64,000 nucleotides of DNA, taken from the NCBI RefSeq assembly GCF_000969415.1, contig NZ_JZEX01000108.1, positions 62,001-126,000 of the forward strand, given 5' to 3'. The notes beneath the pieces are model-generated. The model saw only the letters and a list, made by a program, of their open reading frames with translations, had not been told where the DNA came from and searched no databases. Of the stretch, positions 1-64,000 are shown one piece after another. Made by a program: the position numbers and the translations under genes. How positions within the stretch are numbered: position 1 is the stretch's first letter; each line of letters opens with the position of its first letter. Source of the stretch: Devosia geojensis. GTDB lineage: Bacteria > Pseudomonadota > Alphaproteobacteria > Rhizobiales > Devosiaceae.

Positions 1-402
1 CCTCCGGTCTACCGCGGCGGCATGTTCGGCCAGATGGAGGTACCCCAAGTCTTCGAGGTCGACGGACGCTGGTATTGCCTCTTCTGCACCGATGGCAGCC
101 ACTGGTCGAACGCCTACAAGGCCTTCAATCCGCAGACGCCGACGCGCGGCAGCCACTACCTCATCGCCGACAATCCCCTTGGCCCCTGGGAAGTCGCTCC
201 CGGTCCGTTCTTCGATTCCGGCAACCGCTACGCCGGCAAGGTCGTGAAGACGGCCGACGGCCTCAAGTACCTCGGCTTCATCCACGACGACGCGGACGGC
301 GAGTTCGTCGGCGAGGTGTGCGACCCGATTCCCGTCAGCGTCGACGAGAACGGGCTCCTCCACCTCCATCCCGAGCGCGTCGCGCCCGGCGCCAAGATCT
401 AA
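1..402 (+). CDS. C-terminal part of a beta-propeller glycoside hydrolase (GH32/43/68-like)
   Basis: Only the last 133 codons are present; the reading frame is open from base 1, so the gene starts outside the window. Motifs such as EVPQVFEVDGRWYCLFC and the later GNRYAGKVV fit blades of a five-bladed beta-propeller glycosidase (GH32/43/68/130 type), in which short acidic motifs line the sugar pocket. The stop lies 15 bases before a sugar-type ABC ATPase, so the enzyme probably belongs to a sugar import operon whose binding protein and permeases are upstream. The family cannot be fixed without the N-terminal catalytic residues. Confidence 0.6.
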   Translation, partial: PPVYRGGMFGQMEVPQVFEVDGRWYCLFCTDGSHWSNAYKAFNPQTPTRGSHYLIADNPLGPWEVAPGPFFDSGNRYAGKVVKTADGLKYLGFIHDDADGEFVGEVCDPIPVSVDENGLLHLHPERVAPGAKI

Positions 403-417
403 AGGAGGCTGACGACC

Positions 418-1500
<1,083 letters not shown>

Positions 1501-1586
1501 TCGCGCTCGACAATCGAATGGGTTGAGGATCACAGAGGCGTGAAGTAGCTTCGCTGGCCCGGCAGGCAGCAACGAACTGTGCGCAG

Positions 1587-2933
1587 ATGACCCCATTCCA
1601 CCAGATTCTCGGCAACAATCTGGTCGCCAACATCACCAATTTCACGGTGTGGTTCGCGATAACGTTCTGGGTCTACCTCGAAACGCACTCGGTGTTCGCC
1701 ACCGGCATGATCGCCGGCGTCTATCTGGTGTTCACCGCCGGCTTCGGCTTCTGGTTCGGCAGCATCGTCGACCACAACACAAAGAAGGTGGCGATGCTGG
1801 GCTCCAGCGCGGTCTCGCTGGTTTTCTACGGGCTCTCGCTCGCGATGGTCCTGCTGGAACCGGAGGGCGCGTTCACCGATCCGTACGGGCCCTATCTCTG
1901 GGCCTTCGTGCTGCTGGTCATGCTCGGCGTCATTGCCGGCAACATCCGCAGCATCGCGCTGCCGACGCTGGTGACGATCCTCATCCCCGAGGACCGGCGG
2001 GACAAGGCCAACGGCCTCGTCGGCATGGTCACCGGCATCGGCTTTCTGACGACGTCGGTCATCAGCGGCTTCCTGGTCGCCTGGGGCGGCATGCTGGCGA
2101 CCCTCGTGCTGGCGCTCGCCTGCACGCTGCTCGTCTTCGTGCACCTGTCCTTCGTCCGGATCGACGAAGGCCGCGCGCCCGTGTCGCCGGATGCCCCTGC
2201 CGAGCCCAAACGCGTCGACATAGCCGGCACCATCCGGGTGATTGCCGCCGTGCCGGGGCTCTTCGCGCTCATCTTCTTTGCCACGTTCAACAATTTCCTG
2301 GGCGGCATCTTCATGGCGCTGCTCGACGCCTATGGGCTCTCGCTGGTCTCGGTCCAGGTCTGGGGCCTGCTGTTCGGCGTGCTGTCGACGGCCTTCATCG
2401 TCAGCGGCATCATCATTTCGAAGACCGGCCTCGGCAAGAACCCGTTGCGGACCCTGCTGCTGGTCAACCTCATCACCTGGTCGGTCTGCTGCGTCTTCAC
2501 CATCCAGTCCTCCATCTGGCTGCTGGCGGCCGGCTGTTTCATCTGGATGCTGCTCGGCCCCTATGCGGAAGCCGCCGAGCACACGACGCTGCAGAAGGTC
2601 GTGCCGCTCGAGCGGCAGGGCCGCGTCTTCGGCTTTGCTCAGTCCGTCGAGCAGGCGGCCTCGCCGCTGACCGCCTTCCTCATAGGGCCGCTGACCCAGT
2701 TCATCTTCATCCCGTTCATGACCGATGGTGCTGGCGCCGACGCCATCGGCGGCTGGTTCGGCACGGGGCCGGAACGCGGCATCGCCCTGGTCTTCACGCT
2801 CGCCGGCTTTATCGGCGTGCTGGTGACGATCATCGCATTCAACTCGCGCTACTACCGTGAGCTGTCCGCCGCTTATGCGAACGGGCCGGACGACGACGAG
2901 CCCGGCGGCATGCCGGAGCCGAGCCCGGCATAG
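1587..2933 (+). CDS. MFS transporter
   Basis: A 448-residue polytopic membrane protein of the major facilitator superfamily, with about 12 hydrophobic segments and the usual central cytoplasmic loop (around residues 190-215). The GSIVDHNTKK stretch after TM2 resembles the MFS loop 2-3 motif. The N-terminus (MTPFHQILGNNLVANITNF) resembles DHA3-like exporters more than sugar symporters. There is no clear ribosome site before the ATG. It follows the ATPase by 86 bases and may share its transcript. Its stop codon abuts the stop of the convergent FMN reductase gene. Substrate unknown. Confidence 0.75.
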   Translation: MTPFHQILGNNLVANITNFTVWFAITFWVYLETHSVFATGMIAGVYLVFTAGFGFWFGSIVDHNTKKVAMLGSSAVSLVFYGLSLAMVLLEPEGAFTDPYGPYLWAFVLLVMLGVIAGNIRSIALPTLVTILIPEDRRDKANGLVGMVTGIGFLTTSVISGFLVAWGGMLATLVLALACTLLVFVHLSFVRIDEGRAPVSPDAPAEPKRVDIAGTIRVIAAVPGLFALIFFATFNNFLGGIFMALLDAYGLSLVSVQVWGLLFGVLSTAFIVSGIIISKTGLGKNPLRTLLLVNLITWSVCCVFTIQSSIWLLAAGCFIWMLLGPYAEAAEHTTLQKVVPLERQGRVFGFAQSVEQAASPLTAFLIGPLTQFIFIPFMTDGAGADAIGGWFGTGPERGIALVFTLAGFIGVLVTIIAFNSRYYRELSAAYANGPDDDEPGGMPEPSPA

Positions 2934-3563
2934 TCAGGCGCGAAGGGTTGTCACCAGCGGAAGCGTCGCGGATCTTGCAACCGATCCTTCAACCTCCGCA
3001 GACGCGTCTGCCCGCGCCTCGATGAGGCCGGCGAACTGCGTCACGGCCTGCGCGATGCGTTCAAGAAGCTGCGGATGGGCGGGTACGCCTTCGGTGAATT
3101 CGGCGTCGGAGGCGTAGATCGTCGTCGGACTGACGAGTGCGGAAAAGAAACCGAAGAGCGGCCGCAGCTGGTGCTCGACGACGAGCGCATGCCTGTGTCC
3201 GCCGCCCGTCGCGCCGACGAGCACCGGCTTGTTGATGAGCGCGTCGATCTCGACGAGGTCGATCAGGTGCTTGAAGAGGCCGGGATAAGAGCCCTTGTAG
3301 ACCGGCGTCGCGACGATAAGCGCATCGGCTTCCTCGATCGTCTCCAGCACGCCCCGCGCTTCTTGGTTGAGCTGCGAGCGGAAATAGGCCGAGCCCAGTC
3401 CTGTCCCGGCGTCGATCAGGTCGAGCTGGGTGAGGCGGATGGCCGTGCGCTCGGCCAGCTTGTCGCCGAGGAATTCGGCAAGGCCGCGCGATTTCGAGGG
3501 CCGATGGGTGTTGCCCGACAGAAGAACGACATGGGGCACGCGAGGAAGAGTGAGAGCGGTCAT
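2934..3563 (-). CDS. msuE: NAD(P)H-dependent FMN reductase of a sulfonate/organosulfur operon
   Basis: A 209-residue flavodoxin-fold reductase that supplies FMNH2 to a two-component monooxygenase. The FMN phosphate loop is LSGNTHRPSKS near the N-terminus. PVYKGSYPGLFKHLIDL contains the Tyr that, in SsuE/MsuE reductases, sits in the pi-helix controlling flavin transfer. The start is placed at MTALTLPR; the longer upstream reading lies inside the preceding gene. It is the last gene of the ssu-like operon, 29 bases after the monooxygenase. Function is well supported; whether the true partner substrate is methanesulfonate, another sulfonate or a sulfone is not shown. Confidence 0.85.
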   Translation of the reverse strand: MTALTLPRVPHVVLLSGNTHRPSKSRGLAEFLGDKLAERTAIRLTQLDLIDAGTGLGSAYFRSQLNQEARGVLETIEEADALIVATPVYKGSYPGLFKHLIDLVEIDALINKPVLVGATGGGHRHALVVEHQLRPLFGFFSALVSPTTIYASDAEFTEGVPAHPQLLERIAQAVTQFAGLIEARADASAEVEGSVARSATLPLVTTLRA

Positions 3564-3592
3564 GGTATTGCTCCGCGAAAGGGGGATGGGGA

Positions 3593-4957
3593 TCAAACTG
3601 CCGTGCGGGTCGCCCGGGCGAGGGCGAAGCTGTTGGCGGGGCGGGCGAGACCGAGGTTCTCGCGCAGTGTCGTGCCCTCGTAGTCCTTGCGGAAAAGTCC
3701 GCGACGGCGAAGGATCGGCACGACCTGGTCGACGAAATCGGTCAGACCCGTCGGCAGGATGGGTGGCATGATGTTGAAGGCGTCGGCCGCGCCGTTGTCG
3801 AACCATTCCTGCATGGCATCGGCGATCTGCTCGGGCGTGCCGACGACCGTGCGGTGGCCGCGGGCTCCTGCGACGGCGAGATAGAACTGGCGCAGCGTGA
3901 GATTGTTGCGCTCGACGAGGTCGGTCACGAGCTTCAGCCGGCTCTTGTTGAGCTCGGTGTTCTCGGGCAGCGGCGGCGCCCGGTCGTCGAGCGAATAGCC
4001 GGAAAGGTCGACGCCTTTGTAGTGCCGCTGCAGGATGGTCCATGCGATCGATGGATGAATGAGCGACTGGATATAGTCGTAGTTCTCCTGCGCCTCTTTC
4101 TCGGTGCCGCCGAGCACCGGGAAGATGCCGGGGCTGATCAGCAGCTCCTCGGGCCGCCGCCCGTAACGGGCGAGCCGACCCTTGACGTCGGAATAGAACT
4201 CCTGGGCGTCTTCCAGCGTCTGGTTGGCGGTGAAGATCATCTCGGTGGTGCGCGCCGCGAGCTCGCGCCCCGGTTCGGAGGCGCCCGCCTGCACGATTAC
4301 CGGATAGCCCTGGATCGGCCGGCCGACATTGAGCGGCCCGCTCACGGTGAAGAATTTCCCCCGGTGGTTGATCTGGTGGACCTTGTCCGGATCGAGGTAG
4401 ATGCCGTTTTCCTTATCGCGGATGAAGGCGTCGTCCTCGTAGGAATCCCAGAGGCCTTTGACGAGATCGACGAACTCCTCGGCCCGCTCGTAGCGATCCG
4501 CATGGGCCGGATGGCCGGGAATGGTGAAGTTCTTCGAGACGTCCGCGCCCGTCGTCACCACGTTCCAGGCCGCCCGGCCCTTGCTGATGTAGTCGAGGGA
4601 AGCGAACTTGCGGGCGAGCAGGTATGGGTCCTCGTAGGTCGTCGAGGCGGTGGCGACGAACCCGATATGGCTCGTCACTTGCGAGAGCGCCGCCCAGAGC
4701 GTCACCGGCTCGAAATGCGCCCCCCGGCTCGACCGGCGCAGCGCTTCCGGATCCTTGGCCCGCTCCCAGCCGGCCGGACTGTCGGCGACGAAGACAAGGT
4801 CGAACTTGCCCCGCTCCGCGGTCTGCGCCAGCTCGCGGTAGTGGTCGATGTTGAGCCCGGCATCGGATTGGGAGGCGGGGTGCCGCCAGGCCGCCACGTG
4901 ATGCCCGGTCGCCATGATGAAGGCGCCGAGCCGCATCTGCCGTTTGCTTGAAGTCAT
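3593..4957 (-). CDS. FMNH2-dependent monooxygenase, NtaA/SnaA/DszA family
   Basis: A 454-residue luciferase-like (TIM-barrel) monooxygenase. Length and motifs (MRLGAFIMATGHHVAAWRHP at the start, a later SKGRAAWNVVT, and GRPIQGYPVIVQAGAS) match the NtaA/SnaA/DszA subfamily rather than the shorter SsuD alkanesulfonate monooxygenase. Members use reduced FMN and oxygen to cleave C-N or C-S bonds (nitrilotriacetate, dibenzothiophene sulfone, sulfones). A GGAGA ribosome site precedes the ATG. The neighbouring importer and FMN reductase suggest release of sulfite from an imported organosulfur compound; that substrate is inference. Confidence 0.85.
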   Translation of the reverse strand: MTSSKRQMRLGAFIMATGHHVAAWRHPASQSDAGLNIDHYRELAQTAERGKFDLVFVADSPAGWERAKDPEALRRSSRGAHFEPVTLWAALSQVTSHIGFVATASTTYEDPYLLARKFASLDYISKGRAAWNVVTTGADVSKNFTIPGHPAHADRYERAEEFVDLVKGLWDSYEDDAFIRDKENGIYLDPDKVHQINHRGKFFTVSGPLNVGRPIQGYPVIVQAGASEPGRELAARTTEMIFTANQTLEDAQEFYSDVKGRLARYGRRPEELLISPGIFPVLGGTEKEAQENYDYIQSLIHPSIAWTILQRHYKGVDLSGYSLDDRAPPLPENTELNKSRLKLVTDLVERNNLTLRQFYLAVAGARGHRTVVGTPEQIADAMQEWFDNGAADAFNIMPPILPTGLTDFVDQVVPILRRRGLFRKDYEGTTLRENLGLARPANSFALARATRTAV

Positions 4958-5020
4958 AGTGAGTCTCCGGGATGAATTTGCGTCACGCCGAGGCGCGGCG
5001 CAGGTGGATGGTTCCGTTGG

Positions 5021-5758
5021 TCAGGCGGCCCTGCGGCCGGGAACTTCGACGCCAAGTCGGTTGAGGAGATGCGTGCGGACCTGAGCGAAGCGTGGGTCCG
5101 CATGGTCGCGTGGGGCGGGCAGCTCGATCTTGAGGTCCTCGATGAACCGGCCCCGATCGAGCACGAGAATGCGGTCGGCAAGCGAGATGGCCTCGTCGAC
5201 GTCATGGGTGACGAGCAGCACGGCCGGCTTGTGCCGCGCGCAGAGCTCGCGCAGGAGGTCGTGCATCTTGAGCCGAGTCAGCGCATCGAGCGCCCCGAAC
5301 GGCTCGTCGGCTAGGAGGAGCGCGGGATCGCGCACCAGCGAGCGGGCAAGCGCCACACGCTGCTGCTCGCCGCCCGAGAGCTGGATCGGCCAGGCGTCCT
5401 CGCGGCCGGCTAGGCCGACTTCGGCGAGCGCCCTGCGGCCCGCCTCCTGCCCGGCGGCTCCCGAGAGTCCGAGCGTCACGTTCTGGATGACGTTGCGCCA
5501 GGGCAGGAGTCGCGCGTCCTGGAAGACGACGGAGAGCTTTTCGGGCGTCGCGATGGTGCCCGTCCCCTGGACGTCGTGGTCGAGCTCGGCGAGGGCGCGC
5601 AGGAACGTGCTCTTGCCCGATCCGCTCTTGCCGAGCAGGGCGACGAACTCACCCTGCGCGATGTCGAGGTCGACGCCATCGAGGATGGTCGTGCTGCCGA
5701 AGCGGCGCGTGAGGCCACGCACCTCGACGGCGTTCAGCTTGCCAGGGTTCGGCGCCAT
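5021..5758 (-). CDS. ssuB: Sulfonate-type ABC importer ATPase
   Basis: A 245-residue ATPase of the nitrate/sulfonate/taurine group. Walker A is GKSGSGKST, the signature LSGGEQQRVALAR, Walker B LLLADEPFGALD and the H-loop VTHDVDEA. The start is set at MAPNPGK, preceded by a GGAG-like site and overlapping the end of ssuC by 25 bases; the further upstream reading is inside ssuC. Gene order ssuA-ssuC-ssuB is the common one for this importer class. Together with SsuA and SsuC it imports an organosulfur compound from the periplasm. Confidence 0.88.
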   Translation of the reverse strand: MAPNPGKLNAVEVRGLTRRFGSTTILDGVDLDIAQGEFVALLGKSGSGKSTFLRALAELDHDVQGTGTIATPEKLSVVFQDARLLPWRNVIQNVTLGLSGAAGQEAGRRALAEVGLAGREDAWPIQLSGGEQQRVALARSLVRDPALLLADEPFGALDALTRLKMHDLLRELCARHKPAVLLVTHDVDEAISLADRILVLDRGRFIEDLKIELPAPRDHADPRFAQVRTHLLNRLGVEVPGRRAA

Positions 5759-6612
5759 GAGAGGAGCTTCCTTTCGATGAGACGGACAAGGCCGTCGGAG
5801 GCGAGGCCGAGGATGGCGTAAACCACGAGGCCGACGAGGATGATCTCGGTCTGCCCGTAGGTGCGTGCGAGCTCGATCATGTAGCCGAGGCCACTGGTGG
5901 CGTTGATCTGCTCGACGACGACGAGCGAGACCCAGCAAAGGGTCACGGCGAACCGCAGCCCGAGGAGGAACCCCGGCAGGGCGCCCGGCAGTACTACCTC
6001 CCTCAGGAAGTCGCGGCTGCTCATGCGCACGGTTTCGGCGAGCTCGACATAGCGGTTGTCGATGCTGCGCAGCGCGTTATGCGTGTGGATGTAGATCGGT
6101 ACGATCACGGCGAGGGTGATGATGGTGACCTTCATCGTCTCGCCGATGCCGAGCCAGAGGATGAGCAGCGGGATGAGCGCCAGGGTCGGCACCGCGCGCT
6201 TGATCTGGATCGGCCCGTCGATCAGCGCTTCGCCGACCCGGGAGAGTCCCGCGATGACCGCAAGCGCGGTGCCGATGACGATGCCGGTGCTGAGGCCGAG
6301 GATGGCCCGGACCGACGAGGTAAGGAAGTTGCTCTGCAGCCGCCCGTCGGCGATCAGCGTGCCGAAGGTCGCGATGACCGTCCACGGCGCGGGCAGGATG
6401 CGCGGGTCGATCAGGCCGAAGGCCGATCCCAGCGTCCAGATGACGACGAGTAGGGCAGGGCCGATCTGCAGGCCGAAGGGAATGGCGGGGCCGGGGCCGA
6501 GCCGGCGCCGTGTGCGGGGTCGTCCCGCGCCGGTCGAAAATCGGCCCGCCGGGGCGGTTTCGCGCTCGACGGCTAGAACCGGCCGACGTTCGCCGGCGCT
6601 CACATAGGTCAT
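5734..6612 (-). CDS. ssuC: Sulfonate-type ABC importer permease
   Basis: A 292-residue inner-membrane permease with about six hydrophobic segments. The conserved cytoplasmic EAA-type loop is visible around LAETVRMSSRDFLREVVLPGAL, which couples to the ATPase. The first 45 residues are a charged cytoplasmic tail rich in Arg and Pro. It lies between ssuA (32-base gap) and ssuB (25-base overlap), implying co-translation. Homology is to the SsuC/TauC/NrtB group; the substrate cannot be read from the permease. Confidence 0.88.
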   Translation of the reverse strand: MTYVSAGERRPVLAVERETAPAGRFSTGAGRPRTRRRLGPGPAIPFGLQIGPALLVVIWTLGSAFGLIDPRILPAPWTVIATFGTLIADGRLQSNFLTSSVRAILGLSTGIVIGTALAVIAGLSRVGEALIDGPIQIKRAVPTLALIPLLILWLGIGETMKVTIITLAVIVPIYIHTHNALRSIDNRYVELAETVRMSSRDFLREVVLPGALPGFLLGLRFAVTLCWVSLVVVEQINATSGLGYMIELARTYGQTEIILVGLVVYAILGLASDGLVRLIERKLLSWRRTLAS

Positions 6613-6644
6613 CGCAAATCTCCTGGGTCAGGGGTTCTGGGAAC

Positions 6645-7673
6645 TCACCGGGCGGCAGCGAACGCCGCCCCCGCGATCGGTTCGAAACGGCGATCGAAGA
6701 TCTGCTCGGCGCTGTAGGGCTGGTAGCCGAGCTCTTCGGCGAGGAGGTCGATGGTCTGCTGATGGCGGGCGACAACCTCGTCCCAGGTGGTCGGTACGAC
6801 CTGCTCGCCGGTCTGCTCGACGATGTATTCGCCGTCGTCCCGCGTCAGGCCCTGGTCCTTGACGTAGTACTCGTCGATCCAGACCTGCGGGTTCTCGTTG
6901 ACCCAGCGGGTGGCCCGGGCCCAGAGCCCCACATATTGGGCGAGAGCGGCGGCCTTGGCCGGATCGTCCAGCACCCATTGCGGGGAATAGAGATGGCCCG
7001 GATCGTCCCGCAGGCCGTGCGAGATGGTAGTGGCGCCGTCCCGGCCGTATTGAGCCAGATAGCGCCGGATGTTGACGCCGCCGATCGGCGCGATGTCGAC
7101 CTGCTTGCTGGCGAGCGCCACCGGATAGACGTCGCCGGTCGAAGGCAGCTCGACAAGGGTCACGTCGCTTTTGCTCAGCCCCGCCGCCTGCAATGCGCGC
7201 AGCACCAGCGCACCCTGCGCCTGGCCTGGGCTGAAGGCGATGCGCTTGCCGCGGAAATCCTCGAGGGTCTTGACCTCGACGCCCGGCGCAATGCCGAACT
7301 GATAGATCGGGTGCGCGATCGGGTCGCGCCGCTCGCGGTAGGCGATGTTGCGCACAGGCAGGTTGTTCCAGTTGGCGAAGATCGATGGGATTTCCGCCAC
7401 TGATCCGACATCCAGCGCCCTCGCGCGGAATGCCTCGGAGGTCTGCGGCCCGCCGCTGATGTTGACCCATTCCACCTCGAAGGTGAGTTCGTCGATGAGC
7501 CCGGAAACCTCCAGGGCTTTTTGTGTCTGGGGATCGCCGATGACGAGCTTGGTGCCGGGCGGTATCTCCGAAAGCAGCGGCGCCGGGTCGTTCGCGTGGG
7601 CTGCGTCCAAGCCCAATGCAGCGGCGAAAGCGAGCGCGGCGAGGGGGCCGATCCGCGTGAACTTCAAAGTCAT
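6645..7673 (-). CDS. ssuA: Sulfonate-type periplasmic substrate-binding protein
   Basis: A 342-residue binding protein with an N-terminal signal peptide ending near DAAHA-ND (residue 27). The body has the NMT1/SsuA-like features FRGKRIAFSPGQAQGALV and VELPSTGDVYPVALASKQVD. The start at MTLKFTR has a GGGAA site and a normal signal peptide; an upstream in-frame ATG would add a charged stretch from the promoter region and was rejected. First gene of the organosulfur operon, so expected to be the most abundant component. Ligand not determined. Confidence 0.85.
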   Translation of the reverse strand: MTLKFTRIGPLAALAFAAALGLDAAHANDPAPLLSEIPPGTKLVIGDPQTQKALEVSGLIDELTFEVEWVNISGGPQTSEAFRARALDVGSVAEIPSIFANWNNLPVRNIAYRERRDPIAHPIYQFGIAPGVEVKTLEDFRGKRIAFSPGQAQGALVLRALQAAGLSKSDVTLVELPSTGDVYPVALASKQVDIAPIGGVNIRRYLAQYGRDGATTISHGLRDDPGHLYSPQWVLDDPAKAAALAQYVGLWARATRWVNENPQVWIDEYYVKDQGLTRDDGEYIVEQTGEQVVPTTWDEVVARHQQTIDLLAEELGYQPYSAEQIFDRRFEPIAGAAFAAAR

Positions 7674-7857
7674 GTTCCCTTCCAATCCCGAATGGCAGCG
7701 AGGATGAGAAGGATAGAATTGGGTGCTGTTAAATTCTATAGATTTAGTAGAATTAAGTGTCCAACAAGAGGCCACGCGGTGAGAAAGAAGCTTTCGCTCC
7801 TCGCGATCCGATTAGAAAGAAGCCATCACGGGCACGTGAAAGCAATGCGCACGAGCT
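7674..7857 (-). promoter_or_regulatory. AT-rich promoter region of the organosulfur operon with inverted repeat
   Basis: This 184-base gap between the SDR stop and ssuA is much more AT-rich than its surroundings. AATTCTA (7732-7738) and TAGAATT (7748-7754) form a perfect 7-base inverted repeat with a 9-base spacer, and a third copy, TAGAATT, is at 7714-7720. A possible minus-strand promoter is TTGGAC (7759-7764), 18 bases, TATAGA (7735-7740), so the repeat would cover the -10 box. AGAAAGAAGC also occurs twice (7782-7791, 7814-7823). The binding factor is unknown; sulfur operons are often under LysR control (CysB/Cbl), but no regulator is encoded nearby. Confidence 0.45.
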
Positions 7858-8643
7858 TCAAATCGAACGTATCGTGCCGCCGTCTACGCGCACCAGCGAA
7901 CCGGTGACGTAGGATGCCCGTTCGCTGACGAGGAACGCCACGACATCGGCGAGCTCCTCCGGCCTGCCGTAGCGGCCCGCCGGGATCGTCGCGAGCGAGG
8001 CCTTGCGCACGTCTTCGACGGATTTGCCGAGCCGCTTGGCGGTCGCCGCGTCGAGCTCGTCGACGCGATCGGTATGGATGCGCCCCTGCACCACGACGTT
8101 GACCGTCACGCCATCCGCCGCGACTTCGCTCGCCAGCGTCTTGCTCCAGCCGACCAGCGATTGCCGCAACGCGTTGGAAAGGGCGAGGCGCGGAATGGGG
8201 GATTCGACGCCGGAGGAGGTCAGCGTGACGACGCGCCCCCATTTGCGCTCGACCATACCGGGCAGCATTGCCTGCGTGATGGCGATGAGGGGCGATACCA
8301 TCACGCCGAACTGCTTCTCGAATGTTGCCGCTTCGATCTCGCGCGCCTCGCCCGGAGGCGGCCCACCCGAATTGTTGACGACGATGTCGACGCCGCCTTG
8401 TGCTGCGAGGGAGGCGATAAGTTGCGCGACCGATCCGGAGTCCGCCAGGTCCAGCGCAGCGGCAACGATCTCTCCCGTCGCGCCGGCTTCGAGCTCCTTG
8501 TTGAGCGCTCCGATGGCGTCGGTCGAACGCGCCGCGCCGATGACGTGAGCGCCCTCGTTGCCCAGCGCTACGGCAATCGCCGCGCCGAGCCCCTTGCTTG
8601 CCCCGATGACAAGTGCGCGCTTGCCGTCCAGCCCCAGTTTCAT
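7858..8643 (-). CDS. SDR-family oxidoreductase lacking the YxxxK motif
   Basis: A 261-residue Rossmann-fold protein. The dinucleotide site reads IGASKGLG near residue 14, and NNSGG replaces the usual NNAG. The catalytic Ser region TLTSSG is present, but the Tyr-x-x-x-Lys motif is absent: LALSNALRQSLVGWSK stands in its place. This matches the BKR-like SDR subgroup known to depart from the standard tetrad. The C-terminus (PAGRYGRPEELADVVAFL, VRVDGG) is typical SDR. It is the last gene of the dehydratase operon, overlapping the upstream gene by ATGA, so a sugar or sugar-acid dehydrogenase role is inferred but the chemistry is open. Confidence 0.8.
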   Translation of the reverse strand: MKLGLDGKRALVIGASKGLGAAIAVALGNEGAHVIGAARSTDAIGALNKELEAGATGEIVAAALDLADSGSVAQLIASLAAQGGVDIVVNNSGGPPPGEAREIEAATFEKQFGVMVSPLIAITQAMLPGMVERKWGRVVTLTSSGVESPIPRLALSNALRQSLVGWSKTLASEVAADGVTVNVVVQGRIHTDRVDELDAATAKRLGKSVEDVRKASLATIPAGRYGRPEELADVVAFLVSERASYVTGSLVRVDGGTIRSI

Positions 8644-9572
8644 GCGCCGATCTCCTGCAGCCGGCGTTCCTGGCGCGCCAGTAGCCGCTCGACGTCGGCG
8701 ACGTCGGCAGGCGAAAGCGCGGCTCCCGGCTTGCGCAGCTTGCCTGTCGCGATCACGCCCCGCTTGGCCAGCACGTATTTGCGGCAGGCGAGGCCGATCC
8801 CCTGCTGCTGCTCGTAGCGGGCAAGCGGCAGGTAGGCATCGAAGATGTCATGCGCCCGCTCCGCATCGCCCTTCTGGTACTCGGAAACGACGCCGACCAT
8901 CATTTCAGGGTAGCAGAACCCCGTCATCGCCCCATCGGCGCCGCGTCCCATCTCCTCGGGCAGGAACAACCCGCCATTGCCGCAGAGGATGGAGATGCGC
9001 CGCGTCTCCCCCTTGTCGCTCGAGGCGCGCAGCGCGCTGATCTTGGAAAGGCCCGGCCAGTCCTCGTGCTTGAGCATCACGCAGGTCGGCACGTCGCGCA
9101 CGATCCGCTCGATAACCTTGGGTGCGATGGTGACGTTGGTGGTCAGCGGATAGTCCTGCAGCACGAACGGCACGGGCCCAAGCGCCTCGCCGACGGACGC
9201 ATAGTAATTGTAGACCTGGTCGTCGGTCGAAAGCGTCCATGGCGGCGCGACCATCACCCCGGCCGCACCCATGTCCATCACCGCGTCGGTCAGCTCGCGC
9301 ATCGGCGCCAGGCCCGGCGCCGAGACCCCGACGACCACCGGCAGCCGGTCCCCGGCGCGCGCGACCACCCGTTGGGCAAGTTCGCGCGATTCGGCGGCGG
9401 TGAGCTTGGGTGCTTCGCCAAGCTGACCGAGGATAGTCAGCCCCGTCGCGCCTGCTTCCGCGTAGAAATCGACCATCCGGTCGATGCTGGCGAGATCGAC
9501 GGCTCCGTCGTCGCCGAACGGCGTGACGGCGATGATGTAGACGCCCTTGGCGTCTTCGGTCAGCAGCGGCAT
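8640..9572 (-). CDS. DapA-family (dihydrodipicolinate synthase-like) aldolase or dehydratase
   Basis: A 310-residue class I aldolase-fold protein. The Schiff-base lysine is expected in MLKHEDWPG (about residue 167) and the general-acid Tyr in LQDYPLT (about residue 138). GQLGEAPKL stands where DapA has GTTGE. Residues around the active site differ from true DapA, and the neighbours are not lysine genes, so a 2-keto-3-deoxy sugar-acid aldolase or dehydratase is more likely. Start at MPLLTED; the preceding reading overlaps the upstream gene. It is translationally coupled to the SDR gene. In an IlvD-type pathway it would act directly after the dehydratase. Confidence 0.8.
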   Translation of the reverse strand: MPLLTEDAKGVYIIAVTPFGDDGAVDLASIDRMVDFYAEAGATGLTILGQLGEAPKLTAAESRELAQRVVARAGDRLPVVVGVSAPGLAPMRELTDAVMDMGAAGVMVAPPWTLSTDDQVYNYYASVGEALGPVPFVLQDYPLTTNVTIAPKVIERIVRDVPTCVMLKHEDWPGLSKISALRASSDKGETRRISILCGNGGLFLPEEMGRGADGAMTGFCYPEMMVGVVSEYQKGDAERAHDIFDAYLPLARYEQQQGIGLACRKYVLAKRGVIATGKLRKPGAALSPADVADVERLLARQERRLQEIGA

Positions 9573-9594
9573 GGCTGGTCTCCAGGCATTAAGG

Positions 9595-10455
9595 TCAGTC
9601 GGACCAATAGAGGGCATCCGGATTGCGCACGAAAACGGTCTCGTGGCAATGCCGGGGCAGGGCGTCGAGGGCGAGCGCGACGAGGTCATCCTCCTCGGGC
9701 ATCGCCTCGAAGAGCTCGGTATGCGGCCAGTCGCTGCCCCAGAGCAGCCGCTCGGGGTGGGTGGCGGCAAGACCCGCAACGACCTCGCGATAGCCGTCGC
9801 GGCGCGTATTGTCGCGCAGCCGATAGGGCGCGGTGATCTTGAGAAGCACGGTTCCGCCGTCCAGCACGCGCCGCAGGGCCGCCAAAACATTGCCTGGCTC
9901 ATCGAGTGGCATGAAGGCAAGGTGATCGATCACGGCGGTCAGACCCGTCCGGCGCCCGATGCCGGCGACCACATCGAGGCTGTTCGGCTTGACCTGGAAC
10001 TGAAGATGCCATCCGTGCCGGGCGATGCGGGGACCAAGAGCCTCGATCGCCTCCAGCCCGATGCCTGCCTTGTTGGTCAGGTTGATCCGGATGCCGCGCA
10101 CGCCGAGGCGGCGAAGGCGGGCAAGTTCGGCATCGCCCGCCGTTCCGTCGATGACGACGACGCCGCGCAGGCGCTTGGGTTCGGCCGCGAGCGCGGTCAG
10201 CAGCACGCTGTTGTCGAGCCCGTAGACGCTCGGTTGCACGACGATGCCGCGCGCGATGTTGAAGCTTTCCGCCAGCGCCAGCCAGCCCGCCAGTGTCTCG
10301 GGTCGCGGCGTATAGCTGCGCACGGCGGCCAGGGGGGCGTCTGCGGCAAAGACGTGCAGATGGCTGTCGCAGGTGCCGTCGGGCAGCTTGATGCCCGCGC
10401 GGTTGCGTAGCGGCCTCGGCGGCAGGCAGAGCGCGGCTTCGGTCAAGCTAGCCAT
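9595..10455 (-). CDS. Amidohydrolase-2 family protein, probable sugar lactonase/isomerase
   Basis: A 286-residue TIM-barrel metal-dependent hydrolase of the Amidohydrolase_2 family (LigI and D-galactarolactone isomerase group). The metal-site motif DSHLHVF is near residue 29; VIDHLAFMP and LLWGSDWPHTE carry later active-site His and Asp. The start MASLTEA overlaps the end of the dehydratase gene by 8 bases. Placement before an IlvD-type dehydratase suggests lactone opening between sugar oxidation and dehydration; members of this family also isomerise lactones. Exact substrate unknown. Confidence 0.75.
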   Translation of the reverse strand: MASLTEAALCLPPRPLRNRAGIKLPDGTCDSHLHVFAADAPLAAVRSYTPRPETLAGWLALAESFNIARGIVVQPSVYGLDNSVLLTALAAEPKRLRGVVVIDGTAGDAELARLRRLGVRGIRINLTNKAGIGLEAIEALGPRIARHGWHLQFQVKPNSLDVVAGIGRRTGLTAVIDHLAFMPLDEPGNVLAALRRVLDGGTVLLKITAPYRLRDNTRRDGYREVVAGLAATHPERLLWGSDWPHTELFEAMPEEDDLVALALDALPRHCHETVFVRNPDALYWSD

Positions 10456-12148
10456 CGACTCCGTCCTGCAGGAAATCGAAGTCGACGCCGTCATCGGCCT
10501 GCATCACGTGCTCCTGGTAGAGACGGGCGTAGCCCCGACGCTCAGCGGAGGGGCGCGGCTCCAGCGCCGCCATGCGGGCCTCCAGTTCTTCGGGGGGAAC
10601 CAGAAGCTCGAGCCGGCGCGCCGGCACGTCCAGGCGAATGCGGTCGCCGGTCCTGACGATGGCCAGCGGCCCTCCGTCGGCGGCCTCGGGCGTGACGTGC
10701 AGAATGACGGTGCCGAAGGCGGTGCCGCTCATGCGCGCGTCGGAAATGCGCACCATGTCCTTGACGCCTTGCCGCGCCAGGTGGCGAGGAATGGGGATGT
10801 AACCGGCCTCGGGCATCCCCGGCGCGCCCTTGGGGCCGGCATTGCGCAGCACGAGAACGTCGTCGGCGGCGATGGCGAGGGTTTCGTCGTCGTCGAGACG
10901 GCGCGTCATGTCCTCGACGGATTCGAAGACGACCGCACGGCCTTCATGGACCTGCAGGGCGGGAGACGCCGCCGAATGCTTGATGACGGCGCCGCGCGGG
11001 GCAAGATTGCCCGAGAGCACGGCAATCGCGCCGGTTTCCGACACGGGCTGCGTACGGCGGCGGATGATGTGCTCTTCGTGGCGGGCAGGCAGTTTCGCGA
11101 CGGCGTCCGCGATGGTCCCGCCGAAAGCACGCGGCGCGGAAAGGTCCAGTACGTCCGCGATCTCGGAGAGAAGCCGCGGCACGCCGCCGGCTGCGTGGAA
11201 CTCGCCCATATAGGCGACGCCCGAAGGTTTGAGGTCCACCAGCACGGGCACCTCGCGCCCCAGCCTGTCGAGTTCGGCCATGTCGAGCTTGCGGCCAAGT
11301 CGACCGTAGACGGCCGCCAGATGCACCACCGCATTGGTCGATCCGCCGAGCGCCTGCAGCACGGCAAGGCCATTGCGCAGGGCAGACGGCGTCAGCACTT
11401 CGGCCGCCGTCGGGCCATCATGCGCCATGGCCACCGCGGCCCGGCCGGTTTCTTCTGCGATGCGCACCCGCTCGGCAGAAGTTGCCGGCGCCGACCCGGA
11501 CATCGGAAGCGCCAACCCCATCGCTTCGACGAGGCAGGCCATGGTGGAAGCCGTGCCCATCACGGTACAGGTGCCGACCGAACTCACCAGCCGCCCGTTG
11601 ATCTCGCCGATCTCCTCGCCGTCGATTGTGCCAGCGCGGTACTGGCCCCATATGCGCCGGCAATCGGTGCAGGCCCCCAGCCGCTCGCCGCGATGGTTGC
11701 CGGTCTCCATCGGCCCGGTGGGCAGGATGATGGCCGGCACCTCGCTGCTGGCCGCCGCCATCATCTGGGCGGGGATGGTCTTGTCGCACCCGCCGATCAG
11801 GATGACCGCATCCATGGGCTGGGCGCGCACCATCTCCTCGGTTTCCATGGCCATCAAATTGCGCAGGAACATGGACGTAGGCGCCGCGAAGCTCTCGTGG
11901 ATCGACATGGTCGGGAAGACCATGGGCATGCCGCCCGCCAGCATCACGCCGCGCTTGGCCGCTTCGATCAGTTGCGGCACGTTGCCGTGGCATGGGTTGT
12001 AGTCGGAATAGGTGTTGGCGATGCCGACGATCGGCCTGTCGAGCGCGTCGTCGGAATACCCCATGGCCTTAATGAAGGCCTTGCGCAGGAAGAGCGAGAA
12101 TTCCTCGTCCCCATAGCTCGTCAGTCGCCTGCGAAGTCCGCGCGTCAA
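10448..12148 (-). CDS. IlvD/Edd-family sugar-acid dehydratase (arabonate/xylonate type)
   Basis: A 566-residue Fe-S dehydratase. The three cluster-related cysteines are in NPCHGN, GGCDKT and GACTDC; GSTNAVVHLAA is another family landmark. Length and motifs fit the pentonate/hexonate dehydratases in the IlvD superfamily; the catabolic neighbours argue against branched-chain amino acid synthesis. A TTG start is chosen because a GGGAGGT ribosome site sits just upstream and the overlapping ATG runs into a stop in its own frame; a longer in-frame ATG at 12205 has no such site. First gene of a minus operon continuing to the lactonase, DapA-like and SDR genes. Product would be a 2-keto-3-deoxy acid. 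Confidence 0.85.
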   Translation of the reverse strand: MTRGLRRRLTSYGDEEFSLFLRKAFIKAMGYSDDALDRPIVGIANTYSDYNPCHGNVPQLIEAAKRGVMLAGGMPMVFPTMSIHESFAAPTSMFLRNLMAMETEEMVRAQPMDAVILIGGCDKTIPAQMMAAASSEVPAIILPTGPMETGNHRGERLGACTDCRRIWGQYRAGTIDGEEIGEINGRLVSSVGTCTVMGTASTMACLVEAMGLALPMSGSAPATSAERVRIAEETGRAAVAMAHDGPTAAEVLTPSALRNGLAVLQALGGSTNAVVHLAAVYGRLGRKLDMAELDRLGREVPVLVDLKPSGVAYMGEFHAAGGVPRLLSEIADVLDLSAPRAFGGTIADAVAKLPARHEEHIIRRRTQPVSETGAIAVLSGNLAPRGAVIKHSAASPALQVHEGRAVVFESVEDMTRRLDDDETLAIAADDVLVLRNAGPKGAPGMPEAGYIPIPRHLARQGVKDMVRISDARMSGTAFGTVILHVTPEAADGGPLAIVRTGDRIRLDVPARRLELLVPPEELEARMAALEPRPSAERRGYARLYQEHVMQADDGVDFDFLQDGVDG

Positions 12149-12360
12149 ACCATACCTCCCGGCGGATCTCCGCTGTTCATGTCCCGGGCATTCCAACAGG
12201 GGCATCTCAGATTGTCAATAAAAAACCCGGATAGGCATTTCCCGAGGCCATATACCCTCTCGAAAAATCGCCGGAAAATTCTTGACTCCTGCCTCTCCGT
12301 TGGGATTGGCGATGTGCACTGTCTGTGCAATATTATTGATAAAAATCACGGAGTCGGATT
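12149..12360. promoter_or_regulatory. Divergent promoter region with two putative GntR operators
   Basis: AT-rich 212-base gap between the dehydratase operon and the Gfo/Idh-regulator operon. TTGTCAATAA lies at 12212-12221 and TTATTGATAA (inverse orientation) at 12334-12343; both match the consensus TTRTCRATAA that recurs at 15800-15917. On the minus strand TTGACA (12213-12218), 17 bases, TGGAAT (12190-12195) could be the dehydratase promoter, with the first site over the -35 box. The second site lies 17 bases before the Gfo/Idh start. No other structure was seen. Confidence 0.5.
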
Positions 12361-13359
12361 TTGAAGGTTGGAGTGATCGGCGCAGGCTGGGTGACACAGT
12401 ACCACTTGCCCGGATGGCGGGCGCGCCCGGATGCGCGCGTGGTTGCGATCTGCGATCCCGATATCGCCGCCGCGCAGGCGCGCGCCGAAGCGTTCGGCAT
12501 ACCGGCGGTTTATGAGAGCGCCGATGCGATGCTGGCCGGGGAGGCGCTCGATTGCCTCGATGTCTGCTCTCCGCGCGAAAGCCACCCCGCCGACGTGCGT
12601 CGCGGCTTGGCGAACGGACTTGCCGTGCTCTGCCAGAAGCCCTTGGCCCCGACGCTGCCTGCAGCGGTGCGACTCGTCGCCGAGATCGGCGATGCCCGCG
12701 TGATGGTTCACGAGAACTGGCGCTTCCGGCCCTACTATCGCCGGCTGCACGGATGGTTGGGCGAGGGGGCGGTCGGCTCGGTTCGCGCGGTGCGGCTCGA
12801 ATTCCACTCGAGCGGCATGCTGCCCGACGAGACGGGCGCACGGCCGGCGCTTGTGCGCCAACCTTTCTTTCGTCGGCTCGAGCGGCTGCTGGTGATGGAG
12901 GTGCTGATCCACCACATCGACACCTTGCGCTTCCTTCTGGGAGAGCTCGATCTCGAGAGCGCGTGGCTGTCGCGCAGCAATGACGAGATCGTGGGCGAGG
13001 ACGTGGCGATCCTGCGCCTCAGGCGGCGCATCGATGGGGCTCCAGTCGATATCTGGGGCAACCTTGCCGTTCACGGAGCCCCGCCCGCGCCCGTCGATCG
13101 GCTGTGGATCCATGGAGAGGCAGCAACGGCGCAGCTCGACGGGACGGACCTTCGTTTGATCGGGCCGAAGGAGAGGACGGAGCGGTTCGATCCCGCGACG
13201 AGCTATCAGGCCGCCTATAGCGATGCCATCGCCCATTTCCTCGACTGCCTTCGCGAGGGCAGTCCGTTCGAGACCAATCCGGTGGACAATCTGGAGACGC
13301 TGCGCATCGTCGAGGCGGCCTACGCCACGAGTGGATTTCAAGCTACCCGGCAAAGCTGA
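12361..13359 (+). CDS. Gfo/Idh/MocA-family oxidoreductase
   Basis: A 332-residue NAD(P)-dependent oxidoreductase. The Rossmann motif VIGAGWV is at the N-terminus; the catalytic Lys of the family's EKP motif appears as CQKPLAP (about residue 98); a histidine-rich LIHHIDTLRF lies in the substrate domain. Translation starts at TTG, seven or so bases after a GGAG site. It faces the sugar-acid operon and precedes the GntR gene by under 45 bases, so oxidation of a monosaccharide or glycoside released in this pathway is the likely role. The substrate is not identifiable from sequence alone. Confidence 0.8.
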   Translation: MKVGVIGAGWVTQYHLPGWRARPDARVVAICDPDIAAAQARAEAFGIPAVYESADAMLAGEALDCLDVCSPRESHPADVRRGLANGLAVLCQKPLAPTLPAAVRLVAEIGDARVMVHENWRFRPYYRRLHGWLGEGAVGSVRAVRLEFHSSGMLPDETGARPALVRQPFFRRLERLLVMEVLIHHIDTLRFLLGELDLESAWLSRSNDEIVGEDVAILRLRRRIDGAPVDIWGNLAVHGAPPAPVDRLWIHGEAATAQLDGTDLRLIGPKERTERFDPATSYQAAYSDAIAHFLDCLREGSPFETNPVDNLETLRIVEAAYATSGFQATRQS

Positions 13360-13398
13360 TAGAAACGCGACAGTAAACCCTGCACCCTGGATGTGCCG

Positions 13399-14055
13399 AT
13401 GATGAGCGAGCTTGACCGCACCGAGCACGAGGACGAGCGCATCGTGCGCGCGCTGGAAGAAGACATCATCTTCGGCCGGCTGGCGCCCGGCACGCGGCTG
13501 ACCGAGGATTCCCTGCTCTCGCGGTTTCCGGTTACCCGCCATTTCGTGCGCCAGGCCCTGGTGCAGCTCGAGCAGATGGGCGTCGTGGTGCGCGAGCGCA
13601 ACAAGGGCGCGACCGTCCGCTCGCTCACGGCCGACGAAGTGCGCCAGATCTATGCCGTTCGCGAACTGGTGCAACGACAGGCGGCCTTGCTCATTCCTCT
13701 GCCCGCTCGGCAATCGCTGATCGACGAACTGTTGGCGATCCACAAGGAGCATGGCGAGCACATCGAATCCGGATATCTGCGCGGCGTGCACGAGACCAAT
13801 GACCGCTTCCATCTCACCCTGTTCGGGGCGTGCGGCAACAAGTACCTGGTTCAGACGATCGAGCTCTACATGCGCTTCAGCCTGCCGGTCCGCGCCAACT
13901 CCATGTCCGATCGGTCGGCGCTCGATATCGCCCACAGCCAGCACGCCCTGATGATCGAGATGCTGAAAGGCCGGGATAACTGGGTCCTCGCCCAGCTCTG
14001 CGTCGACCACCTCCAGCCGAGCAAGAAGCGCTACATCGAACTCGTCGAAACCTGA
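13399..14055 (+). CDS. GntR-family regulator with FCD-type ligand domain
   Basis: A 218-residue regulator (a GTG six bases upstream or an ATG three bases downstream are alternative starts; no strong ribosome site distinguishes them). The N-terminal winged helix includes LAPGTRLTEDSLLSRF and VTRHFVRQALVQLEQMG; residues from about 85 form an all-helical FCD domain with possible metal-ligand residues in ETNDRFH and SQHALM. FCD regulators usually bind small acids or sugar acids and repress catabolic genes. Located between two divergent promoter regions that share a palindromic motif, it is the best candidate to bind them. Confidence 0.8.
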   Translation: MMSELDRTEHEDERIVRALEEDIIFGRLAPGTRLTEDSLLSRFPVTRHFVRQALVQLEQMGVVVRERNKGATVRSLTADEVRQIYAVRELVQRQAALLIPLPARQSLIDELLAIHKEHGEHIESGYLRGVHETNDRFHLTLFGACGNKYLVQTIELYMRFSLPVRANSMSDRSALDIAHSQHALMIEMLKGRDNWVLAQLCVDHLQPSKKRYIELVET

Positions 14056-14062
14056 AAAACGA

Positions 14063-14091
14063 GGCGCCCGCCCGGGAGGAGGGCGGGCGCC
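14063..14091. terminator. Strong hairpin between convergent genes
   Basis: GGCGCCCGCCC (14063-14073) pairs perfectly with GGGCGGGCGCC (14081-14091) around a 7-base loop. Read on the minus strand the stem is followed by CTCGTTTTTC, so it is a rho-independent-like terminator for the GH39 transcript; it may also stop the GntR transcript from the other side. Confidence 0.75.
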
Positions 14092-14111
14092 GGGTGCCGC
14101 AGGCGCGAGTA

Positions 14112-15713
14112 TCACCACTCGAGCCGGAGGAGCGACACGCCTTGTCGCGGCAGCTGGACCGAGAGGACCGCCTTGCCGTCCTTCGCCTCGACCGTGCCCG
14201 TTTCCAGGGTTGCCAGTTTGCCCGCGGCCTCGAGCCGCGCGTAGTCGGCGCCCGTCACGTCCTGGGGCGAGCCCATCTGTTTCCAGACGCCGAAGGCGTT
14301 GGAATGATCCTTGTCCATGCGGTAATGACTGAGCGAGAGGTTGCCGGCCGGCAACCCCGCCAATGCCACCGACACGTTCGCTGCTCCATCCTCGACATCG
14401 TCGTCATGATAGTTCCAGACGAGAACGCTGACGCCCTTGTCGTCGCGCGTGGCGACGGCGTTGACGTCGGCCTGCTCGCGCACGCCGTGTTCGAGAATGG
14501 TCTGCAGGTCGAGGGCGTGGTCGCTCTTTGCCTCGATCCACTCGCCCTTGAGCATGCCGAGCATGCGGAAGGCATTGAGCACCGCTTTGTCGACGCCGTT
14601 GGTCGCGAGGTCGCGGAAGCCGTCGAACCAGGGCTGCTCTTCGAAGAGGAAGGCCCAGGTCACCGCGCCCTCGATCTCTATCCCCGCACGCTGTGAAATT
14701 TCGTACGTGCGCAGCATGCTTTCAACGACATATGCCCCGTAAAGGGGACCATTCCGGTAACCGTTCTGGGGGTGAATCCGCGCCGAACACGCTGCGCACC
14801 CTTCCGGATCGGACTCGCCGATCACCGTCGGCAGATGCCTGAGGGTCGGAAACTCGTTGACGATCGAAAGATTGGTCTCGATGTCCCGCAGCTGCTTGGC
14901 GACGCCCATGCGCACGTGGTCCTTCCAGATCACCGGATTGCCCTTGGCGTGGAAGGCGATGAAGTCGATGGGGCTGTCGTTCTCGACGACGAGCCGCAGG
15001 AATTCGCGCAGGAACGTTTGCGCGCGCGGGTTGGAGAACGCGCCGCAAGTATGCGGGCCGCCGACGCGGGCGCCGGGCAGGGCGCGTTTGATGGCCTTGG
15101 CAGTGACGTCGTAAAGCTCCCAGAACTGGGCCACGGTTCCCTTCCAATAGGCTCCGTCCGGCTCGTTCCACACCTCCCACGGCCATGACAGCACTTTTTC
15201 CTCACCGTAACGGTCGGCCAGGTGCCGCGCCCAGGCATGGATCAGCCCGCCCCACTTCTTGAGATCGTTGGGTGGCGCGGCCCAGCCGGTGGTGATCGTG
15301 CCGTAGTCGCCGCCGATGGACCATTTGTGCCGGTAAGGCCCCGGATCGTCGGAGAGAGCCTCCGGCGTGAACCCGACCTGGATGAGGGGAATGTTCCCGG
15401 CTTCGACATAGGCGTCGAAGATATTGTCCATGATCGTCCAGTCGTAGACCGGATTGCCGTTCGCATCTTCGGTATAGGCGTTGGTCGAGCCCCACTTGAG
15501 GGCATACTTGCCATCGCCCGAGGTCAGGAGATTATGGGTACGCACGCGCACCGGCTCGGGGCTGAGTTCCGTGAGCTCCTTCAGCAGCTTCTTGCCGTTC
15601 GCCGTATAGGTGTAGTTGGGCTCGTCGTACCCGAACCAGTTCCAGAGCGGCCGATAGGCGCCTCGGCTCGTGCCTGCGTCGACGTCGATGGTGACGTCAT
15701 ACGTCGTAGTCAT
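14112..15713 (-). CDS. GH39-type glycosidase (beta-xylosidase-like), cytoplasmic
   Basis: A 533-residue clan GH-A (beta/alpha)8 hydrolase. The acid/base is Glu184 in WEVWNEPD and the nucleophile candidate Glu300 in TVIGESDPEG, spacing and motifs as in GH39 (beta-xylosidases and alpha-L-iduronidases). There is no signal peptide, so it should act on oligosaccharides after uptake. The start MTTTYDV has a GGAG site. It is divergent from an Opp-type importer and shares its control region, which contains three copies of the putative GntR operator. Specificity within GH39 is not determined. Confidence 0.8.
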   Translation of the reverse strand: MTTTYDVTIDVDAGTSRGAYRPLWNWFGYDEPNYTYTANGKKLLKELTELSPEPVRVRTHNLLTSGDGKYALKWGSTNAYTEDANGNPVYDWTIMDNIFDAYVEAGNIPLIQVGFTPEALSDDPGPYRHKWSIGGDYGTITTGWAAPPNDLKKWGGLIHAWARHLADRYGEEKVLSWPWEVWNEPDGAYWKGTVAQFWELYDVTAKAIKRALPGARVGGPHTCGAFSNPRAQTFLREFLRLVVENDSPIDFIAFHAKGNPVIWKDHVRMGVAKQLRDIETNLSIVNEFPTLRHLPTVIGESDPEGCAACSARIHPQNGYRNGPLYGAYVVESMLRTYEISQRAGIEIEGAVTWAFLFEEQPWFDGFRDLATNGVDKAVLNAFRMLGMLKGEWIEAKSDHALDLQTILEHGVREQADVNAVATRDDKGVSVLVWNYHDDDVEDGAANVSVALAGLPAGNLSLSHYRMDKDHSNAFGVWKQMGSPQDVTGADYARLEAAGKLATLETGTVEAKDGKAVLSVQLPRQGVSLLRLEW

Positions 15714-16037
15714 CCGGTTTCTCCAGCCTCGTTGAGTCGGTCGCGTCGACGGCTCCGTGCCGGCCGCGCCATGGTCGCAACGTAACCCAGTCGCTACTTT
15801 TGTCAATAATACGAGCCGGTATTATCGGCGAAAGTTCGGTCGCACCGCTGCTATGGCGTATTTTCCTCCGTGTTTTGTCGATAATCGTATTGCCATTCAA
15901 TTGAGAATTGTCGATAAAGAAGGTGGACCGGCGCCATGGAGGATAATGGCGCCGCGTCTCCAACAGAGGGGAGCGGCGAGGGTGCGATGCCCGGACGCCG
16001 CCCAGCCCGCCGGGTGCGGGCGACAGGAGGAACGACC
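15714..16037. promoter_or_regulatory. Divergent promoter region with three putative GntR operators
   Basis: A 324-base gap between the GH39 gene and the importer operon. TTGTCAATAA is at 15800-15809 and TTGTCGATAA at 15875-15884 and 15908-15917; a half-site TTATCGG is at 15822-15828. A plus-strand promoter TTGCCA (15890-15895), 17 bases, GATAAA (15913-15918) overlaps the third site. A minus-strand promoter TTGACA (15801-15806), 16 bases, TACGTT (15779-15784) overlaps the first. The layout fits repression by the nearby GntR protein. The rest is the leader with an AGGAGG site at 16025-16030. Confidence 0.55.
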
Positions 16038-17942
16038 ATGATGTTCAAGACATTGGTCGCGGCAGCACTGGGCCTTGCCATGACGGTCCTGCCCGCCGCC
16101 GCGCAGGATTTCATCGCCGGCATACCGCGCAACGAAGCACTGATCATCCAGGGACCGGCGGCGCAGAACGCCGAGTGGTTCAATCTGTGGGCTCCGGGTG
16201 GCGGGGCCAGCAACAACGGGCTGCAGCAGCTGACCGCCGACACGTTCTGGTTCATCAACCCGGAAGGAACCGGGGACTCGGCCTGGACCAACGCGCTCGC
16301 CGCCGACCGTCCGCAGTATAATGAGGACTTCACCCAGATGACGGTGAAGCTCAAGGAAGGCATCTACTGGAGCGACGGCGTCGAGTTCACCGCTGACGAC
16401 GTGGTCTTTACCGTCGAGACGCAGATCGCCAATCCCGGCATGGGCTGGAGCGCGCCGTTCACCGTGAATGTCGAAAGCGTCGAGGCGCCTGATCCGCGCA
16501 CGGTCGTATTCAATCTCAATGCACCCAACTCGCGCTTCCATACGCTCTTTACCGTGCGCTGGAACGCCGCCTGGATCATGCCAAAGCATGTGTTCGAGGG
16601 TGTCGAGGACCCGCTGGCCTTCAACAACAACCCGCCGGTGTCGCTCTCGGCCTATGTGCTGCACAGCTACGACACGGCCGGCAACTGGGTGATCTGGAAG
16701 CTGCGCGACGATTGGGAGCGCACCTCCATCGGCCAGGAGCTCGAGGAAGCGCCGCAGGTCAAATACGTCGTCTACCGCAACGCCGGCAATCCGGACGCGC
16801 GCGTCATCGAGCAGATGAACCACAATCTCGACGTCATCAACGACATCGCGCCCGAGGGCATGTTCACCATCGCCCGCCAGGCCGGCGCCAACAGCGCCTA
16901 CTGGTTCGACGGCTTCCCCTTTGCCCATCCGGACCCGACCCTGCCGTCGGTCCTCTTCAACCACCAGGTCGAGCCGTTCGAGAACAGGGACGTGCGCTGG
17001 GCGCTGGCCTTGCTCATCGACATCCGCGCCGTCGCGATGGGCTCCTATCGCGGGGCTGCCAACCTTGCCGCGCTCTCGACGCCCCCGACCGGCACGGCGA
17101 TCGTGGACTACTATGAGCCGATGCAACAATGGCTGACCGATTTCGAACTCGATACCGGCTCGCGCAGCATCCGGCCCTATGATCCGACCACCGCCGACCA
17201 GATCGCCGCTCTCGTGCGTCCGCAATGGGGCGACGACATCCCCGACGACCCGGACCTCCTGAAGCGCATGTTCGGCTTCGGCTGGTGGAAGCAGGACATC
17301 CAGGCAGCGACGGAGCTCCTGCAGAAGGCTGGCTTCACCAAGCAGGGCAACCAGTGGATGAAGCCGGACGGCACGCCGTTCACCATCCGCCTGATGGTCG
17401 AGGGCGACAATATCCCGACGCTGGCGCGTGCCGGCACCATCATCGCTCAGCAATGGTCGATGGAGGGCATCCAGACGACGGTCGACGTCGCCGGCCCCAC
17501 CAACGGGCAGCGCCTCGGCGCCGGCGACTTCGAGGCGGCCATATACTGGACCGTCGAGACCTGGGGCGGCCACCCGGACCTCTCGTTCTTCCTCGAGAGC
17601 TACCACTCGGACTTCATCAAGCCGTTGGGCGAGGTGCAGCCGCCGCGCAACCTGCAACGTTGGCAGGACGAGCGGCTCGATGCCATCATCGAGACCAACC
17701 GGACCGTCGCTTTCGACGATCCCAAGGTTGCCGAGCTCGGTATCGAGTACCTGCAACTCGCCGTCGAGGAGATGCCGTTCATCCCGCTGATGGCCTACAA
17801 CAAGTTCGCCCCGTTCGATACGACCTACTGGACCGGATACCCGAGCGCGGCAAACCCCTATGCGGCCTCCGGTCCGTTCTGGTCGAACCTGCGCTACATG
17901 ATCGTGGCACTCGAGGCCAACCCGAACGCCCCGCAATCCTGA
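16038..17942 (+). CDS. Opp/Dpp-type (SBP family 5) binding protein, probably for oligosaccharides
   Basis: A 634-residue periplasmic binding protein with signal peptide MMFKTLVAAALGLAMTVLPA and cleavage near AAAQ-D. Family 5 features include LKEGIYWSDGVEFTADDVVF (about residues 105-125) and FNHQVEPFENRDVRWAL. It is some 100 residues longer than standard DppA/OppA, like the cellobiose- and xylo-oligosaccharide-binding members of this family. An excellent AGGAGG site precedes the ATG. First gene of the operon running to 21729. An oligosaccharide ligand is inferred from the divergent GH39 gene and from the ATPase type. Confidence 0.82.
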   Translation: MMFKTLVAAALGLAMTVLPAAAQDFIAGIPRNEALIIQGPAAQNAEWFNLWAPGGGASNNGLQQLTADTFWFINPEGTGDSAWTNALAADRPQYNEDFTQMTVKLKEGIYWSDGVEFTADDVVFTVETQIANPGMGWSAPFTVNVESVEAPDPRTVVFNLNAPNSRFHTLFTVRWNAAWIMPKHVFEGVEDPLAFNNNPPVSLSAYVLHSYDTAGNWVIWKLRDDWERTSIGQELEEAPQVKYVVYRNAGNPDARVIEQMNHNLDVINDIAPEGMFTIARQAGANSAYWFDGFPFAHPDPTLPSVLFNHQVEPFENRDVRWALALLIDIRAVAMGSYRGAANLAALSTPPTGTAIVDYYEPMQQWLTDFELDTGSRSIRPYDPTTADQIAALVRPQWGDDIPDDPDLLKRMFGFGWWKQDIQAATELLQKAGFTKQGNQWMKPDGTPFTIRLMVEGDNIPTLARAGTIIAQQWSMEGIQTTVDVAGPTNGQRLGAGDFEAAIYWTVETWGGHPDLSFFLESYHSDFIKPLGEVQPPRNLQRWQDERLDAIIETNRTVAFDDPKVAELGIEYLQLAVEEMPFIPLMAYNKFAPFDTTYWTGYPSAANPYAASGPFWSNLRYMIVALEANPNAPQS

Positions 17943-17949
17943 CCTTTCG

Positions 17950-17979
17950 GCCGGGCGGCTTCACAGCTGCCCGGCTTTT
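17950..17979 (+). terminator. Intra-operon hairpin after the binding-protein gene
   Basis: GCCGGGC (17950-17956) pairs with GCCCGGC (17969-17975) and is followed by TTTT. It lies in the 59-base gap between the binding-protein stop and the first permease, and could act as a partial terminator or 3'-end stabiliser that keeps binding-protein levels above those of the membrane parts. Confidence 0.6.
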
Positions 17980-18001
17980 CATCCCAAGCAGCGGTGAGCA
18001 G

Positions 18002-19006
18002 ATGGACGGCTTTGCCAAGTATCTCGTCCGGCGCTTCTTCCAGTTCATCCTCGTGGTGTTCCTGGGCGTTTCGCTGACGTTTCTCATCACCAACCTGTCG
18101 CCGGTCGATCCGGTCGAGCAGACGGTTTCGCTGATGACCAATTTCGGCGCGACCGATCCGCGCTCGGTCGAGCTGATGCGCGAGGCGCTGGCTGAGCTCT
18201 ACGGCCTCCAAGGCTCGTTTCTCGATCAATACCTCTCGTTCTGGGGCAGGGTGGTGCGCGGCGATTTCGGCCCTTCGCTCTCGTCCTTCCCGACGCCCGT
18301 CATGTCGCTGATCATGGGCGCGTTGCCCTGGACCATCGGACTTCTAACACTGGCCGTCGTCATCACCTGGATACTCGGCAATCTGCTCGGAGCGCTCGCC
18401 GGCTATTTTCGCTCGAACCTGATGCTGAAGCTCGCCGGCGCGACTGTGATGGCGCTCCATCCCGTGCCGGCCTATATCCTCGGCCTCGTCCTGCTGCTCA
18501 TCTTCGGTTACGCGTGGCCGGTCCTGCCCATCTCGGGCGGCGCACAGATGAACCTGCAGCCGAGTTTGACGTTCGACTACATCCGGTCCTTGATCCTCCA
18601 CGGTACCTTGCCCGCGATGACGCTGGTGCTGGCGGGCATCGGCGGCTGGTTCATCTCCATGCGGTCGCTGGTCTCCAACATCGTCACTGACGATCACGTG
18701 GTCTATGCCGAACTTGGCGGCGTCTCCTCGAGCAAGATCTTCAGCCAGTACGTGGCGCGCAACGCCCTGCTGCCGCAGGTCACGGGGCTGGCGCTCAGCC
18801 TCGGCAGCGTGTTCGGCGGCGCGGTCATCACCGAGTTTCTCTTCAACTATCCCGGCATGGGACGGCTCCTGGTGCAGGGCATCTATCGCGGCGACTACAG
18901 CCTCGTGCTCGGAGTGACCACCATGTCGATCATCGCGGTCGCCATCGCCGTCTTCGTCATCGATCTCATCTATCCCCTGATCGACCCGCGCGTGAGGCTC
19001 GGCTGA
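18002..19006 (+). CDS. Opp/Dpp-type ABC permease (DppB-like)
   Basis: A 334-residue inner-membrane permease. The N-terminal YLVRRFFQFILVVFLGVSLTFL helix and SPVDPVEQ stretch are DppB hallmarks; an EAA-like loop is visible around ELGGVSSSKIFSQYVARNALLPQ. The start is preceded by GGTGAG and the gene overlaps the next by one base (TGATG). The long periplasmic region between TM1 and TM2 fits the DppB/OppB group. Pairs with the following permease. Confidence 0.85.
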   Translation: MDGFAKYLVRRFFQFILVVFLGVSLTFLITNLSPVDPVEQTVSLMTNFGATDPRSVELMREALAELYGLQGSFLDQYLSFWGRVVRGDFGPSLSSFPTPVMSLIMGALPWTIGLLTLAVVITWILGNLLGALAGYFRSNLMLKLAGATVMALHPVPAYILGLVLLLIFGYAWPVLPISGGAQMNLQPSLTFDYIRSLILHGTLPAMTLVLAGIGGWFISMRSLVSNIVTDDHVVYAELGGVSSSKIFSQYVARNALLPQVTGLALSLGSVFGGAVITEFLFNYPGMGRLLVQGIYRGDYSLVLGVTTMSIIAVAIAVFVIDLIYPLIDPRVRLG

Positions 19007-19863
19007 TGTTCAAGATCCTCCGCGACCTCCTGCGCTACAATGTCGAGTTCCTCATCGGTTTCGTGCTGACCGCAGGGATATTCCTTTTTGCGCTGGCGCA
19101 CTTCTTCGCGCCTTACCCCGATACCGCCATCTACCTGCTGCCGCCCGACATGCCGCCGTCGCCCGAATACTGGCTCGGCACCACCTCGCGCGGGCAGGAC
19201 GTCCTCTGGCAGATGAGCTCGGCCATCTGGAACACAATGACTTTCGGCCTGACGGTCACAGTCCTCAGCCGCCTGCTCGCCGTCACCGTCGGCATGGTCT
19301 CGGGGTATCTGGGCGGCAAATGGGACGAGGCGCTGATGACGGTCAACGATACGCTGATCGCGCTGCCCAACATCCCGATCCTGCTGCTCGTCTACTTCGT
19401 CATGCGCGACCAGATGAACTGGCCCGTGCTCGCGCTGACCGCCGCGCTCCTCGGCTGGAACCACGACGCGCGGCTCATCCGCTCTGTGGTCCTCAGCCTC
19501 CGCCATCGCGAGTTCACGCGCCATGCCGTGTTCGCCGGCATGAGCGTGCCGCAGATCCTCATCCGCCAGCATCTGCCTTATGTGATGCCGGTGGTGTTCT
19601 TCACCGCGATGAACAACCTCATCTGGGCGATCGGCCTCGAGGTCACCCTCTCGGTCCTGGGCTTTTCCGATATCAACCGGCCGACCATTGGCGGCATGAT
19701 CTACTGGGCCAACCAGCACCAGGCGATCATCGCCGGCATCTGGTGGTGGATCGCCTTCCCCATCATCGCCATCGTGATCCTGTTCCTCGGCCTCTTCCTG
19801 CTCGCGATCTCGGTCAACGAATACATCGACCCGCGCAGCCGACTGAGCCGGATGGGAGGCTGA
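19006..19863 (+). CDS. Opp/Dpp-type ABC permease (DppC-like)
   Basis: A 285-residue permease with an N-terminal helix (about residues 15-35), then PEYWLGTTSRGQDVLWQMSS, the standard DppC landmark (GTDxxGRDV) here varied to GTTSRGQDV. The EAA loop is HAVFAGMSVPQILIRQHLPY. It is translationally coupled to the first permease and lies four bases before the ATPase gene. The GTTSRGQDV variant is also typical of oligosaccharide-type members of the family. Confidence 0.84.
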   Translation: MFKILRDLLRYNVEFLIGFVLTAGIFLFALAHFFAPYPDTAIYLLPPDMPPSPEYWLGTTSRGQDVLWQMSSAIWNTMTFGLTVTVLSRLLAVTVGMVSGYLGGKWDEALMTVNDTLIALPNIPILLLVYFVMRDQMNWPVLALTAALLGWNHDARLIRSVVLSLRHREFTRHAVFAGMSVPQILIRQHLPYVMPVVFFTAMNNLIWAIGLEVTLSVLGFSDINRPTIGGMIYWANQHQAIIAGIWWWIAFPIIAIVILFLGLFLLAISVNEYIDPRSRLSRMGG

Positions 19864-19867
19864 ACCA

Positions 19868-20887
19868 ATGCTCGCAGCAACCATTGACGCACCGACCCGC
19901 ACCCGCCCGGTCCTCGAGGTCGAGAACCTCAAGGCCTACTACCAGATGAACTATTTCGGCGTGTCGCGCGAAGTGCGCGCCGTCGACGACGTGACGCTGA
20001 CCATCAACCGCAACGAGATCTATGGCATCGCCGGAGAATCCTCGTCGGGCAAGTCGACGCTGATCAAGACCATCGCCGGCGCCATCACGCCGCCGCTCCG
20101 GGTCGTCTCCGGCTCGGTCAAGTTCGATTTCGGCGGGTCGCAGCTTGATGTCTATGCCAGACCCAAGGCGATGAAGGCCGCCCGCTGGCGGCACCTCTCC
20201 TACATCATGCAGGGCTCGATGAACGTGTTGAACCCGGTCCGCAAGGTCCGGCACGCCTTCGACGACTTCGCCTTCAGGCATATGGGGCTTTCGCCGGCGC
20301 AGTTCCGCAGCCGGGTCGAGGGACACCTCAAGCGCCTCGGCCTCGATCCGCGGGTGCTCGAATCCTACCCGCACCAGCTCTCCGGCGGCATGCGCCAGCG
20401 CCTGACCATCGCGCTCGCGACCGTCTGCGAGCCCGAATTCATCATTGCCGATGAGCCGACGACCGCCCTCGACGTGCTCGTGCAGCAGGACGTGCTGGCT
20501 CTCATCAAGGACGTGCAGCAGCGCCTGGGCTCGTCGGTCGTCTTCGTCACCCACGACATGACTGTTCACGCCGCCATCGCCGATCGCATCGGCATCGTCT
20601 ATGCCGGCCGGCTGGTGGAGGAGGGACCGACCGACGACGCTTTCGCGCGGCCCCAGCACCCCTATACCGCGCACCTCATATCGAGCCTGCCGCGCCTCGG
20701 CGACGTCTCGCGGCGCAAGGCCTTGCCCGGCAAGCCGCCCAACCTCAGCGATCCGCCATCGGGCTGCCGCTTCCACCCGCGCTGTCCGCTCGCGATCGAC
20801 AGGTGCAAGGTCGAAAATCCTCCGCTCGTCTCGCGCGCCACCGGACGTGTCGCATGTTGGCGGGCAGGGGAGGTGGAGGTCGCATGA
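19868..20887 (+). CDS. Opp/Dpp-type ABC importer ATPase (DppD-like)
   Basis: A 339-residue ATPase. Walker A is GESSSGKST, the signature LSGGMRQRLTIA, Walker [13 protein letters not shown] and the H-loop VTHDM. The C-terminal oligopeptide/dipeptide domain carries the cysteine pattern CRFHPRCPLAIDRC (about residues 300-315), which in relatives holds an Fe-S cluster. GGAGG lies just before the start, and it overlaps the second ATPase by ATGA. Forms a heterodimer with the next gene product. Confidence 0.86.
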   Translation: MLAATIDAPTRTRPVLEVENLKAYYQMNYFGVSREVRAVDDVTLTINRNEIYGIAGESSSGKSTLIKTIAGAITPPLRVVSGSVKFDFGGSQLDVYARPKAMKAARWRHLSYIMQGSMNVLNPVRKVRHAFDDFAFRHMGLSPAQFRSRVEGHLKRLGLDPRVLESYPHQLSGGMRQRLTIALATVCEPEFIIADEPTTALDVLVQQDVLALIKDVQQRLGSSVVFVTHDMTVHAAIADRIGIVYAGRLVEEGPTDDAFARPQHPYTAHLISSLPRLGDVSRRKALPGKPPNLSDPPSGCRFHPRCPLAIDRCKVENPPLVSRATGRVACWRAGEVEVA

Positions 20888-21729
20888 GCGTGCTTCTCGA
20901 ACTCCAGTCGGTCACCAAGACCTTCTCCATCGGCGGCTTCTTCGACCGCAGCAAGCTGCAGGCGGTCAAGGGCGCGACCTTCGCCCTCGACGACACGCGG
21001 CCGGAGATATTCACCATCGTCGGCGAGTCCGGCAGCGGCAAAACCACCATTGCCCGCATGATCCTCGGCAACGAAACGCCGACGACCGGCACCATCCGCT
21101 TCATGGGCGAAGACGTGTCGCAGCTGCGCAGCCGTCGCCGGCGCCTTGCGTTCATGGCCAGGGTGCAGCCGATCTTTCAGAACCCGTTCGAGGCGTTCAA
21201 CCCGCTGACCACCCTCGATTACTATCTCTATTCCACCGCGAGACGCTTCCTGGGTGTGCGTGGCGCCGCCGCCGACGAAGCGCTCGACAAGGCCCTCAAC
21301 CATGTCGGTCTCTCCCTTGCCGAGGTGAAGGGACGCTATTCCCATGAGCTTTCCGGCGGCCAGCTCCAGCGCATTGCCGTCGCGCGGGCGCTGATCCCCG
21401 GTCCCAAGCTTATCGTCGCCGACGAGCCGGTCTCGATGGTCGATGCGTCGCTGCGGATGTCGATCGTCAATCTTTTCCGCACTTTACGCGACGATCTGGG
21501 CGTATCGATCATCTACATCACCCATGACCTGGCGACGGCCTATTACATCTCGGACCGCGTCATCATCATGCACAAAGGCGATGTCATAGAGGCGGGAGAG
21601 GCCAGGGCCGTTCTCGACAATCCGCAACAAGCGTACTCACTGGCTCTCAAGAACGCGGTGCTGCCCCCCGATCCGACCGCGGCACGACTCGCCCTCGAAA
21701 GACGCCGCTCGGCAGTTTCGGCAGTCTAA
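20884..21729 (+). CDS. Opp/Dpp-type ABC importer ATPase (DppF-like), oligosaccharide subgroup
   Basis: A 281-residue ATPase with Walker [10 protein letters not shown] and signature LSGGQLQRIAVAR. Walker B reads LIVADEPVSMVDAS rather than the peptide-type DEPTSALD; the DEPVSMVD form is typical of the Opp-like importers that carry oligosaccharides such as cellobiose. There is no C-terminal cysteine extension. Start coupled to the upstream ATPase. Last gene of the operon; the 146-base gap to the convergent GntR gene holds no feature I could identify. Confidence 0.84.
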   Translation: MSVLLELQSVTKTFSIGGFFDRSKLQAVKGATFALDDTRPEIFTIVGESGSGKTTIARMILGNETPTTGTIRFMGEDVSQLRSRRRRLAFMARVQPIFQNPFEAFNPLTTLDYYLYSTARRFLGVRGAAADEALDKALNHVGLSLAEVKGRYSHELSGGQLQRIAVARALIPGPKLIVADEPVSMVDASLRMSIVNLFRTLRDDLGVSIIYITHDLATAYYISDRVIIMHKGDVIEAGEARAVLDNPQQAYSLALKNAVLPPDPTAARLALERRRSAVSAV

Positions 21730-21875
21730 GCCTTCCAGTCGCTACGAAACGATACCTCCTTCCTGACGAGGCATTGACTGAATTCCTGCCGATGTTGCCT
21801 CGTGCGTCCCTACGGTCCGAGGCCCTTACCAAAGAAGAGGTCCAAGAACTTGAACGGCGCTTCGGTTGAGAGGGG

Positions 21876-22607
21876 TCACTCCTGCAGTCTACGTCCGTCT
21901 ATGATCGCGCGTACTTCCGCTTCCACCGTATCGAGCAGGCGGTTGATGACGACAACCGCGAGCTGCGGATCTTCGGCGAGAATGGCGTCGGCCAGCTCAC
22001 GGTGGATGGGAAACGAATCGAGGCCGAACGCGTCCGCAGAGAACGGCGAGGACCCGCCGCGTTCGAGGGCGTGGTCGAGGTTGATCAGCAATTGGCCGTA
22101 CATCGGGTTGCCGGACGCATCGTAGATCGCGCCGTGGAAGGCATGATCGGCTTCGCGCCACGGGCGGCCGGAGTTGACCTCGAGCAGCAACAGATCGCAA
22201 AGCCGCGAGATTTCCTCGCGTTGCGCGCGGGTGGCATTGATCGCTGCCTTGCGCACGACGTCGTTTTCCAGCGTCCGGCGGATCTCCATGAGGCGGAGCA
22301 GCGCCTCGCCCTCCAGACGCACCATGGTCGGCACCAGCCCGCGCGAAGCCTGGACGCGGGCGGTGAGATAGGTGCCGTCGCCGCGCCGGCGCTTGATGAT
22401 GCCGAGGCCTTCCCACCGGTTGAGCGCCTCGCGGATGGTCGAGCGTCCGACGCCGAGCGTGGCGGCGAGCGAAACCTCCGGCGGCAGCTTGTCGCCGATC
22501 CGCAGCCCCGCGCGCTCGATCATTTCCGCCAGGGCGTCGAGCACGGCGACGCCGCGCGTGCGCGGCTCCAGCGGCTCCAGATAGCGCAGGGCGTCTTGTC
22601 CTCTCAC
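21876..22607 (-). CDS. GntR-family regulator, FadR/FCD subgroup
   Basis: A 243-residue regulator beginning at GTG (a GGGAGG site lies about 10 bases upstream; the overlapping ATG is quickly stopped). The winged helix contains LRIGDKLPPEVSLAATLGV and GRSTIREALNRWEGLGII; the C-terminal FCD domain has ADHAFHGAIYDASGN with likely metal-binding residues and a distal HRELADAI. It directly follows the class V aminotransferase and second Opp-type importer genes on the same strand, and probably regulates them. Confidence 0.8.
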   Translation of the reverse strand: MRGQDALRYLEPLEPRTRGVAVLDALAEMIERAGLRIGDKLPPEVSLAATLGVGRSTIREALNRWEGLGIIKRRRGDGTYLTARVQASRGLVPTMVRLEGEALLRLMEIRRTLENDVVRKAAINATRAQREEISRLCDLLLLEVNSGRPWREADHAFHGAIYDASGNPMYGQLLINLDHALERGGSSPFSADAFGLDSFPIHRELADAILAEDPQLAVVVINRLLDTVEAEVRAIIDGRRLQE

Positions 22608-22677
22608 CGCGCCATGTCCTCCCGTATGGTGGCTTTACCCCCACACACCACGTTTCGCGCGTCTTGTCAGCCTCGCG

Positions 22678-23877
22678 TCATCGCGCCGCTTGCCGGGCGG
22701 GCGAGCGCAAGTCGAGCAATTCCGTCAACGCTTCGATCAGCCGGTCCATCTGGGCGCGCGAGTTGTAACCCTGGACCGACAGGCGTGCGATACACGTCTT
22801 CTGCCATCTGAAGACGGGGATTTCGATCCTGTAGGTGTCGAACAGCGTCCGATGAATTTCGGCGGTATCGCAGTCCGGCAGGGCCATGGCCACCATTTGC
22901 GGAGCGCAGAATTCCGGAGCGCTCAGGAGATCGAGCCCCGTCAGCTCGGCAAGGCGCATCGCGGTCTCCTGCGCCAGGGCGCGGCATTGAGCGGCGACGC
23001 CGTCCCAGTCATGCTCGCGGCGGAAGGCGAGAGCCGAGGGCACAGAGAGCCACGCAGAGGGATCGCGGGTGCCCTGCATCTCGACTTCATCGATGAAGGG
23101 CGAGTTGCCAAAGGCGCCGCTGGCCCCCGGTTCCTTGGATTTTGCCGTCCAGCCGTGGCTTATGACCAGCGGATTGAGCAGATGCTGCACCTCCGGCCGG
23201 GCATAGAGGAACGCCGACCCCTTTGGCGTCATCAGCCACTTGTGGCAATTGCCCGAATAGAAGTCGGCCCCGAGCGCATCGAGATCGAGCCGGAGATGCC
23301 CTGGGGTGTGGGCGCCGTCGATGACCGACCAGATGCCCCGCCGACGCGCCTCGGCAACGGCTCTCTCGATGGGGAAGATGAGCGCGGTCGGCGAGGTGAT
23401 GTGGCTGAGGAAGAGCACGCGGGTGCGGCCGGTCATGCCGGCAAGGATGGCATCGGTGAACTGCGCCTCGTTCACCAGCGGCATGGGTATCTTGGCGACC
23501 ACCACTTCGGCCCCGGTCTTGCGGCAGACATAAGCCCAGGTCTTCTCCAGCGCCGAGTATTCGTGATCGGTGGTGAGAATCTGGTCGCCGGGTTTGAGGT
23601 CGAGCGACTGGGCGACGATGTTGAGGCCGGTAGTGGCGTTGGTCAGGCCGACGATGTCGCCGGCGCCGGCGCCGAGCTCGGCGGCCAGCGCTTCGCGGGG
23701 AACGCGCATGAGCTCGTTGAGCCGGCGGCCGAGGAAATCGACTGGCTCACGCTCCAGCTCCAGTTGCCAGGCCTGATAGGTCTCGAAGACCGGGCGCGGG
23801 CAGGCGCCGAACGAACCGTGATTGAGGAAGACGACATCCTCACGCAGGAGGAAATGCCGGGCGAGATTGTCGGACAC
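22678..23877 (-). CDS. Class V aminotransferase-fold PLP enzyme (isopenicillin-N epimerase-like)
   Basis: A 399-residue PLP enzyme. The N-terminal FLNHGSFGACPRPVFETYQ is characteristic of the isopenicillin-N epimerase-like branch; the PLP-binding Asp-x-Ala-His is IDGAHTPGH and the Schiff-base Lys lies in SGNCHKWL. Members include epimerases, cysteine desulfurase-like lyases and aminotransferases. It begins three bases after the permease stop at the end of an Opp-type importer operon, so it probably processes an imported amino compound (D-amino acid, peptide or ergothioneine-like molecule are options). Substrate unknown. Confidence 0.8.
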   Translation of the reverse strand: MSDNLARHFLLREDVVFLNHGSFGACPRPVFETYQAWQLELEREPVDFLGRRLNELMRVPREALAAELGAGAGDIVGLTNATTGLNIVAQSLDLKPGDQILTTDHEYSALEKTWAYVCRKTGAEVVVAKIPMPLVNEAQFTDAILAGMTGRTRVLFLSHITSPTALIFPIERAVAEARRRGIWSVIDGAHTPGHLRLDLDALGADFYSGNCHKWLMTPKGSAFLYARPEVQHLLNPLVISHGWTAKSKEPGASGAFGNSPFIDEVEMQGTRDPSAWLSVPSALAFRREHDWDGVAAQCRALAQETAMRLAELTGLDLLSAPEFCAPQMVAMALPDCDTAEIHRTLFDTYRIEIPVFRWQKTCIARLSVQGYNSRAQMDRLIEALTELLDLRSPARQAAR

Positions 23878-23880
23878 GAT

Positions 23881-24765
23881 TCAGCGGCCTTTCAGGGTGG
23901 GATCGAGCGCGTCGCGCAGGCCATCGCCGAAGAGCGAGGTCGCCAGCACGGTGATGGCGAGGGCGGCCGTGGGGAAGACGGCCATATGCCAGTAGAAGAA
24001 CATATAGTCGATGCCCTCGTTGATCATCTGGCCCCAGGTGGGCGTCGGCGGCGGCACGCCGATGCCGAGAAAGCTCAGGCTGGCTTCGAGCATCATGGCG
24101 AGCGGTATGGCCAGCACGAAACCGACGATGATGGGGCTGACGGAGTTGGGGATCAGGTGCCGGCGGATGATATACCAGGGCGAGGCGCCCAGCGCCTGCG
24201 CCGCGCGCACGAACTCCCTTTCGCGGAACGCCTTCACCTGTGCGCGCACCTGCAGGCACACCTGCACCCAGCCGAAGAGCGCGGCGATCAGCACGATGGT
24301 GAAGTAACCACCCCGGGTCAGCGCACCCAGCAACATGGCCGCGAGCAGCGGCGGAACCACCGAGAACAACTCGATGATGCGCATGACGAACCAGTCCAGC
24401 CGGCCGCCGAAGTATCCGGCAAGCGCACCGACCGGAATGCCGATGACGACGCTGAAGGCTGCCGCGATGAACCCGATCGAGAGTGACACCCGCGCGCCGT
24501 AGACGATGCGCGTATAGAAGTCGCGCCCCAGCCCGTCGACGCCGAACCAGTGCTGCGCGGAAGGGAAGGCGAGCGATTCCGTCAGGAACAGCTGCGCTTC
24601 GGGAGGTACCGGAGTGATGAGCGGCGCAAACAGCGCCATCAGGATGAGGACGGCAAGCACCAGCCCCCCGGCGACGGCCGCCTTGTTGGAGAGGAACCGC
24701 TGCCAGGCGAACCAGATAGGGCTTCGCTGGGGCAGGTCGGCAATGGGCACGGCGACCTCGGTCAT
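23881..24765 (-). CDS. dppC: Opp/Dpp-type ABC permease (DppC-like)
   Basis: A 294-residue permease: N-terminal helix near residues 30-50, then HWFGVDGLGRDFYTRIVYGARVSL, a DppC landmark, and an EAA loop AAQALGASPWYIIRRHLIPN. ASLSFLGIGVPPPTPTWG is the conserved DppC C-terminal motif. It overlaps the dppB-like gene by ATGA. Symbol given by family; a dipeptide substrate is not implied. Confidence 0.86.
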   Translation of the reverse strand: MTEVAVPIADLPQRSPIWFAWQRFLSNKAAVAGGLVLAVLILMALFAPLITPVPPEAQLFLTESLAFPSAQHWFGVDGLGRDFYTRIVYGARVSLSIGFIAAAFSVVIGIPVGALAGYFGGRLDWFVMRIIELFSVVPPLLAAMLLGALTRGGYFTIVLIAALFGWVQVCLQVRAQVKAFREREFVRAAQALGASPWYIIRRHLIPNSVSPIIVGFVLAIPLAMMLEASLSFLGIGVPPPTPTWGQMINEGIDYMFFYWHMAVFPTAALAITVLATSLFGDGLRDALDPTLKGR

Positions 24766-25691
24766 TCGGAGCCTCCCATGCGGATACGCGGATTGATCAG
24801 CGCATAGACGATGTCGGAGAGGAGGTAGGCGATGCAGTACATGAAGGTGATCATCAGCATCAGCGCCATCTCAAGGGGATAGTCGCGTTTCTCGATGGAA
24901 GACACGAAGTAAGCGCCGAGCCCAGGGACCCGGAACATCGCCTCGACGAAGATCGATCCGGTGGCGGTGCCGATGAACATCGGCAGGAACACGGTGACGA
25001 GAGGGATGGCTGAATTGCGCAGCACATGCTGGAAGACGATGCGGTTTTCCGAGAGCCCTTTGGCGCGCAGCACCGTGACGAAAGGACGGCTGAGGGTGTC
25101 CAGCATCGCCGAGCGGGTGTAGCGCGCATATGTCGCCATCGGGATCGCCGCATAGGCGGCGATCGGCAGGATCCAGCGCTCCGGTTGCGGCCAGCCGCTC
25201 GCCGGCAGCCAGTTGAGCCAGACGGCAAACACGAGAATCAGGAGCATGGAGGTGACGAAGACCGGGATGGTAAGGCCGATCGTCGAGACGGTTGAGGCAA
25301 AATAGTCGATCCAGGTGTTGCGGTTGAGCGCGGCGGCCATGCCGAGGAGGATGCCCAGCGGCGCACCGATGACGACACCGAGCCCGCCGAGCACCAGGCT
25401 TGGCACCCATGCGCGTGACAACAGCTGGATAACCGTTTCACCCGGGCTCTGGTAAGGCACGCCGAAATCGAAGTGCAGCACGCCCCACATGTAGCGCAGG
25501 TATTGGACATGCAGCGGCTGGTCCAGCCCCAGCTGCGCCATGAGCTTTTCCCGCACGGCCGCGGAGACCGGCATGTCGTTGGCGTCGAACGGTCCGCCCG
25601 GAATGGAGTGCATCATCAGGAAGATGATGAGCGAGACCACGAAGAAGGTGACGGCTACCGAGAGCAGGCGGCGCAGGACATAGGGCAGCAT
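24762..25691 (-). CDS. dppB: Opp/Dpp-type ABC permease (DppB-like)
   Basis: A 309-residue permease starting MLPYVLRRLLSVAVTFFVVS, with the HSIPGGPFD loop after TM1 and an EAA loop VLRAKGLSENRIVFQHVLRN. A GGAGGAACC-like site precedes the ATG on the minus strand. It follows the fused ATPase gene after 13 bases and is coupled to the dppC-like gene. It forms half of the transmembrane channel. Confidence 0.86.
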   Translation of the reverse strand: MLPYVLRRLLSVAVTFFVVSLIIFLMMHSIPGGPFDANDMPVSAAVREKLMAQLGLDQPLHVQYLRYMWGVLHFDFGVPYQSPGETVIQLLSRAWVPSLVLGGLGVVIGAPLGILLGMAAALNRNTWIDYFASTVSTIGLTIPVFVTSMLLILVFAVWLNWLPASGWPQPERWILPIAAYAAIPMATYARYTRSAMLDTLSRPFVTVLRAKGLSENRIVFQHVLRNSAIPLVTVFLPMFIGTATGSIFVEAMFRVPGLGAYFVSSIEKRDYPLEMALMLMITFMYCIAYLLSDIVYALINPRIRMGGSE

Positions 25692-25704
25692 CGGTTCCTC
25701 CTTC

Positions 25705-27459
25705 CTAAGGCGTCACATAGGCTTCGACGCGATGGTCGGGTGCGATCGTCACCAGCTGCGGCTCCGCGCGAGGGGCAGCCCCGGTCTGGATGACGGTGTA
25801 CCGGGGGGTAGCCGCCGCGATCTCTTCAGCCGAAAGAAAGCTGCGCTGCCGCCGCTCGCGCGGATTGGTGGCCGGAATGGCATCGAGCAGGGCGCGGGTA
25901 TAGGGGTGCTGCGGATCGGCGAAAATGCGCGCGGTCGGCGCCTCTTCAACCACCCGGCCGCGATACATGACTACGACACTGTCGGTGAGTGACTTCACCG
26001 TCGAGAGGTCATGGCTGATGAACAGCATGGACAGGCCCATTTCGGCCTGCAGTCGCTTCAGCAGGCCGATGATCTGCGTCTTGACGGTGACGTCGAGCGC
26101 CGACGTCGGCTCGTCGGCGACCAGTACGCTCGGGCCGAGGATCAACGCGCGCGCAATGGCGACACGCTGGCGCTGCCCGCCGGAAAGCTCGTGGGGGTAG
26201 CGCGTGGCATAGCTGCGCTCGAGCCCGACGCGCTCCAGCCACTCCAGCGCTTTCCCTGTTTGCTCGCGCGGTGTGCCGATCCCGTGGATGTGCAGCGGCT
26301 CGGCGATGATCTGCGCCAGAGTCATCATCGGATCGAGGGCCGAATAGCTGTCCTGGAAGACGATCTGCATGCGCCGGCGGTAGGGCTTGAGCGCTTCGGG
26401 CGTAAGGCCCGAGATATCCTTGCCGTCGACGACGATTTCACCGCTCGAGGAATCGGTCAGGCGCATGGCCATCAGGCCGGTCGTGGTCTTGCCCGAGCCC
26501 GATTCTCCGACGATGGCGACGATGCGGTTTCGCGGCAGGACGATGTCCACCGAGCGCACGGCATGGAAGTCGCCGTACTCATGGAAAAGGCCCGCACGGC
26601 GCCGGATGCGGTAGGATTTGGAAAGACCGCGCAGCTCCAGGGCAGGGGTGGGGTCGGCACCGCCGGGCGCAGGTTCGAAACTCGCCTCGAGGCTTGCCAG
26701 CAGCTGCCTGGTGTAGTCGTGCCGGGGCGCATCGAAGATCTGCTGGACCGGGCCTTCCTCCATGATCTCGCCGCGATACATGACCAGCACCCGGTCCACC
26801 GTCTCGGCGATGACGCCGAGATCGTGGGTGATCATGATGAGCGCCATGCCGAATTCGGCTTGGATCTCCTTGATGAGCTGCAGGATCTGCGCCTGGATGG
26901 TGACGTCGAGCGCCGTCGTCGGCTCGTCGGCGATCAGCACCTTCGGCCGACAGGAGAGAGCCATGGCGATCATCGCCCGCTGCAGCATTCCCCCCGACAG
27001 CTGATGCGGATAGTAGTCGAGAACATCCGCCGCATTCTTTATCTCGACCCGTTCGAGCAGCCGTCGCGCCTCTGCCCGGGCCTCCCGCTTGCTGACGCGG
27101 CGATGCGCCTGGATGGTCTCGGCGATCTGATGCCCGATGGTGAAGACCGGGTCGAACGCCGTCATCGGATCCTGGAAGATCATCGCCGCCGCCCGCCCGC
27201 GCAGACGCGAGAGGTCCTCCTTGCCTGCTTTTGCGACGTCCGTCCCGTCGAGGCGCAGCTTCGTTGCGGTGACCTCAGCCGTCGCCGGCAGCAGGCGCAG
27301 GAGTGCGCTGCAGCTCACCGATTTTCCCGAGCCGGACTCGCCGACGATTCCGAGGCTTTCCCCTTCTTCGAGGGTGAAACTGATGCCACGCACGGCGTCC
27401 ACCGCGCCGCCATATTGGCGGAAGCTCACCTTGAGGTCTTCGATCTCGACGAGAGGCAT
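25705..27459 (-). CDS. Fused double ATPase of an Opp/Dpp-type importer (DppD-DppF)
   Basis: A 584-residue protein with two complete ATPase domains. Domain 1 (about residues 3-250) has Walker A GESGSGKS, signature [12 protein letters not shown] and Walker [13 protein letters not shown]; domain 2 (about 280-530) has [21 protein letters not shown] and [12 protein letters not shown]. The remainder is a short C-terminal tail. Such GsiA/YejF-like fusions replace separate DppD and DppF proteins. It is the only importer ATPase of this operon and lies 64 bases after the binding-protein gene, with a hairpin between them. Confidence 0.9.
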
Positions 27460-27483
27460 GCGTTCTGCCCTGGCAGGAGTAGG

Positions 27484-27512
27484 GCGCTTCCCGGAAGGGC
27501 GCCGGGAAGCGC
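27484..27512 (-). terminator. Intra-operon hairpin after the binding-protein gene
   Basis: GCGCTTCCCGG (27484-27494) pairs perfectly with CCGGGAAGCGC (27502-27512) around a 7-base loop, in the 64-base gap between the binding-protein stop and the fused ATPase. No clear T run follows on the minus strand, so an mRNA-stabilising or processing role is as likely as partial termination. Confidence 0.6.
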
Positions 27513-27523
27513 GGTCGATCGCG

Positions 27524-29128
27524 CTACTGCTTCGTCATGTGGGTGAAGAAGTAATGGGCGAGGCGGTCGAGCGGGGTGAAGCCCAGGGCGTTGGGCTGCG
27601 ATCCTTCACCCCCGAGCTGGTCGGAGACGACCGCGATGGTGATCGGATGGACCAGGGGAACGATCAGCCCCTGGTCGATCATGATCTGCTCGGCCTGCGC
27701 ATAGAGGTCGACGCGCGTGTCCCAGTCGGATTCGGAGTCGGCCTGCGCCACCAGCGCGTCATATTCGGGGATGAAGTAACCATGCCGGCCGCCATTGTAG
27801 AAGATGCCGTAGAAGTTCGACGGGTCGAGGTAGTCGTACTCGTAGGGCGAGATGAAGATGTTGTTGCGCTTGTTGCGCAGCCCGTCCATCCAGTCCGCGC
27901 CGGGAAGCGCGCGGATGTTCATGTTGATGCCCAGGATCTCGCGAAACTCGGCCTGAAGATATTGCGCCATGGCCGGGATGATCGCGCCGTTGTAGCCGCC
28001 CTCGTCACGGATCCAGATCTCGATGTCAGGGAAGCCTTCGCCATTGGCATATCCTGCGTCTGCCAGGAACTGCTTGGCGCGTTCGGGATCAAATACCGCC
28101 TGCGCGACCACCTCCTCATTGTATCCGGGGTAGCCCGGCGGCAGGATCGAGCCGGCCGGTATCGCGATGTCCTTAAGGACGGTCGAGGTCAGCTCTTCCC
28201 GGTCGATCGCGTAGTAGAAGGCGCGCCGCACGTTGACGTCGTCGAACGGCTCGGCCTCGAGGTCGAAGGAGATGTAGGACGTGGCAAAGACCGCGTTCTT
28301 GCGGATGCCGTCGGGATAGCGCTGGGTGGCGACCGGCACCTGTCCGGTGTTGAGGAACGAGTAGTCCGCATCACCCGCGAGAAACGCCGGCAGGCCGACT
28401 TCCGGCGCGGCAAGGGTCGGATCGAGCTCCAGCCGGTCGATTGTCGGCTGCCAAGGCCCGGTATAGGTATCGGACTTGGTATAGACGACGGCGTTGTTGG
28501 ATTTTTCCCAGCTCTCGATCTCGAAGGGGCCGGAGGACACGATGCTTTCGACATTGAGCGCCCAGTCGTCGCCCAGTTCGTCGACCTTGTGCTTGGGCAC
28601 GGGGTACCAGAGGCTGGTGACCGAGGGGAAGTAGGGCTTGGGCGCCGTGGTCGTCACTTCGATGGTGAGGTCGTCCACTGCCTCGAGGCCCAAGGTCGAA
28701 ACGTCCGCCGTTCCCTCGGTGACTTCCTTCCAACCCTTGATGCCGCCGGCGAAATCCCAATACCAGGCGAAGTCGTAGCCGGAGGTCGCGGCGCGCTGCA
28801 GGGCGAAGACGTAGTCCTCGGCCGTCAGCGGCTCTCCGTCCGACCACACCAGTCCCTCTCGCAATTTGAACGTCCAGGTGAGGCCGTCTTCCGACTGGCT
28901 CCAGCTCTCGGCCGCCATCGGCGTCAGCTCGAACTCCTTGTCGAAGGTTGCGATCGGAACCTGCAGCAGTTCCGCGCCGGTGCCGCGGTCATAGACCGTC
29001 TTCATGTAGTCCATGTAGGTGCCGGTTGTGGTCCCGAACGGGGCGACCACCGTCGTTTGGGCCAGCGCCGGCAAAGTCAGCGCGGTAACGGTGGCCAGCC
29101 CCCAGGCCAGCTTGCGCACAAAGGTCAT
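27524..29128 (-). CDS. Opp/Dpp-type (SBP family 5) binding protein
   Basis: A 534-residue periplasmic binding protein with signal peptide MTFVRKLAWGLATVTALTLP and cleavage after PALAQ. LREGLVWSDGEPLTAEDYVF is the family 5 landmark; YYAIDREEL and FDPERAKQFLADAGY are others. The start is fixed by an AGGAGGGAGC site; an upstream in-frame ATG lies in the promoter region. First gene of the operon continuing through the fused ATPase, permeases, aminotransferase and GntR regulator. Ligand unknown. Confidence 0.85.
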   Translation of the reverse strand: MTFVRKLAWGLATVTALTLPALAQTTVVAPFGTTTGTYMDYMKTVYDRGTGAELLQVPIATFDKEFELTPMAAESWSQSEDGLTWTFKLREGLVWSDGEPLTAEDYVFALQRAATSGYDFAWYWDFAGGIKGWKEVTEGTADVSTLGLEAVDDLTIEVTTTAPKPYFPSVTSLWYPVPKHKVDELGDDWALNVESIVSSGPFEIESWEKSNNAVVYTKSDTYTGPWQPTIDRLELDPTLAAPEVGLPAFLAGDADYSFLNTGQVPVATQRYPDGIRKNAVFATSYISFDLEAEPFDDVNVRRAFYYAIDREELTSTVLKDIAIPAGSILPPGYPGYNEEVVAQAVFDPERAKQFLADAGYANGEGFPDIEIWIRDEGGYNGAIIPAMAQYLQAEFREILGINMNIRALPGADWMDGLRNKRNNIFISPYEYDYLDPSNFYGIFYNGGRHGYFIPEYDALVAQADSESDWDTRVDLYAQAEQIMIDQGLIVPLVHPITIAVVSDQLGGEGSQPNALGFTPLDRLAHYFFTHMTKQ

Positions 29129-29414
29129 GAGCTCCCTCCTTGCAGAGCAGATGGACGTTCCCTGACGCGTCGGACTCGAGCGCAAAGCCCGGCCGATCGC
29201 TTTGTTTGACGGCACTCGCCGCCATGAGCGGTTCCCCTCGAAACCGCTAATGCCATATGTCTGACAAATCTGCGCTGGCTTAGCAATGTGCAGTCGCCAA
29301 AATATGCACATGATATGAGCGTGCAGGAAAATGGCCAACGCAAGAAAACTTGCAGCAATGTAAACTATTGCAAGTTAAATCGCAGCATGATACCCCACAT
29401 CTAGTGGAGGAATC
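29129..29414. promoter_or_regulatory. Divergent promoter region before the RpiR gene
   Basis: A 286-base gap between the SBP operon (minus) and the RpiR gene (plus). AACTTGCA (29347-29354) and TGCAAGTT (29369-29376) form a perfect 8-base inverted repeat with a 14-base spacer just before the RpiR gene. ATATGCAC occurs at 29302-29309. Both TGCAAGTT and ATATGCAC recur in the gap before the AfuA-like gene at 30291-30307. The part proximal to the SBP gene shows only its ribosome site. Confidence 0.5.
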
Positions 29415-30254
29415 ATGTCGGTACTCGAACGCGTGCAGCAGGCGGCGGAAACGCTGACGCCGTCGGAGCGGCAGCTGGTCAAGCAGCTCATCGCTAATCC
29501 GCGGGATATCGCCCTGGCAACGGCAAGCGAGCTTGCAAGCCGCGTGGGCGTGCACGAGGCGACCGCTTCGCGCCTGGCGCGCAAGCTCGGATATCCGAGC
29601 TACTCCGGATTCCGCAACGCCATCCAGCAGGAATTCATCGTCAAGACGGATCCGGCGGTGCGCGTGCGCAATACGCTCGATCAGACGACGAGCGGCGATC
29701 TGCTGGCCGATCTCATCGGCCGCGAGATCGAAGCGCTGACGGCGCTGCCGCGCTATGTCGACATGGCCCGGCTGTCGGAAGCCGCCAGGGTCCTCCTCGA
29801 TGCGCGCCGGATCTTCGTATTCGCCCGCGGGAACGCCGAGGCTCTGGGAGTGCAGGTCGAGCGGCGTCTGCGTCGCATGGGCCTTCAGGTCTTTGCGCTG
29901 CGCGGTGACGCGCGTGACAGCGCCGAACAGGTGCTGGCCATGGAAAAGGGTGATGCCCTGATCGGCTGCGTCTTCCGTCGCCAGCCCAAGCTTTATGCAC
30001 CGCTGCTCGACCATGTGCGTGCCGTCGGCGCAAAGTCGATCATCATCGCCGGCAGCATCGGCCCGTCGCTTGCGCCAAAGTCCGATCACCTCCTGTTCGC
30101 CCCGCGTTCGGGGTCGCAGGAAGGTTTCCAGACGTTGACTGTTCCCATGGCCATTGCCAACGCCCTGGTGCTGGCGATGGCCGCTGAAGACAAGCGGGGG
30201 GCCTTGGAAAAGCTCGAAACGCTCGGGCAGCTCATCGCTGCGTTCGAAGGGTAG
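29415..30254 (+). CDS. RpiR/MurR-family regulator with SIS domain
   Basis: A 279-residue regulator. The N-terminal HTH_6 domain (residues 1-80) contains ATASELASRVGVHEATASRLARKLGY; the C-terminal SIS domain (about 120-260) binds phosphosugars in known members. A GGAGG site lies before the ATG. It immediately precedes an importer operon ending in a phosphatase gene, and shared motifs in the two gaps suggest it controls both itself and that operon. The SIS domain points to a phosphorylated effector, which is inference. Confidence 0.84.
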   Translation: MSVLERVQQAAETLTPSERQLVKQLIANPRDIALATASELASRVGVHEATASRLARKLGYPSYSGFRNAIQQEFIVKTDPAVRVRNTLDQTTSGDLLADLIGREIEALTALPRYVDMARLSEAARVLLDARRIFVFARGNAEALGVQVERRLRRMGLQVFALRGDARDSAEQVLAMEKGDALIGCVFRRQPKLYAPLLDHVRAVGAKSIIIAGSIGPSLAPKSDHLLFAPRSGSQEGFQTLTVPMAIANALVLAMAAEDKRGALEKLETLGQLIAAFEG

Positions 30255-30376
30255 GAGGTGCCAGGCAGGCGTCCTCGTGCGCCCGTGTTCTGCAAGTTCA
30301 TATGCACGTTACATAACAATTGCAAAAGGACGTGCACTCAACGGGCGCCATGGCGCCCTCTCTGGAGGAAAGACCA
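30255..30376 (+). promoter_or_regulatory. Promoter region of the AfuABC-like operon
   Basis: TGCAAGTT (30291-30298) and ATATGCAC (30300-30307) lie next to each other and repeat words present before the RpiR gene; a second TTGCAAAAGG lies at about 30320. The GGAGG ribosome site is just before the ATG. Likely RpiR binding site and promoter; exact boxes are not assigned. Confidence 0.4.
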
Positions 30377-31516
30377 ATGAACAAGACGAGACTAGCGATT
30401 TCGGTCGCCGCCATGATGGCGGCTGCCGGTGGGGCCATGGCGCAGGATGCCGACATGGGCGCCTTCCTCGATGCGATGACGCCCGAGGAACTTCTGCCGC
30501 TGGCGCAGGAAGAAGGCACCGTTACCGTCTATGCCTTCACCAGCCGCATCGCGGCAGTCGAGACGGCGTTCGAGGCTGCCTATCCCGGCATCGACATGAT
30601 CGGCTACGACATGAGCTCGACCGAGCAGATCACCCGTATCAAGGCCGAAGCGGCCGCGGGCATCAACAATGTCGACGTCATCTACATCTCCGATGCTCCC
30701 GTGGTTTATACGGAGCTCCTGGGGGCAGGGCTCCTCACCGCCTATGTGCCGCCGCGGGTGGCGGACGCTCTCGACGACGCCGAAAAGGCGCCTCTCCTCA
30801 GCCAGCGCCTCTCGACCAAGGTGCTGATGTACAATGAGGAAGCGTATCCGGATGGTGCGCCGGTTTCCAATCTCTGGGAGCTGACGACCGAGGACTGGAC
30901 CGGCCGCGTCATCATGGTCGATCCGCTGCAGCGCGGCGATTACCTCGATCTCATGACCGAATTCGTGCTGCGCGCCGAGGAGATGGCGTCCGCCTATGAG
31001 GCGCAGTTCGGCAGCCCCATCGCCCTCGACGACGGCATCGAGAATGCCGGCGAGCAGTTCATCGTCGATCTCTTCGAGAACGACGTGATCCTCGTCTCCT
31101 CGACCGACGACGTGAACGCCGCCATCGGCGCCGTCGGGCAGGAGAACCCGCCCATCGGCTTCACCTCCTACTCGGACCGTCGCGACAACGAGGACGAGGG
31201 CTGGGCGCTGCAGGTTGCCAACGATGTAGTGCCCTCGAACGGCATCATCTTCCCGGCGGTGCTTGCAGTCTCGGCGACGACGCAGCACCCGGCTGCCGCA
31301 CGCCTCGCCATCGACTTCCTGATGGGCGACGACAGCGATACCGGTGGGCCGGGCTATGCGCCCTTCTACGTGCCCGGCGACTACGCGACGCGCGGCGACA
31401 TCGTCGACCATCCCGATGCCGTGCCGCTTGCCGAGTTCTCCGCCTGGAGCGTCGACCCGGTCGCGACCTCGAGCATCCGGCAGGCGGTCGGCGATCTCGT
31501 GCTCGAGCTGCAGTAG
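30377..31516 (+). CDS. Fe3+/AfuA-type extracellular substrate-binding protein
   Basis: A 379-residue binding protein with signal peptide MNKTRLAISVAAMMAAAGGA and cleavage after AMAQ. The mature start (EEGTVTVYAFTSRIAAVETAF) and NVDVIYISDAPVVYTELL are typical of the FbpA/AfuA/2-aminoethylphosphonate class. The tyrosine pair that binds iron in FbpA is not evident, arguing for an organic ligand. GGAGG precedes the start. Its companions (two-domain permease, ATPase, phosphatase) and an SIS regulator suggest a sugar phosphate or other phosphorylated ligand; this is inference. Confidence 0.8.
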   Translation: MNKTRLAISVAAMMAAAGGAMAQDADMGAFLDAMTPEELLPLAQEEGTVTVYAFTSRIAAVETAFEAAYPGIDMIGYDMSSTEQITRIKAEAAAGINNVDVIYISDAPVVYTELLGAGLLTAYVPPRVADALDDAEKAPLLSQRLSTKVLMYNEEAYPDGAPVSNLWELTTEDWTGRVIMVDPLQRGDYLDLMTEFVLRAEEMASAYEAQFGSPIALDDGIENAGEQFIVDLFENDVILVSSTDDVNAAIGAVGQENPPIGFTSYSDRRDNEDEGWALQVANDVVPSNGIIFPAVLAVSATTQHPAAARLAIDFLMGDDSDTGGPGYAPFYVPGDYATRGDIVDHPDAVPLAEFSAWSVDPVATSSIRQAVGDLVLELQ

Positions 31517-31527
31517 GCGATAACAAT

Positions 31528-31553
31528 GCCTCCGGGCCAAAGTGCCCGGAGGC
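31528..31553 (+). terminator. Intra-operon hairpin after the binding-protein gene
   Basis: GCCTCCGGGC (31528-31537) pairs perfectly with GCCCGGAGGC (31544-31553) around a 6-base loop in the 59-base gap before the permease gene. No T run follows, so it more likely protects the upstream mRNA end or partly stops transcription. Confidence 0.6.
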
Positions 31554-31575
31554 GCTTCAAACGATCGATCGGATC

Positions 31576-33321
31576 ATGACCCACGCTCTTTCCCTCAAGG
31601 CCGCGTCACAACGTTGGGCCTCGGGCGGGCTCGCCCTCAAGCTTGCCGTGCTCCTGGCGCTCGGCGTGCTGGTGGCGGCCCCGCTGCTGCGCATCTTCTT
31701 GGAGACCCTCGGCCCCGACGCGATCGCGGCCTGGACGGACGTCACCGCCAGCCGCCTCTCGCGCAACCTCCTCTGGCTGCCGCTCGCCAACACCATGATC
31801 CTCGGCTTCGGGGTTGCCGCCGGATGCGTGCTGATCGGCGGGTACCTTGCCTGGCTCGTCGTCATGACGGACATCCCGTTCCGTCGCACCATCGGCTTGA
31901 TGGCGACGCTCCCGTTCATGATCCCGAGCTTTGCCACGGCGCTCGCCTGGGGTTCGCTTTTCCGCAACTCGCGCGTCGGCGGGCAGGTCGGCTTCCTTGA
32001 GGGGCTGGGCCTTGCCGTCCCCGACTGGCTCGCCTGGGGAATCGTGCCGACCCTCATCGTCCTCATCGCACATTATTATTCTCTGGCATTCACCGTCATC
32101 GCGGCCGCGCTCGCGACGGTCAATTCCGACCTCGTCGAGGCCGCACAGATCGCTGGGGCGAAGCGCGGGCGCATCCTCATGGGCATCATCCTGCCGGTGG
32201 CGCTGCCGGCGATCGTCGCCGGCGCGTCTCTCACCTTCGCCGGCGCCGTCTCCAACTTCGCCGCGCCTGCGCTGCTGGGCCTTCCGGTGCGCATGCAGAC
32301 GCTGGCGACGCGCCTCTTCGGCCTCATCGAAGTCGGGCAGACGGCGCGCGGCTACGTCATCGCCATCCTGCTGATCGCCGTTTCCGCGCTCTTCCTCTGG
32401 TTCGGCAACAAGGTGATTTCCGGTCGCCGCTCCTATGCCACCATCACCGGCAAGGGCGGCCGCGCCAAGCGGTTCGAGCTCGCCGGAGCACGCCTGCCGC
32501 TCTTTGCAGTGGCGCTGGCGATCTGCGTCCTCACCACGATCGTACCGGTGTTGATCCTCATCGCCTCCTCGATGGCGCCGTCTTCCTCAGCCCTCTTTTC
32601 CAACTGGACGCTGCACTACTGGTTCGGCGCCTCAGATCCGGCCATCGCGCAGGGCCAGGCGGGCGTCTGGCACAACCCGTTCATACTCTCGGCGACGAGC
32701 CTGACGGTCGGGCTGGGCGTGACCGTCGCCGTCACCGGCACGGCCCTCGGCCTCATCGTCGCCTTCGTTCTCGCCCGTCACGGGCGCGGACCGCTCGCCG
32801 GCGCCATCAACCAGTTGAGTTTCCTGCCGCTGCTGGTGCCCGGCATAGCGTTCGGCGCCGCCTATATCGCGCTCTTCGGCGCGCCCATCGGGCCGCTCCC
32901 GGCGCTTTACGGCACGTTCCCCCTGCTGGTTATCGCAGGCACCGCCTATCTCCTGCCGTTCGCGGTGCAGACCGGCCGCGCGGTCATCCAGCAGGTCTCG
33001 GGCGATCTCGACGAGAGCGCACGGCTGACGGGCGCGGGTTTCTTCAGGCGCATGGGCGCGATCACGGTCCCCCTCGCCATCCGAGGCCTTGCTGCCGGCG
33101 CGCTCATCGTCTTCGTCAAGATCATGCGCGATCTCTCGCTCGTCGTGCTGCTTTTTACGCCCACCACGCCGCTGCTCGCGGTCCTGGCCTACCGCTATGC
33201 GTCGGAAGGCTTTACCCAGTTCGCCAACGCCATAACCGTCGTCATTCTCGTGATCTCGATCGCCGCGACCCTGCTGGCCAATCGCCTGCAGGCCAAGTCG
33301 CAGCCCTGGCTCAAGTCCTGA
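31576..33321 (+). CDS. Two-domain ABC permease, FbpB/AfuB/ThiP type
   Basis: A 581-residue permease with two fused membrane domains of about six helices each. EAA loops are visible in both halves: EAAQIAGAKRGRILMGIILPVA (first) and ESARLTGAGFFRRMGAITVPLA (second). This layout is specific to the iron/thiamine/2-AEP/AfuABC class, in which one protein forms the whole channel. It follows a hairpin after the binding-protein gene and precedes the ATPase by 13 bases. Confidence 0.86.
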   Translation: MTHALSLKAASQRWASGGLALKLAVLLALGVLVAAPLLRIFLETLGPDAIAAWTDVTASRLSRNLLWLPLANTMILGFGVAAGCVLIGGYLAWLVVMTDIPFRRTIGLMATLPFMIPSFATALAWGSLFRNSRVGGQVGFLEGLGLAVPDWLAWGIVPTLIVLIAHYYSLAFTVIAAALATVNSDLVEAAQIAGAKRGRILMGIILPVALPAIVAGASLTFAGAVSNFAAPALLGLPVRMQTLATRLFGLIEVGQTARGYVIAILLIAVSALFLWFGNKVISGRRSYATITGKGGRAKRFELAGARLPLFAVALAICVLTTIVPVLILIASSMAPSSSALFSNWTLHYWFGASDPAIAQGQAGVWHNPFILSATSLTVGLGVTVAVTGTALGLIVAFVLARHGRGPLAGAINQLSFLPLLVPGIAFGAAYIALFGAPIGPLPALYGTFPLLVIAGTAYLLPFAVQTGRAVIQQVSGDLDESARLTGAGFFRRMGAITVPLAIRGLAAGALIVFVKIMRDLSLVVLLFTPTTPLLAVLAYRYASEGFTQFANAITVVILVISIAATLLANRLQAKSQPWLKS

Positions 33322-33334
33322 GGCCAATTGCCCA

Positions 33335-34359
<1,025 letters not shown>

Positions 34360-34363
<4 letters not shown>

Positions 34364-34965
34364 AACGGTTGCTGCTCGTTCGCCACGGTGAGTCGGAGTG
34401 GAACGCCACGCGCCGTCTTCAAGGCCAGGCGGACATTTCGCTCTCCGAAACCGGACGACAACAAGCGACCGCACTGGCGGAAACGGTGAGGAGCCTGCGG
34501 CCGGACAGGACTGTCGCGTCCGACCTGCGTCGCGCCGGCGAGACCGCCACGCTGCTCGGCTATCCGGAAGCCGAACCCATGCCGGCTCTGCGTGAGATAG
34601 ATGTCGGGGCCTGGACGGGGGTGGAGATCGCCGACCTGATCGCAGGGCAGGGCGAAGCCTACCGCTCCTGGCGGGCGGGCAGCTTTACGCCGCCCTCCGG
34701 GGAAAGCTGGGACCAGTTCAAGAGCCGGACCAGCGGGGCTGTATTCGACGCGTCGGCGGGTGCGGAGCGGCTGCTCGTCGTCTGCCATGGCGGTGTCATC
34801 CGCGCTCTGCTCGAAGCCTTCATAGGCCTGCCGCCGGCCCGCATCATCCCCGTGGGTCCCGCAAGCGTCACGATCCTCGCGGCGAAATCGGACGGCCGGG
34901 ACGACATGCGTCTGGAGCTTTTCAACTATTCCCCGCTCGGGCCCGTGCTCGACGCACCGGACTGA
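34360..34965 (+). CDS. Histidine phosphatase (phosphoglycerate mutase-like)
   Basis: A 201-residue branch-1 histidine phosphatase. LLLVRHGES holds the phospho-accepting His, followed by the conserved Arg in ASDLRRAGET; the second catalytic His lies in VVCHGGVIRAL. Length fits GpmB/CobC/PhoE-like phosphatases. No signal peptide, so it works in the cytoplasm. Its coupling to an importer operon with an SIS-domain regulator suggests it dephosphorylates an imported phosphate ester. True substrate unknown. A 17-base gap separates it from the convergent kdgD gene. Confidence 0.82.
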
Positions 34966-34982
34966 TTGGAGTGTCGAGGCGG

Positions 34983-35885
34983 TTACGCCACGCGGGCGAT
35001 CAGCCCCTTCAACTGGTCGATTTCATCGCTGGTCAGGTCGGTCAGCGGTGGCCGGACGGGCCCGGCCTTGCGTCCACGCGCTTCCAGACCGGCCTTGATG
35101 ATCGAGACCGCATAGCCCTTCCGCCGATTGCGAAGCTGCACGAGCGGGAAGAAGAAATCCTCGAGGATCTTGTCCGTTTGCACGGTGTCGCCGGCGCGCA
35201 GGCTCTTGTAGAAGCGCTGGGCGAGTTCGGGGACGAAGTTGAACACGGCCGATGAATAGGTGGTCACGCCGGCCGAGAAATAGGCCTGTGCGTAGAGCTC
35301 GTGGGTCGGCATACCGCCGATATAGACCAGCCGGTCCTTGAGCCGGGTGGTGATCTCGATCACCCGGTCGACTTCCCCGTGACCGTCCTTGAACCCGATG
35401 AGGTTGGGGCACTTGTCGGCGAGCTCGCGGATGCTGTCGGCCGAGAGCAGGCAGTTGTCGCGGTTGTAGACAACGACGCCGATGCCCACCGCGTCGCATA
35501 CCGCCCTGACGTGGGCGACCAGACCCTCCTGCTCGCAGAACATTAGGTAGGGAGGCAGGAGCAGGATGCCGTCGGCACCGGCCACCTCGGCGGCCTTGGC
35601 CATTTCGACGGCGATCGCCGTGCCGTAAGCGGCCCCGCCCAGGATCGGGGTCTTGCCGGCGCTCGCTTTCGCCGCACGGGTGACGCGGTCCACCTCAGCC
35701 GGGGTGAGCGAGAAGATCTCGCCGGTCCCCCCGGGGGCAAACAGCGCCGCCGCGCCATAGTTGTCGAGCCAATCGATATGGGCGCGGTAGGCTTCCTCGT
35801 CGAACTGCAGGTCGGGTGTAAAGGTGGTTACTGGAAACGAGAGCAGTCCGCTTCCGAGCGCGGCCTTGAGTTCGTTGGGGGTCAT
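34983..35885 (-). CDS. kdgD: 5-dehydro-4-deoxyglucarate dehydratase-like enzyme
   Basis: A 300-residue DapA-superfamily enzyme. GGTGE in [11 protein letters not shown] and the Lys of [13 protein letters not shown] (about residue 170, Schiff base) match KdgD (EC 4.2.1.41), which converts 5-keto-4-deoxyglucarate to 2-oxoglutarate semialdehyde and CO2. The Tyr is in VVVYNRDN. It is downstream of a UxuA-like gene (26-base gap). Together they indicate uronate or aldarate degradation, though the two enzymes do not form one linear textbook step. Confidence 0.82.
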
Positions 35886-35911
35886 CGCTTTGTCCTGGGA
35901 TGGAAGTGAAG

Positions 35912-36892
35912 TCAGCCGGCGTACGCGTCGAGCGCCTGGAGAAGGGCTGTCGTGTAGCCGTAGCAGAAGGCGAAGGCGACGCCCTGCGGATCGCGTCCTG
36001 AGATGGTCGGCACGTGATCGGGCATGATCATGTATTGGTAGCCGACCTCCTTGTAGACGCGCAGCGAGCGGGCCATGTCCATGTCGCCCTCGTCGGGGAA
36101 TGTCTCCATGAACGAGAGCTTCTTGCCGCGGATGTTGCGGAAGTGCAGGTTGAAGATCTTGTTGCGGCTGCCGAACCAGCGGATGACGTCGTCGATCTCT
36201 TCGCGTGGGTTGTCGAGCATCTCGCCGACGGTGCCCTGGCAGAAATTGAGCCCGTGATAGGGGCTCTCACGCATGGAGACGAACTTCTTCAGCCCCTCGA
36301 CGGTGCCGAGCACGCGGGTCACGCCCTTGTAGCCGGGCGGAGTGTAGGGGTCGTGCGGATGGCAGGCGAGACGGATACGGTTCGATTCGGCGACCGGCAC
36401 CACGCGCTCGAGGAAATAGTCGATGCGCTCCCAGTTCTCGTCTTCGGACAGCGTGCCCGCCAGGCCTGGAGGGGCATTCTGGTCGGTCTTGTCCCAGCGG
36501 AACGAGGCGTTCATCGAGCCGCCGCGGCCCGGTTCGTCGGGCGTGCGCGGAATTCCAATGAGGTTGAGATTGTACTTGGCCGCGGGAATGCCGGCGACGG
36601 CAAGATTCTCGATGAGCTGGCAGATGGCGTCGATTTGCCGGTCGCGCTCGGGGCCGGCCAGGAGGATATCCGGATAAGTCGCCATCTCGATCGGATTCGA
36701 GGGCAGGGGGATCTGGATCATATCGAGCACGAGCCCGAAGCTCTCGACCTTCTCGCGCAGCCTTTTCAGGTCGTCGAGCGTCCACGTGCCGGGCTTGCCT
36801 TCCGGATCCGCGCAGATGTGCTTGATGCCGAGCTGGGCCCAGACGCGGTAGTCGTCGTCGTCACGTGCGGCAAGCTGAGTACCTACATACAT
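35912..36892 (-). CDS. uxuA: Mannonate dehydratase-like enzyme (UxuA family)
   Basis: A 326-residue TIM-barrel enzyme. Metal ligands of the UxuA family are visible: His in ACHPHDPY, Cys in [10 protein letters not shown], His in [10 protein letters not shown] and Asp in [10 protein letters not shown]. The start is set at MYVGTQ because AAGGAGG lies six bases before it; earlier in-frame ATGs overlap that site or the operator. UxuA dehydrates mannonate to 2-keto-3-deoxygluconate, but this is shorter than E. coli UxuA, so a related sugar acid is possible. Confidence 0.78.
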
Positions 36893-36963
36893 TGCCATCC
36901 TCCTTGTAACGTATGACATAATATGAATTTTTGAAACTGTCGAGGTCCGACTCGGGTGGGCCG
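36893..36963 (-). promoter_or_regulatory. Promoter region of uxuA-kdgD with putative GntR site
   Basis: TATGACATA at 36912-36920 matches TACGACATA at 37751-37759 in eight of nine positions. The site is about 20 bases upstream of the chosen uxuA start, next to the AAGGAGG ribosome site, and within a short AT-rich patch. A promoter for the minus-strand pair and a GntR operator are inferred. Confidence 0.4.
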
Positions 36964-37671
36964 CTAGCGCGAAAGCTGGCGATACCGCTTCTGGCTGGCC
37001 GTCAGGTGCTCGCGCATGGCGGCCCGGGCCGCCTCGGGATCCTGGTCGGCAATGGCCTCCAGAATACGGTCGTGCTCGGCCAGCACGCCTAGCAGGTATT
37101 GCGTGTCGTTGGCGCTCGGGAGGGTAGGGAACTGCCCGCGAGGGATCGAGCGCGGACCGAATCGGGTCATCGCATCGACGAAATGGCTGTTGTTGGTCGC
37201 CGCGGCGATGGCCTGGTGGAAGGCGAAATCGGCTTCGACGGTCGAACCGCCGTTCTGTATGCGATCGGCCATCTCGTGATTGGCGGCGCGAATGGCTTCC
37301 TCTTGCATGGCGGAGCGCCTGTAGGCCGCAATCGCGGCGCCTTCCGTCTCCACGGCCATCCGGAACTCGAGCGTTTCGAGGGTGTGTGGAATGCTCTGGA
37401 TTTCCCTCGGAGTGAGGGTGATCGCGGGCGCCGTGGCAAGGTCAGTCACGAACATGCCCTTGCCTTGTATGGGAATCACGAGGCCGGCAGCTCGTAGTTC
37501 GGCAATAGCTTCGCGAACTACGGTGCGGCTGACATCGAACTGAGCTTCGAGCTGGGGTTCGGTCGGCAATTGCGCACCCACCGGCAGCGCCCCGGCCTCG
37601 ATCTGCCGGCGTAGATCGTCGACAAGCGTTTGGGCCAGGCGTGGTCGTCTTCGCGTGGCTGTCGGTTCCAT
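36964..37671 (-). CDS. GntR-family regulator, FadR/FCD subgroup
   Basis: A 235-residue regulator. The winged helix has LPVGAQLPTEPQLEAQFDV and SRTVVREAIAELRAAGLV; the FCD domain from about residue 90 includes VEADFAFHQAIAAATNN and a distal EHDRILEAI. It lies between the uxuA-kdgD pair and a divergent Opp-type importer, so control of both is likely. A shared TAYGACATA word in both flanking gaps is the candidate operator. Sugar acids are typical effectors of such regulators. Confidence 0.82.
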   Translation of the reverse strand: MEPTATRRRPRLAQTLVDDLRRQIEAGALPVGAQLPTEPQLEAQFDVSRTVVREAIAELRAAGLVIPIQGKGMFVTDLATAPAITLTPREIQSIPHTLETLEFRMAVETEGAAIAAYRRSAMQEEAIRAANHEMADRIQNGGSTVEADFAFHQAIAAATNNSHFVDAMTRFGPRSIPRGQFPTLPSANDTQYLLGVLAEHDRILEAIADQDPEAARAAMREHLTASQKRYRQLSR

Positions 37672-37799
37672 TTTCCTTCTCCCCCGGATGCCGCTCTCAG
37701 GTGTCTTTTATCACCCTATTGCCATACTCGTGAAAAGGCCATAATCATAATACGACATACAACCAACGTATCACGTCGGGTTATTCTGGAGGAGACTTA
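37672..37799. promoter_or_regulatory. Divergent promoter region before the third Opp-type importer
   Basis: AT-rich 128-base gap. TACGACATA lies at 37751-37759, followed by the related ACGTATCACG. A GGAGGAGA ribosome site precedes the binding-protein ATG. The region serves the GntR gene (minus) and the importer operon (plus). Confidence 0.4.
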
Positions 37800-39398
37800 A
37801 TGAAGCATTTCCATTCGCGGATGATGGCGGGTGCTGCCCTGGCCGTCATGCTGGCAAGCGCGCCCGCTGTCTTTGCCGCTACGCCCAACGATCAGCTGGT
37901 GATCGGCACGTCGCTGGCCCAGGTTCTGTCGCTCGATCCGCAGCAGGGCACCGAGGTCAAGACCCAGGAGATCCTGGCCAATACGTACGACCGGCTCATT
38001 TCGTTCGACAGCAAGACCAACGAGCTGCAGGGGCAGTTGGCTGAGAGCTGGGACGTCGACGACACCGGCATCACCTTCCACCTGCGCGACGCCCAGTTCG
38101 CCTCGGGCAATCCGGTGACTGCCAACGACGTGGTGTTCTCGCTGGTTCGCCTGTTCAAGCTCGACCAGTCTGCTGCCGCCGGCCTCAAGACCTTCGGTTA
38201 CAACGCTGAAACCGCCGAAAGCCTCATTACCGCCGTCGATGAAAAGACCGTGCGCATCGATCTGACCGATGACGTGGTGCCCGAAGCGCTGCTCTATCGC
38301 CTGTCGGGCGGTGTCGGCAGCGTGGTCGACAGCGTCGAGGTGATGAAGCACGTCGTCAACAACGACTACGGCAACGAGTGGCTGCGCACCAATACCGCGG
38401 GTTCCGGCCCGTTCGTGCTGCGCCGCTGGTCGCCGAACGACATCGTGATGCTCGAAGCCAACCCGAACTTCTGGGGCGAGCCCTCGACCCTCAAGCGCGT
38501 GCTGTTCCGTCACGTGCCCGAAAGCCAGGCGGCTCGCCTGATGCTCGAGCGCGGCGACATCGACATCGCCAATGCCCTGACGGCTGCGGACGTCCGCTAC
38601 TTCGACGGCAAGGAAGGTTTCGTCATCGATCAGGTCAAGACCGGCGGCTTTTACGCGCTGGCCATGAACGCCGGCCACGAGCCGCTGGACAATCCGCTGG
38701 TGCGCCAGGCGATCGCCTACGGCATCGACTACCAGGGCATCGGAGATGCGATCCTTGGCCCCTATGGTCGGCCCCGCAACGTGCCCGTCCCCGAGGATTG
38801 GGAAGGCGCGATCCCGAACCCGGATTGGTCGCTGCAGCCGGAAAAAGCGCGGGCTCTGCTCGCCGAGGCCGGCTATCCCAACGGCTTCTCGCTGACCATC
38901 AAGACAATCGCCCAGGCTCCGCGTGTCGATATGGCGACCGCCATCCAGGCGAACCTTGCCGAAATCGGCATTACTGCCCGCGTGATCCAGGGCAATGGTT
39001 CCGACATCGTCGCGGCCCATCGCGCCCGCGATTTCGACCTGCTCATTCCGCAGACCTCGGCAGCCGACCCGACTGCGCTTGGTGCGTTGGACAACTTCAC
39101 CAACAATCCGGACAACTCGGTCGAAGCAAACAACGCCGGCAACTTCGTCTGGCGCTCGGATTGGGATATTCCTGAGCTGAATACCCTGCGCCAGGAAGCC
39201 AACCGCGAACGCGATCCGGCCACGCGTCTCGAAATGGCGCGCCAGCTGCAGGAAGATTTCATCGCGGCGAGCCCCGCCGTGTTCCCCATGTTCGAGCGCT
39301 TCGAGCCCATCGTTGTGAACGCGCGCGTCGAGGGTTATAGCGGCCACCCGTGGTCGCTCACCCGCGTCGACGCGGTCACCAAGACGGACGCGAACTAG
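37800..39398 (+). CDS. Opp/Dpp-type (SBP family 5) binding protein
   Basis: A 532-residue periplasmic binding protein; the signal peptide covers about residues 1-27, ending PAVFA-A. Landmarks are EILANTYDRLISFDSKTN, LRDAQFASGNPVTANDVVFS and RQAIAYGIDYQGI. GGAGGAGA lies before the ATG. Only 14 bases separate it from the first permease, unlike the other SBP genes here, and no hairpin lies between. The neighbouring uronate-type enzymes and regulator suggest a sugar-acid or uronide ligand; this is inference. Confidence 0.84.
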   Translation: MKHFHSRMMAGAALAVMLASAPAVFAATPNDQLVIGTSLAQVLSLDPQQGTEVKTQEILANTYDRLISFDSKTNELQGQLAESWDVDDTGITFHLRDAQFASGNPVTANDVVFSLVRLFKLDQSAAAGLKTFGYNAETAESLITAVDEKTVRIDLTDDVVPEALLYRLSGGVGSVVDSVEVMKHVVNNDYGNEWLRTNTAGSGPFVLRRWSPNDIVMLEANPNFWGEPSTLKRVLFRHVPESQAARLMLERGDIDIANALTAADVRYFDGKEGFVIDQVKTGGFYALAMNAGHEPLDNPLVRQAIAYGIDYQGIGDAILGPYGRPRNVPVPEDWEGAIPNPDWSLQPEKARALLAEAGYPNGFSLTIKTIAQAPRVDMATAIQANLAEIGITARVIQGNGSDIVAAHRARDFDLLIPQTSAADPTALGALDNFTNNPDNSVEANNAGNFVWRSDWDIPELNTLRQEANRERDPATRLEMARQLQEDFIAASPAVFPMFERFEPIVVNARVEGYSGHPWSLTRVDAVTKTDAN

Positions 39399-39412
39399 GC
39401 AGTCGGCCGGTC

Positions 39413-40441
39413 ATGAAGGAACTTTCCCTAATCGCACTCGGCAAGCGGGTCGGACAGCTCCTTGTCAGCTTGTTCGCCCTGCTGGTCGTAACCTTCGTGA
39501 TCGGCCGCCTCCTGCCCACCGATCCGGTCGGCGCCATCGTTGGCGAGCTGGCGGATCCCGCGACATACGCCGCCATGCGCGAAAGGCTCGGCCTCGATCT
39601 GCCGATCTACCAGCAGTTCTGGATTTATTTCACGTCGCTCCTGCGCGGCGATCTGGGCACGGCGATCCTCACCGGCAATCCGGTGGCTCAGGATTTGAGC
39701 CAGGCCTTCCCCGCAACCTTCGAGCTGGCGACGCTCGCCGTCCTCATCTCGACCCTTATTGGTGTGCCGCTTGGCATGCTGGCCGCGTTCTTCCGGGATA
39801 GCTGGTTCGACCAGTTCGCCCGCGTGATCTCGCTGATCGGGCATTCCATCCCGGTTTTCTGGTTCGGCATCGTCGGGCTGGTGATCTTCTATGCTGTCCT
39901 CTCCTGGGTGGGCGGACCGGGCCGGGTCGATGTCTATCTCGAAGGCCTGGTCGAGCCGCGCACCGGTCTTCTGCTTGTCGACAGTCTGCTGGCCGGGGAC
40001 ATGGAAGTCTTCTGGAACGCGGTCCATCACATCATCCTGCCGGCCTGCATCCTGGCCTATTCGGCCATGGCCTACATCACCCGCATGACGCGCAGCTTTA
40101 CGCTTGAGCAGCTCAATCAGGACTACGTCGTCGCCGCTCGCGCCAAGGGAGCCTCGGACCTGCGCATCGTGATCGGGCATCTCCTCCCCAACATAGCGGT
40201 GCAGTTGGTGACGGTCCTGGCGATCTCGTATGGCGGTCTGCTCGAAGGCGCCGTCGTCACCGAGGTGGTGTTTTCCTGGCCCGGCATCGGTCAGTACATG
40301 ACCAACGCGCTCATGATCGGCGACATGAACGCGGTTCTTGCCGCCACGCTCATCATTGGCATCATCTTCATGGCCCTCAACTTCCTCTCCGATATGGCCT
40401 ACCTCCTGCTCGATCCGCGCACCCGCGAGGTGACGGCATGA
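39413..40441 (+). CDS. dppB: Opp/Dpp-type ABC permease (DppB-like)
   Basis: A 342-residue permease: N-terminal ALGKRVGQLLVSLFALLVVTF, the post-TM1 RLLPTDPVGAIVGEL loop and the EAA loop VVAARAKGASDLRIVIGHLL. Overlaps the next gene by ATGA (40438-40441). The periplasmic loop after TM3 is somewhat long. Forms the channel with the following protein. Confidence 0.85.
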   Translation: MKELSLIALGKRVGQLLVSLFALLVVTFVIGRLLPTDPVGAIVGELADPATYAAMRERLGLDLPIYQQFWIYFTSLLRGDLGTAILTGNPVAQDLSQAFPATFELATLAVLISTLIGVPLGMLAAFFRDSWFDQFARVISLIGHSIPVFWFGIVGLVIFYAVLSWVGGPGRVDVYLEGLVEPRTGLLLVDSLLAGDMEVFWNAVHHIILPACILAYSAMAYITRMTRSFTLEQLNQDYVVAARAKGASDLRIVIGHLLPNIAVQLVTVLAISYGGLLEGAVVTEVVFSWPGIGQYMTNALMIGDMNAVLAATLIIGIIFMALNFLSDMAYLLLDPRTREVTA

Positions 40442-41340
40442 GCACGAGCCAGGCCTTGCCGAAGCCGTCCAAGCCCGCCGTGTTCCTCGCCCGCCTCGGC
40501 GAGGGGCTGCGCGGCGCACTCGCCAAGCTGGCGCGCGAGCCTTTGGGTATGTTCGGTTTTGCCGTTCTAATCATTCTGGTGGTCGTCGCGATCTTCGCGC
40601 CGTGGATCGCGCCCTATAGCCCTACCGCCCAGAACCTCTCCCAGGCCTTGCAGCCGCCGAGCGCGGCGCACTGGGCCGGCACGGACGAGTTCGGCCGCGA
40701 TATCCTCTCGCGCCTCATCTATGGCGCGCGCATCACCATCCAGACGGTCTTGGCCGTGTCACTGATCGTCGGCCCGGTCGGGCTCGTCGTCGGCATCGTC
40801 GCCGGCTTCGTCGGTGGGCGCACGGATGCGATCCTGATGCGCATCACCGACATCGTTCTCTCTTTCCCCTCGCTGATCCTCGCGCTCGCGTTCGCCGCTG
40901 CGCTGGGGGCGGGGCTCGAAACGGCCATCGTCGCCATCTCGCTGACCGGTTGGCCGCCGATCGCCCGTCTCGCCCGCGCCGAGACGCTGATCGTGCGCAA
41001 CACCGACTATGTGGCGGCGGCCCGCCTCTACGGGGCTTCCCAGTTGAGGCTGCTGTTCCTCTACATCGCGCCCATGTGCGTGCCCTCGGTCGTCGTGCGC
41101 CTGACGCTCAACATGGCCGGCATCATCCTCACCGCCGCGGCCCTCGGCTTTCTGGGCCTCGGCGCCCAGCCGCCGGCGCCCGAATGGGGCGCGATGATCT
41201 CGAACGGTCGCCGGTTCATGCTCGACAACTGGTGGGTCGCCGTCATGCCCGGCATCGCCATTCTCATGACGAGCCTGGCGTTCAATCTGGTGGGGGACGC
41301 CCTCCGCGACATTCTGGACCCGCGCCATGTCCGCTCCTGA
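40438..41340 (+). CDS. dppC: Opp/Dpp-type ABC permease (DppC-like)
   Basis: A 300-residue permease with a basic N-terminal tail, TM1 near residues 40-60 and the landmark HWAGTDEFGRDILSRLIYGAR. The EAA loop is VAAARLYGASQLRLLFLYIAP. It overlaps the next ATPase gene by 14 bases. Completes the membrane channel. Confidence 0.85.
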   Translation: MSTSQALPKPSKPAVFLARLGEGLRGALAKLAREPLGMFGFAVLIILVVVAIFAPWIAPYSPTAQNLSQALQPPSAAHWAGTDEFGRDILSRLIYGARITIQTVLAVSLIVGPVGLVVGIVAGFVGGRTDAILMRITDIVLSFPSLILALAFAAALGAGLETAIVAISLTGWPPIARLARAETLIVRNTDYVAAARLYGASQLRLLFLYIAPMCVPSVVVRLTLNMAGIILTAAALGFLGLGAQPPAPEWGAMISNGRRFMLDNWWVAVMPGIAILMTSLAFNLVGDALRDILDPRHVRS

Positions 41341-42169
41341 TCCCGTCCTCAAGGTCCACAACCTGTCGGTCCGGTTCGCCCGCTCGCAGGTGCGCGCGGT
41401 CAACGGCGTGAGCTTCGATCTCGGAGCCGAGCGCCTGGGCGTCGTCGGCGAATCCGGCTCGGGCAAGTCCACCGTCGGCCGTGCGATCATGCGCCTGCTG
41501 CCGCCCTCTGCTCGGGTGGAGGCGGACATCCTGGATTTCGAGGGCGCGCCGCTCCTCTCCTGCAGCGCCGGGCAGATGCGGAACCTGCGCGGCAACCGCA
41601 TGGCGCTGATCATGCAGGATCCGCGCTATTCGCTGAACCCCGTCCTGCCGGTGGGCCGGCAGGTCGCAGAGGCCGCTCTGCTGCACCTCAAGGTGAGCAA
41701 GAGCGAAGCCCGCGAGCGCGCCGCTCACATGCTTGAGCGCGTGCGCATCGCAGATGTCGGGCGCACCATGGAGCTTTATCCGCATCAGATCTCGGGCGGC
41801 ATGGGCCAGCGCGTCATGATTGCCATGATGCTTCTTGCCAAGCCGCGCCTGGTGATTGCCGATGAACCGACCTCGGCTCTCGACGTCAGTGTACGCGGCG
41901 ATGTGCTGAAGCTCCTCGACGAGTTGGTCGCCGAGAACAACTCCGGCCTGCTGCTGATCAGCCACGACATCCGCATGGTCGCCGCCTTCTGCCAGCGCAT
42001 TCTGGTGATGTACAAGGGCGATGTCGTGGAAACGCTGACTCGGCTCGAGGATGCCCAGCATCCCTATACGCGCGGCCTGATCGCCGCCTTGCCCGATCCA
42101 CGCCATCCCGTCCACCGGCTCCAGACCCTCGATCGCCTGGCCATCGAAGCCGCGGAGGTGCGCGTATGA
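41327..42169 (+). CDS. Opp/Dpp-type ABC importer ATPase (DppD-like)
   Basis: A 280-residue ATPase: Walker [10 protein letters not shown], signature ISGGMGQRVMIA, Walker [14 protein letters not shown]-loop ISHDI. It lacks the usual C-terminal cysteine-rich extension of DppD, ending after a short ALPDPRHPVHR tail. Start overlaps the permease gene and end overlaps the next ATPase by ATGA. Confidence 0.85.
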   Translation: MSAPDPVLKVHNLSVRFARSQVRAVNGVSFDLGAERLGVVGESGSGKSTVGRAIMRLLPPSARVEADILDFEGAPLLSCSAGQMRNLRGNRMALIMQDPRYSLNPVLPVGRQVAEAALLHLKVSKSEARERAAHMLERVRIADVGRTMELYPHQISGGMGQRVMIAMMLLAKPRLVIADEPTSALDVSVRGDVLKLLDELVAENNSGLLLISHDIRMVAAFCQRILVMYKGDVVETLTRLEDAQHPYTRGLIAALPDPRHPVHRLQTLDRLAIEAAEVRV

Positions 42170-42906
42170 TCGAAGTCGAGGAGCTCGCCGTTGCCTTCGG
42201 GGAGGGTGATGCGCGCAGGCAGGTGGTGAAGTCCGTGTCCTTCTCCGTCGCCAGGGGCGAAACGCTCGGCATTGTCGGGGAATCGGGCTGCGGCAAGTCC
42301 ACCGTGCTGCGTTCGCTCGCCGGCCTCGACCGGCATTGGCAGGGACGCATTTCCCTTGCAGGCCGGCCGGTCGACAAGCGCCGCACCAGGGACCAGCTCA
42401 TGCTGGCGCAGATGGTGTTCCAGGATCCTTATGGCTCTATCCACCCGCGTCATCGCATCGAGCGCGTTCTGGCCGAGCCGGTGCAGGCCATGAAGAAGGG
42501 CGACGGGTGGGACCGCGTGGCATCCGCGCTGGAGCAGGTCGGCTTGCCCGCGGCCTTTGCCGGCCGCTTTCCGCATGAGTTGTCCGGCGGCCAGCGCCAG
42601 CGCGTCGCCATCGCCCGTGCGCTGATGCTCGAGCCCGAAATTCTGCTGCTCGACGAACCGACCTCCGCACTCGACGTGTCGGTGCAGGCCGAAGTCCTCA
42701 ACCTCTTGAGCGACCTGCGCGATGAGCGGCAGTTGACCTATGTGCTCGTCAGCCACGACCTGGCTGTCATCGCCCATATGTGCGACCGGGTGCTGGTCAT
42801 GCAGGATGGGCGTTTTGTCGATGAGCTGACCAAGGACGATCTGAAGGCCGGTCGAACGCACGCGCAGTACTCGAAGGACCTGTTCGAGGCGAGCTTCCTG
42901 GCCTAG
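42166..42906 (+). CDS. Opp/Dpp-type ABC importer ATPase (DppF-like)
   Basis: A 246-residue ATPase: Walker A GESGCGKST, signature [12 protein letters not shown], Walker [13 protein letters not shown]-loop VSHDL. Compact form without C-terminal extension. Last gene of the third Opp-type operon, followed after 15 bases by a long perfect hairpin. Works as a heterodimer with the preceding protein. Confidence 0.85.
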   Translation: MIEVEELAVAFGEGDARRQVVKSVSFSVARGETLGIVGESGCGKSTVLRSLAGLDRHWQGRISLAGRPVDKRRTRDQLMLAQMVFQDPYGSIHPRHRIERVLAEPVQAMKKGDGWDRVASALEQVGLPAAFAGRFPHELSGGQRQRVAIARALMLEPEILLLDEPTSALDVSVQAEVLNLLSDLRDERQLTYVLVSHDLAVIAHMCDRVLVMQDGRFVDELTKDDLKAGRTHAQYSKDLFEASFLA

Positions 42907-42921
42907 CGCCCCGGGGCATTC

Positions 42922-42949
42922 GACCGGCGGAGCATGTGCTCCGCCGGTC
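42922..42949. terminator. Perfect 13-base-pair hairpin between convergent genes
   Basis: GACCGGCGGAGCA (42922-42934), two bases, TGCTCCGCCGGTC (42937-42949). It sits between the stop of the importer ATPase and the stop of the MFS gene on the opposite strand, and would end both transcripts. No T run is present. Confidence 0.7.
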
Positions 42950-42959
42950 CATATACGTC

Positions 42960-44180
42960 TCAGGCTGGCTGCAGTCTTTCGGGTTGCTGGCCACTCGGCC
43001 GGGGGAAGGCGAGAGCCATGGCCGCCGCGGCCAGACCCACCGCTGCAGAGGCCACATAAAGCCAGTGATAGCTGCCGAAGGTGTCGTAGAGCCACCCGCC
43101 GCCGACCGGCCCGAAGGCCATGCCGATGCTCGACGTCATGGTGGCCGCCCCCAGCACGGTGCCCATCACGTGCGGACCGAAATAGTCGCGCGCGAGCACC
43201 GCGTAGAGCGGCATCACGCCGCCATAGGCCATGCCGAGCACCACGGCCAGCATGTAGAATTCTGTCAGTTGAGTGACGTAAATATAGCTGTAGATGCCGA
43301 TCGCCTGCAGGGCGAGGCCCGCGATCAGCACGCGCTTGACGCCCAGCCGGTCGGCGAGAACGCCGAAGATCAGCCGGCCGAAGAGTCCTGCAACACCCTC
43401 GACGCTGTAGATGCTCGCCGCCGCCAGCGCCGAGGCGCCGCAGAGCATCGCGTAGCTCACGGTATGGAAGATCGGTCCGGAATGGGCCGCGCAGCAGAAG
43501 AAGAAGGTTCCGGCCAGCACGATGAACTGCGGTGTGCGTAGCGCTGCGCCCGCGCTGGTGGGCCGGGGCTCGGCCGGCGCGACGTCGCTGGCGGGAGATG
43601 GAGCCGAGGCGAGGGCCGTCGGCGCGCGGCGGATGAGGAATCCGGCCGGCAGGATGAGCGCTGTTGCAACGATCGCCGTCAGCATCATCGCATTGCGCCA
43701 GCCCTGGGCCTCGATGAGCACGGTGGCGAGCGGCGTCACGATCATGGGCGCGACGCCTGCCCCGATAGAGACCAGCGACACGGCGAGGCTGCGGTTTTTG
43801 TCGAACCAGGCGACGGTCGTCGCCATGAGCGGAGCAAAGAATGCGCCGCCGGAAGCGCCGACGAGGCCGCCATAGGCGAGCTGAAAGACCAGAAGGTCGG
43901 AGGAGCGGCTGGCGATGAAGAGCCCCAGTCCCAGGATCACCGCCGCGATCATGATGACGGGTCGCGCCCCGATGCGGTCGGTGAGCGTGCCCCAGAGGAA
44001 TCCGGCGATACCCATGACGATGAACCCCACCGTCATCGCGCCGGAGATGCCGGCCCGCGTCCAACCGGTCTCGGTGGCGATCGGCTGCAGATAGACGGGC
44101 AGGGCGAACATGGCGCCCATCGCAACGCAGGTAATGACCGCGCCCGCCGCGACGATCACCCAGCCATAGTGTCTTTCCAT
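42960..44180 (-). CDS. MFS transporter, monocarboxylate/OFA-like
   Basis: A 406-residue 12-helix major facilitator protein. The N-terminus MERHYGWVIVAAGAVITCVA and TM2-3 loop WGTLTDRIGARPV resemble the oxalate/formate and monocarboxylate groups. Start chosen at MERHYGW, about eight bases after a GGGAG site; an ATG eight codons upstream has no ribosome site. It is 83 bases downstream of the response regulator gene on the same strand, so may be co-expressed or controlled by it. It could take up or export a product of the preceding pathway; substrate unknown. Confidence 0.78.
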   Translation of the reverse strand: MERHYGWVIVAAGAVITCVAMGAMFALPVYLQPIATETGWTRAGISGAMTVGFIVMGIAGFLWGTLTDRIGARPVIMIAAVILGLGLFIASRSSDLLVFQLAYGGLVGASGGAFFAPLMATTVAWFDKNRSLAVSLVSIGAGVAPMIVTPLATVLIEAQGWRNAMMLTAIVATALILPAGFLIRRAPTALASAPSPASDVAPAEPRPTSAGAALRTPQFIVLAGTFFFCCAAHSGPIFHTVSYAMLCGASALAAASIYSVEGVAGLFGRLIFGVLADRLGVKRVLIAGLALQAIGIYSYIYVTQLTEFYMLAVVLGMAYGGVMPLYAVLARDYFGPHVMGTVLGAATMTSSIGMAFGPVGGGWLYDTFGSYHWLYVASAAVGLAAAAMALAFPRPSGQQPERLQPA

Positions 44181-44263
44181 TTCACAGGCTCCCTCCGGAT
44201 ACACCTGCTACTCGACGAACCGGGCACGGCCGTTTCGACACGCGGTGGGTATTTTTTCTGCAT

Positions 44264-44902
44264 TTAGATCACGCCTCGCCGGATCGCCTCGGCGACGGCC
44301 TGAACCCGGTTGGCTGCGCCGAGCTTGGTCGTGATCTCCTGTACCTTGCGTTTCACCGTGATCTCGGTCAGCGCGAGCTCGTTGGCGATGTCCTGCGAAC
44401 GGCCGCCCTTGGCGAGGAGCCGCAATACCCGGACCTCCTGCGGCGTCAATCCACTATCGCGCTGGATCTGCTGCGTCGCCACCTTCCTGTATTCCTCGAT
44501 CATCGTGGCGATGAGTTCCTGCGAGAGCATGGGGGCTCCGGCGTGCACCTGCCGAATGGCGACGGCGAGGGTCTCGTACGAGTTGGATTTCAGCAGATAG
44601 GCATCCGCCTCGGCCTCCAGCGCGCCGACCAGATACTGGCGATCCTCGTAGGTCGAGAGGATCATGCAGCGCGGTGCCGACGGGCGGGCCTTGAGCGCTC
44701 GAACCAGTTGAATTCCGTCCATGCCGCCGAGACGGATGTCGATGGTGACGACGTCGGGCTTGTGCCGCTCCGCCATCGCCAGGGCGTCCTGCGCGCTCCC
44801 GGCCTCCCCCACCACTTCGATGTCGTCCTCATCCTCGAGGAGGCTGCGCACGCCCCGACGGAAGATCTGGTGATCATCGACGATCATCACGCGTATTTTC
44901 AT
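44264..44902 (-). CDS. NarL/LuxR-type response regulator
   Basis: A 212-residue regulator with an N-terminal receiver domain (VMIVDDHQIFRRGV; phospho-acceptor Asp in VVTIDIRLGG; conserved Lys in YLLKSNS) and a C-terminal LuxR HTH (about 145-212: LTPQEVRVLRLLAKGGRSQDIAN). The start at MKIRVMI overlaps the kinase stop by ATGA and is about 10 bases after GGAGG, favouring it over the ATG three codons upstream. It is the cognate partner of the kinase gene. Likely activates the upstream catabolic genes, the MFS gene, or both. Confidence 0.87.
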   Translation of the reverse strand: MKIRVMIVDDHQIFRRGVRSLLEDEDDIEVVGEAGSAQDALAMAERHKPDVVTIDIRLGGMDGIQLVRALKARPSAPRCMILSTYEDRQYLVGALEAEADAYLLKSNSYETLAVAIRQVHAGAPMLSQELIATMIEEYRKVATQQIQRDSGLTPQEVRVLRLLAKGGRSQDIANELALTEITVKRKVQEITTKLGAANRVQAVAEAIRRGVI

Positions 44903-47157
44903 GCCGCGCATGCCTCCTTGGGAATGGAGAAGGCGATCCGGGTGCCTGCGCCCGGCGCCGTTTCGACGATGAGGTGTCCGCCGACCACCTGCGTACGTTC
45001 ACGTATGGCGAGCAGGCCGAGGCCGAGCTTGGCATCGTCGAACACGAAACCGCGGCCGTCATCGATGATGCCGACTTCGATTTTCTTTTCCGAGTAGCTC
45101 ATGCGCAGCGTCAGGCTGCTGGCCTGCGAGTGGCGGATCGCGTTCTGGCAAGCCTCCTGCACGATCCTGAAAATCGCGAGTTCCACGTCCGGCTTGAGCG
45201 GGCAGGGGCTGCCGGCGATCCCGAACGAGGCCTCCAGTTGCCCATTCCGCGGCAGCGCGGCGACGTAGTTCTCGAGCGCCGCCACGAGCCCCAGTTCGTC
45301 GAGGACGTTGGGGCGCAGGGCATAGATGATCTGCTTCATCTCGCTCAGCGAGGAATCGAGTGTGGCCTGGCATTCGGTGACGCGCCGATCGAGGTCCGGT
45401 GTGTCGCCGATCCGCCGGCGGATGGACTGCAACTGGTATGTCGCCGCCAGGATCGACTGCGCGACGCTGTCGTGCAGGTCGTAGGCGATGCGTTGCCGCT
45501 CGTGTTCCTGCACCTCCACCACGCGCCGCCAGAGCGCCTGCAGTTCGCCGGCCTTGCGTACGATTTCCGCGTTGGCCTCGCGCAGCAGGCGCGTGCGGTC
45601 GTTCACTTTATACTCGAGGATATCGCTCAGCTCGCGTGTGCGCTCGAAGAGGCGCGCATTCTCGATGGCCACGACTGCCTGGTCGGCGAACGCACGCACG
45701 ACACGGCCATGCTCAGCCGTATAGAAATCCGGTTCGGGCCAATCGACGCACAGCCATCCGATGCAGTCGTTGCCGTGCACGAGCGGAGCGCTGCACCAGG
45801 AGACGATCTGCTCGGTTCCCGGCTGCCAGACCCAGTCGGCTTCCCTGCGCACATCAGCGATGATGAGCGTGCGGTGGAATTCCATCACCGGGCGACTGAG
45901 CGGAGCCTCGCCCGGCAGGAAGCTGTGGCGCTTGACCTTGCCGTTGTCCGGATACCCCTTGGCGGCGACCACCCGCATCCGTCCGTCGTCGCCAAGAAGC
46001 GTGACGCGACAGCCGCGGGTCGGAACGACGCGGCCGAGTTGGTGCAGCACGGCTTCGAGCACATGGTTGGGTTCGAGCCGCGAGGAGATGATCCGCGAGA
46101 CGTCCGCAAGAGTATCGGCCAGCTCTCGCTCCCGCCGTTCGGCCGCAAGCAGGCGATGCTGCTCGATGACGGGGGCGATCTGGTCGGCCACCGTCTGGAG
46201 CAGAACCACTTCGTCGGGGCGGAAGGCGTCGCGCCGGTCGCTCTGGATGTCGAGCACGCCGACGACCCGCCGGCCGAGCCGCAGGGGCAGCGCCAGCTCG
46301 GAAGCAGTGTTGGGCAGGAGCGCGTTGGAAACGAAATGCGCGTCCTGCGTGACGTCCTGGCTCATCCACATGCGGCCGGTCTCGGCCACCCGCCCGATGA
46401 TTCCGCGCCCGACCGCTTCGCTGAACCCAGCGGCCAACAGGCTTTCGGCATGGGTTCCCGCCGCATGGACAAGCGAGATGCTGCGCGCGTCCGGATCGGT
46501 CAGCAGCAGCTGGACATGCTCGTAGCCGAGCGAGATGTAGACGAGCCGGGTGATCTCGGCAAAGAGCGCTTCGCGCTCGCGGATCGAGGTGACCTGCTGG
46601 CCGAGCCGGTGAATGAGCGAGAGGTGGCTGCGGATGCGCTCTATGAGGCCGGAAAGAGCAAGCGATTCGAGAAATGCGGAGAGGTCGTCGGCGACGAGGC
46701 CGACGCTGTCCTTGGTGTTCCCGCCGTTCCGGCTGGCGTAGGCAAAGCCGAGCAACAGGTGCCCTTGTACCTCTCCCGAAGTGCGGACGGGCTGCACCTC
46801 GACGATGAAGCCCTGGCTGGCGGCACGCTGGACGAGGTAGGGCGGTAACCCTGTCATGGTGCCGGCGGCGTATCGCATTTCCGCCAGCGAACGATGGATG
46901 GGCGCCGGGGTGCCGGCTGTCGCCACGACATCGGCGCCCTGGTTGGCCGACAGGAGCAGCACGGCCCAGCCCGCCGTGGTGACCCGAGTGGCGCGCTCCA
47001 GCCGGAACAGCAGTTGCTTGCGTGCCTCGGGGGGCACCTCGACCGATCGAAAACGGCGAAGCCGCAGCGCTAGCGCTCCGTCTTCGTCGTCGCGATAAAG
47101 TGGGCGCACGGCGCTCGTCGCCGGTTGGTTTTCGCCCGTGGTGCCGCCTAGGCCCAT
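44899..47157 (-). CDS. Soluble histidine kinase with GAF domains (DegS/NarX-type)
   Basis: A 752-residue sensor kinase without membrane helices. Residues about 40-165 look like a divergent GAF-type domain; GAF domains follow at about 185-335 and 350-505. A coiled segment (505-545) leads to a HisKA_3 module with phospho-acceptor His562 in YDLHDSVAQS. The ATPase domain shows EACQNAIRH (N box), IDDGRGF (G1) and GLGLLAIRER (G2). The start MGLGGTT overlaps the allantoinase-like gene by 10 bases. A cytoplasmic sensor at the end of an importer and enzyme operon suggests sensing of the imported compound or a product. Confidence 0.85.
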   Translation of the reverse strand: MGLGGTTGENQPATSAVRPLYRDDEDGALALRLRRFRSVEVPPEARKQLLFRLERATRVTTAGWAVLLLSANQGADVVATAGTPAPIHRSLAEMRYAAGTMTGLPPYLVQRAASQGFIVEVQPVRTSGEVQGHLLLGFAYASRNGGNTKDSVGLVADDLSAFLESLALSGLIERIRSHLSLIHRLGQQVTSIREREALFAEITRLVYISLGYEHVQLLLTDPDARSISLVHAAGTHAESLLAAGFSEAVGRGIIGRVAETGRMWMSQDVTQDAHFVSNALLPNTASELALPLRLGRRVVGVLDIQSDRRDAFRPDEVVLLQTVADQIAPVIEQHRLLAAERRERELADTLADVSRIISSRLEPNHVLEAVLHQLGRVVPTRGCRVTLLGDDGRMRVVAAKGYPDNGKVKRHSFLPGEAPLSRPVMEFHRTLIIADVRREADWVWQPGTEQIVSWCSAPLVHGNDCIGWLCVDWPEPDFYTAEHGRVVRAFADQAVVAIENARLFERTRELSDILEYKVNDRTRLLREANAEIVRKAGELQALWRRVVEVQEHERQRIAYDLHDSVAQSILAATYQLQSIRRRIGDTPDLDRRVTECQATLDSSLSEMKQIIYALRPNVLDELGLVAALENYVAALPRNGQLEASFGIAGSPCPLKPDVELAIFRIVQEACQNAIRHSQASSLTLRMSYSEKKIEVGIIDDGRGFVFDDAKLGLGLLAIRERTQVVGGHLIVETAPGAGTRIAFSIPKEACAA

Positions 47158-48563
47158 CGGCTCGGCAATCCTTCCTGCGGCGATAGGGACATCGCCGTGT
47201 TCAGTCCGCCGCCCGGCAGGAATTCCCCTTCGGGTGGATCGTCCATGATTTTTCCATCGTTGAAGATCGTCAAGCCATGACGAATGGTTCGCGCCACCAC
47301 CCCGCGCATGGCTGATCCGACATAGGCGCTGTGCCGGTTGCGATAGTGAAGGTCTTGTGCCTGCAATACGAAGCTTGCCTGCGGATCGACGATGACGAGA
47401 TCGGCATCCGCGCCGACCGCGATGCTCCCTTTGCGCTGATCGAGTCCGAAGATGCGCGCCGGATTGGCGGCGGTCATGCGGACGAGCGCGGCAAGGGAGA
47501 GTCCGCGGTTGTGGACGCCTTCGGTGACAAGGGCCGGCAGCGTCGATTGCAGGCCCGAAATCCCGCCCCATGCATCGAAGATATCGGCCTCGCCGGCGGT
47601 CTTCTCCTCCAACAGGCAGGGCGAATGGTCCGAGGCGATGATATCGACCGCGCCATCCAGCACCCTGTCCCAGAGCGCCTCGACTTCCTCCGATGAGCGC
47701 AGGGGAGGCGCGCACTTGGCTGCAGGGCCAAGGCGTTCAAGGTCGTCCTCACAGAAAAAGAGATAGTGCGGACACGTTTCGGAGGTGACCGGCACCCCGC
47801 GCTGCTTGGCCGCCGAGATGAGATCGATGCCGGCGGCGCATGAAACATGGACGATATGCAGGCGCACCCCGGTCCTTTCGGCCAAGGCGATAGCCGAGGC
47901 GATGGCCGCCAGTTCGGCGGCGATCGGTCGCGCCTCGCCCCAGGCCCTCCGGTCCTTGCGTCCTTTTCGGCGCAGGTCCGCGGTGAAGCGCCGGGTCATC
48001 TCCTCGTCTTCGGCGTGGACCGCGAGCAAAGACCCGAAGCGCGCGATATCGCGCATGCCGCTTTCGAGAACGAGGTCGTCGGCCCGCGGGAAGTCGAACG
48101 AACCTGCGCACATGAAGGCCTTGAAACCGAGCACGCCGCCCGCATGGAGATCGTATAGCTCGGAGCGGTTGTCAGTGACGAGCCCGCCCCAAAGCGCATA
48201 GTCGACGATGCTCTGCCGGGCCGCCGCGCGCTTGCGGCGCAGGGCGTCGGCATTGATCGTCGGGGGCGAGGCGTTTAGGGGCATCTCCACCACCGTGGTG
48301 ATACCCCCCGCAGCAGCAGCGCGGCTGCCGGTAGCAAACCCCTCCCAGTGCCCCCGGCCGGGTTCCGAAAAATGCACATGTGGGTCGATGAGCCCTGGCA
48401 GCACCAGAAGGCCGCCGGCGTCTATCTCCTCGCGGGCAGCACGGTCCGGATTGCCACGGACGATATCGACGATCCGGCCACCCGCGACGACCACGCCACC
48501 GGGAAAATCGCTCTCGGCGGTGACGATCCTGCCATTGCGGACATAGAGGTCGGCTGTTTCCAT
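47148..48563 (-). CDS. allB: Allantoinase-like cyclic amidohydrolase
   Basis: A 471-residue metal-dependent amidohydrolase. His62 and His64 in DPHVHFSEPGR, the carboxylated Lys in GFKAFMCAG, His in VHAEDEEM and IVHVSCAAG, and Asp in IIASDHSPC form the binuclear site. SEPGRGHWEG and MPLNASPPT are closer to allantoinase (EC 3.5.2.5) than to dihydropyrimidinase or dihydroorotase. No uricase, allantoicase or ureidoglycolate genes are nearby, so it may open a different cyclic ureide or imide. Overlaps the upstream gene by one base. Confidence 0.78.
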   Translation of the reverse strand: METADLYVRNGRIVTAESDFPGGVVVAGGRIVDIVRGNPDRAAREEIDAGGLLVLPGLIDPHVHFSEPGRGHWEGFATGSRAAAAGGITTVVEMPLNASPPTINADALRRKRAAARQSIVDYALWGGLVTDNRSELYDLHAGGVLGFKAFMCAGSFDFPRADDLVLESGMRDIARFGSLLAVHAEDEEMTRRFTADLRRKGRKDRRAWGEARPIAAELAAIASAIALAERTGVRLHIVHVSCAAGIDLISAAKQRGVPVTSETCPHYLFFCEDDLERLGPAAKCAPPLRSSEEVEALWDRVLDGAVDIIASDHSPCLLEEKTAGEADIFDAWGGISGLQSTLPALVTEGVHNRGLSLAALVRMTAANPARIFGLDQRKGSIAVGADADLVIVDPQASFVLQAQDLHYRNRHSAYVGSAMRGVVARTIRHGLTIFNDGKIMDDPPEGEFLPGGGLNTAMSLSPQEGLPSRWA

Positions 48564-49555
48564 CAATCCAGCCCGATCAGCCGCGCCGGGTTGTGAGCGG
48601 TCATGAGCTGGACTTCCTCGATCGAGAAACCGAAATAGAGGAGCATCGAGATCATCATGCGCATGCCCTCGATCGGCGAGGGCAACACCCGCACGCCATA
48701 GTCGGTCGCCAGTACGAACTGCTCGGGTCCGACATCGCGGATGCCTTGCAGCCAGCTCATCGCCCGGCCATGGATGACCGATCCCATGTCCATCAGCTCC
48801 CGCTCGACGTAGTAGTGCGTCTGCGGCATCCAGGGACCGCCGAAGTCCACCGCGCATGCTTCGAGGAAGACGCCCTTGGCGGCGAGCCCCTTCTGCTCCT
48901 CGACGCTGAGCAACGCCCGCGCCGGGTGCGCAACGAGGATCTTTCTGATGCCCGCCGCCTGCGCCAGCTCGACGACGCGCAGGGCTTCAGGTCCCGAGAC
49001 GTGGCCCGTGTTGAGGTAGACCTCAGGGTGCTCGGCCACCATGTCGAGAATTTCCTTGAGCGCATCGGGCACCGGCCCCTCAAGGGGGATGCGGATCGCG
49101 CGGGCCAGCTCCTTTTCGGCGAACCCCGGGATCGCGTCCTTGAACGGCACGAGCTTGCCGTCGACGAGCGTCGATTCCGTGCTGGCCGAATGGTAGGTGC
49201 AGTGCGAGCCGAAGCTGATCATGCGGCACCCTTCGCCGAGGTTCAGCGCGGTGCGCACGGCGCGCGGGTTCATCCCGTCATGGCCGGAATTCATCAGGTA
49301 TCCGCCGAAGGTACGGAAGTCCTTGAGGTAGCGATTGACCATCCAGGCCGTGCCCGAGGCCCATCCGAAAACGTCATAGTAGAGGATGGTGCGCATCCCC
49401 GCGGCCCGCGCCATCTCCGCGACCTGGATGGGGTCATAGTGGCCCGGATTGGAGCGCAGCACCGGCCCTGCGTGCACATGGCTGTCGATTGCCCCTACCA
49501 GCAACTCTTCGGGCAGTTCCATCGTGCGGTTGTAGAAGGGTTCGTACGTTGCCAT
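48563..49555 (-). CDS. DUF6282-like amidohydrolase-fold protein, copy 2
   Basis: A 330-residue putative metal-dependent hydrolase. AIDSHVHAGPVL (residues about 20-31) gives two His ligands; YLNTGHVSGPE and KILVAHPAR add two more, and ATDYGVR an Asp. The pattern matches amidohydrolase-fold DUF6282 proteins, for which no reaction is established to my knowledge. It resembles the next upstream gene over its whole length at roughly 60 percent identity by eye. Start MATYEPF is 11 bases after that gene's stop. Probably cytoplasmic. Confidence 0.7.
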   Translation of the reverse strand: MATYEPFYNRTMELPEELLVGAIDSHVHAGPVLRSNPGHYDPIQVAEMARAAGMRTILYYDVFGWASGTAWMVNRYLKDFRTFGGYLMNSGHDGMNPRAVRTALNLGEGCRMISFGSHCTYHSASTESTLVDGKLVPFKDAIPGFAEKELARAIRIPLEGPVPDALKEILDMVAEHPEVYLNTGHVSGPEALRVVELAQAAGIRKILVAHPARALLSVEEQKGLAAKGVFLEACAVDFGGPWMPQTHYYVERELMDMGSVIHGRAMSWLQGIRDVGPEQFVLATDYGVRVLPSPIEGMRMMISMLLYFGFSIEEVQLMTAHNPARLIGLD

Positions 49556-49566
49556 CGCCCCCTCCC

Positions 49567-50574
49567 TCACAACGGATCCAGCCCGATCAGGCGGGCGGGG
49601 TTGTCGGCGGTCATGGCCCGGATTTCGGCCGGGGTGAACTCGTAGTCGAGCAGTGTGGTGATCATCGTGCGCATGCCCTGCACCGGGCTCGAGGCGGCGC
49701 GGATGCCGTAGTCGGTGCCGAGCACGAAGTATTCGGGGCCCACCTGCCGGATGTCGGCCATCCATTGCGCAGCCGTGCGCCGGGGCCGCGGCAGGTCGCC
49801 CGAGCGGTCCATGTACTTCTTTTCGACATAGTAATGCGTGCGCGGCGCGTGCGGGTAGAGCCAGTCGACGAGGCATCCCTCTAGGAAGAATCCTCGCTTG
49901 GCCGCATCCTTCTGCTGCTCGATCGAAAGCTGCTGGCGCGCCGGATGGGCGATCAGGACCTTCTGGATCTTGAACTCCTCGGCAAGGTCGAGGATGCGCA
50001 GGACTTCCGGTCCCGAGACGTGGCCCGTGTTGAGGTAGACGTCCGGATGATCGGCGACCATCTGCAGGATTTCGGCGAGCTCGTCGGAGATCGCCCCCTC
50101 GGTCGGGATGCGGACGGCCCGGGAGAGCTCCTCGCGGGCGAACTCGGGATAGGCGTCCTTGAACGGCACCAGTTCGCCATCGATGATCGTCGACTCGCGG
50201 CTGGCCGAGAAATAGGTGCAGTGCGAGCCGAAGCTGATGAACCGGCAGCCGTCCTCCATGTAGAGGGCGGTGCGCACCGAGCGTGGATTGAGCCCGCCGT
50301 GGCACGAGTTCATCAGGTACCCGCCGAAGGTCTTGATGCCCGGCACATGCCGGTTGACCATCCAGGCCGTGCCCGAAGCCCAGCCGAAGACGTCGTAGTA
50401 GACGATGGCGCGCATGCCCGCCTCGCGCGCCTCTATGGCGACCTCGAACGGGTCCTGGTGGCCCGGGTTGGACCGCAGTACGGGACCGGCGTGGACATGG
50501 CTGTCGATGGCGCCAACGAGCAGTTCGTCGGGAAGCTCCATCGAGCGGGTGTAGAAAGTCTCGGTCGTCGTCAT
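49567..50574 (-). CDS. DUF6282-like amidohydrolase-fold protein, copy 1
   Basis: A 335-residue paralogue of the following gene. Shared blocks include VGAIDSHVHAGPVLRSNPGH, YYDVFGWASGTAWMVNR, FGSHCTY and YLNTGHVSGPE. It differs mainly in the C-terminal third (VDWLYPHAPRTHYYVEKKY) where substrate contacts may lie. ATGA overlap with the ATPase gene upstream shows that it is co-translated with the importer. No function known; hydrolysis of an imported amide, lactone or ester is the family-level expectation. Confidence 0.7.
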   Translation of the reverse strand: MTTTETFYTRSMELPDELLVGAIDSHVHAGPVLRSNPGHQDPFEVAIEAREAGMRAIVYYDVFGWASGTAWMVNRHVPGIKTFGGYLMNSCHGGLNPRSVRTALYMEDGCRFISFGSHCTYFSASRESTIIDGELVPFKDAYPEFAREELSRAVRIPTEGAISDELAEILQMVADHPDVYLNTGHVSGPEVLRILDLAEEFKIQKVLIAHPARQQLSIEQQKDAAKRGFFLEGCLVDWLYPHAPRTHYYVEKKYMDRSGDLPRPRRTAAQWMADIRQVGPEYFVLGTDYGIRAASSPVQGMRTMITTLLDYEFTPAEIRAMTADNPARLIGLDPL

Positions 50575-51581
50575 TGCGGTACCTTCTTGGAAGGGGTCTG
50601 GATTGAAATTGGGCCGTCGGTTGCCGCATCGGCGGCAAGCCAGCAGGCGACTCGATGTCCTTCGGGCAGCTGGGTCACGGGCGGCGCCGTGCGGCACCGC
50701 TCATGCGCCATCGGGCAGCGCGCCCGCACGGGGCATTCGCCGGGGCCGACGTCGGCGAGCACGAGCTCGCCCTTGAGAGACGGGTGCGGACCGGGCTTCG
50801 GAGTGATGCGCGGCGCCGCCGCCAGCAGCGCCTGGGTGTAGGGGTGAACGGGGTGCCCCAGAACGATCTCGCTCGGCCCTTCCTCGACGATGACGCCGAG
50901 ATACATGACCATCACGCGCGAGCAGATGTAGCGCACGACCGCGACGTCATGGCTGATGAAGAGGAAGCTGGTGCCCACTTCCCGCTGCAGATCCTTGAGC
51001 GTGCGCAGTACCTGGGCCTGCACCGAGACGTCGAGCGCGGAGGTCGGCTCGTCGAGCACGATCAGCGAGGGTTCGCAGGCGAGCGCCCGCATGATCGCGA
51101 CGCGCTGCCGCTCGCCACCGGAAAGCTGGTGCGGGAAGCGGTCGAGAGCTTCCTCCTTGAGGCCCACCAGTTGCGCGAGCTCGATCATGCGGGCGCGCTC
51201 GTGGCCTCGTGGGACCGTATCGAAGTTGCGCATCGCCTGCTTGACGAAGGTGAAGACGGACATGCGCGGGTTGAGGCATGTCTCGGGCCGTTGGAAGACG
51301 ATCTGCACCGCCTTGCGGAACGTGCGCATCCGCGCCGGCGAGAGGCTGGCAAGATCGGTGTCGTTGATGACGATGTGGCCGTCGTCAGGTTTCTGAAGGC
51401 CGACGACGCAGCGCCCGAGCGTGGTCTTGCCGCAGCCGCTCTCGCCGATGAGACCGACGACTTCGCCCCCTTCGACATCGAACGAGACACCGCGCACGCC
51501 GACATTGACGGCTTCCGGCCGTGTCCGGTCGCCGAAGAGCTTCGTCAGCTTGCGCACGGAAAGCACTGGACTGGCGGTCAT
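50571..51581 (-). CDS. Opp/Dpp-type ABC importer ATPase (OppF-like)
   Basis: A 336-residue ATPase: Walker A GESGCGKTT, signature LSGGERQRVAIM, Walker [14 protein letters not shown]-loop ISHDV. The C-terminal domain has CPVRARCPMAHERC, the cysteine pattern of the Opp/Dpp ATPases. Start at MTASPVL, coupled by ATGA to the first ATPase. Followed directly by the DUF6282-like gene. Confidence 0.86.
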   Translation of the reverse strand: MTASPVLSVRKLTKLFGDRTRPEAVNVGVRGVSFDVEGGEVVGLIGESGCGKTTLGRCVVGLQKPDDGHIVINDTDLASLSPARMRTFRKAVQIVFQRPETCLNPRMSVFTFVKQAMRNFDTVPRGHERARMIELAQLVGLKEEALDRFPHQLSGGERQRVAIMRALACEPSLIVLDEPTSALDVSVQAQVLRTLKDLQREVGTSFLFISHDVAVVRYICSRVMVMYLGVIVEEGPSEIVLGHPVHPYTQALLAAAPRITPKPGPHPSLKGELVLADVGPGECPVRARCPMAHERCRTAPPVTQLPEGHRVACWLAADAATDGPISIQTPSKKVPQ

Positions 51582-52540
51582 GCCGGCACCTCCTCGTAGA
51601 GGACGCAATGCACGGCTCGGCCAGCGCGCTCGATCGCGGGCGGATGTCTCGCCTCGCATACGGGAGTCGCGAACTGGCAGCGGTGCGAGAACCTGCACCG
51701 TTCGATCCCTTCCGGGCCGCCCCATACGTTGCCGATGAGCGGCACAAGCTCGCGCGGCTGGTCGACATCCGGCACCGCCGCGATCAGCCCACGCGTGTAA
51801 GGATGGAGCGGGTCGGCGAAGATGGTCTTGAGGTTCCCGGATTCGACCACCTGCCCGGCATGCATGATCGAGAGGCGCCGGCAATACTCGGAAACGAGCG
51901 ACAGGTTGTGGGCGATGAGCACGATGGCCATCTCGCGCTCCTCGCAGAGGCGCGCCAGGAACCGCAGCAGCTCGCGCTCCGTGGTGACGTCAAGGGCGGT
52001 CGTCGGTTCGTCGGCGATCAGCAGCGCCGGTTCGGTTGCGAGCGCGCAGGCCATCGCGACCCGCTGGGCCTGTCCGCCGCTGATCTGGTGGGGGTACTTG
52101 CCGCGAAAGTCCCGGTAGTTGAGCCCGACGACGCGGAACAGCACCTCGACTTCCGCACGCGGATCGGTTTGCCGGCCGGATCTCCGGAGCGCCCGCTCAA
52201 CCTGCCTGTCGACCGTCTTGAAGGGATTGAGCGCCCCTTTGGCGTTCTGGAAGAGCAGAGAAACGCCGCGGGAGAGATTGCCGCGCAGGCCACGCTGGTT
52301 TCGTGCCGGCAGCGCTCGCCCGGAGAATGCGACGGACCCGGCCATCACCTCGAGGCCCGACGCCGCCAGTCCGACGCTGGCCATCATCGAGATGGATTTG
52401 CCCGAGCCGCTTTCTCCGACGAGCCCATAGAGCTCGCCGCGCTCGACGCTCAGCGAGATGTCGTCGACGATACGCCGCCGCACGCCGCCGCGCACGCTGT
52501 CGATGGTCAACCCTTCGATCGAGAACAGTACGTCCGCCAT
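51578..52540 (-). CDS. Opp/Dpp-type ABC importer ATPase (OppD-like)
   Basis: A 320-residue ATPase: Walker A GESGSGKS, signature ISGGQAQRVAMA, Walker [13 protein letters not shown]. The C-terminus has CRFSHRCQFATPVCEAR, again the cysteine-rich motif. It starts three bases after the permease stop and overlaps the second ATPase. Confidence 0.86.
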   Translation of the reverse strand: MADVLFSIEGLTIDSVRGGVRRRIVDDISLSVERGELYGLVGESGSGKSISMMASVGLAASGLEVMAGSVAFSGRALPARNQRGLRGNLSRGVSLLFQNAKGALNPFKTVDRQVERALRRSGRQTDPRAEVEVLFRVVGLNYRDFRGKYPHQISGGQAQRVAMACALATEPALLIADEPTTALDVTTERELLRFLARLCEEREMAIVLIAHNLSLVSEYCRRLSIMHAGQVVESGNLKTIFADPLHPYTRGLIAAVPDVDQPRELVPLIGNVWGGPEGIERCRFSHRCQFATPVCEARHPPAIERAGRAVHCVLYEEVPA

Positions 52541-52543
52541 GCC

Positions 52544-53449
52544 TCAGGCCTCCGTGCGGCGCGGATCGAGCCGGCCTTCGAGGCAATCGCCGAGCAGGTT
52601 GAGGCTGAAGATGGTGAGGGCCAGCACCAGGCCGGGTCCGATGCTCATCCACCAGGCGCCCTGGACGAGGTAGTTGGTGCCTTCGGCCACCATGACGCCG
52701 AGATCGGGCGTCGGCGGCCTGATGCCGACGCCGAGGAAGGAGAGGGCGGCGACGTTTCCGACGGCCGCGGCGAGGTTGAGGCTTCCATGCACGATGATGG
52801 GCGAGAGCGTGTTGGGCATCAGATGCCGGAAGAGGATCGACATCTCGCTCGCTCCCGAGCACCGCGCCGCATCGATGTATTCGAGGGTCTTGCGGCTCAG
52901 CGTCTCGCCGCGGATGACGCGGGCATAGATCGGGATGTTGATGAGGACGGTGACGATCACGATGCTTTCCAGCCCCGGACCCATGACGAGGATGAGTACC
53001 ATCGCGATGAGAAGGAGCGGGAAGGACTGCACGATGTCCACGCCCCGCATCACCAGGTCGTCGAACCAGCCGCCGACATAGCCGCAGACCAGCCCCAGCA
53101 GCGAGCCGATGAGGATTGCGCCGGAAACGCCGAGCCCTGCCACGATGAAGTCGATGCGCAGTGACGTGATGGTGCGCGAGAACACGTCCCGGCCGAAGTG
53201 GTCGGTGCCCAGCCAGTGTTCGGCGGTCGGCGGCAACAGCGTCTGCGGCGTCGTCAGCAGCGGGTCGTGGGTGACGAGCCAGGGCCCGACGATGGCGATG
53301 GCGAGCAGAGCCGCGAGCATTGCCGTGCCGGCAAGGCCCAGCGCATCGCCTCCGAAAATGCCGTAGTAGAAACGGCGCCAGGGTGTAGGGCCGGCAGGCC
53401 GCCGGGGCAGGGCGGGTGTGGTCGGCATCGGGTCAACGCGCATATTCAT
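52544..53449 (-). CDS. Opp/Dpp-type ABC permease (OppC-like)
   Basis: A 301-residue permease with the landmark HWLGTDHFGRDVFSRTITSL, EAA loop IDAARCSGASEMSILFRHLM and C-terminal SFLGVGIRPPTPDLG. Start set at MNMRVDP, overlapping the previous gene by 17 bases; an ATG two codons downstream and one nine codons upstream are alternatives. Confidence 0.83.
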   Translation of the reverse strand: MNMRVDPMPTTPALPRRPAGPTPWRRFYYGIFGGDALGLAGTAMLAALLAIAIVGPWLVTHDPLLTTPQTLLPPTAEHWLGTDHFGRDVFSRTITSLRIDFIVAGLGVSGAILIGSLLGLVCGYVGGWFDDLVMRGVDIVQSFPLLLIAMVLILVMGPGLESIVIVTVLINIPIYARVIRGETLSRKTLEYIDAARCSGASEMSILFRHLMPNTLSPIIVHGSLNLAAAVGNVAALSFLGVGIRPPTPDLGVMVAEGTNYLVQGAWWMSIGPGLVLALTIFSLNLLGDCLEGRLDPRRTEA

Positions 53450-54464
53450 GGCGGATCCGCGGATCGATGAAGGCATAGGAAATGTCCACCAGAAGGTTGG
53501 TGACGGCCACGCTCGAGGCGATGAGCAGGATGCAGGTGGAGACCGGCGCCATGTCGCTGGTGGTGATGGCGGTCACCGCGTAGCGCCCGAGACCCGGCCA
53601 GGCGAAGACCGTTTCCACCACGGCGGCGCCGGCCAGCACATTGCCGACGATGAAGCCGAGCGTGGTGACGATCGGCACGAGAGCCCCGCGCAGGGCATCG
53701 CCGAGCACCAGCTGCCGCGAGCGCAGCCCCAATGCGCGTCCGAATGTGATGTAGTCCTCTTTGAGGGATTGGCTCATTGCGGCTCGTGTGATGCGCGCGA
53801 TCGGCGAAACCACCCCGAGCCCGAGGACGAAGGCCGGCAGCATGACTTGCCGCAGGGCCGCCAGTGCCACGTCGAAGCGCCCCGCGAGCACCGCGTCGAT
53901 GGTATAGAATCCGGTGACGCCGGTAGGCGCGGTATAGAGCGCGGAAAGCCTGCCGATCGGAGACGGGACCAGCCGAAGCTGGAAATAGAGGTAGAAGATC
54001 AGCACCACCCCCAGCCAGAAGGCCGGTATCGATTGTGCGGCGAGGTTGAACACGCGCACCAGATGATCGATCCAGCTGCCGCGGTAGACCGCGCCCAGCA
54101 TGCCGAGCGGCAATCCGACGAGAACGCCGAACGTGATCCCGAAGGTCGCGAGCTCCAGCGTCGCCGGAATGCGTAGCGCCAGATCCTGCCCGACGGTGTT
54201 GCCGGTGCCGAAGGATCGGCCGAAGTCCCCGCGGAAGACCGACTCCATGTAGCGCACGTACTGGACGACGAGCGGCTGATCGAGTCCCATCTGCCTGCGC
54301 ATCTCGGCGCGCTGCTCGTTGGTGATGTCCGGATACCGGCTGGTCACCGGATCGGAGGGCAGGAGGTACGCCATCGAGAAGGCGACCGCGCTGACCCCGA
54401 AAAGGACGATCAGGCTGATCGCCAGCCGGCGCAGGATATAAAGGGTCAGGGGCGGCAAGCGCAT
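53433..54464 (-). CDS. Opp/Dpp-type ABC permease (OppB-like)
   Basis: A 343-residue permease: N-terminal LYILRRLAISLIVLFGVSAVAF, LLPSDPVTSRYPD loop after TM1, EAA loop ITFGRALGLRSRQLVLGDAL. It lies 67 bases after the binding-protein gene, a gap containing a strong hairpin. Confidence 0.85.
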   Translation of the reverse strand: MRLPPLTLYILRRLAISLIVLFGVSAVAFSMAYLLPSDPVTSRYPDITNEQRAEMRRQMGLDQPLVVQYVRYMESVFRGDFGRSFGTGNTVGQDLALRIPATLELATFGITFGVLVGLPLGMLGAVYRGSWIDHLVRVFNLAAQSIPAFWLGVVLIFYLYFQLRLVPSPIGRLSALYTAPTGVTGFYTIDAVLAGRFDVALAALRQVMLPAFVLGLGVVSPIARITRAAMSQSLKEDYITFGRALGLRSRQLVLGDALRGALVPIVTTLGFIVGNVLAGAAVVETVFAWPGLGRYAVTAITTSDMAPVSTCILLIASSVAVTNLLVDISYAFIDPRIRHEYAR

Positions 54465-54484
54465 CGGCAGTCTCCGGGCTGAGG

Positions 54485-54511
54485 GGCCGCGCCGAAGGAG
54501 CCGGCGCGGCC
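54485..54511 (-). terminator. Intra-operon hairpin after the binding-protein gene
   Basis: GGCCGCGCCG (54485-54494) pairs perfectly with CGGCGCGGCC (54502-54511) around a 7-base loop, between the binding-protein stop and the first permease. No T run follows on the minus strand. Probably an mRNA processing or partial-termination signal. Confidence 0.6.
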
Positions 54512-54531
54512 TCGCACGTCTTGGAAGGACG

Positions 54532-56166
54532 TCAGCTGCAGGGGCGCAGCCAGGAGAAGGCTATGGTGCCCCATGGGAACTTGTTGACGTTGCAGATCTG
54601 GCTGGAGACAGCGGCGTTCCAGTTCACCTGGTAAAGGGGCGCGGCCATGCGCTCGCCGTTGAGAATGCCCAGCACCTCGTCCTGCAGCACCATGTATTCG
54701 GCTTCGTTCTCCTGCGGGATCAGCAGGGCGTCGAGCACGTCCTTGTCGAGCGTTTCGTTGGAGTACTGGATGTGGTTGGTCGCGCTGTCGGTGCGGTACA
54801 TCCAATAGGCCCAGTACATGAAGTCGTTCCACCAGGGTCCCATCGAATGGATGGAGACCTCGAGTTCGCGTCGCCCCCAGGCGATATCGTCGAAGGCGTT
54901 CTGGGTGAGCGGGCGGATCTGCATGTCGATGCCGATCTCGCGCAGCGCATCCTGGATGATGACGCCGGCGGCCATGTTGGTCGAACCGTTGACCACCGGC
55001 ACGTCGAACGAAGGCACGTTGCCGGCATATTTGCTTTCGGAGACGAGTTGCTTTGCCGCCTCGATGTCGGTGGTGAAGAGCTCGTCGGGTTCGTAGCCCG
55101 GCGTATTGACGCCGACGAGGTTCTGCACGGGCGTGCAGAAGTTGCGGCAGACCTCGGTCACCAGACGTTCATAGGGCACGGCCTTGATAACTGCCTCGCG
55201 GATTTTCGGGTCATCGAAGGGCGGCACGTCCGGCTTCCAGCGCAGGACAGCCACATCCTGCTGCGAGGGCACGCTGAATACCTTGGCATTGGGTGAGTTC
55301 TGGAGGACCGAGTACTCGTTGGGAGTCATGAATGCGAAGTGGGCTTCTCCGCTCTCGAGCAGCAGCATGCGCGTCTGCACGTCAGGTACGACCCGGAACA
55401 TGACTTCCGAATAGTAGGGTTTGGCTTCACCCCAGTAGTCCTTGTTGGCGACGGCGATGATGTATTCCCCGCTCTGGCGCTCGCCGAGCATATAAGGACC
55501 GGAACCCATGGCGTTGGACTTGATCCAGTCCACGCACCACTCGTCTGCCTCGGTCCGTCCCGCTTCGCAGGCGGCCTTGGACATCACGGTCAGCGACATC
55601 GAGGCGAAGTTGCGAAGCGAATAGCGGCCCAGGCCGTCGGGGTAGGTGATCTCGATGGTCTGGGGATCGACAATCCTCATCTGGTCGACCTCGAAGATGC
55701 CGCCGGTTTCGATCTGCGTCGTGCCCCAGCCCATGCGGCCCACCAGCGCGCGCTCGATCGACCAGAAGACGTCTTCCGCCGTCACCGGCGAGCCGTCCCA
55801 GAACTTGGCGTCGGGATCGAGATGGAAGGTCAGGACCTTGTTGTCCTCGGAAATCTCCCAGGAGTCGGCGAGCCGCGGTACGATCCTGGTCTGGTCGGCG
55901 ATGCCGGTTTCAGGGTCGATCTCGTAGGTGACGAGGGTGTCGAACATCTCCATCGCCAATTGCCCGACGAACGCCGAGGTGTTCTGCGGGTCGAGCGTGG
56001 CCGGATATTCGTGGTGCAGGTAGATGAGGCGCGGTCCGGCTCCCACTTCGTCGGGACTGAGTGGAGCAGGCGCGAATGCGGACTGTGCCAGGGCCGGTCC
56101 ACTGAATATGGATGCGGCCAGAAGAGCTGCCAGCGGCGGCAGGAAACGGGATCGGTGCATTGCCAT
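54532..56166 (-). CDS. Opp/Dpp-type (SBP family 5) binding protein
   Basis: A 544-residue periplasmic binding protein with signal peptide MAMHRSRFLPPLAALLAASI, cleavage after PALAQ. Landmarks: LHHEYPATLDPQNTSAF, LDPDAKFWDGSPVTAEDVFW and KIREAVIKAVPYERL. It heads the operon that also encodes two DUF6282-like proteins, an allantoinase-like enzyme and a two-component system. The alternative start MHRSRF two codons later is equally possible. The ligand is presumably the amide-type compound those enzymes act on. Confidence 0.85.
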   Translation of the reverse strand: MAMHRSRFLPPLAALLAASIFSGPALAQSAFAPAPLSPDEVGAGPRLIYLHHEYPATLDPQNTSAFVGQLAMEMFDTLVTYEIDPETGIADQTRIVPRLADSWEISEDNKVLTFHLDPDAKFWDGSPVTAEDVFWSIERALVGRMGWGTTQIETGGIFEVDQMRIVDPQTIEITYPDGLGRYSLRNFASMSLTVMSKAACEAGRTEADEWCVDWIKSNAMGSGPYMLGERQSGEYIIAVANKDYWGEAKPYYSEVMFRVVPDVQTRMLLLESGEAHFAFMTPNEYSVLQNSPNAKVFSVPSQQDVAVLRWKPDVPPFDDPKIREAVIKAVPYERLVTEVCRNFCTPVQNLVGVNTPGYEPDELFTTDIEAAKQLVSESKYAGNVPSFDVPVVNGSTNMAAGVIIQDALREIGIDMQIRPLTQNAFDDIAWGRRELEVSIHSMGPWWNDFMYWAYWMYRTDSATNHIQYSNETLDKDVLDALLIPQENEAEYMVLQDEVLGILNGERMAAPLYQVNWNAAVSSQICNVNKFPWGTIAFSWLRPCS

Positions 56167-56360
56167 CTTCCATCGTCTGAACGGCCGAAAACCAAGTGGG
56201 AACGCTCTTGGGCGTCGGTCCTGGGGCGTAGAGGATGGTGGAGGGACGGCGTCCGCGCGCCTAGTTCAACTTCGGCGCAATCGCCGATACGATTGTATCG
56301 AATGGCGGGGCGGGCCAGCATCGGATAATGCCTGCTGACGGCCGGGAAGTCGATAGCCAC

Positions 56361-56393
56361 GGAGCCGCCCCGGCGATTTACCGCGGCGGCTCC
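56361..56393 (-). terminator. Hairpin after the alcohol dehydrogenase gene
   Basis: GGAGCCGCC (56361-56369) pairs with GGCGGCTCC (56385-56393); the stem can be extended inward with one mismatch. It lies 37 bases after the dehydrogenase stop on the minus strand and before the promoter of the SBP operon. The rest of 56167-56360 shows no clear promoter boxes. Confidence 0.55.
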
Positions 56394-56429
56394 ATGTCAT
56401 GATTCTAGAACTTCATGCAGTGCGTGAGG

Positions 56430-57446
56430 TTATACGCGCAGCAGCGTCTTGATGGCGCGCCGTTCGTCCATGGCGCGGTAGCCTTCGGCCACCTCCGCCA
56501 GCGGCAGCTCCAGGTCGAAGACCTTGCCGGGATTGATCTTGCGCGTAAGGACGAGGTCCATGAGGTGCGGCAGGAAGCGGCGTACCGGGGCAGGGCCGCC
56601 CAACAGGTTCTTCTGCGAAAAGAACAGGAACTCGCCGTCGAGCTCGACGCCGTGCGGCACGCCGACGAATCCGATCGATCCGCCCGGCCGGGCGCAGTTG
56701 ATCGCCTGCAGCATGGATTCATTCGTGCCGACGCATTCGAGCACCGAGTCGGCGCCGACGTTCCCGGTCAGCTCCCTGATGCGGGCAACGCCAGCTTCGC
56801 CCCGCTCGGTGACGATATCGGTGGCGCCATATTCGAGAGCCAGCTCCTGGCGCGCCTTGTGGCGGCTCATGGCGATGATGCGCTCTGCGCCCATCTGCTT
56901 GGCCGAGAGCACGCCCATGAGGCCCACGGCGCCATCGCCGACCACGGCAACCGTCGAGCCGGGCTGCACGCGGGCGGCATCGGCAGCGAACCAGCCGGTG
57001 CCCAATACGTCGGAGACCGCGAGCAGGCTCGGGATCAGGTCTTCGGCAGGCATCTCGGCGGTTGCCACCAGCGTGCCGTCGGCATTGGGGACGCGGGCAT
57101 AGGGCGCCTGCGCGCCCGACATGAACTCGCGATGCTCGCACGATGACTGGAAGCCGCGCCGGCAGTGCGGGCAGGTGTTGTCGGACGTCGCGAACGAGCC
57201 GACCACGAACTGGCCGGGCTTGACGGTCTTGACCTCGCTGCCGACCTCGACGACCACGCCGCAGTATTCATGGCCCATGTGCTGGGGGTCATTGACGGGC
57301 TGAAGCCCGCGATAGGGCCAGAGGTCCGAACCACAGATGCAGGTGGCCGAGAGCTTGATGATGGCGTCGGTCGGCTCAAGGATCTCTGGCTCCGCGACGT
57401 CCTCGAAGCGAACGTCACCGGGAGCGTGCAGTACGGTAGCGCGCAT
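56430..57446 (-). CDS. Zinc-dependent alcohol dehydrogenase (MDR family)
   Basis: A 338-residue medium-chain dehydrogenase. Catalytic zinc ligands: Cys in ATCICGSD (about residue 37) and His-Glu in GHEYCG (about 59-60). The structural-zinc loop has NTCPHCRRGFQSSC, with only three of the usual four cysteines. The NAD(P) motif is VGDGAVGLMG. Substrate cannot be assigned; members act on alcohols, aldehydes and polyols. It stands alone, 226 bases after the cyclophilin-like gene. Confidence 0.85.
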   Translation of the reverse strand: MRATVLHAPGDVRFEDVAEPEILEPTDAIIKLSATCICGSDLWPYRGLQPVNDPQHMGHEYCGVVVEVGSEVKTVKPGQFVVGSFATSDNTCPHCRRGFQSSCEHREFMSGAQAPYARVPNADGTLVATAEMPAEDLIPSLLAVSDVLGTGWFAADAARVQPGSTVAVVGDGAVGLMGVLSAKQMGAERIIAMSRHKARQELALEYGATDIVTERGEAGVARIRELTGNVGADSVLECVGTNESMLQAINCARPGGSIGFVGVPHGVELDGEFLFFSQKNLLGGPAPVRRFLPHLMDLVLTRKINPGKVFDLELPLAEVAEGYRAMDERRAIKTLLRV

Positions 57447-57672
57447 TTTATACTCCAGTTATCTCGAAACCATGGGGCGATCTTGATGGAAGCGCCCCGT
57501 ACGCCCGGGTTCTCCTGCTCATGATGAGCGCGGGTCGTGGGCAGGCCTAAATCGAGTAGGGTGTGACTGTTCAGGTTTTCAGCCAGTCTCGAAACAGGAA
57601 TTCGCTCTTCGTGGCTGTCGAAGATGCGAAGCAGCATCTTCAGTAATTCTCTCATCTCCGCGGATTTTCTAT

Positions 57673-58140
57673 TTAGAGAGCTTCAATTCGAAGCGGGAAC
57701 TCGCCGCGGGTGAGCAAAGGTTCGAAGCCGTCGTCGAGCCGCCCGAGACGGATGAGGCCGCTGGACCAGCGGTAGCCGGCATAGAACAGGGCGAGGTTGC
57801 CCCACGGCGCGAAATAGCAGAGATCTCCGGGTTGCTCGTTGCCGAACGGTCCGCTGCTTTCCTCGGTGAGCTTGCGCGGCAGGTAGGCGATTTTCTCGTT
57901 GTTGGCGTAGTTGTCGATCGTCAGGTCCAGCGGCAGCATGGAATGGAAGTCGCGGGCCGAAGGATTGTCATAGAGGGTAGCGGTCATCGTCTGGCCGTTG
58001 AACGTCAGGCGCACTCTCATGTGTGTCGGCTCCTGGCTGGCCGGATCGCTATCCTGCTGCCCGTGGGCCAGCCCCTGTCCCACCGCTGCGGCGATGGCGG
58101 CACCGAGCAACAGGCGTCGATTGATGGACCGTTCTCTCAC
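57673..58140 (-). CDS. Exported cyclophilin-like fold protein
   Basis: A 155-residue protein from a GTG start after AAGGAA; an ATG 30 codons upstream (58230), after GGTGAG, is an alternative that would add an unusual arginine-rich extension. The N-terminus SINRRLLLGAAIAAAVGQG looks like a signal peptide, with a twin arginine weakly recalling the Tat motif. The body (MRVRLTFNGQTMTATLYDNP, later IAYLPRKL and PGDLCYFAPWGNLALFY) matches the bacterial cyclophilin-like domain, which is not a proven prolyl isomerase. Function unknown; homologues often accompany oxidoreductase genes. Confidence 0.7.
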   Translation of the reverse strand: MRERSINRRLLLGAAIAAAVGQGLAHGQQDSDPASQEPTHMRVRLTFNGQTMTATLYDNPSARDFHSMLPLDLTIDNYANNEKIAYLPRKLTEESSGPFGNEQPGDLCYFAPWGNLALFYAGYRWSSGLIRLGRLDDGFEPLLTRGEFPLRIEAL

Positions 58141-58392
58141 GGAAGATTCCTTGACCTGATCTCCATGCGACGAACGCCGGGAGCGAAAAACGCGGGGGAT
58201 GGTGAGGGTTGAGGAGACGATATAAGCCATGGGCGCTCACCGGATTAGCCGGTGCAATTCGCTTGGACCTATCGATCTCTGATATTAATCGACTGAGTGG
58301 TGGCAACCTTCGGGGGAGGCAGGAGCGGTCAGCCTCAAGGACTAGCAGGTCCGGCACGAGGCGGAGAGCGAGCTCGGCGAGGCTGTCCCTAC
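58141..58392 (-). promoter_or_regulatory. Intergenic region before the cyclophilin-like gene
   Basis: A 252-base gap. CACCGG (58238-58243) and CCGGTG (58249-58254) form a perfect inverted repeat with a 5-base spacer, next to an AT-rich stretch (ATATTAATCG, about 58280). This could be an operator for the minus-strand gene. No clear terminator for rmlA was found. Confidence 0.3.
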
Positions 58393-59280
58393 CTAAAAGA
58401 GGGCCTCTTCCATACCGGTCATGAGTACCTTCGCAAGGTAGGCGCCGTAGCGGCTCTTGCCCATGTTCGCGGCCAGATCGGCGAGCTGGTTGCGGCCGAT
58501 ATAGCCCATGCGGAAAGCGACTTCCTCCGGGCAGGCGATCTTGACGCTCTGGCGCTTTTCCAGGGTGCCGACGAACTCGGCGGCATCGAGCAGGCTTTCG
58601 GGCGTCCCCGTATCGAGCCAGGCGAACCCGCGCCCCAGCAGCTCGACCGAGAGCTGCCCGCGTTCCAGATAGACACGGTTGACGTCGGTTATTTCGAGCT
58701 CGCCGCGCGCGGACGGCTTGAGGTTGGCGGCGATGTCCACGACCTGCTCGTCGTAGAAATAGAGCCCGGTGACTGCCCAGTCCGACTTGGGGCGCTGCGG
58801 TTTTTCCTCGATCGAGACCGCCCGCATGTCCCTGTCGAACTCCACGACGCCATAGCGCTCGGGGTCGGCGACCTGATAGGCGAAAACCGTAGCTCCGGAC
58901 TTTCGGCGGGCCGCCGACTGCAGGCTGGTGGACAGCCCGTTGCCGTAGAAGATGTTGTCCCCGAGCACGAGAGCCGAAGGCTCACCTGCGACGAAATCGG
59001 CGCCTATGATGAACGCCTCGGCCAATCCGTTGGGACGCGGCTGCACCGCATAGCTCAGCGATATTCCCCAGTTCGAGCCGTCCCCGAGCAGGTCCATGAA
59101 GGCATCCTGATCCTTCGGTGTGGTGATGACGAGGATGTCGCTGATGCCGGCCAGCATCAGCGTGGTCAGCGGATAGTAGATCATCGGCTTGTCATAGACC
59201 GGCATCAGCTGCTTCGAGACTGCCCGGGTGATGGGATGAAGACGGGTGCCGTTGCCGCCGGCCAGAATGATGCCCTTCAT
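58393..59280 (-). CDS. rmlA: Glucose-1-phosphate thymidylyltransferase
   Basis: A 295-residue nucleotidyltransferase making dTDP-glucose from dTTP and glucose-1-phosphate, first step of dTDP-L-rhamnose synthesis. [20 protein letters not shown] is the nucleotide-binding signature; [11 protein letters not shown] and [11 protein letters not shown] are other RmlA landmarks. Length is typical (about 290). Its ATG follows the rmlD stop with no gap. Confidence 0.93.
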
Positions 59281-60186
59281 TTACGCGTCCTCTTCCAGCA
59301 GTGTGTCGGCGGCAATGAGCCACCGCACGACGGTGTTCGTCGATTGGTGCCAGTCGGGGAGGTACACTCCGTGGACCCGGCCGAGTTTGGCGTTGGACAG
59401 GATGGAGTTCGCCGGGCGGTGTGCGGCGGTCGGATAGTCGGATGACGCGATGCGCTCGATCGCGGCGCCGGGACCGCCATGACGGCCCGCGGCCGCAACG
59501 ATCTCGGCAGCGAAATCGGCCCAGCTCGCGATGCCAGCGCCGGTCATGTGGAAGGTGCCGCGCAGGTCCTCCTCCCGTGGGCGTTGCAGCAGGTTGCGCG
59601 CGACGGCAAGGACGCCGTCGGCAAGATCGAGGGCGGAGGTCGGCGAACCCACCTGGTCGCATACGACCCGCAACGTCGGGCGGTCCTTTGCCAGCCGCAG
59701 CATGGTCTTGAGGAAGTTCCTGCCGAATGGCGAATAGACCCATGCCGTCCGTAGAATAGCGTGGTTTGCGGTTGTCGCCCGAACCACCCGTTCGCCGGCC
59801 AGCTTCGATGCGCCATAGACGCCGAGCGGAAGCGGCGGGTCGTCTTCGTCGTACGGTTCGCTCTTGGTGCCTTCGAACACGTAGTCGGTGGAGATGTGGA
59901 TGAGGGGGATACCCAGGGCCGCGACCGATTGCGCCACGGCCGCGGCGCCCTCCCGGTTGACGGCGTAGGCGAGGTCCGGCTCGCTCTCGGCCCTATCGAC
60001 GCCGGTATAGGCGGCGGCCGAAATCACCAGATCCGGCGCGACGGCCTGCAGGCACCGGTACACCGTTTCGGGCTGCGTCAGGTCAAGATCCGGCCGGCCG
60101 CAGGGTATGATCGCCATGTCATGCGGCGCGCGTTCACTGAGCGCCATCGCCAGTTGCCCCTGTCGTCCGGTGACTGCGATCCGCAT
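59281..60186 (-). CDS. rmlD: dTDP-4-dehydrorhamnose reductase
   Basis: A 301-residue extended-SDR reductase for the last step of dTDP-L-rhamnose synthesis. GRQGQLAMAL is the RmlD version of the Gly-rich loop; ISTDYVFEG and YGASKLAGE supply the catalytic Ser/Thr and Tyr-x-x-x-Lys. Start MRIAVTG overlaps the rmlB stop by one base. Confidence 0.92.
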   Translation of the reverse strand: MRIAVTGRQGQLAMALSERAPHDMAIIPCGRPDLDLTQPETVYRCLQAVAPDLVISAAAYTGVDRAESEPDLAYAVNREGAAAVAQSVAALGIPLIHISTDYVFEGTKSEPYDEDDPPLPLGVYGASKLAGERVVRATTANHAILRTAWVYSPFGRNFLKTMLRLAKDRPTLRVVCDQVGSPTSALDLADGVLAVARNLLQRPREEDLRGTFHMTGAGIASWADFAAEIVAAAGRHGGPGAAIERIASSDYPTAAHRPANSILSNAKLGRVHGVYLPDWHQSTNTVVRWLIAADTLLEEDA

Positions 60187-61259
60187 CACGGCACCGCCAC
60201 CAGCGACGGCTGGGACAACAATCCGAGGCGCTGCCGGTCGTAGCGGACCCTCAGGGGATCCCACCACCAGCTGTTGCCCAGATACCATTCCACCGTGCGC
60301 TCGATGCCGCTGTCGAAGCTCTCCTCCGCCCGCCAGCCGAGTTCCGTCTCGAGCTTGGTGGCATCGATGGCGTAGCGCGCATCGTGCCCCGGGCGGTTGG
60401 CGACGAAGGTGATGCGCTCGCTGTGGGACCGGCCGTTGGGGGCCAGCGCGTCGAGCACGTCGCAGATCCTGCGGACGACGTCGATGTTGCGCCGCTCGTT
60501 GCGCCCGCCGATATTGTAGGTTTCTCCGACGCGCCCCCGCTCGATGACCATGTCGAGCGCGCGGACATGATCGTCGACGAACAGCCAGTCGCGCACGTTC
60601 TCGCCGCGCCCGTAGACCGGCAGCGCCCGTCCTTCCATTGCGTTGAGGATGGTCAGGGGGATGAGCTTTTCGGGAAACTGGTAGGGCCCGTAGTTGTTCG
60701 AGCAGTTGGAAACGATAATCGGCAGGCCGTAGGTGCGCGCCCAGGCCCGCGCGAGATGGTCGGAAGCCGCCTTGCTGGCGGAATAGGGGGAGCTCGGATC
60801 GTAGGCCGTCCGCTCCGAGAAAAGGCCATCTGCGCCAAGCGAGCCGTAGACCTCGTCGGTTGAAACATGAAGGACCCGGAACTGCTCCTGCTCGGCCGGC
60901 GTGAGCCCCGCATGGTATTCGCGTGCGACGTCCAGCAGCACGAAGGTGCCGAGGACGTTGGTACGCAAGAAGTCCTCGGCATGAGAGATCGAACGGTCCA
61001 CATGGCTTTCGGCGGCCAGGTGCATGACGCGCTGCGGCCGAAAGCTCTCGAACGCTGCCGCCATGGCGGACCGGTCCCCGATGTCGGCCTTGAGGAAACG
61101 ATAGTTGCGACGCCCCCTGACGCTCGCGAGGGATGCGAGGTTCCCCGCATAGGTCAGCTTGTCGACGTTGAGCACCTCGTAGCCCTGCTCGAGAACGAGC
61201 CGGCGGACCAGTGCCGAACCGATGAACCCCGCGCCGCCGGTGATGAGGACACGCATCAT
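60186..61259 (-). CDS. rmlB: dTDP-glucose 4,6-dehydratase
   Basis: A 357-residue extended-SDR enzyme for the second step. [12 protein letters not shown] is the NAD motif; [12 protein letters not shown] and [11 protein letters not shown] hold the catalytic Thr-Asp-Glu and Tyr-x-x-x-Lys. [15 protein letters not shown] is highly conserved in RmlB. Start MMRVLITG overlaps the rmlC stop by ATGA. Confidence 0.93.
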
Positions 61260-61828
61260 CCACGCTCCATCGCGGCGTCGAGGGAAGTGACCAGCTCCCG
61301 CAGGCGCGGATGCCTGCGGTCCTTGGGCGAAAGCAGGCCGGAATCGGCGATGCTGGGCCAGGCGATGCCGATATCGGGGTCGTCCCAGGCGGCGCCCGCA
61401 TCGTGGGAGGGACTGTAGTATTGCGTGACCTTGTAGCTGACGAGGGTATCGGGCGTCAGCGTGCAGAAGCCGTGCAGGAATCCCGGCGGCACCCAGAGCT
61501 GGTTGCCGGCCTCGGCTGTCAATGTCAGGCCGAGCCACCTGCCGTAGCTCGGCGAGCCCTCGCGGATGTCGACGGCGACATCGAAGATGGCGCCCGAAAG
61601 GCAGCGCACCAGCTTGCCCTGTTCAAAGGGGGCCGTCTGGAAATGCAGGCCCCGCACCGTGCCCGGCGCCCGGCTGAGCGACTGGTTCTCCTGCACGAAG
61701 GTTACCCGCGCCACCTCGTCCCGGAACCATCGGTCGCGGAACGTTTCGGAAAAGTACCCCCGGTCGTCCACGTGCCTGTCTGGGGTGATTTCGACGACCC
61801 CCGCGAGGGGCAAGGCATTCGCTTTCAT
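61256..61828 (-). CDS. rmlC: dTDP-4-dehydrorhamnose 3,5-epimerase
   Basis: A 190-residue cupin-fold epimerase. RGLHFQ (His about residue 63), KLVRC, and the conserved VPPGFLHGF are RmlC hallmarks; [10 protein letters not shown] marks the N-terminus. The start at MKANAL is nine bases after GGAG; an ATG two codons upstream is very close to that site. Third step of rhamnose synthesis and first gene of the rml operon. Confidence 0.92.
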
Positions 61829-61841
61829 GACCATTACTCCC

Positions 61842-63500
61842 TCAATGGGTGACCCCGGCCAGCTGCGTATCCGGCAAGCTCGTCCGTGCCGGCCTCACCG
61901 ACGTTGCCGGGCGGCGCGCCTCCGCCCGCGACAGGTAGTCGGCGTGGCGCAGGGCCAGAGCCAGAAGCGTAAAAGTGGGATTTGCGCTCCCCGCCGACGG
62001 GAACACCGCCGCGCTCATGACGCTGAGATTGGGGATGTCGTGGCAGACCAGATCGGGGTCGACGATGGAGCTGGTCGCGTCTGTCCCCATGCGGGCGGTC
62101 CCCGACGGATGGGCGTAGTCCACCGCCACCTCGGCAATGCTGCCGTCCGGGTCCCGGCAGGGCGCGATCCAGTCCAGCGGCATCCGTCGATCGAGCTCAT
62201 GGCGCGACCAGTAGCCGGCGAGCCTCCGTGCGGCGGCGCGCAGCGTCCGCTCGTCCGCCTTCATCGGCCGCCAAGCCACCCGTGCTCTCGGCAGCCCAAG
62301 CGCGTCGCGTTGCGCGCTCAAGGTTATCATATTGCGCTCGTCGGGAACCTGTTCGGCGCAGATCTCGAGGTGTATCGGCACCTCGGGCGACAGAAACAAC
62401 TGGTGCCTTGCGTAGTGCCACCATGCCAAGCGCGCCATCGAGGGCAATTGGCGGGCGATTCCGGACGCGTGACCGATGCCGAAGTCGCCCGTCTGCAAGC
62501 TGCGCGCCGCCGTTTTGATGGAGTCGAGCGCGGTATCCGCGAAATCCATGGTGAAATAGGCGAAGGCGCCGGCCACCCGCTCGCGGCCTTGTACCGCCGG
62601 TGTCAGCTCAAGGTGCAGGCTGCGCCTCGTTCCTTTGTGGAACCTGTAGGCGCAGAACCGGTTGCTGAACACCGTATCCCGGCGTGACACGCGCGCGACG
62701 CGCACATTGATGTGGTCCTGCAGGTAGCGGCCGAGGGCAGGGGCGCGCGCAAAGGCGTTGTCACCGGTTTTGGCCTTGATCCAGAGCAGCAACCGGGTAG
62801 CTTCGATGGTTCCCGCCGCGAGCACGAAGCGATCGGCGCGAACGGTCAGTTCGCGCCCGACGCTGTTGCGCGCGATAACGCTCGAGAGCCTCCCGCTTTC
62901 GCTGTCCGGCTCGAAGTCGCAGACCGTGGCATGGAGCCAGATCTCGACGTTCGATGCGGCGCGCAGCTCGGCGCCGAGAACGTGCGCCAGGTTGCAATTG
63001 CGCAGCTTCGGCCATTTGGCCATGCGCGCGGTAAAGTCGGGATCGTTGCGCGGCACGATGGCGTCCTTGTCGAGATCGGCGAGCGCCGCCTCGTCGTAGG
63101 AACCGCCGTCGATCCCGAACATGTTTTCGATTTCGCCGTGATATCTCTGAAGGTCCTCTATCGCGAACGGCCACTCGGGCAGTTCCGGCACGCGGTTGCG
63201 CGTTTCACCGATCGATATCGGCAGCATGCGACCGCCCCATCGCGTGGAGCTCCCGCCGAGGCCCCGATAGTGGCCGGTCATGGCGCGGGTGTAGCGACCG
63301 GAAACGTCCTCCAGTCGATTGAGCTCGTGCACCAACTGATCGAAAGCCCTGCCGCCGCTTTCCAGGACGATGACGCGCTGTCCCGACCTCGCCAGCCGTC
63401 TGGCTGCGGTCAGGCCCGCCATGCCGGCCCCGATGACGCAGACTGAAGCCTGGAGCGAAGTAGGGGCTTCGGCATGACTCAAAAGGTCGAACACGGCCAT
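61842..63500 (-). CDS. GMC-family FAD oxidoreductase
   Basis: A 552-residue flavoprotein. The FAD motif VIGAGMAGLTAARRL is near residue 23; HYRGLGGSSTRWGGR is the second GMC-type FAD signature; the C-terminal HPSGTARMG and ANPTFTLLALALRHADYL contain the active-site His region and final FAD motif. It lies 13 bases before rmlC on the same strand, so it is probably first in the same operon. It may oxidise a sugar or alcohol in polysaccharide synthesis; inference only. Confidence 0.82.
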   Translation of the reverse strand: MAVFDLLSHAEAPTSLQASVCVIGAGMAGLTAARRLARSGQRVIVLESGGRAFDQLVHELNRLEDVSGRYTRAMTGHYRGLGGSSTRWGGRMLPISIGETRNRVPELPEWPFAIEDLQRYHGEIENMFGIDGGSYDEAALADLDKDAIVPRNDPDFTARMAKWPKLRNCNLAHVLGAELRAASNVEIWLHATVCDFEPDSESGRLSSVIARNSVGRELTVRADRFVLAAGTIEATRLLLWIKAKTGDNAFARAPALGRYLQDHINVRVARVSRRDTVFSNRFCAYRFHKGTRRSLHLELTPAVQGRERVAGAFAYFTMDFADTALDSIKTAARSLQTGDFGIGHASGIARQLPSMARLAWWHYARHQLFLSPEVPIHLEICAEQVPDERNMITLSAQRDALGLPRARVAWRPMKADERTLRAAARRLAGYWSRHELDRRMPLDWIAPCRDPDGSIAEVAVDYAHPSGTARMGTDATSSIVDPDLVCHDIPNLSVMSAAVFPSAGSANPTFTLLALALRHADYLSRAEARRPATSVRPARTSLPDTQLAGVTH

Positions 63501-63547
63501 GTGGCCCTCCGTCGATACCTGCCCCCCGCCAGCGAGGCGTTGCGCCC

Positions 63548-64000
63548 TCAGGACAAGAGCATGGAGCTTCCGCCGCCGCTGTCGCGATAGACGGCCGCCG
63601 CTTCCGTTCGGTTGTGCGTGCCAAGCTTGGTGATGATGTTGTGCAGGTGGATCTTGACGGTGTGCTCCGACAGGTTGAGGTCGGAGGCGATGGATTTGTT
63701 CTGCAACCCGCGCGACACCATCGCCAGAACCTGCCGTTCTCTCTTGGTCAGATAGCTGAGGCAGTCGGGGCCGGGCTTGATTGACGGACGGGGCGGAGCG
63801 GGCGTGACTTCGGCCGGGCTCGGAAAGGTTTGCTCGTCCTGCACCAGGTGCCTCGGGTAGTAGTCTCCGCCCCGCATCATCAGCGCGATGATCGGGGTGA
63901 GCTGGTCGAGCTTGGCCTGCATCGGCAATACGCCGCGGATGATCTTCGAGGTCTGGAGCTGGCGGATTGTCTCGGCATCGAGCGGGTGAACCCCGGCCAT
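63548..64000 (-). CDS. LuxR/NarL-type response regulator, C-terminal part
   Basis: At least 150 residues; the frame runs to the window edge and the beginning (receiver domain) is cut off. A LuxR-type HTH occupies about the last 70 residues: LTKRERQVLAMVSRGLQNKS and LNLSEHTVKIHLHNIITKLG. The N-terminal part (IRGVLPMQAKLDQLTPIIALM) looks like the final helix of a receiver domain plus a proline-rich linker. Close to the rml/GMC operon, so it may govern exopolysaccharide genes; inference. Confidence 0.8.
   Translation of the reverse strand: MAGVHPLDAETIRQLQTSKIIRGVLPMQAKLDQLTPIIALMMRGGDYYPRHLVQDEQTFPSPAEVTPAPPRPSIKPGPDCLSYLTKRERQVLAMVSRGLQNKSIASDLNLSEHTVKIHLHNIITKLGTHNRTEAAAVYRDSGGGSSMLLS

Follow-up and report, generated by a model that had tools for sequence, protein, structure and literature searches.

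The enzyme families discussed here usually follow the order dehydrogenase, lactonase, dehydratase, and DapA-fold enzyme, as set out in PMC6336799, and this is the chain that the initial annotation had proposed for the present locus. For L-2-keto-3-deoxyarabinonate (L-KDA) dehydratase (AraD), PMC9795676 gives the residues Gln143, Lys171, Glu173, and Glu200. In α-L-iduronidase, Lys264 helps to hold the substrate carboxylate, according to PMC6343074. A literature search returned no paper on the twelve-gene unit described below among the matches listed, which is not proof of absence.

Gene content of the locus

Twelve genes at positions 7858 to 21729 of the window (the whole 64-kb stretch of Devosia geojensis DNA that was analyzed) are a real unit of Devosia. 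The individual parts are all of familiar kinds, with a plant cell-wall sugar chain as the apparent target. Profile scans placed every family named earlier (Opp importer, GH39, oxidoreductases, amidohydrolase-2, IlvD, and DapA) where the initial annotation had it; the DEPVSMVD motif sits in the last ATPase. The features are as follows.

7858..8643, minus strand: SDR-fold protein, 261 aa, atypical; Pfam adh_short_C2, 141.5 bits; last in the four-gene operon
8640..9572, minus strand: DHDPS/NAL (DapA-fold) enzyme, 310 aa, Gln-Lys-Glu type; Pfam, 101 bits; alignment to 7c0c
9595..10455, minus strand: Amidohydro_2 protein (COG3618/LigI-like), 286 aa, predicted sugar lactonase; Pfam, 108 bits; PDB 2ffi, 4d8l, 4mup
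10448..12205, minus strand: IlvD/EDD dehydratase, predicted sugar-acid dehydratase; Pfam; NCBIfam PRK06131, 822 bits (cut-off, 539); PDB 8ej0, 5j83
12209..12345, no strand: intergenic region between the IlvD-type and Gfo-type genes; two operator-like sites, 12209-12221 and 12333-12345
12361..13359, plus strand: Gfo/Idh/MocA oxidoreductase, 332 aa, predicted aldose 1-dehydrogenase; Pfam GFO_IDH_MocA, 84.8 bits; PDB 5uhw
13393..14055, plus strand: GntR-family regulator, 220 aa; NCBIfam PhnR-like GntR model, 92.9 bits (below its cut-off); orthologues annotated GntR
14112..15713, minus strand: GH39 glycosidase, 533 aa, predicted cytoplasmic; Pfam, 160 bits; catalytic Glu184 and Glu300
15797..15917, no strand: GH39/importer intergenic region; three operator-like sites, at 15797, 15872, and 15905
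16038..17942, plus strand: family-5 solute-binding protein, 634 aa; Pfam SBP_bac_5, 150 bits; PDB 4pfu, 2o7i; signal peptide by eye
18002..19006, plus strand: Opp-type permease B, 334 aa; Pfam BPD_transp_1, 109 bits
19006..19863, plus strand: Opp-type permease C, 285 aa; Pfam BPD_transp_1, 71 bits
19868..20887, plus strand: Opp-type ATPase D with oligo_HPY tail, 339 aa; Pfam, 88.5 and 72.1 bits
20884..21729, plus strand: Opp-type ATPase F, 281 aa, DEPVSMVD; Pfam, 91.7 bits, and motif

Trimmed gene starts were used, including those of the SBP_bac_5 protein, permease B, and ATPase F; the IlvD/EDD open reading frame comprises 585 codons, and its real start may lie slightly downstream. A minus-strand open reading frame of 590 codons (12346 to 14118) had no Pfam or NCBIfam match and was discarded as the shadow that the genes for Gfo and GntR cast on the opposite strand.

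Conservation and a shared operator

Gene content, conservation of the unit, and the operator were computed directly. Of 37 genomes of the genus, 15 have GH39, as against none of 24 other genomes of the order, and a full-length amidohydrolase (at least 47% identity) accompanied it in 14 of the 15, compared with 0 of the 22 genus genomes without GH39. All twelve genes were found in 11 of the 14 other Devosia loci fetched and some of them in the remaining three: the five importer genes, together with GH39 and GntR, occurred in 14/14, the Gfo, IlvD, amidohydrolase, and SDR genes in 13/14 each, and the DapA-fold gene in 12/14. Rhizobium and Sinorhizobium carry the unit, mostly without the SDR gene, and Rhodobacterales carry it with a swapped DapA gene. 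The GntR gene, which the earlier reading had left unnamed, belongs to the unit and is new here; its product is 76 to 92% identical across all 14 loci.

Also new is an operator, TTATYGACAATAA (half-site, TTGTCRATAA), common to both divergent gaps. In a sample of 24 chosen loci, allowing up to 2 mismatches, it was present in the GH39/SBP gap of 24/24 loci and in the IlvD/Gfo gap of 21/21, the latter being no independent test because the operator was first read from those Devosia gaps. Across the scanned loci, 73 matches fell in 14.3 kb of gaps versus 25 in 514 kb elsewhere. Within the window, five of six matches lie in the two gaps (mean in shuffles, 0.68). Genome-wide, there are eight exact half-sites, four of them in the two gaps; of the others, two lie inside script-called genes and two outside, and none could be tied to the pathway. 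The twelve genes are one regulon, and GntR is predicted to bind the operator. Since gene order is kept in other Devosia and Rhizobiales and the operator is common to both gaps, the adjacency is more than chance. The earlier claim of a complete import, hydrolysis, and oxidation system is supported by the operator and by most parts being inherited together.

Oxidative enzymes and proposed pathway

The amidohydrolase scored 108 bits against a cut-off of 26.4 with the Amidohydro_2 profile, and its lactonase function is predicted; among its relatives of solved structure are 2-pyrone-4,6-dicarboxylate hydrolases as well as 4mup, which we take to be galactarolactone isomerase. The IlvD protein scored 662.6 bits against the L-arabinonate dehydratase model PRK13016, below the cut-off of 882, and relatives at 60 to 69% identity have differing surroundings, in several cases including TTT transporters, that gave no help in naming the substrate. 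The DapA-fold enzyme keeps the Schiff-base Lys and GXXG, but its catalytic Tyr is replaced by Gln, a loss computed directly and found in every listed close relative (at least 57% identity), so it lacks the full set of residues of a DHDPS/NAL aldolase, the enzyme of a Dahms-type end step. In the 7c0c alignment, the Gln, Lys, and Glu173 of AraD are identical, and Glu200 aligns with Gly. The aldolase end step envisaged earlier is therefore not supported: with the aldolase Tyr lost and the L-KDA dehydratase Gln, Lys, and Glu kept, dehydration is likelier than aldol cleavage, and we predict a 2-keto-3-deoxy-sugar-acid dehydratase. A canonical Tyr-type DapA was found in the clusters of two Rhodobacterales, Variovorax, and Sinorhizobium B11. 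As for the two oxidoreductases reported before, the SDR fold and the Gfo family stood, but the SDR protein lacks the classical YxxxK pair, with SN[AGS][LI]R in its place in 7/7 aligned sequences.

We give roughly even chances to the locus being a self-contained GntR-controlled regulon for a plant cell-wall oligosaccharide, with a full pathway and an aldopentose (of the L-arabinose or D-xylose type) released. We infer each catalytic step and their order as follows. The Opp-type ABC importer would bring in the intact oligosaccharide, from which cytoplasmic GH39 would cut a terminal sugar. The released aldose would be oxidized at C1 to a lactone by the Gfo/Idh/MocA dehydrogenase, the lactone opened by the amidohydrolase-2 protein, and the aldonate dehydrated by IlvD/EDD to a 2-keto-3-deoxy acid. 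DapA-fold dehydration would then yield a semialdehyde, for a pentose 2-oxoglutarate semialdehyde, which may enter the TCA cycle via an aldehyde dehydrogenase encoded elsewhere; the unit has none, and the best genomic candidate scored 556 bits against a KGSA dehydrogenase cut-off of 770.

Importer and probable source of the oligosaccharide

The importer is of the Opp type, comprising SBP_bac_5, two BPD_transp_1 permeases, and two ATPases, with the oligo_HPY tail on one ATPase only. Sugar entry by such a system had been considered unusual, but it is not: the closest solved binding protein is 4pfu, a sugar-binding family-5 protein deposited also as a mannoside-binding protein, and the GH39 of PDB 5ndx lies in an Opp locus. 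In a survey covering at least 51% identity, 21 of 22 importer paralogues (51 to 57% identity) were within 4 kb of GH51 arabinofuranosidase genes, with GH51 beside the paralogue in 3/3 plasmid loci read, and in one Devosia a GH51 gene is in line with the GH39 and importer genes. These arrangements link the unit to pectin and arabinose. A pectic or arabinogalactan-type oligosaccharide is thus the likely substrate and fits better than the hemicellulose or glycosaminoglycan first suggested, though GH39 has one Lys of the iduronidase carboxylate pocket.

GH39 and the identity of the released sugar

Family membership of the glycosidase is clear (160 bits; cut-off, 26). Glu184 and Glu300, the acid/base and nucleophile, are invariant in 41/41 sequences, and an AlphaFold2 model (pLDDT, 91.6) has the (β/α)8 fold. 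No signal peptide was seen by eye, in keeping with the cytoplasmic location given before. Most Bacteroidota relatives start with an apparent signal peptide. Devosia GH39 shares its fold and both catalytic Glu residues with the β-xylosidases 1px8, 2bfg, and 4m29 at about 24 to 28% identity, and differs from them in the nucleophile loop ESDPEGCAAC and, from 1px8, in the HA(Y/K) motif, where it has Lys instead of Tyr.

That Lys bears on a second reading, in which GH39 is a uronidase, for example on terminal β-D-glucuronosyl or 4-O-methyl-glucuronosyl residues of arabinogalactan or RG-I, and the chain runs from a dehydrogenase forming an aldaro-lactone through the COG3618 lactonase and IlvD to the DapA-fold dehydratase. 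Lys257 of the HAKG motif is invariant in 41/41 sequences and aligns with the carboxylate-holding Lys264 of human α-L-iduronidase and with HEKG of the Rhizobium enzyme; 1px8 and two other GH39 proteins (one annotated β-xylosidase) have Tyr there. The nucleophile motif ESDP resembles ECDP, the lactonase has the solved relatives named above, and the Rhizobium 5ndx GH39 sits in its Opp locus with sugar-acid genes. The other iduronidase contacts, however, are not kept: the column that we take to be Asp349 varies (E/D/G/N), and R367, tried as the equivalent of what is presumably Arg363, aligns two columns off. The fold is nearer to β-xylosidases than to iduronidases (Z, 37 to 38.5 versus 31 to 33, for a predicted structure), the family profile aligns better with xylosidase-like sequences (E values, 3e−38 and 5e−35) than with the Rhizobium iduronidase (4e−27), and the regional profile matches iduronidases weakly (E value, 0.06). 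The DapA-fold signature, too, fits an enzyme that acts on a pentonate derivative. We consider the uronide reading unlikely, and a pentose is favored over a uronate.

A third reading, in which a hexose or deoxyhexose of the galactose, fucose, or rhamnose type is released and passes through an identical chain whose last enzyme acts on a 2-keto-3-deoxy-hexonate, seems quite unlikely. Hobbs in 2013 is said to have described similar dehydrogenase, COG3618 lactonase, and dehydratase sets for L-fucose, which would favor it, and the dehydratase near Cytophagales GH39 scores best against the L-rhamnonate dehydratase model, below cut-off. Fuconolactonase structures exist, yet none of the six lactonase PDB matches (E value, 0.001) is so named, and L-fucose was set aside as a substrate. 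The Cytophagales GH39 is near an enolase-type dehydratase, GguC/AraD1, and an aldehyde dehydrogenase, a neighborhood that links it to pentoses; GguC/AraD1 and the Gln-Lys-Glu DapA point to pentonate derivatives.

Several observations run against the pentose reading: the IlvD score, the lack of an aldehyde dehydrogenase gene in the unit and the sub-cut-off score of the best genomic candidate, the Glu200-to-Gly change, the Tyr-type DapA of some clusters, the L-rhamnonate dehydratase match of the Cytophagales dehydratase, and the iduronidase-like Lys. Aldehyde dehydrogenases near the Cytophagales GH39 (86/750 bits) and in the Variovorax cluster (298/770 bits) are also far from the KGSA models. 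A xylose isomerase gene is already present in the genome, as is another set comprising two GH51 genes, an aldehyde dehydrogenase, and an L-arabinonate dehydratase that scores above the cut-off, so the need for an extra pentose route is not obvious. Xylose alone as the substrate is less likely given the isomerase. A literature search on apiose (the Gfo enzyme is near 5uhw) gave nothing usable.

It is improbable, if conceivable, that GH39 represents a new specificity, namely a uronidase that attacks (4-O-methyl-)glucuronosyl residues at the ends of side chains in arabinogalactan or RG-I, and that the downstream enzymes make up a novel route for a uronate outside the reach of ordinary pathways. 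In that case, a 2-keto-3-deoxy aldarate would lose its C4 substituent, as water or methanol, through the Gln-Lys-Glu DapA-fold enzyme, and the SDR-fold protein without YxxxK might serve that enzyme as a non-redox subunit. Accidental adjacency of two or more unrelated systems is very improbable: the halves of the unit lie about 9 kb apart in one Devosia locus (L047) and four enzymes are missing in Devosia RYN_485 (L049), but it is already contradicted by co-inheritance and by an operator that both divergent gaps share and that is almost private to the locus.

Neighbors at 2934 to 7775 (flavin reductase, NtaA/DmoA-type monooxygenase, and ABC transporter) suggested a sulfo-sugar route. This was rejected because the monooxygenase belongs to the NtaA/DmoA subfamily and because these genes, bar one 37% ATPase match, were absent from the stretches read at the other 14 Devosia loci (some 2 to 5 kb beyond SDR). 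A second Opp set (23881 to 29338) was not found in those stretches, which in most cases reached 1 to 3 kb beyond the importer, bar low-scoring ATPase matches of 34% and 27% identity in L047 and L049.

Comparison with known systems

As read here, the locus is a small module with its own regulation that serves plant cell-wall oligosaccharides and occurs in Rhizobiales of soil and roots, among them Rhizobium johnstonii 3841. It connects a catabolic route with a GH39 subfamily whose members are spread over Alphaproteobacteria, Bacteroidota, Acidobacteriota, and others, yields a short list of candidate substrates, and offers a case in which the end step is swapped, dehydratase-like versus aldolase-like DapA protein, in otherwise matching clusters.

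The Rhizobium leguminosarum GH39 α-L-iduronidase locus (PDB 5ndx) also clusters an Opp importer, GH39, and sugar-acid genes, with a GH39 about 22% identical to that of Devosia. Its catabolic genes are of other kinds (5-deoxy-glucuronate isomerase, hydroxyacid dehydrogenase, and mandelate-racemase type), and the 20 kb read there carries no annotation of a Gfo, amidohydrolase-2, IlvD, or DapA gene. The GH51 and Opp loci of Devosia, Rhizobium, Skermanella, and Terrarubrum use the same importer family (binding protein, 51 to 58% identical) with GH51 instead of GH39. The three plasmid loci read have no amidohydrolase-2, IlvD, or DapA gene annotated; a Gfo/Idh/MocA gene lies about 5 kb away in Terrarubrum, and two dehydrogenases are nearby in Skermanella.

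The Weimberg-type (Route II) non-phosphorylative L-arabinose pathway of the Azospirillum type likewise has a Gfo/Idh/MocA dehydrogenase, an IlvD/EDD dehydratase, and a Gln/Lys/Glu DHDPS-fold dehydratase (PMC9795676). Unlike that pathway, the Devosia unit has no aldehyde dehydrogenase gene, and a separate arabinonate set lies elsewhere in the genome. The Weimberg-type lactonase is SMP-30, whereas the Devosia unit has an amidohydrolase-2 lactonase, and it adds an Opp importer and a predicted cytoplasmic GH39.

Organization of the GH39 unit

The host genome is a 4.47-Mb draft, with the window lying within one of its contigs; the closest named relatives of its GH39 come from Devosia. The gene list and coordinates of the initial annotation were borne out by profile scans, and the twelve genes are arranged as follows.

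12205 to 7858, minus strand: four-gene operon encoding an IlvD/EDD dehydratase, an amidohydrolase-2 protein, a DapA-fold protein, and an SDR-fold protein, their ends overlapping or 22 bases apart
12361-14055, divergent from the IlvD operon: Gfo/Idh/MocA oxidoreductase (Gfo) and GntR regulator
15713-14112, minus strand: GH39, single gene
16038-21729, divergent from GH39: Opp-type importer, five genes

A long minus-strand open reading frame (ORF) across the Gfo and GntR genes had no family match in the profile scans and is a shadow ORF. Directly downstream of the four-gene operon and on its strand, positions 2934-7775 carry a flavin reductase, an NtaA/DmoA-family monooxygenase, and an NMT1-type ABC transporter. 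On the other side (22678-29338), a class V aminotransferase, which has a GntR/FCD regulator of its own at 21876-22607, and a second Opp set probably form a separate system. None of the flanking genes (2934-7775 and 21876-29338) lay beside the unit in other Devosia loci, within the short flanks read.

Conservation of the unit and a shared operator

GH39 of the window type was identified in 15 of the 61 genomes searched, all congeners (15/37 in the genus), and in none of the 24 searched genomes outside the genus. A full-length relative of the amidohydrolase (47 to 100% identity) was present in 14 of these 15 congeners; none at that level was found in the 22 congeners without GH39, some of which have full-length relatives of ≤35% identity. 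Short C-terminal pieces of the amidohydrolase in two genomes without the GH39 unit (G016, C1:3718802-3718972, 60%; G020, C9:175776-175910, 51%) are perhaps remnants of a lost copy.

Every one of the 14 further Devosia loci retrieved carried GH39, GntR, and all five genes of the importer; 13 carried Gfo, IlvD, the amidohydrolase, and SDR, 12 carried DapA, and 11 had the full set of twelve. DapA was missing from L045 and L046, the unit in L047 was split into halves ∼9 kb apart, and the locus of Devosia RYN_485 (L049) kept GH39, the importer, GntR, and DapA and lacked the four oxidative genes. A scan of named genomes, from which the best 80 of at least 568 GH39 relatives were kept, included 24 alphaproteobacterial loci (L066 to L089) carrying the importer and most or all of the enzymes, save at contig or stretch ends and in L085, which is the same locus as L049. 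The other 56 of the best 80 (from Bacteroidota, Acidobacteriota, Massilia, and others) had GH39 alone in common, besides weak common-fold matches.

Several Devosia loci contain palindromes in the IlvD-Gfo gap, and an operator consensus, TTATYGWCRATAA, was derived from these without use of the GH39 gaps or of any Rhizobium, Sinorhizobium, or Rhodobacterales locus. When 24 of the fetched loci were scanned with ≤2 mismatches, the operator was found in the IlvD-Gfo gap of all 21 loci having that gap, which is absent from three Rhodobacterales loci, and in the gap between GH39 and the binding-protein gene in 24/24. Altogether, 73 matches fell in 14.3 kb of gaps versus 25 in the remaining 514 kb. 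Five of the six matches in the window lay within the two gaps, with two mismatches apiece, and shuffled versions of the window averaged 0.68 matches (0/100 reached six). The exact half-site TTGTCRATAA occurs eight times genome-wide, four of them in these two gaps; its reversed control pattern occurs once. With its shared operator, the unit constitutes one regulon, nearly private to the locus; the adjacent GntR protein is a likely ligand of that operator. The unit is a real, tightly regulated system, and it is built from familiar parts.

Predicted sugar import through the Opp-type transporter

Among the nearest solved relatives of the binding protein are 4pfu, a mannoside-binding protein, and further members of family 5. 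Among the 37 genomes, 22 importer paralogues (51 to 57% identity) were listed, and 21 had a GH51 arabinofuranosidase match ≤4 kb away on the same contig, the exception being in G012; one GH51 match was below cut-off and cut by a contig end, and the 21 paralogues include the GH39-linked importer of Devosia RYN_485, where GH39, importer, and GH51 stand in line on one strand. Three plasmid loci, in Rhizobium bangladeshense, Skermanella mucosa, and Terrarubrum flagellatum, likewise have an alpha-N-arabinofuranosidase adjoining the importer (56 to 58% identity). Opp-type sugar import is thus ordinary here, which speaks against the "unusual Opp-type entry" initially proposed. In congener G016 (L205, 6372-15379), an importer 57 to 64% like that of the window is followed by a GH51 gene, and a 35% amidohydrolase relative lies just upstream.

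GH39 specificity and the proposed oxidative chain

The GH39 model (pLDDT 91.6) matched GH39 beta-xylosidases best (Z, 36.9 to 38.5), followed by alpha-L-iduronidases (Z, 30.8 to 32.9). Both catalytic Glu residues and an HAKG motif were invariant in 41/41 sequences. At the Lys of HAKG, iduronidases have Lys264, whereas Tyr occupies the position in the beta-xylosidase 1px8 and in two further members of GH39, of which one carries a beta-xylosidase annotation. The substrate carboxylate of human iduronidase is held by Lys264, by Arg363, and by two NH groups of the backbone (PMC6343074, PMC10794756). A regional profile gave iduronidases as top match, at an E value of only 0.06. Yet the putative Asp349-equivalent column is not conserved, the putative equivalent of Arg363 does not align, and xylosidase-like sequences give a better alignment to the family profile than the Rhizobium iduronidase does, so that either specificity may apply.

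Outside Alphaproteobacteria, most window-type GH39 proteins begin with an apparent signal peptide. GH39 lies beside pectin-type genes (GH28, RG lyase 11, GH2, and GH88) in Niastella, and in L130 and L103 there are GH51-type genes close by. In Spirosoma and its relatives, the genes nearby encode an enolase-type dehydratase, an SDR, a GguC/AraD1 protein (417.7 bits; cut-off, 340), an MFS carrier, and an aldehyde dehydrogenase. The Spirosoma-type neighborhood, whose families each recur in 6 to 11 of 58 clustered loci (one or two members per family were scanned), looks like a pentonate-type route from other families, although the dehydratase and aldehyde dehydrogenase fell below every informative cut-off.

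IlvD scored above the PRK06131 subfamily cut-off and below that for L-arabinonate dehydratase. The DapA-fold enzyme was closest to the unassigned structure 3dz1, followed by L-2-keto-3-deoxyarabinonate dehydratase, in which, according to PMC9795676, Gln143 replaces the aldolase Tyr, Glu173 and Glu200 are the bases, and Glu173 is stated to be unconserved in other DHDPS/NAL enzymes. The window protein and every close relative aligned retain this Gln, the Lys, and, two positions after the Lys, the Glu; the Glu200 position is Gly in the window protein. A Tyr-type DapA takes the place of this enzyme in two Rhodobacterales clusters, in Variovorax, and in Sinorhizobium B11; there, the last step has been exchanged. 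In Rhizobium sp. NLR16a (L060, 10001-10933), the DapA-fold gene stands alone, with a primosomal protein gene on one side and xerC a few genes away on the other; in R. johnstonii 3841 it ends the unit (L081, 16327-17259), near an apparent xerC.

The SDR-fold protein (7858-8643) has SN[AGS][LI]R where YxxxK is expected; it also accompanies this type of DapA in unrelated contexts (L059, Microvirga; L061, Sulfitobacter). No aldehyde dehydrogenase lies within the unit, and a gene resembling 2-oxoglutarate semialdehyde dehydrogenase was found elsewhere in the genome (556 of 770 bits).

Substrate and precedents

The substrate can be narrowed to pectic or arabinogalactan-type oligosaccharides. The favored reading, release of an aldopentose with a dehydratase end step, has about an even chance of being correct; the main rival, release of a uronide, seems improbable. 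Plain L-arabinose or xylose is argued against by a xylose isomerase in the same genome and a second set comprising two GH51 genes, an aldehyde dehydrogenase, and an L-arabinonate dehydratase; a genome search for AraA gave no match. In architecture, the nearest precedent is the locus of the crystallized Rhizobium alpha-L-iduronidase 5ndx (L211, 2297-14613), where GH39, as in the window unit, belongs to an Opp importer cluster; that cluster also contains genes for a 5-deoxy-glucuronate isomerase, a hydroxyacid dehydrogenase, and proteins of the mandelate-racemase type.
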